Assembly: GCF_964355755.1 (NCBI RefSeq)
Contig: NC_092677.1
Coordinates: 23,964,101-24,028,100, forward strand
Direction of reading: 5' to 3'
From: Antedon mediterranea
Taxonomy: Eukaryota; Echinodermata; Crinoidea; Comatulida; Antedonidae
Length of the DNA: 64,000 nt
Below are positions 1 through 64,000 of this stretch, piece by piece. The position numbers and the translations under genes were made by a program. A model generated the notes under the pieces. It saw only the letters and a list, made by a program, of their open reading frames with translations, was not told the origin of the DNA and ran no database searches. Numbering within the stretch: the first letter of the stretch is position 1; every line of letters starts with the position of its first letter.

Positions 1-339
1 TGTGTATTGTTTGTTGCATATATGGAATTTTTATTGTGACATAACGTGATCAATCAATCAATATAATTATGCTAATATAATATTTTCTTGCAATTTTCCA
101 TTTTATTGGTCGAGAAAGTTGCCTGCTGTATGATGCAAGTCATTTTCTTTTAATAATAATTAATATGTAAAACAGGATTTTGTAGTGGTTTAGTTTTCCT
201 ATCATTTTTTCTAGTCTTTAGGCCTAACAATTTGTGTGCGTCGAAGGCTCGAGTTCGTATTTATTAGTTGTCAAATGTTAGTAGGTTATGCTGCCCTTTA
301 ACAATGGGCTCAAAGTTTAGATGCAAAATATTGTAAGCA

Positions 340-1480
340 AGCAGGCTAGATGTCATTTTTTTAGATTTTTCATCTGCTTTTGATAAAGTACCCCATAAGC
401 GTCTAATTAAAAAAGTTAACATTAGGCCTATTGGCTTAAACAAAGGTTTAAATAAATGGATTCAGAATTTTCTTTTAAATAGAAAACAAAGAGTTATCTA
501 TAGAGGTGAAGTATCGCATTGGAAGAATGTAATACCAGGGGTCAGTTCTTGGCCCTCTTTTGTTTCTATTGTATGTGAGTGATCTTGAATATGGTATAGA
601 ATCTTCAATTTTTCAATTTGCAGATGACAATACCATTTCAAGACCTATCCATGAATTAGAAGACTGTATAAAGTTACAGAGTGATTTAAATAAGATTTAT
701 GAATGTTCAATTTTAAATAGGGCCTAAACTACCATTAAATGCATCAAAATGTGCAGCTATGAGTTTATCCCGGTGTAAAGATCCCATCATATTTGCTTAC
801 GATATCAATTCTGATTCAAACTACTTGGTGTATATATCAACAGTAAATTAACATGCCACTCTCATCTAGATTATGTTTTGTAGTAAGGCAAGAAAACTTC
901 TTGGTTTTGTTTCAAGATGTAGTAAAGCAATGTCTCGGATGGCAATGCTAAATCTTTACAAAGCACTAATACTACCTGTTATGACTTACTGTTGTTGTAT
1001 GTGGGCACCTAATGAAATATCTCATATGTATAGACTTGAAAGGGTTCAAAGAAAGACCACTAGAATAATTATGTACAGTATTGAATATATATTTAAAGTG
1101 TAGGCCTATAGACTCACATTAGGTTTTAAAATAATGCATGGCCTCTGTCCCTCATCCTTTAATGAGTTTGTGAGATCAAGTGAGAGGTGTGAAGGGCGGT
1201 TAATACATTTGGAAGGCTAAGACCAATACCTGTACATTTTTAAATTCATCGTTTGTTATTTTCCCTAGATTATGGTAGCAACTTCCCAATGAAATTAAAC
1301 AATGTGCTACAATTTCAAACTTTAAAGCCCAACTCACCAAACATTTGATCTCAAAATATTAAGTTGTAAATTGTTTATATTGTTTATTCAGCTTATTTTT
1401 AATTGGTGTATCTCATTATAACTTTGTTTTGTTTTTACTTAATTTGTGCTACTTAGTTTTGTTATTTTTGTATTTTTTTT
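340..1480 (+). mobile_element. Decayed non-LTR retrotransposon (LINE) reverse transcriptase fragment
   Basis: Translating the + strand with frame changes gives reverse-transcriptase landmarks in order: an FSSAFDKVPHKRLIKK-like block near 370-410, a GSVLGPLLFLLYVSDLEYG block at 540-595, and a FADDN catalytic box near 618-635. A 76-residue open piece at 873-1103 contains the typical late-RT segment LYKALILPVMTYCCCMW. Stops and frameshifts separate these pieces, so the copy is dead. It is truncated at the 5' end and fades into an AT-rich 3' tail with AATAAA near 1485-1490. The exact clade is not certain; CR1/Jockey-like is most likely. Confidence 0.8.
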
Positions 1481-1626
1481 TTAATAAAGTACCGGTAAGC
1501 ACTATGCACAGGAGGATCAGAGGACGTTCTTTTATAATTCTGACCCTTGACCCCGATTCGCTTCAGTGATTAATAATACAACAACTTTTTAAATCCGGCT
1601 TATTTACTACCACACTCTCTAAAACA

Positions 1627-1659
1627 ATGATTTTATCTTGTTGGGATGACTTCAATTAA
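1627..1659 (+). promoter_or_regulatory. Short upstream ORF overlapping the TRAF7-like start codon
   Basis: An ATG at 1627 with A at -3 opens a ten-codon frame that ends at TAA 1657-1659. This is past the presumed main start at 1646 and in a different frame. If the mRNA leader includes it, ribosomes starting at 1627 would bypass the main start, which is a known way to damp translation. Whether the transcript begins upstream of 1627 cannot be seen here. Confidence 0.4.
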
Positions 1660-4600
1660 CAGTAAAACTAGGCCTCTGGTCAAACAACCGTCAACACAGT
1701 TAAATTGTCCATTTTGCAAAAAACTTCTTTTAAATCCCGTAATCAGTACAGAATGTGGCCACACTTTTTGCCAAGCTTGCACTTGTAGGCCACTTGATAC
1801 CGGTGATAAAGCGAACCCGGTTGTGTGTCCGGTGGACGGAAAGCTGATAAATCCCGATAATCTTGTTGTTAACCGGTAAGACATTGTTAGGCCTAGCTTT
1901 TATAGGGAGTAGGTAGCAGTTAGTATAATTAGGCGGAGAAGAGGGTTTCTCCACACCCTGTTCTTTAATATGTAAGCAGGAAAAGGTTGTTTACATTTTG
2001 CAGTACTACTAAGGCCTAGCTAGCCTAGGGTAGGCCTACTTTACTACATCTAATAATGTAAAAAACATTTCAGTTTTTAGTACTGTAATTTAATTAATAA
2101 GCACATTTATTTTTAGAAGTTAACTGTAGGAGACTTATACTAGATAGGCCTAGCCTATATAATATACTACTACTAGCTTTATACTGTTAAACCTTTACAG
2201 GCTTGTTGATGACTTTTTGATTTGCATGCGTCTCTGACACAAGCATTTGCTTTCTTTGTTACTGTACGCCAGCATTATGCACTTGTCAATTGTATGACCC
2301 ACTATACAACCCCCGGGAGAGGTGCGTCATAGGTGCGTCATTTACAAATAATTACTGACGCAGGGGTGCATCAAAAAACATAGATGGTACGTCAAATCAA
2401 TGACCAACGGTGTGTCAATGTCCGTCACTTTACCACCCAAAATATCATAAAAAACATGGTCACAGTGCGTCAAAATGGGTCGGTCATCATGGTCACCTAA
2501 AGGTAAGTCACATTATTGACCCATGGGTGCATCATGGTATTCATAAGGTATGATCCACATGGGACAAATGACGCACCTCTCCCGGGGTTGTATAGTGGGT
2601 CATACAATTGACAATGTGCATTATTTAGAAAATAAATGTTATTTTGATTGATTGATTGAAACATCTTTAGTAAGGTACCATTGGAAAGATTAATAATATA
2701 TAAAAAATAAAATGGTCTTTCATCTCATGTTTAGCTTTAGTAATAATTGGCTGAGCTATTGCATTTTAATCATAAAAAAAAATATATATTTAAATATGTC
2801 ATTAATAATAATGTAGATTTTTATAGCACACCATATTCTCAAAAGTAAAAAGTAGAGAAAGTTGAGGATTAAATGGAGTTGAACAGACACGTTTTGAGAA
2901 TATATACAGTATTTTTATGCCAATTTTTTTGTTCAAACTTACAGAGCTATTGCTTCTCAGATTGACGATCTAGTAGTATACTGCCCCCATGGCATCACAC
3001 GTCTTACATCTCGTGACTATGTTCCGGAAGAAGGCGGTTGCCCGGTACAACTAACAATAGCTGACATAGAGGACCATGAGCAGACGTGCGAGTATGTTAA
3101 GTTAGGCTGCCCGAACAACGAAACCTTGTGTGGAACATTTAGAAAAAAAGAATTAGATGACCATGTTAAAGTGTGCCCTTATATGGCATGTAAATATGCA
3201 GAAAATGGTAAACATACAACATTTTACATCTCAATAATACTTACTTTTGATAGTTTGCACCATGTATGCTGGATTTTTAAAGAGGTGGATTTTACTATTA
3301 TTATTTGTAAATGACGCACCTATGACGCACCTCTCCCGGGGGTTGTATAGTGGGTCATACAATTGACAAGTGCATAATGCTGGCATAACAAAGAAAGCAA
3401 ATGCTTGTGTCAGAGACGCATGCAAATCAAAAAGTCATCAACAAGCCTGTAAAGGTTTAACAGTATAAAGCTAGTAGTAGTATATTATATAGGCTAGGCC
3501 TATCTAGTGTAAGTCTCCTACAGTTAACTTCTAAAAATAAATGTGCTTATTAAGTAAAATACAGTACTAAAAACTGAAATGTTTTTTCATTATTAGAAGT
3601 AGTAAAGTAGGCCTAGTACTAGTAGTAGTAGTACTGCAAAATGTAAACAACCTTCCTGCTTACATATTAAAGAACAGGGTGTGGAGAAACCCTCTTCTCC
3701 GCCTAATTATACTAACTGCTACCTACTCCTACTAACTCTGCTTGGTCTGCACTCAAACTTGACAAAAAAAATGTTATGTGTCATAGTATCACTACCATAT
3801 TTGGGCACATCACTACCATATTTGGGCACATCACTACCATATTTGGGCACATCACTACCATATTTGGGCACATCACTACCATATTTGGGCACATCACTAC
3901 CATATTTGGGCACATCACTACCATATTTGGGCACATCACTACCATATTTGGGCACATCACTACCATATTTGGGCACATCACTACCATATTTGGGTTCATC
4001 ACTACCATGTTTTGGCACATCACTACGATATTTGGGCACATCACTACCATATTTGGGCACATCACTACCATATTTGGGCACATCACATTAGTTTGATAGT
4101 GTAGACAGAACTTGAGAATGATCCCATTCACCGAGGGGGATAAAAGTACTAAGTGGTAATTTATATTATATAACAATGAAATCCTCCACACAAGTGCTGA
4201 TCAAATTATTATAAAGCATTTATTTATAATTTGTTTTCAAATATCACTGGACCGTTTAGAATTTATTCTGTGCCTGTTAATTTATATAAAATATTCCGAA
4301 CACAAATCCCTATAATTAAGTTAGTATGTATGTAAAAACATCGTCTGTCCGACACAAAAGCCAAAAAAATCCTTTTTTAGTAGAAAAGTTATACCATCGC
4401 TTTCAATCTTTAGCCACATCTTTTAACAATATGTCACTCTTAATAAAAAAATCACAACAAAATTTAGTAAATTATAAATGTGTTAGCTTTGTGGAATGTG
4501 TGTGCAGGTGTCACCCTACTATGACAGTGTTTTAAATACTTAACATTATTATTACTTGATTTCAGAACTTCATAGGCTTTGTTAAACATCAGTTGTATCA

Positions 4601-7600
4601 AATATATTGTAATTGTATGTTCATATGGGGGAGGTTTTTTTCACACAGACTATATTTAACCTTAACAATCATTTTATGACTCATTTCCATCCTGTTTTGT
4701 AGTTTTGCATCTGTTGATGATGGATGTGAAACTGTTCTAAAGCTCTGTCCACACTATCAAAAAAGTGTGAAATGCCCAAATATGGTAGTAATATGACATC
4801 ATCGTGTCCAAATATGGGCACATCAAGTTTTTTTGTCACATAAAGTTTGATAGTGTAGACAGAATGAATACCACAATTCCCTAAAAGTCAGATAATTCTT
4901 ACCTCTAACATTTGTTATTTTCTTTACATTAGGTTGTACATTTATAGGAGTCAATGACCAAATTCAAAATCACCAATCTGAGTGTAATTTTGCTAACAAA
5001 GAGCCAACATATGGACATTTGAAAGAAAATGTAAGTATATGTATGATACAATGTGCTCTAAATTACTCTATAATTTAAAACCCTTTTCACACCTGCAAAA
5101 ATTAACAACTTCTAACAAGTTGTAACCAGGTTTGCATAAGTGTAAAGACAATTTTGTGGAAAATCTCCCCAAGATTTTACAGGTTTTTTTTTAGATGTCC
5201 CAATTATTGGTATTAAACTGACCAATCATAGTAATCAAAATGCTTTCTTTGAGATTTCTCACGAAATTTCTATGAAAATGCAGTTTAAAAAATTAGGAAA
5301 TCACACCTGGTTAACATTGATGAGTTGTATTAACATTTTAATGTATATGTGAAAAGGGTATAAGGCCCATTTACACTGGGCGATAACGATCATAACTAAA
5401 CAACCTAAAACAAAAGAATTTTAAAAAGTTTTCATCCTAGAACTATAGGATTATCATCTATGCTGCCTTTGATGAAATTGATATTTCCACATGTCCAATC
5501 AAATGACGTCTTGGTTAGTAAGAGCAATAATGATACGATTTTATTGTTTTTATTGATCATGTTGTCATTTGATTGGATTTTCAAAAATATTATTTTTATC
5601 AAATACAGCATACATGATTATCCTATAGTTCTAGGATGAAAACTTTTTAAAATTCTTTTGTTTTAGCCAAGAAAAATGTATGTTTATCTATTTATCGTCA
5701 ATTGTTATTGGCCTTTATTGTAAACTCCTAGATTTGTTTGCTCTGGCATCTGTGACATTCCAAATCTTCCAGGCCAATTCTACAATACCAAGTCATTCAA
5801 TGTCCTACTATACATCAACTTATGTTCATACTTTAGCTTTTATAAGAAAGTAGATTTAAATATTTAAAACTACAACAAACCATCTGCTAAAACAAAATTA
5901 TATAGTATTTTTGTTTGTCAATCATGTAAACATAACTCATTTCGTTGCTATCATGCTAAATAAACTTATTGTAAATTATTGTTTTTATATACATTGGCTG
6001 CTAATAAAATTTTAACCGAGACACATAGATTCAACTTTTCCATTGCACTGCCTACATCATTAAATTTTTGGTTTCTTTTAATTTGATATCATTTTCAGAT
6101 GGAAAAGTTAAGTGATGAGAATACATGCTTAAAGAAGATGGTATCTGAGTTAAGTGAACGGGTATCAACTTTAGAAGAGGAAAGAAGAACAATGGCTGCT
6201 TTGTTGCAGAAGTGTTCAGAGTAAGTGACACTGTTTTTTGTTTTTCAATGTACTTAGCACTGGTCTCTGTTTTTTCACGCTGCTGCTCTAGCCAGCTACG
6301 TCCCATGAGCAGGGCCGTAGCCAGGATCTGTCAAGGGGGGGTTCGCACACCAAGTATTTGGGTCACCCCCCACCCCCATACCTACCCCCACCCCCATACC
6401 TACCCCCCCCCCCCCCCCGCTAGGGTGGGGCCTGAGGCGAAGCAAATTTTGTTAAATGACACCCCTTGGCCGGAAAAGACACTCTCATGCAGCATGCTAC
6501 CAATGAGTAAAACGATCGTACTTGGACTCATGGACTATTTAAACGATAACATTTGTTGCCGTATGTTAGATGCGCGTGCTCTGTGCGGAACCGCCGATTG
6601 TTTGATCATTTACTCGATACTGTATTTTGTTTTGCGTTCAAGTTCAATGCGAACGTACGTCTAGGAGAAGCCCCGAAAAAAGCACACTGGGTGAAGGCAA
6701 AAGCAATTCTTATTATAGCTCTATCTATAATATTTATTTACAGCAATTTGTTGAGGAAATTAAATATGCCAATGTAAATAGGTGATATTGATACATTTGA
6801 GTACGTATCAGCTGGTGGTCTAGAAAAAAATAATCGGATGCCATAATGTGAACTACAGTACATGATACCATAGATATTATAGTGTAAAATATTAATATTC
6901 ACTATAATCCTCTATGATACATTATACTTCATAGCCACACATAAATACTGATGTATGTCGGAAGGCTATATACTTTATGCATGCTGCCAGTGATCTAAAC
7001 AATTGGTACGCAGTTGTCTGGCGGTGTCCTTTGTACGAATCGTTTGTCCCCCAGCTTGCTGTGAGACGCGTCAATATCATGTTACATGCAAGGACCAAAC
7101 ATTTATTTTTCAGGTTAAAATCCGCAATTCATTTGCAATTCTTTACAGACTATATCGCTCGAAGTACGCTCATACAGGGAAGAAGGTACTGTATGAGTTA
7201 TTCCGAACGAGTTTACGAATTTTTTAATTTACGAACAACTTTTTGTACTGTGGGGCACATATTTGGACGATTTTCGGAGATGAGGGTGAGGTATTGGGCA
7301 TGTCGGGGATGGGGGTTCGCAGTCGGTTAAGGGGGTTCGCTGTAAAGGGGGGGTTCGCCCGAACCATAAAAACCCCCCCTGGCTACGGGCCTGATGAGGA
7401 CTACTCATTCATAAGCTAATGCAAGCAGCAGTTATAGTATCTAAGGCCGACAGTTTTGCGACTTTGTAAACTTGACTATAATTTATAGTCCCAGCTGCTG
7501 GACCCAAAAAACGTCTGGGAAAAGAGTCTATGAGGGCTTACGGTTGAACGATTTTGGATTCTCGCCCTTTGATTGGTTGAATGGGATGAATTTTCATGAA

Positions 7601-10600
7601 GTCACGTTGTCTCTAGAGGGTATTCAGTTGCATGCCAACAGGTTGAGGTCACACACACACATAGCACATTAAAATTCAAAATTGACCATTTTTAAATGGG
7701 CATGTGAATCTTAATTAAAAACTGTCTTTGATTTGTATGTATTTTTGCGATTAAAGGACATCTTTTTAATATTTAATCATAAATATCTGAAGATAGAACA
7801 ATGATTAATTTTAAAATGTCGAGCAGCGTTTTTTGTAAGAAATATTTTTTGTTTTAACTAGACAAGAGGACCAGTAATATTACATTTTTACTGGTCCTCC
7901 AGAATATTAATACTGTTTGTACCTGAACATTAACTTTAAAAAACAAAAATAGTACATAAAATCAATCTTGTTACAGTACAATTACAGTAGTTATTTAGAA
8001 TTGTCATGGCACTGTATGTTGCCATCTTCTGAAAGTCAACTGCTTAAGAGAAGATAACTGTATTTCTTCCACAAAACAAGTGGAAATAATGGTGCTTGGC
8101 TCATACAAAGATAAAACATTAACGGAAAAACAGATATCAAAACAATTCTATCCTAAAGTTATCAATATCATGTCAAAAATTCAAATCATCAAAAAAATAG
8201 AAAAATATTATTATCTACCTACTCTGCGGTTGTACTGGATGATACTGGAATTTATTTATGGTCATAACTTTTTTTTTATATGTGGCCAAAAGAAAGTTTC
8301 ATAGTGGTGCATAACATCTAGTAATCACCACAGTTCTGTTACCTAATATCAGGTACCTATTTGTATACCTGGGTGGAGAGAGGCAAACGTACTGTAAATA
8401 AATAAAGTGTCTTGCCTAAGGTTGCAAGCAATGCAACACACGTTGAATTTGAACTCATCAGAAGAACGTCCAACACAGTGAGGTTTTATTTAGTTTAATT
8501 AATAGTTTTTTATTTTTTTTTATTGATTAACTATTTGTATTCATTTTATTTATTAGTGGTTAATATTATTACAAATTCATTTCAGATCGATTGAGAATTT
8601 AGAAGAGCAACAGCTAAAATTGCAGAAAGTTGAGCTTGTACGCAGAGCTAGAAACAGTTCTACCACCTCCCTATCAAGTAAGAACAATTTGCAATACCGC
8701 CGGCCAATGACCAGTTAAATGCGTGGCAGACCAGTTAAATAGTCAAATAACAAGTCCGCTTGGCGAGTTAAAATTTTAGTAAACTCTAATGAAATATCAA
8801 TAATCTTACACAATTCACCTTGTCATGATTTCTTTACAAAATATACACCTGGACTTATGTAAACAGGATTGATTTTCTGTACTATTTTTGTTTTTAAAAA
8901 AAAGACGTAATAATATGCTTTAAGCCTATTATTATGTCTTTTTTTACATGATTTTTATATAGCATAGCTAACAATTTGTTATATTTTTCACCGCTCCCTT
9001 TGGCAGTTATAATAAAGAGAACGGAAGCATTAGGAAACAGTTACCATGCGGTAGCTTATACTAGTTTACTACGGCGGGAAAAATTAGTATTTGGACTGGG
9101 TACACGTACACCCCAAAACACGTCTGGGAAAAAAGACTATGAAAACGTTTGCTGATAAGTATTGAGATGCATGTAGGTGGTAGTTATAGTGAGATAAGCG
9201 GCATTTTTGTAAGACATATTTCTTGTTTAATTTAGGTATTGGCTCACGTAAAAGGAACTCTTCAGGTAGTCCAGACCATCTATCATCAATTTCCAGAGAG
9301 AAGTGGTTTCTTCCATTTGAATTCAAGTGTATAGGTACATTGAGGTAATATTATCATACGATATTCCATATTTTGTGTATATGATTCATATTGGTCCTTG
9401 AAAACCTGGAAAATCATTTTCAGCATCATATATTGTTTTACTATCATTTTATAAGGTCTTTTCACAAAGAGTTGTGGCAATATCACACTTAACAAGTCAG
9501 CGTTATTGCCGGTCTAAACCCATTTTCATAGATGGTAATATTGCAGCAATTTTACAATTTATTTACAATTTTAATGTTTTTTTAAATTTGGCCACAAATC
9601 CTTGTACACAGGAAAAATGCCAAAATGAACTTTTCAAAATTCAATCAATAAAAATAAATTCTGGACTTTTTAAAATTGAATTATTATGCAATAATAATAA
9701 ATTCTTGTTCTGTATTTTAAAAGTTTTTTTTTTCATACGCATCCAAGCCAATTACAGGATGGATAAACTATTTTATAATTATTATGCTTTTAAGTCTTAT
9801 TTGGGCTTGGGGAGTGGAGTTAAAAGAGTCGTGAGTTACAACCCTGGCACTAGGTCAGGAATGAACCTTGGGCCATTGGATTGAAAAGCAAACTTGTTAA
9901 CCACCAAGCTACAGCTCCACTACTTTTGCAATCCCCTAATATTGGCCCAAGGGCTTGTGGCGCAGTGTGTTGGACGTTTGACTACTGATCGTGAGATCGA
10001 GGTTCGAATCCAACTCTTGCCGCATTGCTTGTATCCTTAGGCAAGATACGTTACTTACGTTTGCCTCTCTCCACCCAGGTGTATAAATGGGAACCCGGTT
10101 AGATCAAGACACAACTTTGCGCTGATTACTAGCTGCATTATGGGAGTATGTTTCCATACGTGTTTGATCCAAAAAATGACTGGGGTAATAATGTTCAGCG
10201 CATTGAAGATGTTCGCAATTGGATGACAACAAATTACCTAAAGTTGAATGATGGAAAGACAGAGTTTATTATCGTCGGGTCTAAATGTAACATCTCCAAA
10301 ATCAACATCACACATATCAGAATCGGAAACTCTAACATCGCTCCCTCATCGGTGGTCCGGAATCTGGGAATCATGCTGGATAGTAATCTCACTATGGAAG
10401 CACAAATAACAACTGTATCCAAAGCAGCATGCATATCGATTAGGAACCTTGGTCGTATTCGCGGTAATCTTAACAAGAAAACAGCTGAATTGATTGTACA
10501 CTCATTTGTCACTTCTAAAATTGACATTGGTAATGCCTTGTTGTTTGGCATACCAAAATCTCAAATACAACATTTGCAGCGCTTGCAAAATATGGCAGCT

Positions 10601-13600
10601 AGAATTGTAACTTATACAAAATCAAACGCTCACATAACTCCTGTCCTGATGGATTTGCATTGGTTGCCTGTTCAACAACGTATTAAGTACAAACTTGCGT
10701 TATTTGTATTCAAGATCCTAAATGACAGTGCTCCTGCTTATTTATCTGACCTTGTGGATCGTTACGAATCATCCCGCAGAGGCCTACGATCATTGTCACA
10801 AAACCTTCTTCAAGAGCGTAGAGCGAAAAATCAGTGGGGTCAGAGATCTTTTTACGTTGCGGCCGCAAGTGTATGGAACAGCTTACCAGCAACAGTTAAA
10901 TGCTCAACTAGTCTAAACAGTTTCAAGACCAACCTAAAGATGTCGCTATTCGCTGATGTTCTCGCACGTTGTTAATGCACAAAGCGCCATGAGCGCCACA
11001 TGGGTGGAGGATACCGGCGCTATATAAGTTTTCATTTATTATTATTATTATTATTGAGAGCTTGCGTATATGTGCTATATAAGAATGAACTATTATTATT
11101 ATTATTATGAATGGACACTTTAACTGTAAGACCTTTTTTTATAGAGGACATGCTGGTAGCGTTCATTGTCTAGCAGTTAAGAGTAGAAACCTGTACAGTA
11201 GTGGTGATGACAACGTCATTAAAGTATGGAACATAGATCAGTTGAGTAAAGGCTGTGCAAAAACACTAAAAGGACACAAGGGAAAGGTAACTAAACTTGT
11301 AATTATGTGTTTACCTAGACTTTCCATAAGTCTGTATTTGATTTGTATTTTACCCTGAATAAATTGTTACATCTTGTAACAATTTGTACAGTACAGTTTC
11401 GTTCCTCCCACTGATGCCAGTCGCATCCAAGAGGCAGTCTTCTTTAGCATCCAAATATATGCTGGGTCCGACTGTTGAAGGGCTTCCTTGACTGGGTTAG
11501 CTTCTTAGCTTGACTAGGATCGCACTCAAAGAAGATTGCTTGATTTAATCTAGGGGTCACGATATTATGGTTTTCGGGCTTGTGCAAAGAGCATTCGTTT
11601 TGTTAATGAGGTATTTGGTGCTCGGGAGATATGGGCTATGGACTTTAGGTAGTGAACCCATAGTCTTTAGTGGAGTTGCACCGACGATATTTTCAACATC
11701 TTTATTTGAGAACAGGAGACTGAAAATTCCATCTTCCATAGATTGCTCTTGGTGCCCGGTAACCTTCGCTTCTTTACATTTACAGGCCTGCAACGATTTA
11801 TTACATGTTTCCATACACGTATAACGTAAATCTTCTAATAGTAACCCACACTCTAATAGTAACCCCCTTCTAATAGTAACCCACCTATATAAGTCAATCT
11901 AATAATCTATAATCTATAATACTACTCTAATAGTCACCCATGGGGATTACTATTAGAGTCACAAAACTTATGATGCAGCCGTATTTTGAAAATAAGGAGA
12001 TAATGCATGTTGATCTCGGGAGTGGGGCAGTGTTTTTGAGTATATTATTATTTTCAGGTGCCTAATTTAAGATTAGTAATAGTAACGCCATTACTCTAAC
12101 AGTAACCCCCCTTCTAATAGTAACCCCCCTTCTAATAGTAACCCACCCTAAAAAACAATCAAAGAATAATAACACAGGGTTACAATTAGAAGATTTATGG
12201 TATGCGAACCCTGATAAATCTGGAAGAGAAAACGTAGTTGCGTGCTATTTGCTTATTATGATTGGTCAATTAAATACCAGGGCAAAATACATGCACGCGC
12301 ACAGTATCAACTCTGAACATTTTAAAACAAAAACAGGCCTCTTATCGGTGTGTTTTTCACACAAAATTGTACAAACATGTTGTTACATTTTGCAGATGTT
12401 TCAATTTTTGTCTGGTAAAATATAGACTTTTGTAAAACATGTACAGAATCAATTTGCAGACTGCAAGCATCAGAATGATGTAGGTTAAAATACCATATTT
12501 GGCTTTATGAACCCATTTGAACAAAATTCAGGAAATACTCTCTTCCCATACTGCCTTGTTCCATTAAAAAGCCTGTTTAAAATTAAGAAAACCACTTCAC
12601 TTTACAGGAATGATTTTTCATTTTGAAAAAAAGGTAAACATGTTTACAAATTTTAAGCTTTACATGAAATAATTAGTTGTAAGTTTTTACTTAATAAAAT
12701 TGTTTATAATATAATATATATAATAAAATTACTCCAATATTTAGAGTAAAGTCATGATTCAAAGTTTCGATCTTTATTGAATTACAGTATCATCAGGTAT
12801 TATTATTTATATTATTTTCTCTTTTTAGGTGACGGTATTGATAGATGGAGGGGATTTTCTTTTCAGTGCGAGCATAGATAAAAGCATTAGAAAATGGTCT
12901 TACGATGAACAGGCTATGGTAGAAAAATTAGCAAGAAAGGTAGAGCTACATAACTTGCTTATCAATATTGGTCATTATTTTGTACGACAGGCCTTGTCTT
13001 TTGAGGCGTGGGAATACAATCACTCACCTAACGCAATCCTAAATTCCATTGAGGTGTGCCACTTAAAGGCCAGGTGCGGGCAAAAAATTTCTATTGATCA
13101 TACATTCCAATAATTATCGATCTATAGTTTCTCCTATGTTTCATAATTTTTGAGATTTTATTTGTGTTACACGAGCTTGTTGAAAATAAGCACTTTCTTA
13201 TCAGTGGGGGGATAGTTCAAATTACACAGTAAAATCTCTATTCTTTTGTACACAAATTTTGTAAATAGAGAGGCATTTTAAAAAGCTATGAAAAATAAAC
13301 GGTGTGGTAAAAAATGATATCAGATGATAAAATATATGTAATATAACTTGAATTTTACATTTCTGGTATTTTTACTTCAGACTTTTATTTTCATGCTATA
13401 GCAAAAATTATCCACCGTATATCCACCATCTTTTTTCACCTTCTAGGGAGTCACCAGACATGTTATTACATTAGGTTAAACTACCTAACTACTGAAAAAA
13501 AGTCTCTGGTTTTTATGGCCAAATTTTGTATTTGACCATATTAAGGGAAATTCATGTTTTTTCGTCTTGATTTCTGTTACAAATACATGAACCAGATATT

Positions 13601-16600
13601 ATATTTAAAATTCATGCCTGTACCTGAGATTTAAATTTGGTAAACGTCTGTACACCAAGATACAAACAGCACACCTGAATGTGTGTGGAAGTGTGTTTCA
13701 ATTTCAAAAGGCAATTCTTGTGAATGTGGTAACAATCCTTTTATCATGCTTATGGTGGATAGTTTGTAGGGCTCTTACAGTAACTCTGAATGCTTCTCAA
13801 TTGTCAAGAATCTTTATAATCCGTTTATTTTATTAAATCTGTTCAGAATATATTTTTCAGTATATATTCCCTATAAAAGTATATTTATTTATTTATTTAT
13901 TTTTATTTATTCAATTTTCTGCCATATACAATACAAAGAAGACAAAGCAATTATAAAAGGGGGCAAGGAACGACCAAACAGGTGCTAAACACCTATGCTA
14001 GTTAGTCAACCCAGAACATAGAAAGCACAGAAAGAAAGAGATAAATCCATAAATAATATTACGGTCTACAATTAAAGCATCTACAAGAAAGCGACCAACT
14101 ACACACATTTTCAATATCAAAATTATATTATTATATGTATTATTTGTGTAATTTTTATGTAATACAGTATATTGATTTTATTTTACTTTATAACATATCT
14201 TAGTGTATCCATTTGTTTGTTGATTTTATAAATAACAATTTTTTAGGACGCCCACTCAGAAGAAATTACAGCATTAGCCATAACAGCAAAGTATGTGTTT
14301 TCATCTTCCTATGCAGAAATTAAGGTAAAATAACATATTTATTAAATTGTAGTTGCACAACCTTATGCAATGACAAGCAATATAAGCATGATAAATAACA
14401 CAACTTCTTTACTGATTGAATTTTGCATCAGAGCAGTTAGGTAACACCAATGAACGCTCACTGGTTAAGCCCAATGGCCTCAGACTAAAGCTTGGTTGCC
14501 ACTACCGACGCAATGCATGGACGTAACGCAACGTAAGTAATTTGACCAATCACAAGCGATGGATTATTCGAACAATGGCTTGTCATTGGTCAACTCGCTT
14601 GTGTTGCGCGTGTTGCGTCTCTAGTGGGAACCACGCTTTAAGGGGGCCTCAGATTCCGAATACATTGAAGTAAAAATAGGTTCAGGTTGCCTTTTGTTTT
14701 TTCACAATTTGAGAAATGTTGACTAACATGTGAACATCAGAAATAGAAATTTATGGTATTTACAATAAATCTGGACTTTAAACAGGCATTAAAATATGAA
14801 AAAAAATGCTAAAAACGCTTCCCTTAGATTGCCAAAACGTCTTCTGCTTTATGCCACTGCATCACCAACATCATCAACTCATACATAATTTGTAACAAAA
14901 ATTCTCTTTTTATTTTGAAAGATTTGGAGTCATGAGAAATTAGAAGCTGTTAAAACCCTATCTGGTCTTCATCATTGGGTTAGAGCATTAACTTTGGATG
15001 ATAGTAAGGTTTGTATAATGTGTAAATTATCAGGATAAGGAAAACACTCGTCAACAACAAATCGTTTTCATCAATGGTGCCACCTATGGCGACATCCTGA
15101 AGAGGATTAGTTTAGGAACTCGGAATTAAAAGACTTAGTTTTATCCGGATGTTTACTACCGACATGTATACGCCCCTTTCGTAGGTAAATTATGGTTTTT
15201 TAAAAGCACTAAAACTACATGTGCAGTATGTTAGAGTTAATGGTTGATGGCTTTATACATTGCAGCTCTTGGTGAGAAAAGCATAGAAAAATTATGTTGT
15301 CTGGACAGATAGATTTATGGTTTATTGTGTATGACTCTTGATAGAACTATTAAGCTAAAAATCTATGATACAAAAAATGTTGTCACTGAACATTAAAAAC
15401 ATACAAAATAAAGTTTATATTCCTGCAATGTTGAGTTTCAATTTATGCTCAGAGTGTGGTTTAACAAATACTGATTGTGACGGGATTTGAACCCATGCCT
15501 TTGGATTGAGTGCCACAACTTCAATAAGACTAAAAACTTCAGTGGTAGCATGATATTTGTTTTTTGCACCGCGCCTTTAGGCAGTTATTTTCAATAGGAT
15601 GGAAGCATTAGGAATCTGTATCACAGGGAAGCTTATGTTTACTACAGCTGAAAAAATTGGTATTTGGAAACTTGAACTGGGCATGCGCAAACCCCAAATT
15701 AGTTTGGGAGAAGAGATTCTATAAGATGTATGCAGACAGTAGTCTGTGTAAGACTTGTTCAATATACAATGTTTGGTCAAAACAATCCTTCCTCTACGGT
15801 AAATATGTTTGGTGAATGGTGTGTATAGATGAAGATTATTTGTGAGTATGTTTGTTGGCGGCTGGGAAGTTAGAATTTTTGTTTACTGGAATGTTGGGGT
15901 ATGTGAGTCACTATGGCCTTAGAGAGTAACGCCTATACCCTGGAATATGTACAGTGAACATTATTCACGTTATTACTGTAGTTTAGTGTAGGACTTGATT
16001 GTTCCGTTCAGACTATATTTACGTTGCACAAAATGTTTACTAGTGTACTGATTGTTAAACAAAAATAATTGATTGATCATTATTTCTTAATTATGAAATA
16101 GAATATCAATTAAAAAAAAGCATTTAATGAAGAAAGAACGGTAATTAAAACGGTTGAGTGACATTTTTTGAAAGAAATGTTTCTTGTTTTTATAGGAAAT
16201 GCTGTACAGTGGGTCTCACAATGCTATACACGTCTGGAGTTCAGATGGCGATTTTAACCTGAAGAGAAAATTGGAGCATACTTATGGTTCCGTCTATTCC
16301 ATGGCAATAACTGATCTTTACTTAATTATTGGTAAGCAATACATACTTCATGATGTCATAAAACTAAACAAACTAAATAAAACATATACAGTATTATACT
16401 GTGTGCAATGATAGAACGCTGACAAATAATGTGAAATAATGATTTAAAGATGTATTGTCCCCGCCCCCAAACAATTTATTAGTAAAATTGTTTGTTGTTA
16501 AATATGCTATTTTAATATCACATAATAGTTATTCATTCTGACCTAAAATCAGTGAAAAAAAAAAATTTTACTGAAAAAACTGTAATTTAAACAAAAATAG

Positions 16601-19600
16601 TCACATTTGTGTTAGCCAATGGGTTTTTTATTTGATAATCATTTTGGCTATTAACAAAAATTGGGTAAGTTTTATACTAGTTATTTAAACTTATAGTCAG
16701 TGCATCTATCATTGCTTTATGTTTATACTGAAAGAATGAGATTAAATAAGATTTAAGATTGAATGTCACACTTCCCTTGTTTAAGTATTGTTAAAAATTG
16801 GCTTCCAAAAAAACCCCTGCATATAGGATGTCTTTCTGAAAATTTCGAGGTTGCACATTTGAAAACTAACCTGTAATGTGCACTGTCTATCTATTTACTC
16901 GGCTGAATTCAGAGCGCTGGAGATCTTTTTTTAGTTCTTGCCTTCGATATTCACATGGATGTGTATAAAACAACAAATTTTGCATTTTTTAATTGATAGA
17001 ATATTTTTATTAGTTAAGTAGACCTCTTGATGTATTCTAAATATTCCACTCCTAAATATTCATTGTATTTTGATAGGAACAATTATACTTAAAACTTTTA
17101 ATGATCACTTGAATATGAAATGCTCTCTTTTTCTTAGGTACATACAATCAGAATATACAATTATATGATGTTATTACTCACAAACATCTTAGTGACTTGA
17201 CAGCCCATATTGGTACAATTACAGACCTTCATCTCTCTCCTTGCAATATGTTTCTAGTGTCAACATCATTTGATTCCGTTGTCAAGGTAACAACAAACAA
17301 TGATAACACGGACTCTTACTTTTCATCATGGCTTTCACGTTGCATGCCTTTCTTTCACCTCCCACACCATTTGTATGACTCTATATATGTCGGTTTTATT
17401 TTGTAGGTACTTATAATCGAAATTTGCAAATTTTTGATCTGGTGTCCCACCAGCATGTGAAGTCACTTCGGGGACATGTTGGTATTGTCACTGATTTAGG
17501 CTTGTCCCCAGCCAAACAATTTCTACTTTCTGGGTCATATGACTGTACAATTCAGGTACAGTATATGAAAAGCAATAACAATCACCTTAATATGCACTAT
17601 ACTACTGCATTACTAATAATACGGTGGCTGGACCATGATTCCCACTAAAGCGTGGTTCCCACTAGCGACGCAACACAAGGATGTAACGCAACGCAAGTGA
17701 ATTGACCAATCACAATCGATGACTTATTCGCTTGTGATTGCTAACTGTCTATAACTTCGCTTGTCATTGGTTAAAACGCTTGCGTTGCGTTTACGTCCTT
17801 GCGTTACATTCTAGTGGGAACCAAGCTTAAGATGCAATGCAAGGCTGTAAACGCAACACAAGCAAGTTGACCAATCACAATTTACAGACCATATTACTTG
17901 CTTGTGATGTTGGTGCGTTGAAAAGCCTTTAGCGTATGTCACCCATCCCATGTCATTTACAAGTTGTCTTTTCTGTTGACTGACGTTTGGAGGATATAAG
18001 AGACAATTGTGAATGTAAATATATTGGCGTAGGTGGAGTGTGGAACTAGTTGTAGAAAAAAGAATAAAATTATAAATGTGAAAAAACTTCGCTTGTGATT
18101 GGTCAAATTACTCGTGTTGCGCTTACAAGTAACATCCTTGTGTTGCATCCTAATGGGAACCAAGCCTTAATCCAAGGCATAACAATACAATATAATTCAG
18201 CAAGTTGAATGGATTAGCAGCTGACCAATTCATTGCAGAGGCGCTGTACACATCGTAAATCTATGTATACAGTATGGCCAGAACTTATTATTTATGCTAC
18301 AAATACTACTGCAACGTGTATTGCAACTGCTACCAACACATGTACTAGTGCTGTTTCCATAACTGTTTCTGCAGAGTAGTTTTATAATACTACTTCTGCT
18401 GCAGCAACACAACTATTCACTGCCACTATCACTGCACTTTAGCCACCGCTACTGTCACATACATTAATACTGTAATGTCACTGATAATTCTGCAAGTAAT
18501 GCTACTGCAACTTTTAATAATAATAATAATAATAATAATAAGATTTATACAGCGCACATATCACTAAAGTGCTCAAGACGCTTGTGAAAAACCATGAAAA
18601 CATATAAACCTTAAACCTAAATACAATTGATAAATTTGACAAAAACCGAAAAAAATAAACAAGATCAATCTTTTACTGTATTATTGCTGTCATTTTCGCA
18701 ACTAATGCCTAGTCCTACTTTCTCTGCTACAGTTACATTGATAATTGCATTGTAGCAACTAATTCCTGCTCCTCATCATGCTTCACATGCTAGCTGAAAC
18801 CAATTATATTGTTATTGCTGCTACAGTCACATGGCATTATGTATATACATGTGGGATGCCACAATGAAAGCACTACTTCTTCAATCATGTAATATTAAGC
18901 AACTACAACTAAACACAGGAAAGACTGGGTTGGATGGGACTTATTAAAACAAATGGAAATCAAATCTAACTTGCAAGTCTTCCTTTCTTTGATGATAGTA
19001 AAATACATTTTAAATAATTTACAGAAACAAACAAACTTAATACATTTTACTAATACACAAACACTGTAAATGAATGCAAAATCTTGACATGTTTGTGCTG
19101 CTAACAAGATGTAAAAAAAAAAGGAAGCTATTTATATAGCCTGGGTTCGAGGCGGATTTTTGTTTTAATGTTAGTAAAAAGATAAATATTTTGGCACATG
19201 TGGCGTTTCATACGTATACTACTTGTCAGACTATGATGTTTTGGTATTGCATGTTAATTTACCTTACTTTATGTATCTTGCAGCATTTTTTTTTTATATT
19301 TAATATTCTGTAAAGGTTTATCATTATAAACTTTCTAAAATTGTATGAAACATTTTGATTGGGAAGAAATTGACATAGATAAACTTTATTTGTCAAAAAT
19401 GTAACATTTTTGAAAACTTGTTAATATATTTTTTTTACAGATTTGGAATCTTGAAAACTTTCTGCCACTACAAACATTAAGTCGGCATGAGGGTGGTGTT
19501 AATGCGCTAGCATTGAAGAATGGCTTATTATTCACTGGGTCAGATGACAAAGAAATTAAGGTAGGCCTCAATATTCTTGTTTTGTAAAACAAAATAACAC

Positions 19601-20837
19601 ATACAATAAAATTTCCAAAATGCAGCCTTATTTAAAAAAAGAGTTTCTTCAGTCCAAAACAAATAACAAATTCTACAACTATGGATGATGTAGTTCTTTT
19701 GATGACTGCATAACAGTTGGTTTCCATAGATTGCACTTGCAGCTTGTGCTGCAGAATTTACAGTTAGTTTCTCATTGTTGAATCTGGTTGCTCAATATGC
19801 TATACAAATTTGAATGCTTTGAAATGGAAATTTCCAATTTCGCCATTTCAGTTATTTGAAAAGTGAAAAAACATTGGATCTATACTTCTATGTGTCCTTG
19901 GATGTCTCATGAAAATAATAATGAATGAATATATGTATTTTTGAATTGGGAGATTATTTTCATTATTTTTTAATTCAACAATTGGCTCCACCTTGTTATA
20001 CCGTAGTATGTACAGTAATGTAATAGTCAATCTTTCAAAGAATGAAATATTCTCCCCTAGACTTGCTCCAAGTCTGTAGTTATTTCGAGGCTTTTCGATG
20101 TTTGTCCGGAGTTTACAAGCTCAAGTAGTATGCGTATGAAATGAAATGTGCCAAAATATTGATTTTTTACTATTATTAAGTCAAAACTTTCTCCCCATTC
20201 AACTCATAACATTCATTATTTGTATAACATACAAAGTATATTTTGGGGTAGATATAATCCCTAGATTAAAATTCTATCTTTTGATACTTTTGTGTAGATC
20301 ATCTTATGGCTTATTGCCATGTGTAAAGGATTGCCACCTTAAAGATGTATTGTCCCCAAAAACATGAAAAATGAACAATTAATGAAATCAGACTTTAAAT
20401 AGGCCATTTTGCAGTTTGAATAAATGTATTCACTTCTGTAAAAAAAAACAATAAAAAATTATTTCTGTTATATAAAGACAAATTAAATGTTTAATTTTAA
20501 CCAAAAACTAAGAAATATATATAATAAAAAAACGTATTATGCTACTGTGTATGGTATTGCCCAAGGCTTCTGAATCGCTTACAGATTTGTTTTTGGGTCT
20601 AGGTTAGGCCAAACTGTTTTCAGTTTTTTTTATTTTTTAGTTTAGCGATTTGCATGTAGCATAACCTTTATAAATCATATGCATACAATCGAGATGCCTT
20701 TTGAAACATAACCTACTTTAAATTTACTGTTTCATCTTCACTCAACATTTTTAATCAACATAAACTTTTTTCCGCAGATTTTCAAATATTTCAAACTAAT
20801 GACACACTCTGGCTATGGCAATCATATATCTGTATAG
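1646..20837 (+). CDS. TRAF7: TRAF7-type E3 ubiquitin ligase (RING, TRAF zinc fingers, coiled coil, WD40)
   Basis: Fourteen coding exons join in frame with GT-AG junctions to 598 codons: 1646-1875, 2945-3207, 4933-5030, 6099-6220, 8586-8677, 9236-9344, 11145-11286, 12829-12939, 14247-14324, 14922-15008, 16196-16331, 17138-17286 (or 17407-17555), 19441-19560, 20778-20837 (stop TAG). Residues 21-64 form a RING finger (C21, C24, C37, H39, C42, C45, then C61PVD64, with the Asp ending also seen in vertebrate TRAF7). Exons 2-3 carry TRAF-type zinc fingers (CPNN, CPYMACKY, GCTFIG). Exons 4-5 are a heptad-like coiled coil. Exons 6-14 begin with KCIGTLRGH and form WD40 blades. TRAF7 is a ubiquitin ligase that works with MEKK3 in JNK/p38 and NF-kB signalling; that role is transferred from the family. 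The start at 1646 is the first in-frame ATG after TGA at 1628. The protein lacks the long Ser-rich N-terminus of vertebrate TRAF7 (about 670 aa). Confidence 0.9.
1909..2352. repeat. Left arm of an inverted duplication in TRAF7 intron 1
   Basis: This roughly 440-bp stretch recurs in reverse complement at 3299-3727 with high similarity. Shared landmarks include TAATTAGGCGGAGAAGAGGG, the ACTATACAACCCCCGGGAGA block and GATGACTTTTTGATTTGCAT. The arms begin about 34 bp after the exon 1 donor and flank exon 2. Confidence 0.9.
2285..2614. mobile_element. Foldback MITE, about 330 bp
   Basis: The ends are long inverted repeats: CTTGTCAATTGTATGACCCA ... CCCCGGGAGAGGTGCGTCAT on the left, and the reverse complement of the same block at 2567-2614. 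The inside holds many diverged GTGCGTCA/TGACGCAC words. Its left end is also copied within the inverted-duplication arm at 3305-3375, so the element pre-dates or was part of that duplication. Confidence 0.75.
3299..3727. repeat. Right arm of the inverted duplication around TRAF7 exon 2
   Basis: This is the reverse-complement partner of 1909-2352, lying in intron 2 and starting about 90 bp after the exon 2 donor. Both arms show small private indels (for example in the TAGTAG runs), so the duplication is not brand new but remains close. Confidence 0.9.
3736..4110. repeat. 21-bp minisatellite expanded inside a MITE
   Basis: From 3783 to 4087 the unit CATCACTACCATATTTGGGCA repeats about 14 times, mostly perfectly. 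One stretch of variants (TTGGGTTCATC, CATGTTTTGGCA, CTACGATA) lies near 3985-4035. The array is bounded by GCACTCAAACTTGACAAAAA on the left and TTTGATAGTGTAGACAGAA on the right. These are the ends of the MITE seen uninflated at 4744-4863, so the satellite is an internal expansion of one copy. Long frames through it in several phases are repeat artefacts. Confidence 0.9.
4744..4863. mobile_element. Short MITE, founder-like copy of the 21-bp array element
   Basis: The ends are inverted: CTGTCCACACTATCAAA at the left and TTTGATAGTGTAGACAG at the right. The inside has two CCCAAATATGG(G) words, one in each orientation, matching the 21-bp unit of the array 700 bp upstream. Confidence 0.75.
5088..5359. 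mobile_element. MITE with 13-bp terminal inverted repeats
   Basis: AACCCTTTTCACA at the left end is matched by TGTGAAAAGGGT at the right end, with further inverted similarity inside (ACCAGGT / ACCTGGT). It lies in intron 3 of the TRAF7-like gene. Confidence 0.6.
5407..5664. mobile_element. Foldback MITE with about 57-bp inverted ends
   Basis: The left end AAAACAAAAGAATTTTAAAA runs on through CCTAGAACTATAGGATTATC to TATGCTG. It is matched by its near-perfect reverse complement at about 5606-5664. No coding capacity is seen. It sits in intron 3 of the TRAF7-like gene. Confidence 0.85.
6310..7393. mobile_element. Non-autonomous hAT-like element
   Basis: The ends CAGGGCCGTAGCCAGG and CCTGGCTACGGGCCTG are inverted repeats of hAT type. 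ATGAG flanks both sides (6305-6309 and 7394-7398). A poly-C tract lies at 6401-6418. The interior (about 6950-7260) resembles the interior of the larger hAT element at 26663-29212, for example GGCGGTRTCCYTTTGTACGA and TACNGTGGGGCAC, so both belong to one lineage. It begins about 90 bp after TRAF7 exon 4. The open frames inside look fortuitous. Confidence 0.75.
8309..8484 (-). mobile_element. SINE fragment (reverse orientation)
   Basis: Read on the minus strand it matches the tRNA-headed SINE at 9951: GTGTTGGACGTTC, a degraded box B (AGTTCAAATTCAA), CTTAGGCAAGAC, then TTTGCCTCTCTCCACCCAGG and TGATTACTAG. Confidence 0.7.
9800..9920 (-). mobile_element. tRNA-derived SINE-like fragment
   Basis: The minus strand reads GGAGCTGTAGCTTGGTGGTT (box A-like) and, about 33 nt later, GGTTCATTCC (box B-like). 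It cannot fold as an intact tRNA with an acceptor stem, so it is more likely a second SINE family than a tRNA gene. Confidence 0.45.
9951..11055 (+). mobile_element. Chimeric tRNA-SINE / CR1-like LINE retroposon
   Basis: The 5' 250 bp are a tRNA-headed SINE: box A-like TGGCGCAGTGTGTTGG, box B GGTTCGAATCC, and body CTCTCTCCACCCAGGTGTAT. At about 10200 it switches into an uninterrupted reverse-transcriptase C-terminal frame running to the stop at 10975. Recognisable blocks are DVRNWMTTNYLKLNDGKTEF, VVRNLGIMLDSNL, HWLPVQQRIKYKLALFVFK and SVWNSLP. The 3' tail is GGCGCTATATAAG followed by (ATT)n, typical of CR1-like LINEs. A second shorter tail with (ATT)n follows at 11056-11107. It sits in intron 6 of the TRAF7-like gene. 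Confidence 0.8.
11395..11820. other. Unclassified intronic segment with an 85-codon minus-strand frame
   Basis: The 11557-11814 minus frame has slightly protein-like composition, with a cysteine cluster near its N-terminus, but I recognise no domain and no splice signals. The segment is richer in GC than its surroundings. It may be a decayed transposon coding fragment. Confidence 0.25.
11827..12197. mobile_element. MITE with clustered subterminal TAGTAACCC motifs
   Basis: AAATCTTCTAATAGTAACCC at the left end is matched by the reverse complement GGGTTACAATTAGAAGATTT at the right. CTAATAGTAACCC-like words are repeated at least seven times near the two ends. Such arrays are typical transposase-binding subterminal repeats. 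No coding capacity is seen. Confidence 0.65.
13020..13640. repeat. Dispersed repeat, copy 1
   Basis: The stretch from ATTGATCATACATTCCAATA through CACCGTATATCCACCATC and TTCTAGGGAGTCACCAGACA to ATTCATGCCTGTACCTGAG recurs in reverse complement at 21700-21870 (partial) and 21940-22870. It is noncoding and unclassified. It begins within the read-through of exon 8. Confidence 0.75.
14486..14641. mobile_element. Foldback element (GTTCCCACTAG family)
   Basis: Inverted ends AAAGCTTGGTTGCCACTA and TAGTGGGAACCACGCTTT enclose CAATCACAAGCGA / TCATTGGTCAACTCGCTTG inverted words. Other copies are at 17646-18170, 37627-38470 and 45651-46081. Confidence 0.8.
15470..15735. repeat. Dispersed repeat with a tRNA box B-like remnant
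   Basis: The minus strand at 15478-15512 reads ATGGGTTCAAATCCCGTCAC, a box B motif without a box A. The following 15570-15730 segment (GGCAGTTAT ... GGAAGCATTAGGAA ... AGTTTGGGAGAAGAG) resembles 9000-9145. It is a decayed retroposon or MITE and shows no intact tRNA. Confidence 0.45.
16441..17110. repeat. TTAA-MITE end and AT-rich intron
   Basis: TTAAAGATGTATTGTCCCCG at 16443 marks one end of the TTAA-flanked MITE family whose complete copy is at 23083-23632. No matching other end is obvious here. The rest of intron 11 up to exon 12a shows nothing else I can name. Confidence 0.5.
17138..17286 (+). CDS. TRAF7: Alternative WD40 exon 12a of the TRAF7-like gene
   Basis: This 149-nt exon is bounded by tttcttag and gtaaca. 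It enters in phase 1 (completing the Gly codon begun in exon 11) and leaves in phase 0. It encodes GTYNQNIQLYDVITHKHL and continues to DSVVK, a WD40 blade equivalent to the CGTYENLIHVWD blade of vertebrate TRAF7. It is homologous over its whole length to the next exon, and by eye about 23 of 50 residues are identical. It splices cleanly to exon 13, which begins IWNLENF. Confidence 0.85.
17407..17555 (+). CDS. TRAF7: Alternative WD40 exon 12b, mutually exclusive with 12a
   Basis: This second 149-nt exon, bounded by ttttgtag and gtacag, lies 120 nt after exon 12a. It has the same phases and encodes GTYNRNLQIFDLVSHQHV through DCTIQ. Since 149 is not a multiple of 3, using both exons shifts the frame and meets TGA at the 18th codon of 12b. 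Either exon alone keeps the frame from exon 11 to exon 13. Both copies retain WD40 landmark residues, so neither looks like a pseudo-exon. Confidence 0.85.
17646..18170. mobile_element. Two adjacent foldback elements (GTTCCCACTAG family)
   Basis: The first copy is 17646-17829: AAAGCGTGGTTCCCACTAG at the left and CTAGTGGGAACCAAGCTT at the right, with CAATCACAATCGA / CTTGTCATTGGTTAAAACG inside. A more degraded copy follows to about 18170 and ends CCTAATGGGAACCAAGC. Confidence 0.8.
18240..18880. repeat. Degenerate ACTGCT-rich low-complexity tract with a LINE/SINE tail
   Basis: Imperfect ACTGCTAC / CTGCTACAGT words are scattered through the tract, as from an old trinucleotide expansion. At 18516-18600, (AAT)n followed by AGATTTATACAGCGCACATA is the reversed 3' tail of a CR1-type retroposon. 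Confidence 0.5.
20337..20470. repeat. TTAA-MITE fragment
   Basis: TTAAAGATGTATTGTCCCCA followed by AAATAGGCCATTTTGCAG matches the family of 23083-23632. The right end is not evident. Confidence 0.5.
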
Positions 20838-21532
20838 AGGACAACAAATATACATAGTATAAAGGAGTAAAGAAACAATAGGAAAAGTTTCCAATACTGT
20901 TTAGAATTTGGCTGTCCGCAATTGTGGAACTTCACCCCAAAACTGAAGATTTTTGGAAAATATAGTCAGCCATTTTTATGTACTCCATAAGTTTTTAAAT
21001 GAAAACTATGCAGATCTAGATCTTCCAACACACTACTTGTAAGCACCCATCCAAAGCTAAAGTTGGCTTAGTCAGCCATTTATTTTGTCAATGTGCTCCT
21101 GATATTCGACACTTTTTTTTGTTTAAATAAAAAAACCTAATGGATTTTTTTAGACAGTGTACTAAATAAATCATAAATTTAAACATGACACACTGTTTGC
21201 AAACTAAATGGATAATGTTAATATTAAAATTACTCTAACGATTGATTGATTTGATGGATGGATAGGTTAATTAAAATACTGTTATAATTAGGTTTTATAA
21301 ATATATTGAACATGTGACCTGATTGTCTTTCAAATTTGAACATTCTTTTTATTTCTCTGCAATATTACAATTTGTAAAGTGTATTCATAAGCCTAATAAA
21401 TTTAAAATATTTTATAGCTAAAATAATAATAAAAAATGTTTGTATTCAATTTCATGTACTTTAAACCAAATTTTGTCATTTTAAACTGTATTTTGTGGAC
21501 CAATAGTATAGTTTATTTCACTATACTCAAAT
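20838..21532. other. AT-rich 3' flank of the TRAF7-like gene
   Basis: This is presumably 3' UTR followed by intergenic DNA. Candidate AATAAA signals occur near 21126 and 21164. I see no coding exon or named repeat. Confidence 0.4.
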
Positions 21533-21693
21533 TTTAAAGATGTATTGTTCCCAAAAACACGGAAAATTAATATTACTAAAAACAATTTTGAATAGACCAT
21601 TTCACAGTTATAATAAATATAAAAAAAAAATTTAAGATCAATCCAAGTTAAATCAGGAGAAATATGGAATACTTTTATGATACATCTTTAAAA
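21533..21693. mobile_element. Short TTAA-flanked MITE copy
   Basis: It has left end TTTTAAAGATGTATTGTTCC and right end GATACATCTTTAA. The interior AATAGACCATTTCACAG matches other family copies. Confidence 0.6.
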
Positions 21694-22870
21694 GCTCAGG
21701 TACAGGAATGAATTTTAAATGAAATATTTGGTTAATTGTACATAAATCAAAGACGAAAATACATGAATTTCCCTTAAAATGGTCAAATACAAAATTTGGC
21801 AAAATTCTGCTATAAAAACAGTAGTTAACCTAATGTAATAACATGTCTGGTGACTCCCTAGAAGGTGGACAAATATGCTGTATTCAGATTTATTATCGTT
21901 TAATTTGAGTAGATTGGTCGAAAGCCAGGTATGGTTGTCTTTAAAGCTCAGGTACAGGCATGAATTTTAAATATAATATCTGGTTAATTGTACATAAATC
22001 AAATATTTGTAACAGAAATCAAGACAAAAAAACATGAATTTCTCTTAATATGGTCAAATACAAAATTTAGCAATATTCTGTCATAAAAACCAGGAAGAAT
22101 TTTTTTCAGTAGTTAGGTAGTTAACCTAATGTAATAACATGTCTGGTGACTCCCTAGAAGGTGAAAAAAGATGGTGGATATACGGTTGATACTTTTTTCT
22201 ATAGCATGAAAATAAAACTATGAAGTTGAATAAAAAATACTAGAAACGTAAAAGTTTCAAGTTCTGATAACATTTTTTACCACACCGTTTATTTTTCATA
22301 ATTTCTTTTAAATGCCTCTCTATTTACGACATTTGTGTATAAAAGAATAGAGATTTTACTGTGTAATTTGAACTATAGTTAATTGAACTTTTAAAAAAAG
22401 CACTTATCTACTGAGTCTTTATAACCATAATTCCATTATAACAAATACTATATGCTAGGTTCGAGTCTTCCATTTGTTATTGTCTCATATTTTTTAATTT
22501 TTAAATTGTATATCTTCTGCCATATATTATTGTTATGCATATTTCATTTGTATGTTATGCTGTTTGTTGTGACTGTCTATGCTATTTTTAAAGGATGATC
22601 CCATTGGAATTAAGTTGATTTTTCTTTCAACTTTATGGGTTATCTGGTTTCTTATTTAATGTATTTGCTTGTAAATTGATTGTATTCATATTGTATTGTA
22701 ATCTTTTGTTGAAACCGAATAAAATCAAATCATCCCCCCCACTGACAGACAGTGCTTATTCCCAACACACTTGTATAACATAAATAAAATCCTAAACATT
22801 ATGAAACATAGGGGACACTATAGATCGATAATTATTGGAATGTATGATCAACAGAAAATTGTACCCACAC
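21694..22870. repeat. Dispersed repeat copies 2 and 3 with a retroposon tail inserted
   Basis: Partial copy 21694-21870 and longer copy 21940-22870 are reverse complements of 13020-13640 and share GTCTGGTGACTCCCTAGAAG and ACCACACCGTTTATTTTTCA. The longer copy is interrupted at about 22395-22738 by a noncoding retroposon-like segment. That insert ends AATAAAATCAAATC, a short repeat tail typical of RTE-like elements. Confidence 0.65.
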
Positions 22871-23082
22871 CTAGCATGTAATGTATACTTTAAATTTCTT
22901 TTCTTTTTACTCTCAATCTCTTTTTTTCTTTTTCAAATAAATATAATATATATTGTATTATTAATATTATTAGAAAATGGGCTTATTTCACGTCACTGAT
23001 TTTGTATTGATTGGTGTTTGTTTTTTTCCACATAGTTTTACATAATGGGAGCAATCTGTAATTGGTTAACTTGTTCTAATTT

Positions 23083-23632
23083 TAAAGATGTATTGTCGGT
23101 TGAAACACGAAAAAAGAAAAAAAATATATTCTAAATATAAATTGGCCATATCAAAGTAATATTAAAGTTATTCACTTTAAGTCGAAAATTCGAGGCAAAA
23201 ACAACAAGTTTACGTAATTAACAGGTAAATTAATTTGATTACATTTCGTTTGGAAAATCGTCACCAGCGAAAGTAAACAAAGATTTCAAACCACGAGTAT
23301 GCATTATGCATGATGCTAATTAGGATTGTTTACAACTCGTCGCGGTTGAGAAGGTGTTTTCACACAGATCGAGAGGAAGTTTTATGATTATGCATACGGA
23401 GTAGCCAAACAAGCGCATTGCATTACGAGATATGTTTTGATCGAAAACTTTGACTGGAAATCAAAGTTATTTTTTTAACAAAAAAACGTCCGTATTTTGG
23501 TTACATTAATTTTTTTTCAACTAATTTTTGGTGAAAGTTAATAACTATTATGATAATTCAAAATGACCCACCTTTTTTCGAAATATATAAAAAAAAAAAT
23601 TTAATTAGTCAAAGGGACAATACATCTTTAAC
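23083..23632. mobile_element. Complete TTAA-flanked MITE, about 550 bp
   Basis: The left end TTAAAGATGTATTGTC and right end GACAATACATCTTTAA form inverted repeats with TTAA at each border. This suggests a piggyBac-type TTAA target duplication, although the terminal AGATG is not the usual piggyBac CCC start. There is no transposase frame. Related ends occur at 16443, 20337, 21533, 62664 and 63838. Confidence 0.65.
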
Positions 23633-23893
23633 TTATTTTTTCTCATTTATAATTTATTAATTCTTGAAAACATTCTTCAAAGATGCCATGTTACTTTAAT
23701 TGCTTTTATCCTTCGTTTTAAAAGTCTTTCTTTTATAATATACAGGACAGCAGTTTACTGAAGTGCATCAGTTACATTATCAAAGTACACAATGCTGGGA
23801 TCATATCTGCATGCCCTCGTTATAAAGGACACATTTGTTTATAATTCTGGAATTCCCCCTGGACTATAGATGTTCTAAATTTAGCTGCACTTC

Positions 23894-23901
23894 TGACGTC
23901 A
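23894..23901. promoter_or_regulatory. CRE/ATF-type palindrome upstream of the cGAS-like gene
   Basis: A perfect TGACGTCA lies about 130 bp before the ATG at 24030, within the probable promoter or 5' UTR. The eight-base match is real; function is inferred. Confidence 0.3.
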
Positions 23902-24029
23902 TAAATTAAAGCTATTGTTAGGCCTAACCATGTCTATTGTTATGTCCGTGCTTGAGGTACGCCATGTACGACATTTTGTCTCAATATTTCTGGTAGTCCT
24001 ATATATTTTGTAAGGCTTCTTCTTTTAGA

Positions 24030-26141
24030 ATGGCAGATAACGATGAATTAACGAGTAAGCGTCGTCTGATGGAAGATCTTGCAAATTCAGTTATCGGCTT
24101 ATGCACAGTTAGTAGACAAACTAAAATATCATATTTTAGGATAGAACAGGAGATACAAAATAATGTAGCCAAACAACTGTTATGGTGGCCACAACACAAC
24201 TATCAAACTGGAAGCATGTTTGAAGGAATGCATGTAAACGTCTGTAGTGACCACGATATGATGATGAGAAAGCGAATATTTCCAATCGTCTTATGGGAGT
24301 CGCAAACACCAGGCCTAGAAGACCAAACCAGTTCGGTGGGATATGCTGTTGCCGAGCAGACTGAACCGGTGTTTTTACGGCTTAAAGTTGAAGACAAAGA
24401 CGGCCTAAACATAGATATTCAACGTCTGGTTAATAACGATGGGTATTTAAAGACGGATGATTTCATAGAATATAATCGTACATCCGTGAATGAATATTCT
24501 ATAGACGGATCTGAAAAACATGGTCCCTCTGTATCAAGTAAAGTTAGAACAGCATCAAATGGAAAAGGAAACATCATTTTGGTTGATAATGTATTTTGCT
24601 TGAAATGTAAGTCATGGCCGTCTTTTGCAAACAATTTCTTTACTAGAGAAAGACCAAACTGGCCGTCGCCAGACCTGGTAGAAACGGTACGGCAAGTGGA
24701 ATGCCTTGTAGTCGCCGTTGGACATCAAAACAGTCGCCATATTGATACTGAATGGAGATTATCTTTCTCTTTAGCTGAAAGAGAACTCATCCAGAAAATT
24801 CCTAGAATTTACGCCGAATGTATGTATGCACTAAAAGCAGTAAAATCCAAGTATATTGTATATGGTGAACTTGACAAACCGACACCTTTCTGTTCTTATT
24901 TTATAAAGACTGCTTGTTTATGGGTATGTGAAAGGTCTTCAGATGAACATAAGACTGTCATGGATGTAAGTAGAAAAGTGATAGATTGGTTAATCAATTC
25001 CTACAAACAAAGAAATTTAAAGCACTATTTTATTCCCCAACAAAATTTGATAGAACATCTGGCAACAGAACGTTGTGACGGCGTAATAGACCAACTGGAA
25101 TCAGTAAAGAAAGATCTCTGGACAATGGTGATGTCGAGTCTTCCTATAGCTTCATTTGTTCGTACTGATGTCATCAATTCTATGTGTGATGCATTAGGAA
25201 TCCCCAGAGTAAACACACCAGATGACTTTTCTGCTTTGGAAACCAATCTCTTGGGGCATTCTAGAGCGACAGAAAAAATTAAACTAGCCATTGAACAATT
25301 GGAACCAGGCAGTTCTACGCATAGTACATACAGATATTTAGAGAATTCAATGTGGGCGGCCAAAGATTTTCCTTCTTTGTTAAGAGTTTTCGACGCTGTT
25401 GCCAACACACAAGAGACTAGTTCGGAGATTATGAAGATCCCAGAAGACATAATGAGGCCTATTGTTGACAATATTGAAACCATAGTATTGGAAGGTTACG
25501 GACCCTTATTCAAACAACGGTTGTATAGATTTTTAGGAGATGTATACACATACTTACTGATATATTTCCGCAGATTTGGAATCAAACAACTCGAACCATA
25601 CAGATCACTCTATTGCAAAAAGCCATTGCAGTATTACGAATTGGGCATTGACATGGTATACCCCGACAAATGGAGTGATAATCAAATTGGTGGACGAGCC
25701 GTTCTAGTGATATACCACTATCTAATGGCTAACTACAGCGAGCTGAAAGAGAAACTCAAAGTATTATTACCCATAAGTCTTGCTGTTAACAAAGATAAAG
25801 TTATGATGAATCGGCAGATTAATGTGGAGATATCTACTCCGTTTCCTCTTGCGATGAATGCCTGGGAAGTTGCTGATGAACTGTTACACCACTTTGCCAA
25901 AATTCAACATAGAATTCTACTTCATCCCATAGCCCTTGCCTTGTACATAAATGCAAGACTTTCACTTGTAGAAGGAAAGACAGAAAACGCACGTTTGATG
26001 GTGCAGGAAATGACGACATGCGTAAATACAATTCTCAGGCATGAGGTGAAAGCGACTACTGTGTTATTAATACATATTGTACAGAGTTTAATAGGCTTAT
26101 TAGAAGTCATGAGGAAAATTCATTATTTGAGAATACACTAG
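24030..26141 (+). CDS. Mab-21 domain / cGAS-like receptor nucleotidyltransferase, single exon
   Basis: This uninterrupted 703-codon frame encodes a Mab-21-type nucleotidyltransferase. The signature follows the family order: G61-S62 (GSMFEGMHV), the metal-binding pair D74-H-D76 in SDHDMM, and the third acidic residue D129 in GLNIDIQRLV. The C-terminal Mab-21 helical half includes LKCKSWPSFANNFFTRERPN, WRLSFSLAERELI and KTACLWVCE near 195-310. A further 340 or so mostly helical residues follow, longer than compact cGAS-like proteins. Family members sense nucleic acid or other ligands and make cyclic dinucleotides that activate STING. With all three acidic residues present, catalysis is plausible here, unlike many Mab-21 relatives. 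I see no obvious zinc-ribbon thumb as in vertebrate cGAS. The lack of introns suggests either an old intronless family or retroposition. A poly(A)-type ATTAAA lies shortly after the stop. Confidence 0.85.
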   Translation: MADNDELTSKRRLMEDLANSVIGLCTVSRQTKISYFRIEQEIQNNVAKQLLWWPQHNYQTGSMFEGMHVNVCSDHDMMMRKRIFPIVLWESQTPGLEDQTSSVGYAVAEQTEPVFLRLKVEDKDGLNIDIQRLVNNDGYLKTDDFIEYNRTSVNEYSIDGSEKHGPSVSSKVRTASNGKGNIILVDNVFCLKCKSWPSFANNFFTRERPNWPSPDLVETVRQVECLVVAVGHQNSRHIDTEWRLSFSLAERELIQKIPRIYAECMYALKAVKSKYIVYGELDKPTPFCSYFIKTACLWVCERSSDEHKTVMDVSRKVIDWLINSYKQRNLKHYFIPQQNLIEHLATERCDGVIDQLESVKKDLWTMVMSSLPIASFVRTDVINSMCDALGIPRVNTPDDFSALETNLLGHSRATEKIKLAIEQLEPGSSTHSTYRYLENSMWAAKDFPSLLRVFDAVANTQETSSEIMKIPEDIMRPIVDNIETIVLEGYGPLFKQRLYRFLGDVYTYLLIYFRRFGIKQLEPYRSLYCKKPLQYYELGIDMVYPDKWSDNQIGGRAVLVIYHYLMANYSELKEKLKVLLPISLAVNKDKVMMNRQINVEISTPFPLAMNAWEVADELLHHFAKIQHRILLHPIALALYINARLSLVEGKTENARLMVQEMTTCVNTILRHEVKATTVLLIHIVQSLIGLLEVMRKIHYLRIH

Positions 26142-26184
26142 TACCGTAGTATATCTTGTGATAAATTGAATACGTTAATATTAA

Positions 26185-26310
26185 AACAAGGCTGCGGTCT
26201 ATTCGCGTGCTCAAATTTGATCTTGTGTTTACCGACCGACTATCATCCGACAAAACCGCCCGACATAGTGAGCTGTTGTGTGACTAATAATTCAACGTTA
26301 TGCATACATA
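26185..26310. repeat. Dispersed GTCGGTCGG-type repeat fragment
   Basis: The segment includes GCGTGCTCAAATTTGA, GTTTACCGACCGAC and CATAGTGAGCTGT. It is the reverse complement of repeats at 44760-45060, 53090-53180 and 61755-61825. It starts about 45 bp after the cGAS-like stop and may form part of the 3' UTR. Confidence 0.6.
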
Positions 26311-26662
26311 TAACACTCATTGTTTATGTAATTCGTCTACGTTAAAACAGTTTGAATCCCCTTTTTGATTGTAAGCGGTAGAGCGCCACAAAATATTCAT
26401 TATTAAAATATAAAGACACAATTAGGTTAGGTTTATCGGTTAGTGTGAGATTTTGTTGTCTTCAGAAACTGAAAATTGCAAATCGAAATGAAAGGTCCTA
26501 TCTGTTCCATTTATTTTCGTAAATACTTCAAGAGGTTAATTATTATGTCATTTAACTAGCTGTAGATATGAGTGTATATCTATATTTATTTTCTCTATGA
26601 TGAAGTATTTGAATTAATGTGCTGCTCTTCCAATTTAGTAAGGAATAGTGTGGTGGTGTTAG

Positions 26663-29212
26663 CAGTGGTGGCGCCAGCGGGGGGGCTACGGGGGCTCTAG
26701 CCCCCTCGTCGGGGAGCCTAGCCCCCCGTCGGGGAACACGGGTACTTTTTGTCGGGGAATATAACATACAGTAAAAAACGTTCGCGTTCACTTCATATAG
26801 CTTCAGCGCCTAGAAAACCACGACGTTCCATTGACGGTGAGAGTACGTCAGAGGGCTATTATGCACTTTTATGCATTCATTATTGCCAGAGATCTAACTA
26901 CTAAACAATAGCTAGTACGCACTTGTTTAGCGGTATCCCTTTGTACGAATCGTTCACAGTTGGGTCGAGACGCGTGATATCATGTTCCATCCAGGGACCA
27001 AAATGTGTAATGTAGTTATTTTCCAGGCGAAGTTTACCGACGGTTACCGAAGGGAACACGGGTACTTTTTGTCGGGGAATATAATATACAGTAAAAAACG
27101 TTCGCGTTCACTTGGTAGCTTCAGCGCCTAGAAAACCGCGACGTCTCATTGACCGTGAGAGTACGTCAGAGTGCTATTATGCAATTTATATGCATTCATT
27201 ATTGCCAGCGATCTTAGGTCGTGTTCGTACGGTGGTTAAAATAAGCGCTTAATTTCACCCATGCCTCGGGTTATAAATTGAGCGTTGTTCGTACTTGAAA
27301 TATTTAACCGCTTAAATGCTTAATCGACGAATCACAAACCGGAAATTACGTTTTAAGGTCAGTTGTCTTTACAACCTACGACCCCATTTTCGCACGCTAG
27401 TTTCGTGTTGTATATTTTTTACTCGCGATCTTTCTTTACAATAACAATTACTTGCTACCTTTTACACTGCTTATCCTTGCGACAAACCTTATGCCTCTTA
27501 ACGCCGATAATCCTGCCGAAATATGCCTTCTCCTGACGACCATTATTTTACTAATTGACGAAGAATTTGAGCCCAATGTTACACGACGGAAACACCACCG
27601 ACCAGCGGCTCCCCGACCAGCTAGGCCTACTAAGCGGTCTACACCAACAAGGACAGCACCAGCTGACGATCGCTCTCGAAGCGTGTATGGAAGAGCTTCG
27701 TAGGATAAATGACGGGCCTAGGCAGCGAACGTTTGTCAAAATTTGACACATTGCCTCTATCGGAGATTTATTATCCTCGAAGGCCGAGTATAATTGGATT
27801 ATCGCTGAAATAACCTGCAAATTTGGTGAACATTTTACCTCGAATTTTTTGTAGCCTGAGGCAAAAGTTAATTGGATCACGCGAACGGAAATCGGGAATA
27901 AGCTGGTATTTTCAACCCCTACGAACAGGCCCTAACTTACTACTAAACATTAGCTAGGTACGCACTTGTCTGGCGGTATCCCTTTGTACGAATCGTTCAA
28001 CGTTGGGTCGAGTAGCGTGATATCAAGTTCCATCCAGGGACCAAAATGTGTAATGTAGTTATTTTCCAGGCGAAGTTTACCGACGGTTCGGGTACTTTTT
28101 GTCGGGGAATATAATTCGTTCGCGTTCACTTCGTAGCTTCAGCGCCTAGAAAACCTCGACGTTTCATTGACCGTGAGAGTACGTCAGAGTGAAATTATGC
28201 ACTTTATATGCATTCATTATTGCCAGCGATCTAAATTACTACTATAAACAATAGCTATAGGTACGCACTTGTCTGGCGGTATCCCTTTTGTACGAATCAT
28301 TCAACGTTGGGTCGTGATATCATGTTCCATCCAGGGACCAAAATGTGTACTGTAGTTATTTTCCAGGCGAAGTTTACCGACGGTTACGTCGTGTACTGTG
28401 TCGACGTACGCTACACTAGTTACAGCAAAAACGAATTATGTTAATTGTTCGTATGTTCACCAATTTTTTAATTTACAAGTAACCTTCTGTACCGTGGGGC
28501 ACCTAAAATAAATATTTCATCCATTACTAAACAAAAAAACATGCCATTTTCGCTTAGCCAACATCTTATTATAGCTAAGTTATTACATTTTCAATGTCCT
28601 GTATGTCATGAATTTCTCACCACTCGGAAGTCCAGATGGTACGCAGGCATACACTTGGGAGGAATAAACTTATTTCCCCGACTGAAAAAGGTCTACGCTT
28701 GCGTTTTTTAAGCCTCTGGGCCTGATGTTTCCAAAGTATAAAATGCAATTTTTTGAAGACCTGCAGCTCTAGTTTTAAACATTTTCTTAGCTCAGCCCCA
28801 ACAATAAAGCTGGTCATGTTTCGAAGTACAAGAAGTGCATTTTCCGGGACCTAACATCTCTATTTTTCAAACATTTCTTAGCTCAGTCACAACCATGATA
28901 GGGACTTATATATTTTGTTTCATGTTTTGAAGTATAATAAGTCCAATTTCCAGGACCTCCAACTCTATTTTTATAAATTTTCTTTGAACTTTTATTTTTT
29001 AAATTGAAAAAATGGCTACCCTAAATCTGATTAAAATAATGACCTCAAATGACGCTAGAACGCGTTGCTTCCGGGGGCTTCGCCCCCTGGACCCCCACCG
29101 GGGGCCCTTGGCGGCCCCCTGGCCCCCAGCCTTGTGATGCTCGCTTCGCTCGCATAGCCCCCTCGTCGGGGAATGTAGCCCCCGCGTCGGGAAGATCCTG
29201 GCGCCACCCCTG
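26663..29212. mobile_element. hAT-like DNA transposon (non-autonomous, 2550 bp)
   Basis: The ends CAGTGGTGGCGCCAG and CTGGCGCCACCCCTG are inverted repeats, and an exact 8-bp target duplication GGTGTTAG flanks them (26655-26662 and 29213-29220), both hAT hallmarks. The interior has about three diverged tandem copies of a segment of roughly 300 bp (GTACGAATCGTTC ... CCAGGCGAAGTTTACCGACG ... TCGGGGAATATAA ... GCGCCTAGAAAACC). No transposase frame is visible. Confidence 0.9.
27217..27932. mobile_element. PIF/Harbinger-like element nested in the hAT element
   Basis: The inverted ends GGTCGTGTTCGTACGG and (reverse complement of the right end) GGGCCTGTTCGTAGGG are flanked by TTA and TAA, consistent with a diverged 3-bp TWA duplication. 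The hAT interior is continuous across the two sides (AGCGATCT / TTACTACTAAAC). An 83-codon frame at 27452-27703 starts with a hydrophobic stretch and ends Pro/Arg-rich. It may be a transposase remnant but is not recognisable. Confidence 0.75.
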
Positions 29213-29353
29213 GGTGTTAGCAATAATCGGGGAAACTTACTCCGTAATATTAGTATAATTAGCTAAACATTCTTCATTTTAGTAGTAGTAGTAGTAGTCA
29301 TTAGTTTTATTAGACTAACTTAAGATATAACGAAAATAGAAATGTAAACTTGT

Positions 29354-29790
29354 ATTCAATTCAATCATTTCAATAAACTTTATTGTCAAACTCATGAATG
29401 GCTTGAAACTTTGGCTGAAAGTACACACATTAAAATTGTCTAAAAACATTATCGCACAAACAGTAAAAAAGAATAAAATCACATAAAACTGAGAACAAGA
29501 TGTCATATAAAAAGTTAAAAGAAGGCACAAAAATACAAATTGAGTTAAAAAAAACAGCTAAAATACTTATTGCGTTTATCTTTTCCACATTACATTATTA
29601 TTGTTGTTGTTGTTAATTTGGCCTATATACACAAAAAAAAGTAATTTTACTTATATATTAAAAGCTTTTATCTATAACTATATTGATCATTCTCAAGACT
29701 GTAACTTATCATAATTTTCTCGTATAGTGTTAAGTGTATTAGTAATTAGTTAAATGATGTAAGTTATTTACCATAAAATACTGACAAACG
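29354..29790. other. AT-rich spacer with a retroposon-like 3' sequence
   Basis: CAATAAACTTTATTGTCAAA near 29371-29390 resembles a reversed retroposon 3' end. Nothing else is recognised. Confidence 0.3.
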
Positions 29791-30044
29791 CTTCCAATTA
29801 GTAAGGCATAGTGTGATGTTTTATCAGCAATAACGATAACGTAACAAGTTTACATTTCTAAAACTAATGACAACAATTATAGTTAATGAATGATTTTTAG
29901 CTAATTATACTATTATTACGGAGTTGAGTTATATCTGCTGAAAGTTTGCAACCCCGATTACAGATTTAATAACCAATTTACCTCTGTTACGTTACCGCTA
30001 GGTTGCTGATAAAAACATCACACTATGCCTTACTAAATTGGAAG
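29791..30044. mobile_element. Intact long-TIR MITE (empty-site copy)
   Basis: CTTCCAATTAGTAAGGCATA ... GTGATGTTTTATCAGCAA is matched at the other end by its reverse complement ending TATGCCTTACTAAATTGGAAG. It is about 254 bp, has no coding capacity, and lies in opposite orientation to the split copy at 26626. Confidence 0.85.
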
Positions 30045-30351
30045 AGTTTCTCAATATTTTATGGTTTGTTGTAACAAAGAAATAAATAATGTATACTTGT
30101 ATTATTATTTTATTGTTGTTTAAAAAATAATAATAATAAAATACATACATTTAACATATAAATCTACCTTATGAAATTAAAGTTTGTCAATAATATTTAT
30201 AAATGTTTAAATAAAGAAATGGAAAATGTACAATGAAATACTATATTATGGTTGTTTAATCATACTATAAGCATAAAATAAGTAATTAGTTAAGTACATT
30301 GAGCATTTATATCTCAATAACGTTTTTTAATGTTTACTATACCTCTATATA

Positions 30352-30783
30352 ATGTATACATTTTTTGAAGCACTGTATTCGGAATCATTTGAGTATACGG
30401 GAGAGTCGAAGATCAACATGTATTTCACCGTTCTCCTTTTTTCGGTTCTACTCTGCTGTGAGTCTACTTTTGCGACCTCTCAATTATATACAGTGATTTC
30501 ACAACGTTCTCTCCTGGGCTGTAGTTACCAGCTTCTTAACATCGATCGAGCTGGATGTTTGTTGGCTTGTTCCAGGAAAGTTTACTGCTGGTCTGTTAAC
30601 TACAGTGAGCAGGATCGTTTGTGTCAAATCAATAAAAATGTAAAAGACGAAGCATCTACAGAAGATTTTCAGCAAGAACCGTTTGAATATATAGAGAAGG
30701 TATCGTATTTATTTTTAAAACGTCTATTTCTTGTTCCTGACCCAGATATTATGATCAAAATTAAATATAAAATGAGCCGCTAG
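30352..30783 (+). CDS. Signal peptide plus PAN/Apple-like first exon of a secreted protein
   Basis: The open frame is 143 codons. The likelier start is the Met at 30418, which opens a hydrophobic signal peptide (MYFTVLLFSVLLCCESTFA). A cysteine-spaced module follows: LGCSYQLLNIDRAGCLLACS, YCWSVNYS, RLCQINK. This resembles a PAN/Apple fold used in extracellular adhesion and recognition. The exon probably ends at a donor near 30699-30700 (GAGAAG|gtatcg) rather than at the stop at 30781. It is likely linked to the lectin/Link pieces downstream (31881-33770). Confidence 0.5.
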   Translation: MYTFFEALYSESFEYTGESKINMYFTVLLFSVLLCCESTFATSQLYTVISQRSLLGCSYQLLNIDRAGCLLACSRKVYCWSVNYSEQDRLCQINKNVKDEASTEDFQQEPFEYIEKVSYLFLKRLFLVPDPDIMIKIKYKMSR

Positions 30784-31880
30784 AAATGTAGATAAAAAGA
30801 TAAAGATCTATTTTAATGCGGCATTATTATTTTTATGTATAGGTATTGGATGAAAACTTAAAGACTCGTGAGTATACACATTTTTTCTATAAAAGGTTAG
30901 GCCTACAGAGATTTTATAGTACAGTGTTTGTAAATAAAATATGTATATTAACAAGTGCTTTCAAAATTCTTTACTTTATCAACAACTATATAATTATTTC
31001 CACAAATAAAGTTTATTGGATCAAAGAACTGAAACCTACACCGAATAAACAAACCGATTCAGTAAAAGCTAAATTGTTTGTTAATTAAGAAGGAGGAGCT
31101 TAATAGTATTGTAGGCCTTCTTTGATTAACCAATTAATTAGTATTTCCTGTCACCCATTGGTGTTTGTTGTTTTTGTATAATTCGATCACTTGATCTTGA
31201 AAATGGTTCCATGATGTTTCCGAAACGTCGATCTTTTTTTTTTGTCATTAAGTGTTATTGTAAAGTTTATTGGCTTATTTGTTATGAACCATTTGTTATG
31301 GTTCATAACAAATTAATACAAATGTTTATGTATTCGTATCTTCGTTTATACATTTTTTTACAACATATCTCTCCGAAATTATAATTTGTTAAAACGTATA
31401 GAATATAACAATTAATAAATAAATAAGCCTATATGATTAACAATTATGAAAATAATAATCAAACCAAGAACTCTTAGAACAGTTTCGAAACTCGTTGTTT
31501 GCGCCACAAAAAAGAAAGAAAAATGTGTATGGAATTATTGACATTGGCCCTTGTTAAATATCGTATATAATTGCAATAGGCCTACATTTTTCTTAACGGT
31601 TTGACTAAGAAATCGAAACAAATATTTATTCAAGAGAATCGCACACAAATTCGCTATATTTAAGCCCCCATCCTTGTACGGACGAACAAACTACTATGAA
31701 CAAAACTGGACTTGTATTCTGACCTTTTGATTTTATTTTATTTTTCTAAAAACTGTGAATTTAGTAGTATTTTTTTTCAAAAGATATTGTTTTCACTGAT
31801 CTGTCATTCTATTCAAGATTTCGGAATGCAAATTTTAAGTGCAGTTGTTTATTTATCAATCATACACTTTTTCTTTTCAG

Positions 31881-31987
31881 ATGGTGTACATTCTATTTCA
31901 TCTAAGGCTGCTTACGAAGTAGCCTCCAGCACTTGTAACATTAACTTAGGTTCACTTGTAGTCTGGGCTCCAGACGGAGTTTTGTAA
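31881..31987 (+). pseudogene. Lectin-like exon piece truncated by a MITE
   Basis: After TTTTCAG at 31880 the frame DGVHSISSKAAYEVASSTCN has the AYxVASxxC spacing of a C-type lectin-like start. The reading then enters sequence shared with a dispersed repeat (GGCTCCAGACGG ... CATATGGCGTTTCATACG, also at 19141 and 40740) and stops at 31985. A real donor before the repeat (for example TTAG|gttcac) does not match the phase of the next piece. Confidence 0.35.
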
Positions 31988-32901
31988 AAATATAAATATT
32001 TTTGCACATATGGCGTTTCATACGTGTATTACTTGAGTTTGGATACTCCGTCTGGGGAAACACGCATAAGTCACGTGGTTTGACACCAAGAATTCTTGGT
32101 GCATAAATTATCCAGTTGACTAGTTTCAGCCGCATGCCATTGGCTACTCACTCGTACATTGTTTTAATATTCATATTTCAGAATTTCAAAGACTCAACGT
32201 CTAAGACGATGCGTATGCGCTATGTTACGTTTAGACAATGTGTAGGCCTACTTGGGTACATTGATGAAAGTTTCCGAAGGCTAAAAATGATTTTATATGC
32301 CTAGTAGTCTGGTAAACATTTGATGAGATTTTTCCCAAGAACATGAAAACTCGTCTTGATATGATAGGCTAGCTTCTCCGCCAAATCAAACATTGAATGG
32401 ATCATTTATTATGCGAAAAAAATTAGATTTATTTCCCACCCAGACCCTGTCCTGTTCTGTGTGGTGGTGTAGCCTGTTGTGTGCCGGTCGGTGGTGGTAT
32501 GTAGGCCTACCTTATTGGCGTTTTATTTGGAAGGTCATACGTACGAGTTGAGTAGCCCTACGAAGGAGGCCTAGGCCAGGACTAAACAATTAATAAACAA
32601 AACAACTTGGCAACACGATTTTCAACAGTTGTTCAGTCTCATCGTACATTCAGCATACTGTACGTACGTACTCGATCTTTTTCATTTTGAAACAAAATGA
32701 TCATTGGTTGATTCGAAATCCATATTTAAATACCGCACGCCCCATATAGCCAAATACGGTATGATAACCTACGTCATTCTTATCAGATGTTTGCGATCTG
32801 CAAATCGATTTCTATACGTGTTTCACAAGTCTGTATTTTCAGACAAAAATCGCGGTCGAAATAAAAACAAATAAATAAAAAAAAGAAGACAATAAATACA
32901 G

Positions 32902-33769
32902 ACTTGGGGCAAGTCTAGTTCACTTGCATCGTATGAACAACTTTACAACGCGTATCAACCACGTATGGACAACTGCATCAAAGGATGAGATAAGGATAAG
33001 CGGTGAGATTGCCTTCACCGAAATCGCAGGTGGATGCACATTGAATTCTCCAGATCAACGAAGTAATGTGTTCCCAGACAAGACATATGAAAGTGGCTAT
33101 TATTGTCACAGAGGATATAATCAACCATTAGGTTTGTTTGATTATATTCCAAAAACCCAACGAATTATAAGGCTGACCGGTTTAAATTCATATAAATTAT
33201 TGAATGCCAGTGAAGCTGAGGCAAGATGCAGTACCGTCTTTGGTGGTCGGCTGGCGACTCCTGTTGAGGTTTTTACCGCAAAATACTCACTAGGTGTTGA
33301 TCTTTGTGCAGGTGGCTGGTTCTTGAGAGGATTGGCGGGCAAACCTTGCGATGGGCAAGCTCCACCGATGTTTTGGCATTACCCAACTGGTAACAACATT
33401 TGGTTACAAGATCCATCAAACGAATGGTTTTCAATGTGTTATGTTCCTTTACAAAACCAGAGCATTACGTTACCAGATCCTTTTCCCTCTCTCATCATGT
33501 GATGGTCGTCAGTGGTACTGCACAATACGAGCTTACAAAACAGGATGCCGAGAATAGATGCGCAGATTACGGTGGAGCACTAGCATCACCAGGACAACTA
33601 AGCGCGGCACAATCGGCCGGTTATGATTATTGTAGCTATGGCTGGTTTCAACTGGAGGCAAGGTCATGTACCCTGTTGCGGTTTCTAGGACCGGTTGCGG
33701 TAATCCAGGGATTATGAGTAAGAATATCCGGAGTGGATCTAAATACGATGGTTATTGCTACATACCATG
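32902..33769 (+). pseudogene. Two Link (hyaluronan-binding-type) domains with frameshifts
   Basis: From ATACAG|A at 32902 a frame runs to 33502: a lectin-like GASLVHL start, then a Link domain (NSYKLLNASEAEARCSTVFG, GGRLATP, GVDLCAGGWF). A second Link domain (VVSGTAQYELTKQDAENRC, GGALASPGQL, AGYDYCSYGWFQ) lies in another frame from about 33500. After 33650 its end (VMYPVAVSRTGCGNPGIMS, SKYDGYCYIP, stop near 33769) needs one more frame change. At least two frameshifts break one clear domain series. Decay is the simplest reading; assembly indels in homopolymers are the alternative. Confidence 0.65.
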
Positions 33770-33829
33770 AGTATTGTAGCAAGTGGCAACCCCGGAACAC
33801 GCCTTTCAGAAATCTTGGATCCGCCATGG

Positions 33830-36080
33830 ATAGTTCCGGAGAAGATTCAAGTCTCCTTCAAGATGACCAACACCGATTGTGTGAATGGTCACAGAAGTGC
33901 GGATTGGAACTCAACTTTTAAGTATTAACCTTAAGAAAGCTCCTATTATTTTTTATTATACCATTACTGATCATTTTATTGAAAGCGTTCCTACTCAAAA
34001 AGATCTTGGACTTTATGTTTACTCTAAACTTAATTTTTCCGTTCATATTAACGAAACCGTTAAAAAGGCAAACCGTATGTTGTGACTCATGTGGAGAAAA
34101 TGTTTAGATATTTACCCCGAAACCAACATTTCTCTTTATTAGATGTTCTATCAGCCTTTTCTTGATTTCGGTTCTGTTATTTATAATTCAATTAGTGTGG
34201 TATATGTCAATCGTGCATGTCAATTTGTCTTAAGCAAACTGAGCAAATTAACTTTGATCTTCTTTATAATTCTGTACATAGGCCTAGTTATTTTGATTGT
34301 AATTAGGTGATCATTTAGAATAAAATGATCACCTATTGTTATTGTATGAAATCTTTATTATTATTATTTTTTTTTCTTTTTATTGTTTCTGTACACTATT
34401 TTGTGTAACAATTATCTCAACAAGTTTAATGTCAATGATTACCAAAATTTCAGAATATCTTTCAAATAATATAACTTAATCCTAATCAGCTTTCCAGCGT
34501 GATCACTCATCCGTGACGTCATTTATACGCCATTTTGTGAAATCACATTATCAATCATATCTCCATAATTCATTATGACATATTAATGAAATTCACTACA
34601 GGTAAACTTCAGGTCAAGGGTAAAAATATTAGCAAATAAAAAGTTGCGCGTTTCAAGGTCATGCACGTGAAATCGCGCGTTAAAATTTTAAAACGCGCAA
34701 AATTAGGTTTTGATCAATTTAGAGCATGAATTAGGCCATTTGCGCGTTTCAAAAAAATTACTGCGCAAAAATGCGTTTTTGTGCGCACGATTCTTAAAAT
34801 GCGTAAAATATAAAATTTGATGTATAAATCACATTCTACTCACAATCCTTAGTACATTCACCAATTTTGAGTCCATTCCGACTTAAAATAACGCTATACG
34901 AGCACGTTAAAAATGACAAAATGCGCACACTAATTGTACAAAAGTGCTAAAAATGGTAAAAAATAAGGACTTTTTAAAATGAATATAACTCTTCAGAATG
35001 GCAAATGACCCCCAATTTTTTTAACATATTATGGAAGCCAATAAGTTGTAGATACAAATGTATATACACATTAGACGTACAAAATGGTATGACGTCATCA
35101 AATGGCCACTTGAATTTAAAAATTAGGAATTTTTATCTTTTTGTGTGGGCTATCACATTCTATAGAGCGCATCTCCGTTATTTGAGCCCGATTTTCGCAC
35201 AACTTTTAGTATGTGCTTGCTCAATTAATTATTCTTCTAATGAGTTGTCAACATTTTTATTTTGATGACGTCATCACGCGTAAAAACTTGAATTACCTAG
35301 GTCGTGTAATTTCAGCTACACCATACATTTGAATATCTTATAGCTCTTCAGAATTAAAGGTGACCTTGAGGATTATAAGTTATTATGAAAGCTGATGAAA
35401 TGTAGATATGAATTCATATTAAAATTAAGCCTATCGGATGTTGTGATGTTATCATATGGCCAGTTGAAGTTAAAAAGTAGTTTTTAAATTTCTTTAGTCA
35501 AAGTTATACAAATTTCAAAGACCGCGCATTGCGCTTCTACGTGTCAAATTTTCTTCCAATCCTTATATTTATTTGCTCAATTCATTATCTTTCGAAATTG
35601 TCATCTTCGAGTTTATTTTGAAAATTCCATCATACCAAAAAATTAGAACACGATATGAGTCCCGTAATTTCACCTATGCTACACTGTATATAGATATACA
35701 GTATATACTGTACATATTGTATGACACATAGGTAGAACTCAGCACTATAAGTGTATATGCAATCATGTCATAGGATGGCGTACATCAACTTTTAACGATC
35801 GTATGTTAACGTACATGCATGTTTAAAAAATGTTAATTTTATTAAAATGATAAAAATGATCACCTATAATTCCTCAAAGTGACGAATTAAATTCTAGTTG
35901 TATATCTTGTTTCTTTATCCATGTAGCTTCTCGTAGATTAAGAACCAAACCCTCATTTTATTCATTCTTTGGATTGTTTTGTAGTTTAAGTAAATTATAT
36001 AATTCTCTTTTAGTTAAAGATAACGCCTTGATATTTTTTTCATATTTATTGAATCAGTTTAAGAACAAAGTTTTAAATTT
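33830..36080 (+). mobile_element. LINE relic split by a DNA element
   Basis: On the left, LQDDQHRLCEWSQK and, after a frame change, SINLKKAPIIFYYTITDHFI and LGLYVYSKLNFSVHINETVK are late reverse-transcriptase blocks (33850-34085). On the right, from about 35880, RRLRTKPSFYSFFGLFCSLS continues to KLYNSLLVKDNALIFF, the matching LINE C-terminal end. The piece in between (34306-35864) is a separate insertion. Confidence 0.7.
34306..35864. mobile_element. TA-flanked DNA element (Tc1/mariner-like ends), 1.56 kb
   Basis: GGTGATCATTT at the left and AAATGATCACC at the right are inverted and bordered by TA on both sides, as for Tc1/mariner targets. The left end is itself a 28-bp palindrome (34306-34333) followed by TA. 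The interior is AT-rich and holds a diverged tandem duplication (about 34980-35160 and 35330-35490). It has no transposase frame. Confidence 0.6.
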
Positions 36081-36214
36081 TATTATAATGTTTATTTGTA
36101 GGCATTTGTTTATGTGTATTTGTATTCGTTTTGTTTTTGTATGTTAACCCTCCTGTTATTGGCTATTCTTATTTTGGTTCAATTAATCAATCAATCAATC
36201 AATTGATTAGTTTA

Positions 36215-36990
36215 ACATTGTGCGCTACCATACCCATTTTTTTTGTATTGCACACAGTGAAAATAAATAGAATTTAGTTTAGTACTATGCGCTACTATAC
36301 CCATTTTTGTTGTACTTGCGCACAGTGATAATACATTAGGATTTAGTTAAGTACTGTGCGCTACTATACCCATTTTGGTTGTACTTGAGCACAGTGATTA
36401 TAAATAGAATCTAGTTTAGCACTGTGTGCTACTATACCCATTTTTTTTTGTACTTGAGCACAGTGATGAATAGAATTTTGTTCAGCACTGTGCGCTACTA
36501 TTCCTATTTTTGTTGTACTTGAGCACAGTGAAAAATAGGATTTAGTTTAGTAATGTGCGCTACCATACCCATTTTGGTTGTATTTAATAAATAGGATTTA
36601 GTTTAGTACTGTGCGCCACTATACCCATTTTTGTTGTACTGTACTTGAGCACAGTGATAATAAATAGGATTTAGTTTAGCACTGTGCGCTACCATACTTA
36701 TTTTGGTTCTCCCTGCGCACAGTGATAATAAAATAGGATTTAGTTGAGCACCGTGCGCTACCATACCCATTTTGGTTGTACTTGAGCACAGTGATAATAA
36801 ATAGGATTTAGTTGAGCACTGTGCGCTACCATACCCATTTTGGTTGTACTTGAGCACAGTGATAATAAATATGATCTAGTTTAGCATTGTGCGCTATACC
36901 ATACCTAATTTTGGTTGCACTCGCGCACAGTGATAATAAATTGTATTTAGTTGAGCACTGTGCGTTATTAGGCCTATACCTATTTTGAGC
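36215..36990 (+). repeat. 68-bp hairpin satellite, array 1
   Basis: About ten imperfect units each carry GCACTGTGCGCTACYATACCC, TTTTGGTTGTACTTGAGC and ACAGTGATAATAAATAGGAT. Each unit contains an inverted pair (CACTGTGCGC and GCGCACAGTG-like) around a 25-nt loop. It is the same family as 47812-50105 but in the opposite orientation and more diverged. Frames through the array are artefacts. Confidence 0.9.
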
Positions 36991-36998
36991 ACATAATT

Positions 36999-37165
36999 CT
37001 ACTTCATCCAATAGCCCTTGACATGAATGCCAGGCTTTAACTAATTATAAACGGGTGTTCAATGGTACAATAAATGACAACATGTAAATACAATTACTTA
37101 GGCACGTTGAATAGGCTTATTAGAAGTCATGTAAAAAATTCATTATCTTGGAATATAGAAATACA
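36999..37165 (+). pseudogene. Relic of the 3' end of the cGAS-like (Mab-21) gene
   Basis: AATTCTACTTCATCCAATAG near 37000 and AATAGGCTTATTAGAAGTCA near 37107 align in order with 25913-25935 and 26091-26112 of the intact gene. The intervening AATGCCAGGCTTT, ACAACATGTAAATACAATTA and AAAAATTCATTAT blocks also match. It carries several deletions and in-frame stops and has lost everything upstream. It directly abuts the satellite array. Confidence 0.8.
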
Positions 37166-37626
37166 GTATTGTTTATCTTAAGGTTTATGTGAATTAATAA
37201 ATAGATAAATTAAACATATAAAAAAGACAAAAATGTAAACAAAAAAGATACTTTATTTAAATCATTTCACATTATTATTATAAATGGTTTATTAAATTAA
37301 TGTTTTGAATTTGGAATAACTTTTTTTTAAATAATTAATAAACAGGTACACTTTAAATACGCACTTTCAGTTGTAGATTTTAAACAATTTTGTATAGTTT
37401 CTCTACTGTATAGCAATAAATAAAACAATAACAATTAATACTTTTCATGTTCATCTTTTAATTCGTGTTATATTTATATATAAGTCCGTTTCTTTAATAA
37501 ATAAATATACTTTTACAATGTATATAAGCCACGAGTTATTAAAGGTTATTGTGACCATAAAGTCTAAATCTCATCGATATGTGAGGATGTTTGGAATGCT
37601 GCACGTAAGCCGTTTGTATCATGTTA

Positions 37627-38470
37627 AGCGTGGTTGCCACTAGCGACGCAACGTAACGCTACCTACTCAACGTAAGCAAATGCCCTTCCAATAATTGTGT
37701 TTGCCTCCGCCTGCGTGAAATCAAACCTACGATATTTGCAGCACTATTGCGTCGTCGGTTCCCACTTGTGATTACGCAATACATCACTTTGCGTTGATAC
37801 GTCGCTGCGTTGCGTTCTAGTGGGAACCACGCTTTAAAGTCAACAACTTGACTCGCGTGCAGGTTATAGAAGGCAAACCACACGTAGAAAATCAAAAGGG
37901 AATGCAATACAAAAACAGTGCATTGTCTTTCGTAGAGAGACTAATGTGCACGTTAACGTACGCAGTCCATGCTTAAAGCTTGGTTCCCACTAGAACGTAA
38001 CGCAAGGACGTAAACGCAACGCAAGCGTTTTAACCAATGACAAGCAAAGTTATAGACAGTTAGCAATCATAAGCCATCGCTTGTGATTGGTCAATTCACT
38101 TGCGTTGCGTTACGTCCTTGCGTTTCGTCGCTAGTGGGAACCACGCTTTAAGCGTAACCGCAAGCGTGTTGACCAATGACAAGCGACAGTCGAATAAATC
38201 CATTGCTTGTGATTGGTCAAATCCCTTACGTTGCGTTATGTCCTTGCGTTGCGTCTCCATTGGGAACCAAGCATGAAGCGTGGTTCCCACTAGCACGCAA
38301 CGCAGCGACGTATCTACGAAAAGTGTTGTATTGCGTTAATTACAAGTGGGAACCGACGACGCAATAGTGCTACAAACATCGGTTTGATTTCACGCAGGCG
38401 GGGGAAAACACAATTATTAGAAGGGCATGCTTACGTTGCGTAGATTGCGTTGCTAGTGGGAACCAAGCTT
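37627..38470. mobile_element. Cluster of foldback elements (GTTCCCACTAG family)
   Basis: Three or more copies lie back to back: 37627-37837, 37973-38277 (a compound of two) and 38275-38470. The first and last are reverse complements of each other and share a distinct interior (CACGCAGGCGG, CCTTCYAATAATTGTG, GTTCCCACTTGT). The middle ones have the CAATCACAAGCGA interior seen at 17646 and 45651. Confidence 0.85.
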
Positions 38471-38479
38471 GGCATAATA

Positions 38480-39010
38480 TACACCGTCTTTAGGAAACGG
38501 AATGTCAAGATGTATATATTCATTGGGTGACTCCTCTTAATTTGCATCCTAATTTGCATCTAGCATAGTTGCAACTTTCTATTGTTCTAATTGTTTTTGT
38601 TGTTTTTCTGTTTGCCACAAAGTGTTCGTCTGCTCAGTTTTTGTGTAGAATAACATGGTTGCTGTGTGGTAAATGTGTATCAATCATACTTTGTTGTATA
38701 CTGGAGAGTAATTTGTTGCTATACTATACTATGTGTTTTATGTTTTATTGGAATTAATATTTGCTTTTGGATTTATAAAGGAAGATCTATTAAATTAAGG
38801 TAGGCCTATTTATTTTTCCTATTGTTTTTTCAATTTACACCTAAAGACCAGAACTAGTTATGTCATTGATTTATTGTGTGCTGACGATCATTTATGCTCT
38901 GCCTTTATCGTTTAGTTATAGTTAATAATAATAAATATCGTTACAATTTTTTCAATCCGGGTTTAAGGTGTTTTCAAAAGCTGTACAACAAAAGAGGCCA
39001 TTGTATGTAT
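38480..39010. other. AT-rich spacer, nothing recognised
   Basis: No coding exon, RNA gene or named repeat is apparent. A 62-codon hydrophobic frame at 38569 is probably chance. Confidence 0.4.
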
Positions 39011-39011
39011 T

Positions 39012-39081
39012 CTGATAGAATTCTCAAATTTCCAACAAGCCCTTCTTCACTGTTTGGCTTAATTACGAACTTCTGACATAT
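39012..39081 (-). pseudogene. Orphan cytochrome P450 last-exon fragment
   Basis: The minus strand reads ttccag followed by ICQKFVIKPNSEEGLVGNLR and IL. This is the start of the terminal exon of both P450 genes ([20 protein letters not shown] at 40628 and the equivalent at 51568), with the acceptor conserved. Homology stops after about 23 codons, so the conserved end is missing. No other P450 exon is seen nearby. It is either a relic of a third tandem copy or an unused alternative last exon of the gene at 40.5-47.4 kb. Confidence 0.75.
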
Positions 39082-39899
39082 CTGGAAATAGACGTTTAAA
39101 ACAAAAATGTTATATTTTCCATTTTATTTAATATAAATAGATTGAATTTTGTATGTGTTGCTAGACGCGTATATACTATAACATTAATGTCCGTAAATGA
39201 GCACAATATATTATATATATTATATATTAGAACATGATTAGGATAGTTTACACGACGTGGACTGCTAGTGGCAAGTTCGTTAGTATTATTGCGGTTAATA
39301 ATCTTTGGCTTGATGCAGACCGGATTCGAACCCGTACTCGTAATAAACGCCGAGTTCAGATCTTCCTCTCTATTCGTTCATGCCCGTTTATGCATTACGT
39401 CATTTATAAATTATTCACGCATAACTGAGTGTAAACATTTCCTCCACGGTGTAACCAGGGAATAGTTAACTTCCCTGGTGTAACTATCGCTATCATAGAA
39501 GTATGGATGTGGGTGTGCGTACTTTTATATGCCTATCTATAATACAATACATATTATATTCAGTGATAGCAGTAACATTTGCGACGAAAGTACAAAATAG
39601 GTGGCGCTGTTGTATTTCAAAACAATAGTATAAACAAATATTTTCCAAACGCGAACAGATTTTTTTTTTCCTACACAAAAAAAAGTAAACGGTCGTTTAA
39701 TAGTACTATTGCACGCCATCAAATGACGAGAATTTAGGTGTTATATAATATTATTTATTAAATCATTTTATGTTGTTGAGGAAGGATATTCTGCGTTACG
39801 TTATAGCTGGCTTCTTGAAAGAAGAACTGATAATCTGGAAAACACTAAGTGCAGGGAATTTCGCTCTTCCCTGATGAGTTTTGATTGAGGGCCTAGTAG

Positions 39900-40036
39900 A
39901 ACGCGTAATTTTGGCCTAAAATCTTGGAGGGGGCGCTGCTCCATACTGTGAAATGGCGTCTAACCATGTACTTCCGATACTGTGTTTTGAATGCAAATTG
40001 AAGAACAGGAGATATTCTTGTGTTATAAGTTCTTTG
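39900..40036. mobile_element. Partial DNA element, same family as 58453-58892
   Basis: TTGGAGGGGGCGCTGCTCCA, GTGAAATGGCGTC, TACTTCCGATACTGTGT and TTGTGTTATAAGTTCTTTG match the right half of the complete element in the second P450 gene. Confidence 0.75.
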
Positions 40037-40496
40037 ATGTAAACTCATTTCTTCAATTTTATTCATATATATTCTTCATGTTATCACACTCTTTTACATT
40101 TGTATTTTTATTATTTTCATTGCATTGTTAAGTTGCAAAATATAGACTGCGTATTTCCCAACAAAAAAAACACTGCCTAACACATAAATACGATAATTCC
40201 CTTACCCCAATGTATGTAAATTCACATCTTAATTTCTTTTCTTATATAATCACAACAAATTGGATTTAAACATAAAATATTTACCTAACATTAACAATGA
40301 GTTTTTAATTGAATTTAATCATTTATTTTTACGTTTTTATAAGTGAAAACATAATTTTTTCGGGGGTTTTTTCTTCTACGAAAGTAGTAGTGTTAAGCTG
40401 CAAAATGGCCTATTCAATATCTGATTTTATTGACCTTCCCTTTTCATGAGGGAAGAGTCTACGATTACGCTTGTGTTTTTATCCAAGCATACATCA

Positions 40497-43400
40497 TTAA
40501 TAACCTGGTTTTTCTTGATTTCTAATCACAAATCTAAGTGGAACATTCTTTTCTGGAACTAATAGAATTCTCAAATTTCCAACAAGCTCTTCATCACTGT
40601 TGGGCTTTATTAAAAACTTCTGACATATCTGGAAATAAAAATGTACCGCATTAAAGTTAGGCCTACATTTTCTATCTTTTTAAATGTTATTCCGCCCATC
40701 GGCATTTCGATTTTTTGGAATATAGTCTAGGTTCTAGTGTTTCGAATTAATATTAGCAAAAAGATAATTTTGTTGACACATATGGCGTTTCAAACATATC
40801 ATAATTGAGTTCACAATTACGGTCTAGGCAGACGTTTGTGGTTTTACACCAAGAATTGATGGTGCATACGATTATCCGATTGACTTGTTTTTAAGTTAGT
40901 TCCCCCTTCAGCGTTTCCAGGGTTTTTCTAGAAAATATTAATTACTGTGAGCTCAATAATAATACGTATGAAACGCCATATATATTTATCTTTTTGCTAA
41001 TATTAATTCGAAACACGGTCAAGAACCTAGAATAATAATATAACAGTACTTTTTAATGATAATGTGTGTAGATAATTATAATGTGAGCGATTATTATTAT
41101 GTCCGTTTTGTAGGAATATATTTCTATATTTCAAAAAAAGATGTGTCCTTTACCTTAGAAAGTAAAATCCTTACTTCCATTTCAGCAAGTCGTTTTCCTT
41201 AAAACAAAATGAACAATGACTGTAAATATGTCTGGTTGCTTGTGGTTATGGTCATTAATCTTATTTTAATACTAATTATCTTTTTACAACTAATGTAAAT
41301 ATAAAATGGCACGCGAACAATTTAAATACAAATAGGCCTAGTATTCTTACCAATACACATACGGGTTCCAAACCCAAACGGAAGTGACGCAAATGCATGC
41401 AACTTGTTGTCAACATTTTCCCTAAGCCATCGCTCAGGCTGAAATTCGTTTGCATTCTCAAACACCTCTTCATTCCTGGACATAGCATAGTTATCAGTGA
41501 GGATATTTGTCTGAAAAATATTAATGGATAAATATGTACCTAGGTTGACTTACTTACTTTTTAATATTAATCAGATTATGCATCAGTAGGCCTAAGATGG
41601 CCGAATAGTTTATTGAATATGAAAGTTATACAAATCATACTACGTACTAAAAATTATCGGTCGTCCGGTTGAAGTACTGATTTTGTTACAAAAACAAGCA
41701 CAAATGCCTCAAAGACACCAATAAACACATTTTTGTAAAGCACAATGAGTGTTTATTTTTGGTAGGATTAAAACATACCAAATTCCCTGAAACAAACTAA
41801 CTCATAAATGCAACAAATTTTAGGCATTTTTAAACAGTAGTAACAAAATATAAATCCAAATCAAATTTACAATTTTGATTATTTCATGGGGACAAGGGCA
41901 ATTCTATGATACGTACTCCTTTTGGAATATTATAACCTCCAATAGTTATATCCTTCTGTGGAATCCTGCTGTTGTTTGGGGATGCCGGATGCAACCTGTA
42001 GACATTTTAAACTATAATAAATATATAATATACATAACATTTACTTCTATATCAAAATATTCTTAAATTATGACTTGAAGGTACTTTGACCCAAGCGATC
42101 AGTGGCACTCTCCGCCCTCCCTCTCAAACTATCTCTCTGGATCTGCCTATATCAGTACGCGCTTTCTAAACCTAACCCTCTCTCTATCTCTCTCCCACTC
42201 CACCCCTCCCCTCTCTCTCCACCCCTCCCCTCTCTCCCTCAAATTATTTTAAAGATTCATTTTTTAAAAAACAACAAAAGTAAGAAAAAGTCTACTAAAA
42301 AGAAAATGTACCTTAACGTTTCTTTGATGACACAGTTGAGGTATGGAAGGTTTTGCATGTTTTCCGTGGTCAAGGGTCTGCCTTTCAAAATACACTCCAA
42401 TTCTGTATGTAACTGTTCCTGACATTCAGGATTTCTAGCTAATTCGTACATGGCCCACAATAGTGTATTTGATGTCTATAGAAGATGAAAACCAACGATT
42501 GATCCTAAAACTACACTATTAAACGACTATATAGATCACACGGAGCACTGTTTGAAATTTCATCAAGCCATTTTGGAAATAGTTTAAATAGAAACAACAG
42601 TTGTCTTTGTATAAATTGAAATTGTGCGTGTACCATTATTCATGTTTACAATGTTTTTACACAATTATTTATTTGGCACAACACAAATTAGGTAAATTTA
42701 GATATAGACTTACTGTGTCCACACCACCAATCAGAAATTCAACAAGATTGCCGCATATTTCACTCATTGAAAGTTTGTCATTAACTATTAGATATGTTAG
42801 CAGATCGACTTCGCGGTTTTCATCTATTTTGCTATTTTCATTAATAGATTTACGTTTTAAATTGATATACTTCATACCTACGCATAAATAGAAACAAAAC
42901 ATTGAATTCGCAATGTAAAAACAACAATGTATATAAATCTGTATAGTCTTGGTTCTAGACGGCGGTTCGGCTTTAATGTTAAAAGATAAACCTTCTGGCA
43001 CAATGACATGTCATACATGTACATAAGCTAGAAACGCAAGCGCTGATGGCGCTCAACAGTTCTTAAAAGCATTTTAGCCTAGCATTCTTGTCTGCATTAT
43101 CATTACAGCGTAATGAGAACAACAAACGTATCTGCTGCAGTAAACACACCAACACATCAGACACTGGTGAAATTAAACTGACTATAATAGAGAGTTATTT
43201 CTATCATCATTATTGTTATTATACAAACCTGTTTTCCAAATAGTATCCCATGATTCTACCTGCTTTTTCCATGGTTTTGTATTCAGTGAAATATGCCAAC
43301 GTGACATGATCAAAAGTGGTGGTAAACTGGTTAACATATTATCTATAGCATCTATAAACTGCTGTACCTCAGAAGGAATAGGATCTTGAAGGCATCCAAG

Positions 43401-46400
43401 ACGAACGTCAAAAAGAACAATTGCTACAGCTGGTGGTAAAAATATAAATGTTTGTTATATATTTCTTATAAAGGAATTAACCTTAGGGCCTAACCTTTTT
43501 TTAATACAAAATTAAGAGACAATCAACCGAATTTGAGTATAGTGTAGCATAACATTGTATTAATGGGGTAAGGGTAGAGATCGGTATCAAGAATTATAAC
43601 ATATCTGAGTAGATTCTTGTCATTTTAGGGATTTGGGGCCACATGACATTCAATAACTACTTCATTGAACCTCGCACTAAACTCAAGCGTGCAATTCGTT
43701 ATATTATTATGGTCGTTAAATTTTGTTATATTATGGCCGTTAAATGTCGTCATATTGTCTATTGAATTTGTTAAAATGCAGTGCGCTAATTCTCTTTGTT
43801 TTCGTGCAATGAAACAAATCTTTTCATTCGGTGAAACCTGTCAATGTTCTATTTTCACATTATGAAACCCATGACAATCTCGATCTACATAAATATCTAG
43901 AACTACCACTCATAATACAATGATTCACTACAGAAAATGTCGATGGATAGAATAGAAGGTTTTACTTCGACTTCAACTTTTTGTTTCTGATTGTCGAAAG
44001 ATCGAAAATAAAAATAATATAAATAAAATAATAATTATCAAGAAAAGAACACATTACATTCCAGTGCCCACTTGTAAATTTCGTTATTAATCTCTGGTAC
44101 GATGCCGCCATCTTGATTAAGGTTTATTGTATCCCTTCCTTGATCCATCAGTCTTATCATTCTATCAATAAAATCGTCCGCTGCAATCTTTAATTTTCCC
44201 ATGTATTGCGTAATTTCGTTTGGTCTTAGCATACGCTTGCTGATGATATTACGGGGCTTTCGCCATGGTTCGTGATCCCTAATAATATAAGAAGAAAAAA
44301 ATACATTAAGGAGTTTTTCGTCGGTTTACAAATAAATGAAATATTGTCTCCATTCAACGTATACAAACATTCCTCGTGTTCGTGCATATTCATGAGCACC
44401 GTCCTATGGCTTCCCGTCCTGTTTCGTAAAGTCCCTATTATATAACCAAATTAACCTTTGTAGCTTTGTATCAGTATAAAAAAAAGTTAAATCAAGTATG
44501 TAAATAAAAAAAAAATGCAGGGAATGTTAAAAAGATGAAAAATGAATATTAATAAAAAAAAAAAAAAGACTTTGCGGTTTTTATAAAGTTAATCACCATA
44601 GAAAGAAATGTTTTCACTTATAAAAAAACAAAATAAACGGTTACATTCAACCAAAACCGATTTTGTTGGTACAAGTACGGTACGTCATCTAACGCTTTGG
44701 AAGGTAGTTACTTTTCCGTAGTTGTCCTTTTTAGTTTGCCGGTCAGCGGTTCGGTTTTTAGTCTAGTCTATAGCTCACTATGTCGGTCGGTTGCTCGTTC
44801 GGTTGGTCGGTCCGTAAACACACAAATTTGAGCACGCGACTGCAGCCTTGTATATGGCCTTGTTCTCTTCGAGTTCAAAAGTAATATACGTATGAACCCC
44901 CATCTGTGCCAACATATCTTTTTAGTCGCGTGCAACGCGTGCGTGCAACGCGACTCTACAGCTCACTATGTCGGTCGGATGGTCGGTTGGTTGGTCGGTT
45001 GGTAAACGCTAACTCAAATTTGAGCACGCGACAGCAGCCATGTATATGATATGTATATATATATTTCCAATATCCAATAAGTCGAAATACAGTCTAATAA
45101 ACACACTATCATACTTACAACGTCACTAACCCGCATTCAACACCTCTTAATTTTCTGTAAGCCTTCCATGGTTCAATGTTAATACGAATTGGATTTCTAT
45201 CCTCTTGGTACATCAACTCTTTTATAAGGGCTGAATCAGCAATAATTAGGGTTTCCATTGGGCCCAAATGAATACGATACAACACACCATGTTTCTTGCG
45301 CATTTCAATCTGCATAAAAGAGTTTTCATATAATTACATAGATTTCATGTGTTCTACGGATTGTGTCTCAGCAACCGGGAGTCACATATTTTATTTATTT
45401 TTGTTATTAGTCTTCTATAAAGAGGGTCCGAGATCATGTGTCGCCTGGGAGCACCGCTGGTGACTCATTTCGAACCAATTCAATATTTTTAAAATACATA
45501 TTTCATTTGAACTATAAATATAGCAAATATTGAATTGGAGCTTTAGCATCAGAAATCATACTTATTTGTCTCAAAAACATTCGTTCACTTTTAGCAAGCT
45601 AGAAGTAAACAATCTACGTCAGTCTATTTTCCTCATGGTTTGAATGTCTAAAGCGTGGTTCCCACTAGCGAGGCAACACAAGGACGTAACGCAACGCAAG
45701 TGAATTGACCAATCACAAGCGATGGCTTATTCGCTTGTAATTGCTAACTGTCTATAACTTCGCTTGTCATTGGTTAAAACGCTTGCGTTGCGTTTACGTC
45801 CTTGCGTTACGTTCTAGTGAGAACCAAGCTTTACTGTCTATAACTTCGCTTGTTATTGGTTAAAACGTTTGCGTTGCGTTTACGTCCCTCCCTGCGTTAC
45901 GTTCTAGTGGGAACCAAGCTTTACTGTCTATAACTTCGCTTGTCATTGGTTAAAACGTTTGCGTTGCGTTTACGTCCCTGCGTTACGTTCTAGTGGGAAC
46001 CAAGCTTTACTGTCTATAACTTCGCTTGTCATTGGTTAAAACGCTTGCGTTGCGTTTGCGTCTAGAGTGGGAACCAAGCTAAGAGGCCACCACTGGGTTT
46101 GTGAACTTTTAGTGTTATTGCACATCCTCTCACTCATTTAAATTTTGGTCGCATGACTTTTTAAATGATAATAGCTAATAGTCGCTCGCAAATTACTGTT
46201 CTATATAAAGATTATTGTTATATTTCACCACCCACTATTTTCTATCCAATGTTTTGGTCAAAGTGAATAACTATTATGTAACATTAAAATAACATACCGT
46301 ATTCAACAACAAAATAAAAAAATAATTGTGTGTGTGTATTTAAATGCATAGACCACAAGAACGTAATGCAACCAACTAGGCATGTTGTTTATGATTATCC

Positions 46401-47338
46401 TTCATGCCCCCTGTGCTTTCGTGGCATTACATATTCATATTATAATATGATAACGTGACCTTTTCAACTGTAATTTTTTGTCGATCGCAGAGAGTGAGGA
46501 GAACCACATAACTGCCGAAAATATAGTACTTTTTCGATATTTTCGACAATTTTTTATTTTTCTGATTTCTCAGAAACCGCTTATTTTTATATGAATTGTT
46601 ATATTATACCTATGAAGTAAATAACATAAAGAAAGGCCCTGATGCTTGGCACGTTGAGTATAGCTATATATACGACCCGGAAGCATCCTTCTTATCGGAC
46701 AGTATTGTTATATTTGTTATACAGAATGCTTTGTTTCACTATACTTAACCTTGAGTCTATCGCGAACTTGCTCAATATTTCATTTGTCCGTTCACTATAA
46801 TATCTCTATGGTCCATTACAAATCAAAATAGACATAGACGACCTTCTTGAAATGAAATGACAACAACCATATATGAGTACATTTTCTTTTATGTTGGTCC
46901 ATAGATAGAAAAGTGCAACATAGGCCTACAAAGTATGCTACGTTTCGCAAACGTTCAGTTTGCTTTTTCAGGTACTCTTAGGATCCAAATGAAATTGTTT
47001 CAAGAAACATATCTGTTCAAGATATTTTTTAGTAACATAGTTAATGTAGGGATTAACTCCCTGGTTAATGTATAGGCCTACATTATTACCTGATTCAAAT
47101 GCATAGATCCAAATCCTTGCCTGATTAAATCTGGAATATTTCCGATAAATGGTAATCCGGCTAAAGGAATACTTTTGAACGGTTTTAACTCTCCGTCTTT
47201 GCTGTTAACGTAACCCTCAGTCGAGGATGCATGCGCTTCCGTGGGCCTACTATAGCATCTTGGTGTTGGAATCTTAACCACACTGCCGAATGTCGAATTG
47301 GTAACTATTACACAACGGTGCGAGAATCTCGCAAACAT
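40497..47338 (-). CDS. Mitochondrial-clan cytochrome P450 (CYP24/CYP10/CYP27-like), copy 1
   Basis: Ten exons on the minus strand join in frame: 47338-47090, 45309-45119, 44278-44058, 43429-43229, 42877-42714, 42475-42312, 41995-41917, 41510-41351, 41197-41154, 40628-40497 (stop TAA), giving 534 aa. Exon 1 has an Arg/Ser-rich, acid-poor leader (MFARFSHRCVIVTNS) fitting mitochondrial import; an in-frame Met at 47377 would add 13 residues. Then come [23 protein letters not shown], the I-helix GGVDTTSNTLL, the ExxR motif KETLR, PERW, and the haem loop [10 protein letters not shown] with the Cys ligand. Family members take electrons from adrenodoxin and hydroxylate sterols or secosteroids. [10 protein letters not shown] and [17 protein letters not shown] recall CYP24A1. 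Exon 7 ends at an unusual gtacgt donor. AATAAA lies about 70 bp after the stop. Confidence 0.92.
40727..41030. mobile_element. MITE with about 80-bp inverted ends in P450 copy 1
   Basis: CTAGGTTCTAGTGTTTCGAA ... ATATTAGCAAAAAGATAA ... CATATGGCGTTTCA is matched in reverse at 40945-41030. The whole element lies inside the last intron. Partial relatives occur at 19141-19240, 31960-32100 and 42945-43025. Confidence 0.8.
42102..42245. repeat. Polypyrimidine CTCTCC microsatellite tract
   Basis: Runs of CTCTCTCTCC and CACCCCTCCC lie in P450 copy 1 intron 6. The Ser/Pro/Leu-rich frame over it is an artefact. Confidence 0.7.
44760..45060. repeat. Dispersed GTCGGTCGG repeat, two tandem copies
   Basis: TAGCTCACTATGTCGGTCGG ... 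GTAAACA ... AAATTTGAGCACGCGACTGC AGCC occurs twice (44765-44860 and 44955-45045). Other copies are at 53090-53180 and 61755-61825, with a reversed one at 26185. An adjacent GCGTGCAACGCGACTC may mark an end. Confidence 0.6.
45651..46081. mobile_element. Foldback element with its right arm amplified four times
   Basis: A normal left arm (AGCGTGGTTCCCACTAGCGA ... CAATCACAAGCGA) is followed by four head-to-tail copies of the right arm. Each copy starts ACTGTCTATAACTTCGCTTG, passes through TTGCGTTGCGTTTACGTC and ends GTGGGAACCAAGCT, with a period of about 85-90 bp. It lies in intron 1 of P450 copy 1. Confidence 0.85.
46090..47080. other. Intronic AT-rich DNA, nothing recognised
   Basis: This is part of intron 1 of P450 copy 1. 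I see no exon, RNA gene or clear repeat. Confidence 0.4.
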
Positions 47339-47460
47339 GGTGTTTGAAAAAAAGAAAGCACTAAGCATACTGCACATGCTTACCTAACCGTCTTTTGTAA
47401 AATATTATTGTGTTTGAAGCTTACGTGTATAGGCCTACATAACATTGGAAATGAAAGAGA

Positions 47461-47480
47461 ATAACGCATGCGCAAAGGAT
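47461..47480 (-). promoter_or_regulatory. NRF1-type palindrome upstream of P450 copy 1
   Basis: ATAACGCATGCGCAAAGGAT lies 123 bp before the Met at 47338 (84 bp before the one at 47377). It contains GCATGCGC, close to the NRF1 consensus. The identical 20-mer is found upstream of P450 copy 2, while the flanking sequence has diverged. Confidence 0.55.
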
Positions 47481-47811
47481 GTAAAGTTTCTGCTTACTTT
47501 GTATTGTGTAAAATTTGTTCTGCATTATTTGTTCGTTTGTCTGCTGGGTATATAAAGGCGAAGAATAGTTTTTGTTATACGCAGAAATGCGTCGAAATTT
47601 TGAATAGGCACAAATGAATGTCTTAATTTATTTCACAAATCCTTTTAATTTGTTTAATACAAAAATAGCAGGTTCTATGTATACTGTATAACAAAATATA
47701 GAATGGATGTAATATTCTGAAAACATATTGTTTTATTATTATGTATATTTCATGTCAGTCCATTTGTTAAGGGATTCCGGACCCTAAATTTCCTCCATTC
47801 CTTTTCCGCCT

Positions 47812-48418
47812 ATCACTGTGCGCAAGTACAACCAAAATGGGTATAGTAGCGCACAGTGCTAAACTAAATCCTATTTATTATCACTGTGCGCTAATGCAAC
47901 CAAAATGGGTATAGTAGCGCACAGTGCTAAACTAAATCCTATTTATTATCACTGTGCGCGAGTGCAACCAAAATGGGTATAGTAGCGCACAGTGCTAAAC
48001 TAAATCCTATTTATTATCACTGTGCGCGAGTGCAACCAAAATGGGTATAGTAGCGCACAGTGCTAAACTAAATCCTATTTATTATCACTGTGCGCGAGTG
48101 CAACCAAAATGGGTATAGTAGCGCACAGTGCTAAACTAAATCTTATTTATTATCACTGTGCGCGAGTGCAACCAAAATGGGTATAGTAGCGCACAGTGCT
48201 AAACTAAATCCTATTTGTTATCACTGTGCGTGAGTGCAACCAAAATGGGTATAGTAGCGCACAGTGCTAAACTAAATCCTATTTGTTATCACTGTGCGCG
48301 AGTGCAACCAAAATGGGTATAGTAGCGCACAGTGCTAAACTAAATCCTATTTATTATCACTGTGCGCGAGTGCAACCAAAATAGGTATAGTAGCGCACAG
48401 TGCTAAACTAAATCCTAT
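47812..48418 (-). repeat. 68-bp hairpin satellite, array 2
   Basis: About nine near-identical 68-bp units carry CACTGTGCGCGAGTGCAACC, AAAATGGGTATAGTAGCGCA and CAGTGCTAAACTAAATCCTA. Each has a 10-bp inverted pair (CACTGTGCGC / GCGCACAGTG). The period was checked at 47814, 47882 and 47950. It is much more homogeneous than array 1, so it was amplified or homogenised recently. Confidence 0.95.
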
Positions 48419-49996
48419 TTTAGTATACAACAACATTTATTCAATATTCAATATTTTACAAAGTTTATGGGTTAAGATACACAGAAGCCAAAGTGGCTTG
48501 TCTTTGTAGTCCTAAGCATAAACATAAAACATATTATACGGACGCATTACATTAACAAAAAATGACATTTTGAGACAGAAAAAGAAAAAAAAACACAAAC
48601 ACAACAAAGTGATATTAAGCTAAATGTTTACAACCCCAATTTTGCAGTAGCAATAGTAGCTAGCAATATGTTTCAAATATCATCTTTTTAATATTGTACT
48701 TTAGCATAGGGAGTGAGGTCATGTGATTTTGTTCTAGGGTAGACTGGAGTTTATTCCAGTATGTTGGTCCTTCAATAAAAATTGATCTTTTATTAATTTC
48801 TAGTCTACTGTGTGGAATATATATCTTATTTGCGTTTCTTAATGTCTTTAAGCGATCAGTTTTAGGGTTTAAATCAATCAAGTTGTTTATAGGGATGGGA
48901 AGTTCCTGGAGATGATATTTGAACATAAAGCATGCAATTTGAATTTTATTTATATCGTATATATTTAACATTTTTAAACTTTGTAATAGTGGTTTGGAGG
49001 CTGTTCTCATCGGTGAGTTTGTAATCATTCTAGCTATATACGTTTTTGTAATTTATGTATTTTTTTCTAAGTTTGTTGGATATTCATTTCCCCATATTAT
49101 ATTGCAGTAATAGAGGTGTGGTAAGCTAAACGCATTGTACAGATTTAAAAGAATATGTTTAGGAAAGACGTGTTTTAAATTTACCTTGTAGATGATACCA
49201 ATGGATTTAGCGATTTTATTTGAGATGCAGTTTATATGGGGTTTCCAACATAAATGTTCATTTATATGTATTCCGAGAAACATAACTGTGTGTTCTCTTT
49301 GTAATATTGATTTGTTAATTTGGATTTGGGAAGTAATTTCAGGGATCTTTTTTTGCCGAGGTCTAAAAATAATGTAGTTAGTCTCATCGATATTTAAAAT
49401 AAGTTTGTTTGTCATAAACCATTTATTAATTTTTGAAAGTTCAATATTTAATGTGTCTATAAGATTGTTTATATTATTATCACTCATGAAAACAGTGGTA
49501 TCATCCGCAAAGGAAATCACGTTTATTTTATCACTTACTCTAATAATATCGTTAACATAGATAAGAAATAACAAGGGTCCAAGGATGGACCCTTGCGGTA
49601 CTCCACATTTAATATGTTGGAGTGATGATTTGGTTTGATTTATTTGTACAAATTGTTTTCGTTCTTGTAAATAGCTTTGAATCCATTTGTAACCAGTTCC
49701 TCGTATACCATAGTGATGTATCTTTTTAAGCAAAATATCATGATTCATTACATCAAATGCCTTTGATAGGTCCATAAATACGCTAATTAAGTATATCTTG
49801 TTCTCGAAAGATGTGATTATGTGTTTTGTTAGTTCAAGTATGGCGTGGGATGTTTAGTGCTTAGCTCGAAATCCGTATTGGTGGGGGTTTAAGAGTGCAT
49901 ATTTCGTTAAGTAGGTGTATAGTTTATTATACATTGCTCTTTCAAGGATTTTGGATAGGACTGGAAGGATTGATATAGGACGATAATTTTTAATTG
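48419..49996 (-). mobile_element. 5'-truncated LINE inserted in the satellite
   Basis: The minus strand reads IKNYRPISILPVLSKILERA, MDLSKAFDVMNHDILLKKIH, the GVPQGSILGPLLFLIYVNDI block, FADDTTVF and LGIHINEHLCWKPH, ending in a long C-terminal tail to about 48660. Only two in-frame stops (near 49854 and 49053) interrupt about 460 codons, so the copy is young. CR1/Jockey-type is likely. Satellite sequence lies on both sides. Confidence 0.9.
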
Positions 49997-50105
49997 CAAG
50001 TGCAACCAAAATGGGTATGGTAGCGCACAGTGCTAAACTAAATCCCAATTATATCACTGTGCGCAAGTGCAACCAAAATGGGTATAGTAGCGAACAGTGT
50101 TCCGA
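49995..50105 (-). repeat. Remainder of satellite array 2 beyond the LINE
   Basis: About one and a half 68-bp units (AAGTGCAACCAAAATGGGTA ... GCGCACAGTGCTAAACTAAA) resume right after the LINE. This shows that the LINE landed inside the array. Confidence 0.9.
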
Positions 50106-51440
50106 ATTGGCACCTCTGGAATACAATGCTGTAGAGTATCAAGAAACGTATTTTTATTACATTGTGTTTACGGTTCAAAATTGTGACGCATGGAACACAT
50201 TGTTATAAATTATGAAGAAAAGGTTTTTTATTCAGAATAGTCTCTAGTTTTCGAGATATTTTTTTCCATTTAAAAATACCGTATTTAATCGAACAAACGC
50301 ACCTCTTTATCGTTCAGGAGGGTTTTTAGGTGTGGGTGGGGTTAGCGGCGTTAATTCGGAGGAATAATATTTTATATTGTAGTAATGCAAATGTAAATTT
50401 TCCTGTGTAGAAAGTTCTAAGCATTTATCTTATGCCATTTTCATGAAAGATTCATACACGTCACAGATGCATAGGGCCGCCAAGCTTTTGTTACAATTAA
50501 AATGTATTTTTTGGACATCCATTACCGTATATTAGGTAAGCATATAATTTAACATGACTATATCTTCTATCTTATTGCGTTGTTTTGTCATTTATGAGAA
50601 AAAGGCCCAAATTAGCACCCTTTTATAGGTTTGCACCCTTTATTGCATCGTGAGGTGGTTTCCCGAATGATCGTAAAATCAAAACGGTACTGGGTATGAC
50701 CAACTAGCGTTCTTGTCACCAACTAGTCATCCATTCATAGAAGTACTGATGTAGTAGCCTATCTGTACGGTGACCATAGAATGTGACCCGAGACATGACT
50801 AACTACGACTTTTAGTTGATAGAAGATTGAAAAAAGTGTTAAGAAGAGTTTTACTGTATGTGGATGTTTAATGAAATTATGTCAATAATGTTTACACACT
50901 AGGCATATAAATAGTAATGTTTGTTAGTAAAAATAATTTTGAGTTAATAAGAATAAGATATAAGGAAGAAAAGCAAAGAGACTATGGAGCGGCTATTCCT
51001 GAATATACAATACAAGTATCGTAGTTTTGAATTATACATTTTAGGCGATCTTGTCAAAGGTCAAGCGCCTATAGCCTGCCACGTTTCGATAGTTTTAAGT
51101 GTGTATATTCTATGTTATTGCGTTGTTCTGTCCAGGTTGCCTTTTGTTTTATTGAATAAAACTTAAAAGTGCATGTTAAACAAAACAAAACAATACCTAT
51201 CTCCTTATTATATTTTATTGCATTATAAGTTGCGAAATAAACTGCATAACATATTTACAAATTACAATCTTTTCTTCCCAATACAAATTTCTTTTCGACC
51301 ATCTCGTTATTTTTCTATCCGCCAAAGTGGGAATTTTATCGTTACTGTTTTTTACATTGAGTATGGCGCGTCAAGTTGGCATTTATACTTTATTTAGCGT
51401 TTTGCCATATTATTTATTTTCACCGTTCTCTTCATCTTCT
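50106..51440. other. Intergenic DNA between the P450 genes
   Basis: No exon, RNA gene or named repeat is apparent. An AATAAA on the minus strand at 51413-51418 is a plausible poly(A) signal for P450 copy 2. Confidence 0.4.
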
Positions 51441-51445
51441 TCACA

Positions 51446-54400
51446 TTAATCGTGTTGGTTTCTAATCACGAATCTAAGTGGAACATCTTTCTCTGGAATC
51501 AACAGAATTCTCAAATTTCCAACAAGCTCTTCGTCACTGTTGCGCTTTATTAAGAACTTCTGACATATCTGAAAATAAAAATGTATGAATTTTTTATTTG
51601 ATACATTATAATTCAGTAGAATATATCTTTTGTTAATATGCTAAAAGCCGGTACACACTGAACAACTTGCACGCGAAGCGACACGCCTCGTCAAGCCTTA
51701 ATTTTGACGCGACTTACGATTTCAGTGTGATATGAGGCGAATGTGATATGAGGCGTTAGTCGTTTTCAACTTCAACGCGGTGATTTTAATACATTTTAGG
51801 AAAGGGCCAATGGTAAACAAAGTGTCCTGACAAATGTTATGTAGATATTTTTCGCCATTAGCGTGATCATTGGCGAATTCAGAGTTCACGAATGTTTCGC
51901 GCATGATGAATTCACTCAAGCGTTTTCAAGCTTTGCGACTTGCTTGCCGCGTTTCGCTACGCGTGTAAAGGCGAGGACGAGAACGATCGACGGTAAATGG
52001 ATAAACATACATTTTCTTACAAAAAACAAAAGAAATTCTATGGTGAAAACATTTTGTATTTTATTTTGTTTCATGTAGAAACATGTAGGCTACATTAATC
52101 TATTTATCGTCTATCGGTGTTGTCTAGTGTAAAGGAACATTTAGGCCGTAGTAAAATGGATGTTAGTCCTTTTGAACTCATATTTTAGTGATGCTAGATG
52201 TGTAGGCAAACACATTCTTGCCAGATTAATATATTGGGATAGGCACTGTAATGCTAGTGGCATGTTGGGTAGTTTGCGTTCCTCCGGAATGTTGCATATT
52301 CAATAAAGAATGGATAGGTCCTTTACCTTAGCAAGTAAAATTCTGACTTCCATTTCAGCAAGCCGTTTTCCTAAAAACAAAATGAAAAATACCAATGATG
52401 TAAATTTACAACTCACCAGACACGCGCAATTGAAATATAGCAACTTGCTCAATAGAACATTTCTTACTCAAAAGAATTTTCGATTTTGTTTTCTCTTTTT
52501 ATAAATATAAGTTGAATATTAAAACTTGTTTTATTTTCTTTACCAATGCACATACGGGTTCCAAAACCAAACGGAAGTGACGCAAATGCATTCAACTTGC
52601 TGTCAACATTTTCCCTAAGCCACCTCTCAGGCTGAAATTCGTTTGCATTCTCAAACACCTCTTCACTCCTGGACATAGCATAATTTTCTGTACGAACATT
52701 TGTCTGGAAAATATTATTAAATAGATAGTAGATTATTATACCATCATCTTTTGTATAGAGAACAATTTCAAAACTGCATTCACATTGAAGCCAGGTCCAT
52801 GCTTAGTACATTGTGAATGTAACTTTCTTTTTTGTACCTTTTGTGAAAACGGTCATTTGATTTGCGACCGGCGACCAAACTACGTCATGCTAATTTATTT
52901 TGAGGGCGCATAGATATTGGCACGTGTGTCTCTCGACATTGGATGGTTTAAGGACCAGGCGACGACATCGAGTGACGTGACCGTAGGGTCGTCGTCCTCG
53001 GTCGTCGAAAATCCATAATGATTCAGGAACCGGTCGTCTGGTTGAAGTAGAATACAGAAGAAGTAGTATACAATTCGTACCTATACTAGACGTGCAAACG
53101 CGACTCTACAGCTCACTATGTCGGTCGGTCGGTCGATAAACACTAACTCAAATTTGCGCACGAGACTGCAGCCATGCATATGGTTAATCAGGGGAAGGGT
53201 TAGTAATACTAACATGGATCCGTTAGCCGTCTGCCAAAGTTATATCGGTCGTTTAAAATACGTATTTTTGTGACTACAAATCAAAATTATACCTACTCCT
53301 TTTGGAATATTATAGCCTCCAATAGTTATATCTTTCTGTGGTATTCTGCTATGATTTGGGACAACTGGATACAATCTGTAAAAGTATTCACATCTTTTAA
53401 TACTAAATCTGCAAATACTTTGATTAATAAAGATATATTTAGTAAAATATTGCAACAAAAAAAGTTCGTTTGGACGCTAGTGTTTGTCAATACTATTTGC
53501 AATAACTTGGCAACATTTAATTAAGAACTTACCACCTCGGACATAACAGTAGGCATAACATGCTGATCACAAATGCAATGTATTTAATACTGTACTGTAC
53601 TCTGAGGATAGTTAGAAAATCATGTGTCCACTCTCCCTCCATCCTTTCCCTCTCTACAATTCCAATCCCCACCTCTCCTCTTCCTTTACCCCCTATTTCT
53701 CATTTATAACTCTCTATTGCACTTGAATTTGTTAAAGTGCAAAACTCTCTCTTGTAATCGGTTCTCACTTGCACTTCTTACTCTTAACCTCTGCTCTACT
53801 TGTTTCTAAGTAACATTTAACTCTCCACTGCACACCTGGCTCGTGTACTCGGTTCTAACTTTCACTCACTTACTCTCTACTCTACTTGTTTCTAATTTGC
53901 ACTTGATCTCTACTGCACATCTGGCTCTTGTACTTGGTTCTCACTTGCACTCACTTACTCTCTACTCTACTTGTTTCTAATTTGCACTTGACTCTCTACT
54001 GCACACCTGGCTCTTGTACTTGGTTCTCACTTGCACTCACTTACTCTCTACTCTACTTGTTTCTAATTTGCACTTGATCTCTACTGCACATCTGGCTCTT
54101 GTACTTGGTTCTCACTTGCACTCACTTACTCTCTACTCTACTTGTTTCTAATTTGCACTTGATCTCTACTGCACACCTGGCTCTTGTACTTGGTTCTCAC
54201 TTGCACTCACTTACTCTCTACTCTACTTGTTTCTAATTTGCACTTGATCTCTACTGCACATCTGGCTCTTGTACTTGGTTCTCACTTGCACTCATTTACT
54301 CTCTACTCTACTTGTTTCTAAGTTACACTTGTACTTGGTTATGTTTTTCTTTAATTTCATTCGATTATTTCACACTTACACTTGACTCTATACTGTTCTT

Positions 54401-57400
54401 AACTCGTGTAATTGGTTCTTATTTGCACTCGGCTCCTTCGTGTACGTGTCTCTCAATACATTCACTTTTCTCTCTTACTTGTAGCAAACTATGATAGCTA
54501 CAATCGCCATAGGTTTAAGTAACCCCTCGACCATTGTTCTGGTGGTAGAACAAGTCTTCTTGGATAAAGACCCGGTTCTCTTTTTCACTCGGCTCATCTC
54601 TCACTTATATTTCTCTCTCTCTCCTACTTGACTATTTCATTATAGTCGGCTGATACTTATACAATCATTATATAATAAATCACTCTTTCTCAAAAAGTGA
54701 ATAATTAAGTAAAAATTGTAAAGGTACCTCAACGTTTCTTTGATGACGCAGTTAAGGAATGGCAGATTCTGTACGTTTTCTTTTGTCAAGGGTTTTCCTT
54801 TCAAAACACTCACTAACTCTTTATGCAATTTTTCCTGACACTCGGGCTTTCTAGCCAATTCATACATGGCCCACAGTAATGTATTTGATGTCTGTAGGCG
54901 ATAAAAAAAAACCCAATTTGATACAGTATTTCAATACCAGTATTTAAAATACAGGAGGCCTAAAACGAGTCGATAACACTGGCTGTGAATGTGCTTCATT
55001 AAAATTCAAATTAAGATCAATGACAGAACATACTTAATTTACATAATTATATGACAATTCAATTTCAATTGTATAATTCGCAACGAATTACATTACTGTA
55101 ATACAATCCGTGAAGTGTCAATCTACTTATAACTGTTTTTTTTGTTTTTATCTTTCTTATGAATATATCCAACTGAAGAAATTTCTCCCTCTCTAGGAGC
55201 AATTATGCAACAACAAATTCATCATGTAATATATTACAATAGTTTTATGTTAAAATGGATATGAAAGGGTTCCTAGCAATATCATTTTATTGGCTCAACG
55301 TGTAGATCAATCAGTTTTAAGCTTGCCATAGTCATACTTAATGTTTTGGAGGACGACAACGCCCTCAAAACGCCCCTGAGAAACCTGTGAAAAACTTTTT
55401 GTGACGTCACTAAAAGTTATTTTTGTATTACAGAGATAGGAATTTAGCAGTAAATCATTGATTGATGCAAAAGCATGGTAGTAATTACTTATTGCTTTGA
55501 TATTTTTATTCTTGGATAAGTATGTTAGCCTAATCGAATAAAATTAATTCATATTATCAACCAAGTTTTTTTTAAAACGGATTTTAATTTCGTTTTTCAA
55601 GGCCATCTTTTACGAAATTCATAGCCAAATGCCTATCTTGCTGGGTACACGGAGTTATTTTGCGCATGCGTGAGAATCACAGAGTCGACCACCTTGGCCT
55701 CTCTCTCGACCCTCCTCGCGAGCGATGTTTATTTCGCTATTTATTATACACGTATTATTGAAACATTCATTTTATTATTATTTCGTTGTAATTAACTGAA
55801 ATTGATGGAAATTCGTCCACATCGTCTTGTTAACACGGGTGTTAACATCGTTTTGAAGAAACGGTTGGACGAGTAAATGGTGTTTGACAATGCCATGATC
55901 ATGGCCTGGAGCTAGCTAGGCCTAGCCCCTAGGCCTTTTTAGTAGTGATGACTGCTGGATACGGTGTTTAGTCGCCCGGCCAGAGGTGAGCTGAGAGCGT
56001 ATGCTCCTTGATGTATCGTTGAGGGTGTTAATGGTAGGCACAATTGTGTTACTGTATTATGTATATACACATTATTTATAAGTACGTTTATTAATATTGT
56101 TGTGTGCTGTAGTGTCCTGACTAACGTATTATTAAAATATTTTTTTGTTATTACATGCCGCCCTACTAGCTAGTAGGCTAGGCAACACTGAATACTAAAT
56201 ATTATGATTCCCAATAAAATGAATAGAGTTGGATTTTCTCTAATGTAGTAATAAAGGTTATAACAGGCCAGGCCTAGTTAGGGGTATTTCAGCTTGTATC
56301 ATATACAGTACAGTATACAGTAAATAAACAATTCATTTGTATTTTTACCTACCTACAGGTCTATAATTGGAGTGCAATTATGATAATTGATGGACGGGAT
56401 AAGCAAATGTATTTATTGATTGGAATGGAAGCGCAAATGTTAGAGTCAAATTATAATATTAAGGTAACAGATACTGAGCATTGCTATTTTAAACTGTTGA
56501 TCAAACCTACATAATACATTATACTAAATTATTATTTTGTTTTGAGGGCAGATAAACATGTGCTTATTCATTTTCCTTTTTTCAGGTGAATAGAAAGATA
56601 CCCAGAGTACTTTATAATAGATGCTACTTGGATCATGCTTGCACGATACATTTATGCAGTATACTAAGACACCAAGTATAGAATGAGCGCAGACAATTAA
56701 AATTACAGAACTAAATATTTATGAAGAATAGTAAAATATGCATAATAGAATTCTTTAGACGCGAGCGCTAGGGTTACAGTCATACTGTAACTATGGTAAT
56801 GTACTACCAGACAGTACACTAGTAGCAGTGCATCATATAGTGTTTGTTTTTAACCATCTAAATGGGTCTGGGTATATAAACAAATAAACCACTACTGTAC
56901 TTCTTTTTTTATTTATTTAGCCAAATACTATGTACAATGGACATTTATGAAAGAATCCATCTCTTGAATATGATGGAGCTGGCTGGTGTTGATAGAATTA
57001 AAATGTATCACTCAGGTCTCAAAAGTAATTTATGTCCTGTTTGAAAAATCCTGCTTGTTCCAAACTCATTATGATACATTTGTTCAATAAAATTCATTCC
57101 ACACACTATTTCTGCCATATAATTTGATGTTTACAATTTTATTACTAGTACTATTACAGTTCTTCAAAGCCATCTCATGTACTGTTGATTCCATAAATCT
57201 GCAAAGATAAGACCAATAAATGGATGGAAATGTACTATTATTTTTATTCAATCCTACCTCTAGGCCCTATAGTATTATATTTTATGACTTGGTAACAAAC
57301 AGAAAGAGGTTATTATTTAATTACACTACAGTTACTAACTAAACTATAATAATCCTCTCGGCCTCACCTCCTCTGCTCTACTTTAATTATTAGTATTATT

Positions 57401-60400
57401 ATATTACTATATTAGTCAATAACAAAAGTCAGAGCCAAAAACAAGTTCAACACAAGCTTACCTTTTTTATTTACGTCGCCTTTTACATACGTCTACGCCC
57501 GCGCCTTGTCCACTTCCTGGAGGTTCGTCGGTGGACCGGCGACTGCTACTCTCTTGTACTGTAGGCCATGGAGTAACTCCATGTGTAGGCCTAGCCTACT
57601 ACTAGCGAATTTAGAAGAAACTATAGTCTACTAGACCTAGCCTAATTTGTAGTCTGCGTGAGTGGTTTAGTGTGAGAAGTACAAATACACACTTTCTTCT
57701 TTTCACGTACAATCTTTGCAGACATAACTTTTTATTGATTTGTGAAATATCGATATTTTCTACGACTGCAGCAACAGGGAGCTTGCAACACGCGAGTCTC
57801 GTGTAGCATGGGTTTGTTTATTTTGTTTACACCACACAGTCCGCGAACGAGACAAGGCGGTGATTGGACTGTATTAAAATTCATTAACCAATCACAAAAC
57901 GACTGCTGCCGTGGCTACAACCCCGGGTGTTTCAAACTCTAAATTTGACGATCTCGTACGTGCGTATAGAACGTTCATAAAAATTAAGATGGCGTGCCAG
58001 TTGGTCGGCCATTTTGCGGACGTTTTATACCAAAATTTAATTTGTTTATTTCTCAATTTCTACTAGGTATTTGAATCTAATTTTTTGTGTGCTGTTTATT
58101 AACATTAAAAGGATTCATACAAAGTCCTTTTTGTGAAATTTTAAAATCCTTTCATATCCATTTTAAGTTGTCTATTTTTATTATTTGTTTTGTTTCTTCA
58201 TTTCCTTTTGTATGCTTTTTTTATGTTTGCGTTTTTGTGTGCAATTGCTTTAAACGCCTGGGCCAAATGTAATTGCTGACAACTTTGTTTGGATAAGAGT
58301 TAAGTGGGGAATCACGAATTTGTATGAACCAATGAATCGATACCGTTGCCAACAAAAAAATAATAATTATATACAATGAGTTTTTAAAATGCTAAGATGC
58401 TTTCTACTTTCTATTCTAACACCTAAGATGACAAGATAAATCTAGCTACTACCAAAGAACTTATAACACAAGAATCTCCTGTTCGTCCGAAGCGCGTAAC
58501 AATTTTGAAAGGCATTGTGGGATAGAATAGAGCTATGGGTGGCGCCATTGTGAGCCATGGAGTAGGGCGCCCGCTTCAAATTAGAAAGTCAAAATCATAG
58601 AGGGGATCTGCTAATGCTCTAGGGGGGATAGAGTAATTGACTGAGGAGTAGGGCGCCCGCATCAAATTAGAAAGTCAAAATCATAGAGGGGATCTGCTAA
58701 TACTCTAGGGGGATCTGCTAATACTCTAGGGGGGGGGGGGGGGTTAGAGTAATTGACTTCCTAGTTTGGAGGGGGCGCTGCTCCATGCTGTGAAATGGCG
58801 TCGCCCAGTTTGACCTTTTAACCCTGTACTTCCGATACTGTGTGTTGAATGCAAATTGAAGAACAGGAGATTCTTGTGTTATAAGTTCTTTGCTACTACT
58901 TACTGTGTCCACACCACCAAGCATAAATTCAACAAGACTGCCGCATATTTCACTCATTGAAAGCTTGTCATTGGCTATTAGATATGTTAGCAGATCGACT
59001 TCTTGGTTTTCATCTATGTTGCTATTTTCACTGATAGATTCACATTTTAGATTTATATACTTCATAGCTACAAATATAATAGAAACGTAACAATAATAAT
59101 ATAATGAATCTACAAATTTCCATTATTTGTATCACAACAAATTTAAATTATATATATACAATAAAAAAAACACAATTTATCAACTTATGCATTTCATGTT
59201 CTTATTATAATTAGTAACTATTGCTTTTACTATGTTTATTTATATCTTCGTATTACCTACCAACAAATTAAGAAACTTGTTAACAATTATATTTAATTTA
59301 AATTCAAATGGAAAATTTGAACATCATTTTTTTGTCTTTCGTGGTTAACCACCACCTTTATTCATTAAATGTCATACTTATTTTGACATCTTCTACCATT
59401 TTTCGTAATAATCTGTTTTTGTATCCTTGTATTATTTAGATGTGTATCACATATATCATTTAATACTATAAACCCATTACTGAACATTATGTTTTTGTAA
59501 ATCATATTTATATATTCTTTCTATCACATTAAAGTAATAGAAACAAATTGTAATACTTTTCTTAATTATTAATGCAAAAATGATTCGATCATAATTTATA
59601 TCATCAAAATATTGCGTAAAAGGCGTTCCATATAAAAATATATGATGGAGCTAGTTATACTCCGTTATGCGTGATTAACTAATGAATGACGTAATGCAAA
59701 AAAACGGCATAGCTAGAGAAAAAGACGTGTACGGTACCATAGTCGGTATAAGTGCTTTTTGCAATCCTATAATCTATACATGGTGAACATTTCATTGAAT
59801 TCAAATGAAGTAATAAATTATTAAATCAATCATCATTATTGTATAATGTTACAAACCGGTGTTCCAAATAGTATCCCATGATTCCACTTGCTTCCTCCAA
59901 GATTTTGTGTTCAGTGAAATATGCCAACGTAGTGGTAAAAGAAATAGTGGCGCCAAACTGCAAAACATATCATTAATAGCATTTATGAACGTCTGTACAT
60001 CAGAAGGAATAGGATCTTGAAGGCATCCGAGACGAACATCAAAAAGAACAATTGCCACAGCTGGTGGTAAAAATGGAAAATATTGTCATCATCAAACATA
60101 CGTGATAGGCCCTATAGGTTTTATTTTGTCAAATGAAAAGTTGAGGTTGGATTAAGGATAAATTGGTATTATACTGGTGCATTTTATATAGACAGCTATA
60201 TTTAGTTTCTCTAGAAATCCTCGGTTCTCAATAGTATCTTAAATTTTTCCAGTCGAAAACGTTGCATGCATGCTGTGTGTAGACATGTTGAAATTAAATA
60301 TGGCCCATTCTTCTCGCCTACGCTGCATTGCGCATATAATAGTGTTCTATTTCAGATACTATAGTATACACCATGTTTATGTATGCAAGCATGGTGTATC

Positions 60401-63202
60401 AAAATGGCCGGAATTGTAGTTGGGAGGTTTTTAAACATTACATTTGAAAATTATCCGCCATCGTGGATCCGTGGCTAAAATTGTATATTTGTAGTATACG
60501 AAACCTAATGAAATGATTAAACAAGAAAGAAGAAAAAACAAATATTAACAAGATGATTACATTCCATTGCCCACTTGTAAAATTCGTTATTAATCTCTGG
60601 TACGATGCCGCCATCTTGATTAATGTTTATTGTATCTCTTCCTTGCTCCATCAATTTCATCATTCTATCAACAAAATCATCCGCTGCAACATTTAATTTT
60701 CCCATGTATTGTGTAATTTCCTTTGGTCGTAGCATACGCTTGCTAAGGACATTACGGGACTTTCGCCATGGCTCGTGATCTCTGATTTGAAAGTAAAAAA
60801 AACAAACCCTTCAATATTTAGCTTCTATTTTATTAAATGGTGAGAACAATTTTAAAATTACATTTGAATATTTAGTTTATTAAAGAGATTTTCAAGTGTC
60901 TCCACATACTATTTGCCCAGTATAATGATCATAAGTATGTTTTGTCGGCCTAATACATCATTTTTACATGCAGTGCCTGTATCCTGTAATGTTAGGTTAG
61001 ATAATAGGATATCCGAAGATACATACAAATATTTCTATAGGCCTAACTGGAGAAATATAGATACAGTACCGAGATCGGATGCATATTAGTGTTGATAACA
61101 CTTTTGTCACCGAGTGAAAAATGTGTTCAATTAAAGCACTTTATAGCAGACTCCTGCCTTTAACAACAATAAGAAAATTTATCAAGCGAGTAGAATTCAT
61201 ACAAAAGAACAATTTAGAAATAAAAATAAAACACGGAATGTTTGCAAATTATATAAGGAGGATAACAAGTCCACTCATGTCATCACAATAACGCGTCACG
61301 GTTTCAAGAATGGCTTGCTACTCACAATGTTACTAATCCGCATTCAACACCTCTTAGTTTTCTGTAAGCCTTCCATGGTCCAATGTTAATACGAATTGGA
61401 TTTCTGTCCTCTTGGTGCATCAACTCCTTCACAAGGGTCGGATCAACAATACTTAAAGTTTCCTCTGGCCCAGCATGAATACGAAACAACACACCATGTT
61501 TCTTGTGCAGTTCAATCTGAATGGAAAACAAGTTTTTATTGATAATACATATAGGCCTAGAGTATTACATGTGTGACTATTGTATTCAATCAAATAATAT
61601 AGCGATTATGTTATGTACATCATCAAAGATTTTCGACAAGGAAACTCAATATTGTATACAAACATCCAACAAGTAGAAACAATTCAATATTTGAGCTTTA
61701 AACAAAATAAATACGGTATTGAGTTAGCAGATTTATCTAACGTGAATCTGTTTTTACAGCTCACTATAGTCGGTCGGTTGGTCGGCAAACACTAACTTGA
61801 GCACGCGACTGCAGCCATGTATATGGCCTTGTTAATTTGTTTTGATAAATCAGTTTCGACATTTGAACCTAATTTGATGTTTTACATAATGTTTTCTTAA
61901 ATTTTAAACGGCAGTCCTTTTCTTCTCAAGAGAAAAGAAATGTAATCTTCACTTTAAAGCTCTTCTTATTCTTGACTTAAGTAAAAAAAGATTGATAACA
62001 TGTCAGATTAGAAATTTTTCACCAGAAATAATTCATCTAAAAAACGCCAAATTTTAACAGCTTTTTACTTTTTCTTTATTTTATAAGCAAAATCATTTTT
62101 TGTTGGCAAAAGTAAATACTTTATTATTGATGTTGGTTCATTTTTACTTTATGTTCTGTGGGACAATTCATATTTAATTCAGTTCCTCTTCACGAGGCTT
62201 ATTTAAAATAAATCAAGGACCAAAGAAAGATGATATATTTTTTATCCGAATCTCGCCAAACTTGACCACAGTGACCTATGACCCAATATCTCGCCGGAGT
62301 TCAATATTGAAGAGGGATGGTCAAAGGTGAAGGTCACAATTACACAAACTGTTTAATATTATACCACCTACCGGCCCACTTTTTATCAAACCAAAATTGT
62401 CCTCAATCTGCAATGCTCCATCATCTAGAAGTAGTTGTATAAGGACATTTTTTACGAAACAGGATTGTTGTCATGCCTCGACTTTAAAGCTTTAATCCAA
62501 GGAAGGAATATATAATCGTACTAGGTCATGCGAACATTATCTGCCAACAGTATAAACAGATTGTTTCGTTTGTCCCTTACATTACAAGTAGCTACAATTA
62601 TTATTCTTAATTTTAAAATAACAACTTGTTATAATATTGAAGCAGGAGATATTATTTACGCTAAAGATGTATTGTCCCCAAAATCATAAGAAATAAAGAT
62701 AATTTATAAATCAGACTTTGAATTGGTCATTTTGCATTTATTAATAGAGGTAAAAACAAACAAAACTGTAACATCATTTTAGTTCATTAATTTATTCATT
62801 TTAAAAGGCCATTTTACGGGTTACTATCTAAATTAGGCCCTATTTGAAGCTTTGAAGGGAGTTGATAATCTGAAAAACAATAATAAAAGTGTTGATTATT
62901 ATAAAATTGTTTGGCCTATGCTACGTGACCTATCACTCAAAATATACACAGTATATTACCTGATTCAAATGCATAGACCCGAAGCCTTTCCTGATTATAT
63001 CTGGAATATTTCCAATGAATGGCAATCCGACTAAAGGAATACTTTTATATGGTTTTAATTCTCTGTCTTCTCTATAGACATCTTCGCTCGAGGAGTGAGG
63101 TTCCGTCCTACTAGAAGTAGACCTACATCTTTGTTTTGGACCCCTGGCAATCGTACTACGAAATATATTTGTAGCTACCACAAAACGGTGTCTTGTCAAC
63201 AT
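51446..63202 (-). CDS. Mitochondrial-clan cytochrome P450 (CYP24/CYP10/CYP27-like), copy 2
   Basis: Ten exons on the minus strand: 63202-62960, 61516-61326, 60781-60561, 60060-59857, 59067-58904, 54891-54728, 53375-53297, 52703-52544, 52370-52327, 51568-51446 (stop TAA), giving 530 aa with no stop or frame break. Every intron position and phase equals copy 1, and only exons 1, 4 and 10 differ in length. Landmarks: basic leader [63 protein letters not shown], and haem loop [10 protein letters not shown]. The protein is clearly paralogous to copy 1, with substitutions concentrated in the leader, exon 4 (substrate-pocket F-G region) and the exon 7 start (LYPVVPNHS versus LHPASPNNS). This suggests diverged substrate preference. 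The gene is longer because intron 5 grew to 3.8 kb and holds other elements. Confidence 0.92.
53090..53185. repeat. Dispersed GTCGGTCGG repeat fragment
   Basis: CGACTCTACAGCTCACTATG TCGGTCGG followed by AACTCAAATTTG, same family as 44760-45060. Confidence 0.6.
53790..54335 (+). repeat. 85-bp pyrimidine-rich minisatellite
   Basis: About six units with a period of 85-86 bp (checked at 53836, 53921, 54007 and 54092) contain GATCTCTACTGCACACCTGG, CTCTTGTACTTGGTTCTCAC and CTCTACTCTACTTGTTTCTA. Decayed related sequence extends from about 53620 to 54620. It lies in intron 6 of P450 copy 2. Confidence 0.9.
55661..55985 (+). ncRNA. Candidate first exon and promoter of a nested transcript
   Basis: TGCGCATGCG (NRF1-type palindrome, 55661-55670) opens a locally GC-richer stretch (GAGTCGACC, CTCCTCGCGAGCG) on the strand opposite to P450 copy 2, inside its intron 5. 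A strong donor CCAGAG|gtgagc ends the presumed exon at 55985. The exact transcription start is unknown. Two further exon-like blocks and a poly(A) signal follow in the same direction. Confidence 0.35.
56359..56463 (+). ncRNA. Candidate second exon of the nested transcript
   Basis: It has acceptor acctacctacag, donor AAG|gtaaca, and a length of 105 nt (a multiple of 3). It is fully open in one frame ([20 protein letters not shown] ... NYNIK). No known domain is seen. It could be a short coding exon or part of a noncoding RNA. Confidence 0.4.
56586..57092 (+). ncRNA. Candidate 3' exon(s) of the nested transcript with poly(A) signal
   Basis: A strong acceptor (tttttttcag) at 56585 continues the open frame ([20 protein letters not shown]) to TAG at about 56680. 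A further possible acceptor (tttatttag) lies at about 56920, followed by AATAAA near 57087-57092. I cannot decide between one long 3' exon and two exons. Confidence 0.3.
57462..57558 (-). ncRNA. Candidate minus-strand exon in the P450 intron
   Basis: On the minus strand ggcctacag precedes 57558 and AAAAAG|gtaagc ends the block at 57462. One frame reads [20 protein letters not shown] then VDVCKRRRK and stop. It may be an alternative or cryptic exon of P450 copy 2 or a separate transcript from the promoter-like region at 57850-58030. Confidence 0.25.
57850..58030. promoter_or_regulatory. Promoter-like region with CCAAT and YY1-type motifs
   Basis: GTGATTGGAC (57869-57878) and AACCAATCAC form inverted CCAAT boxes. 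AAGATGGCG near 57988 and GGCCATTTTGCGG near 58006 are facing YY1-type sites. Local GC is above the surroundings. It lies inside the P450 intron, so it would drive a nested transcript on either strand. Confidence 0.3.
58453..58892. mobile_element. DNA transposon with 31-bp TIRs beside P450 exon 5
   Basis: CAAAGAACTTATAACACAAG at the left is inverted at the right, with a 7-bp duplication CTACTAC on both sides (58446-58452 and 58893-58899). The inside has a direct repeat (GGGCGCCCGC ... AAATTAGAAAGTCAAAATCA, twice) and a 15-G run near 58730. A partial relative is at 39900-40036. Confidence 0.85.
59068..59850. other. Intron 4 of P450 copy 2, nothing recognised
   Basis: This is AT-rich DNA without exon-like or repeat structure that I can name. 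Confidence 0.4.
61755..61825. repeat. Dispersed GTCGGTCGG repeat fragment
   Basis: CAGCTCACTATAGTCGGTCG ... GAGCACGCGACTGCAGCC, same family as 44760-45060. It lies in intron 1 of P450 copy 2, matching the presence of the family in copy 1 intron 2. Confidence 0.6.
61830..62950. other. Rest of intron 1 of P450 copy 2
   Basis: A TTAA-family MITE end (TAAAGATGTATTGTCCCCAA) lies at 62664. The segment 62210-62470 is somewhat GC-richer but unrecognised. No exon is seen. Confidence 0.4.
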
Positions 63203-63300
63203 TATTTGAACTTAGAAAAGCCAACACGCAGCGTCCAGCTAGCTTTATGCAAAAATACTACCTAATTCTATTGATCTTACAAAGCCTTGAAAGTAAAACC

Positions 63301-63320
63301 ATAACGCATGCGCAAAGGAT
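63301..63320 (-). promoter_or_regulatory. NRF1-type palindrome upstream of P450 copy 2
   Basis: ATAACGCATGCGCAAAGGAT lies 99 bp before the start codon at 63202. It is identical to the block upstream of copy 1, whereas most neighbouring bases differ. Confidence 0.55.
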
Positions 63321-64000
63321 TTAATTGTCGTCCGGTCAAATTTCTCATTCAAAATGGGCACAAGTGATATGACAAACCAGAAACAGACTGTTTACAATTT
63401 ATTTACTGAAAATGAAACATTAGGAGACATTTTTTATTTCATTGTAACAAATATTGAATGAAAGCATGAGATACTAGATCTACAATTGTATCAGCATTAC
63501 TTCTCTCAACATTTAACAAATGTATTGATGAATAGAAAACAAGATACAGACGTCTCTGTATCTGTAAATTTGTAAGTTTATTATTATTTTATTTAATGAT
63601 ATCCTGTATTTTTTTTGTTCTGTTTTTTTAAATATTATATAGGCCTATATGTTATATATATTGTACAGTTTAAGTATTTCCATACATATTTAATCAATTA
63701 GTTAAGATTTTGTTTTATGTTATTTTTGTTAGTATTAATTAGAACTTTGTGGCTTATGTTATTTAAATAAAATAACTACTATTATGCTACTCTTACCTGA
63801 ATAAAGTGTAAATGTAAATATAAATAAAATATTTGTAATTAAAGATGTTTGTCCTAAAAAAAACATGAAAATGAAGATTAATAAAATCAACAGGCCATTT
63901 TGCAGTATAATAAGGGTATTCAATTCCTTTAGAAAAACAAAGAACAATCTTTGATCCAATTTTGTGTCTAATTGAATAACTATTATGTGACATTAAAATG
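63321..64000. other. Upstream flank of P450 copy 2
   Basis: AT-rich DNA with a TTAA-family MITE end near 63838 (TTAAAGATGTTTGTCC, then CAGGCCATTTTGCAG). No exon or gene is recognised before the window ends. Confidence 0.4.

Follow-up and report, generated by a model that had tools for sequence, protein, structure and literature searches.

Can one TRAF7-like gene make two versions of its WD40 propeller by choosing between two adjacent and similar exons, or is one of these exons a relic? The question is raised by a gene within the window, by which we mean the whole stretch of 64,000 nucleotides that was analysed (positions 23964101-24028100 of contig C8, in an assembly of 354,431,138 bases and 18 contigs). 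We refer to the two exons as A and B, and on the evidence set out below they are very probably a tandem exon duplication that is spliced mutually exclusively in a divergent TRAF7-like gene.

Structure of the window gene

Exons were placed with a human TRAF7 sequence as a guide, together with splice sites and phase. The human reference was a provisional sequence, and it was used for every TRAF7 identity figure given here. The coding exons, apart from the pair and its immediate neighbors, are listed below with the basis of each assignment.

1646-1875, plus strand: first coding exon, RING finger (exon placement, Pfam)
2945-3207, plus strand: exon with the TRAF-type zinc finger (exon placement, Pfam, zinc-finger search)
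4933-5030, plus strand: exon with the end of the zinc-finger region (exon placement)
6099-6220, plus strand: coiled-coil-like exon (exon placement; coiled coil predicted from sequence)
8586-8677, plus strand: exon with the coiled-coil end or linker (exon placement)
9236-9344, plus strand: linker exon preceding the first WD40 repeat (phase and splice-site search; resembles the paralogue peptide; whole frame open)
11145-11286, plus strand: exon with WD40 repeats 1-2 (TRAF7 guide, splice sites, phase)
12829-12939, plus strand: exon with WD40 repeats 2-3 (TRAF7 guide, splice sites, phase)
14247-14324, plus strand: exon with WD40 repeat 3 (TRAF7 guide, phase)
14922-15008, plus strand: exon with WD40 repeats 3-4 (TRAF7 guide, phase)
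20778-20837, plus strand: last coding exon with the stop codon (phase; whole frame open)

Pfam recognized a RING finger (PF13923, 31.4 bits) and a TRAF zinc finger (PF02176, 28.1 bits) in the predicted protein, both with a cut-off of 27, and the zinc-ligand pattern of the RING is visible in the sequence of this predicted ligase. A stretch that appears coiled-coil-like lies between the zinc finger and the WD40 repeats. The WD40 model (PF00400, cut-off 27) scored 102.7 bits for the isoform with A and 112.8 bits for the isoform with B; Pfam reports five WD40 stretches in each, and by eye seven repeat units align with those of the provisional TRAF7. A query of the PDB with isoform B listed 24 sequences with E values of 1e-20 or lower, none of them from a molecule named TRAF7. 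In a genome-wide scan for Pfam WD40 matches exon by exon, in which 150 of 660 candidates were scored, the window's exons were absent from the scored list. The corresponding zf-TRAF scan gave 16 places, which include the paralogue described below; the window gene and its contig-1 relative (also below) are absent from them.

Exons A and B are homologous and share length and phase

The pair and its surroundings are arranged as follows.

16196-16331, plus strand: common upstream exon, 136 nt, ending in phase 1
17138-17286, plus strand: exon A, alternative version 1, 149 nt; open frame, AG/GT borders, homology with B and with the paralogue's single copy; covers the last part of repeat 5 plus most of WD40 repeat 6
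17287-17406, plus strand: A-B intron, 120 nt, with one TGCATG at 17341
17407-17555, plus strand: exon B, alternative version 2, 149 nt; open frame, AG/GT borders, homology with A and with the paralogue's copy
19441-19560, plus strand: common downstream exon, 120 nt, starting in phase 0

Exons A and B are adjacent, homologous and internal, with the same length (149 nt each) and the same phase (1 in, 0 out). They agree at 80 of 149 nucleotides and at 23 of 50 amino acids; none of 100,000 residue shuffles gave 23 or more identities, and the maximum was 13. The donor of A matches the consensus at 7 of 9 positions and that of B at 6 of 9, where the 13 scored donors of the gene span 6 to 8, and the splice sites of both exons score within the spread seen at the other sites scored in the gene. 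The preliminary description had given the same coordinates, 149-nt lengths, 120-nt intron and phases 1 to 0, with which our re-reading agrees throughout, and its claim that the two exons are homologous is borne out by the amino acid identity and the shuffles.

It had also assigned many of the differences to surface positions, which we treat as conjecture, and had placed both exons in the same blade, which does not hold. The exons encode the end of repeat 5 followed by most of repeat 6, contributing 34 of the 37 residues in the Pfam match of the latter (residues 17-53). Judged from this match, the exon pair straddles two WD40 blades, and the swapped stretch presumably comprises, by the usual WD40 topology, the outer strands of blade 5 and the inner strands of blade 6. 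Extended by the beginning of the following exon, A scored 31.2 bits and B 39.2 bits against the Pfam WD40 model (cut-off 27). Two WD40 landmarks that B keeps, GH and SGS, read AH and STS in A, which retains the D of the repeat.

The reading frame admits exactly one of the two exons

With A alone or B alone, the coding sequence is open from end to end, 598 amino acids from the ATG at 1646 to a stop codon in the last exon (20778-20837). When both are included, translation ends at codon 18 of B, and two exon junctions lie over 50 nt beyond this stop. Skipping of both shifts the frame, so that a stop falls within the first 14 nt of the exon that begins at 19441; a single junction follows this stop, 106 nt further on. 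Since early stops result from double inclusion and from double skipping alike, a full-length protein requires exactly one of A and B. The codon-18 stop had been predicted beforehand, as had the rule that only one exon can be used productively; both predictions stand, and double skipping ends early as well. Messages that carry an early stop and a junction downstream of it are generally subject to nonsense-mediated decay. If this applies to the present gene, faulty messages with A plus B or with neither would be removed, and protein would come from one-exon messages only.

The frame also permits a different kind of alternative use, in which A continues into its intron, for example as a different 3' end, and stops at the acceptor of B. 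The frame from A stays open for 39 codons more, up to a TAG at 17404-17406. Yet A and B are both internal exons with matching phases and such an end would truncate the propeller, and we consider this reading scarcely credible.

The window gene is a divergent relative of TRAF7

A search of the genome with the provisional human TRAF7 WD40 region found a locus on contig 1 (20.075-20.078 Mb) with five pieces 62-76% identical and a best E of 9.4e-36, whereas the best piece of the window gene reached only 4.8e-5. In the region of the exon pair, 42 of 52 residues of the contig-1 gene are identical to the provisional human TRAF7, as against 15 of 50 for A, 18 of 50 for B and 19 of 50 for the contig-8 paralogue. 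The contig-1 gene thus looks like the true TRAF7 of this genome. Its upstream border of the exon concerned is read through without an intron, and one copy of the exon is shown.

The paralogue is a second TRAF7-like gene on contig 8, at 13.52-13.53 Mb (L007 and L008, C8:13518000-13537999). When the zinc-finger region was used to search outside the window gene, this place (C8:13.52 Mb) gave a match 39% identical with an E of 6e-17, the next being 4.9e-5. Like the window gene, the paralogue has matches to the same domains and the same borders around a single 149-nt exon (L008:3517-3665), and over five propeller blocks the two genes are identical at 113 of 183 amino acids. Unlike the window gene, it has one copy of the 149-nt exon, no second copy being found in the 20 kb around it, and its linker runs into the first WD40 repeat without an intervening intron.

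By these comparisons, the window gene forms a divergent TRAF7-like pair with the gene at 13.52 Mb, and neither is TRAF7 itself. We rejected the window gene as the TRAF7 orthologue, since contig 1 holds the far closer match. The preliminary label of TRAF7-like is therefore right for the make-up of RING, TRAF zinc finger and WD40 repeats and wrong if read as TRAF7 itself. For the earlier interpretation as a whole, the frame-enforced alternative exons are supported by the sequence, the codon constraint and the paralogue; the TRAF7 identity is not. A review describes TRAF7 as a RING, a TRAF zinc finger, a coiled coil and seven WD40 repeats (PMC12801879), a set of domains that the window gene resembles, although the sequences are far apart. 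A lamprey study states that each TRAF member is single-copy in sea urchins (PMC7179693). The preliminary placement of the gene among echinoderms is tentative; a search of the assembly for mitochondrial COX1, intended to place the phylum, gave no match.

Both exons look selected as protein

By codon position (first, second, third), A and B agree at 28, 36 and 17 of 50, A and the paralogue exon at 32, 36 and 24, and B and the paralogue exon at 33, 44 and 16. Because third positions agree at only 17 of 50 and second positions at 36 of 50, both A and B look to be under protein-level selection. The five other propeller blocks of the window gene and the paralogue (183 codons; the set omits the linker, the final exon, the exon that begins at 14922 and portions of two more) agree at 122, 144 and 70 codon positions and at 113 residues, which by this measure is the same protein-selection pattern as in the exon pair. 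Neutral evolution was simulated 4,000 times with uniform substitution and no indels, and 2,831 runs had a third-position identity of 14-20 of 50. Both frames were open in 38 of these 2,831, and amino acid identity never exceeded 12, compared with the 23 observed. The NG86 method gave dN of 0.46, 0.35 and 0.30 for the three exon pairs, with dS undefined for A-B and for B and the paralogue and 27 for A and the paralogue; codon-position counts were used in place of dN/dS.

When A, B and the paralogue exon were compared residue by residue, 19 positions were the same in all three and 11 differed in all, while 9 were changed in A only, 7 in B only and 4 in the paralogue only. Second codon positions were changed in A only at 10 of 50 sites and in B only at 2, and A may for this reason have drifted further. 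For the order of duplication, three topologies of five sequences (one of them provisional) gave AU values of 0.70, 0.39 and 0.30, all within the 95% set, and the best joins A with B. The raw identities (23 of 50 for A and B, 26 for A and the paralogue, 28 for B and the paralogue) hint in the opposite direction, at an old duplication.

These data bear on whether one of the two exons (A would be the likelier) is a dying copy that is rarely or never used, in which case the gene would make one protein. Several observations count against exclusive splicing: A lost two landmarks, has the weaker WD40 match and carries the larger number of unique second-position changes, and the paralogue and the contig-1 TRAF7 each show one copy; all but the first were also weighed in favor of a dying copy. 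Nevertheless A has an open frame, exactly 149 nt and two ordinary splice sites, and the 26 residues (A) and 28 residues (B) shared with the paralogue exon compare with a mean of 4.6 common residues in the simulated neutral copies. We judge a dying copy to be improbable, and mutually exclusive use of both exons remains our preferred reading.

How the choice between A and B might be made

Under mutually exclusive splicing, a tandem exon duplication would have given A and B, both fitting one slot of 149 nt with phase 1 in and phase 0 out. The cell would pick A or B by tissue or stage, and the choice would swap about 50 propeller residues, tuning the partner binding of the presumed ligase. One weak candidate for the choice itself is a pairing of 14 nt that would cover the donor of A, with B then the default. 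Its arms are as follows.

16487-16500, plus strand: intronic 14-mer, candidate masking arm, perfect complement of the donor region of A
17288-17301, plus strand: donor-side arm, nucleotides +2 to +15 of the intron after exon A

When the two introns were dinucleotide-shuffled 1,500 times, a complement of at least 14 arose twice; for the other 12 donors tested the complement with their own preceding intron was at most 9. Local folding of 951 nt gave the pairing base-pair probabilities of 0.59 to 0.999. Among the partners open to the upstream arm within the 13 kb searched, this one ranks first (-16.6 kcal/mol, the next being -14.1). The donor of A itself has a stronger partner at 22550 (-18.0 kcal/mol), beyond the last coding exon; the donor of B has one of -20.8 at 13600, and other donors have random-looking partners that are even stronger. 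Accessibility of the donor of A was 0.325, not below that of the other donors (0.023-0.605). We regard the pairing as a weak lead to a switch mechanism, such as exclusive splicing by docking and selector structures, in which intron sites would have to pair competitively and in a conserved manner. In its full form, an RNA-structural switch would have the 14-mer, about 640 nt before A, hide the donor of A and leave B as the default; opening of the structure would swap the stretch of the propeller that picks partners, and a double choice or none would destroy the message and so set output. This scheme is speculative and probably incorrect as a whole.

Other routes to a choice were looked at. Long-range duplexes between introns, in 60-nt windows, showed no excess over shuffled controls, and pairing of the A-B intron with the downstream intron was rejected, the longest complement being 9 and matched by 1,129 of 1,500 shuffles. 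Steric exclusion, which we took to require a branch point within about 50 nt of the donor, is not clearly supported for an A-B intron of 120 nt, in which predicted branch-point motif matches lie 32, 39, 51, 71 and 112 nt from the donor. Given the motifs at 51 and 71 nt, nothing clearly steric bars A-to-B splicing; the frame alone does. The TGCATG at 17341, 55 nt past the donor of A, is presumably an RBFOX-type motif, and an RBFOX-type factor at that place would favor A over B. The evidence from this motif is weak, because it is present in 84 of 2,000 shuffles, was chosen from nine motifs inspected, and does not occur in the introns on either side of the paralogue's exon. Positions 1-30000 of the window gave no Rfam match.

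The pair could also act as an off switch, in which A-B joining or double skipping is used deliberately to make messages that are destroyed, lowering output and not yielding two proteins. Double inclusion and double skipping do each give early stops with junctions downstream, and the 14-nt complement overlaps the donor of A. A pure poison exon, however, need not remain protein-like, yet A and B agree at 36 of 50 second codon positions, and we think an off switch very unlikely compared with a choice between two proteins.

Relation to known splicing switches

A swap of this kind has a precedent in the vertebrate CORO6 gene (coronin-1D), where mutually exclusive homologous exons 5a and 5b are described (PMC3203266). 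As here, these exons swap almost a whole WD repeat and start within a strand of the preceding blade, and the exon of the fish gene is closer to one of the two copies, which we liken to the present pair (PMC3203266). Unlike here, CORO6 encodes an unrelated WD40 protein of vertebrates that is not a ubiquitin ligase; its pair was found by gene comparison and, at that date, was without experimental analysis (PMC3203266). Among human mutually exclusive clusters, 377 of 629 (60%) are reported as frame-incompatible, and these are validated by RNA-seq (PMC5740500), whereas the present pair is a prediction from sequence. The type of event is thus familiar, in both its frame incompatibility and its swap of a WD repeat (PMC5740500, PMC3203266).

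For TRAF7, the texts as available report a skipped exon in mouse colitis (PMC10334696), the use of exon 19 in H2A.B.3-mutant mice (PMC6357441) and exon 5 under TDP-43 (PMC8983780), and in those texts none is presented as an exclusive pair. In the open-access literature, as far as its text was available, we found no prior description of an exclusive exon pair in TRAF7 or a TRAF7-like gene. This type of splicing switch being well known, the candidate novelty is its occurrence in a divergent TRAF7-like gene. If splicing proceeds as proposed, one gene would give two propeller versions in a presumed RING ligase, and the single-version paralogue and the window gene would form a natural pair for asking how the swap of a WD40 repeat affects partner choice.

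Repeats and neighboring frames in the window

The intron after B carries a short inverted-repeat element at 17638-17840, with a related stretch to 18169. It has at least 99 matches in the genome (40 scored of 1,474 candidates), and because near-full copies are 93-98% identical, it appears to be a recent MITE-like family; similar stretches lie near 14494-14550, 38086-38145 and 45654-45713. Another intron of the gene holds a 21-bp tandem repeat at 3788-4086 (14.2 copies, 96% matches), in which several frames are open. Open frames at 337-1103 and 10133-10972 resemble, by eye, retroelement reverse transcriptase, and the latter had no Pfam match at 0.001. Just downstream of the gene, at 24027-26138, lies an open frame of 704 amino acids with Mab-21 nucleotidyltransferase and Mab-21 C-terminal domains.
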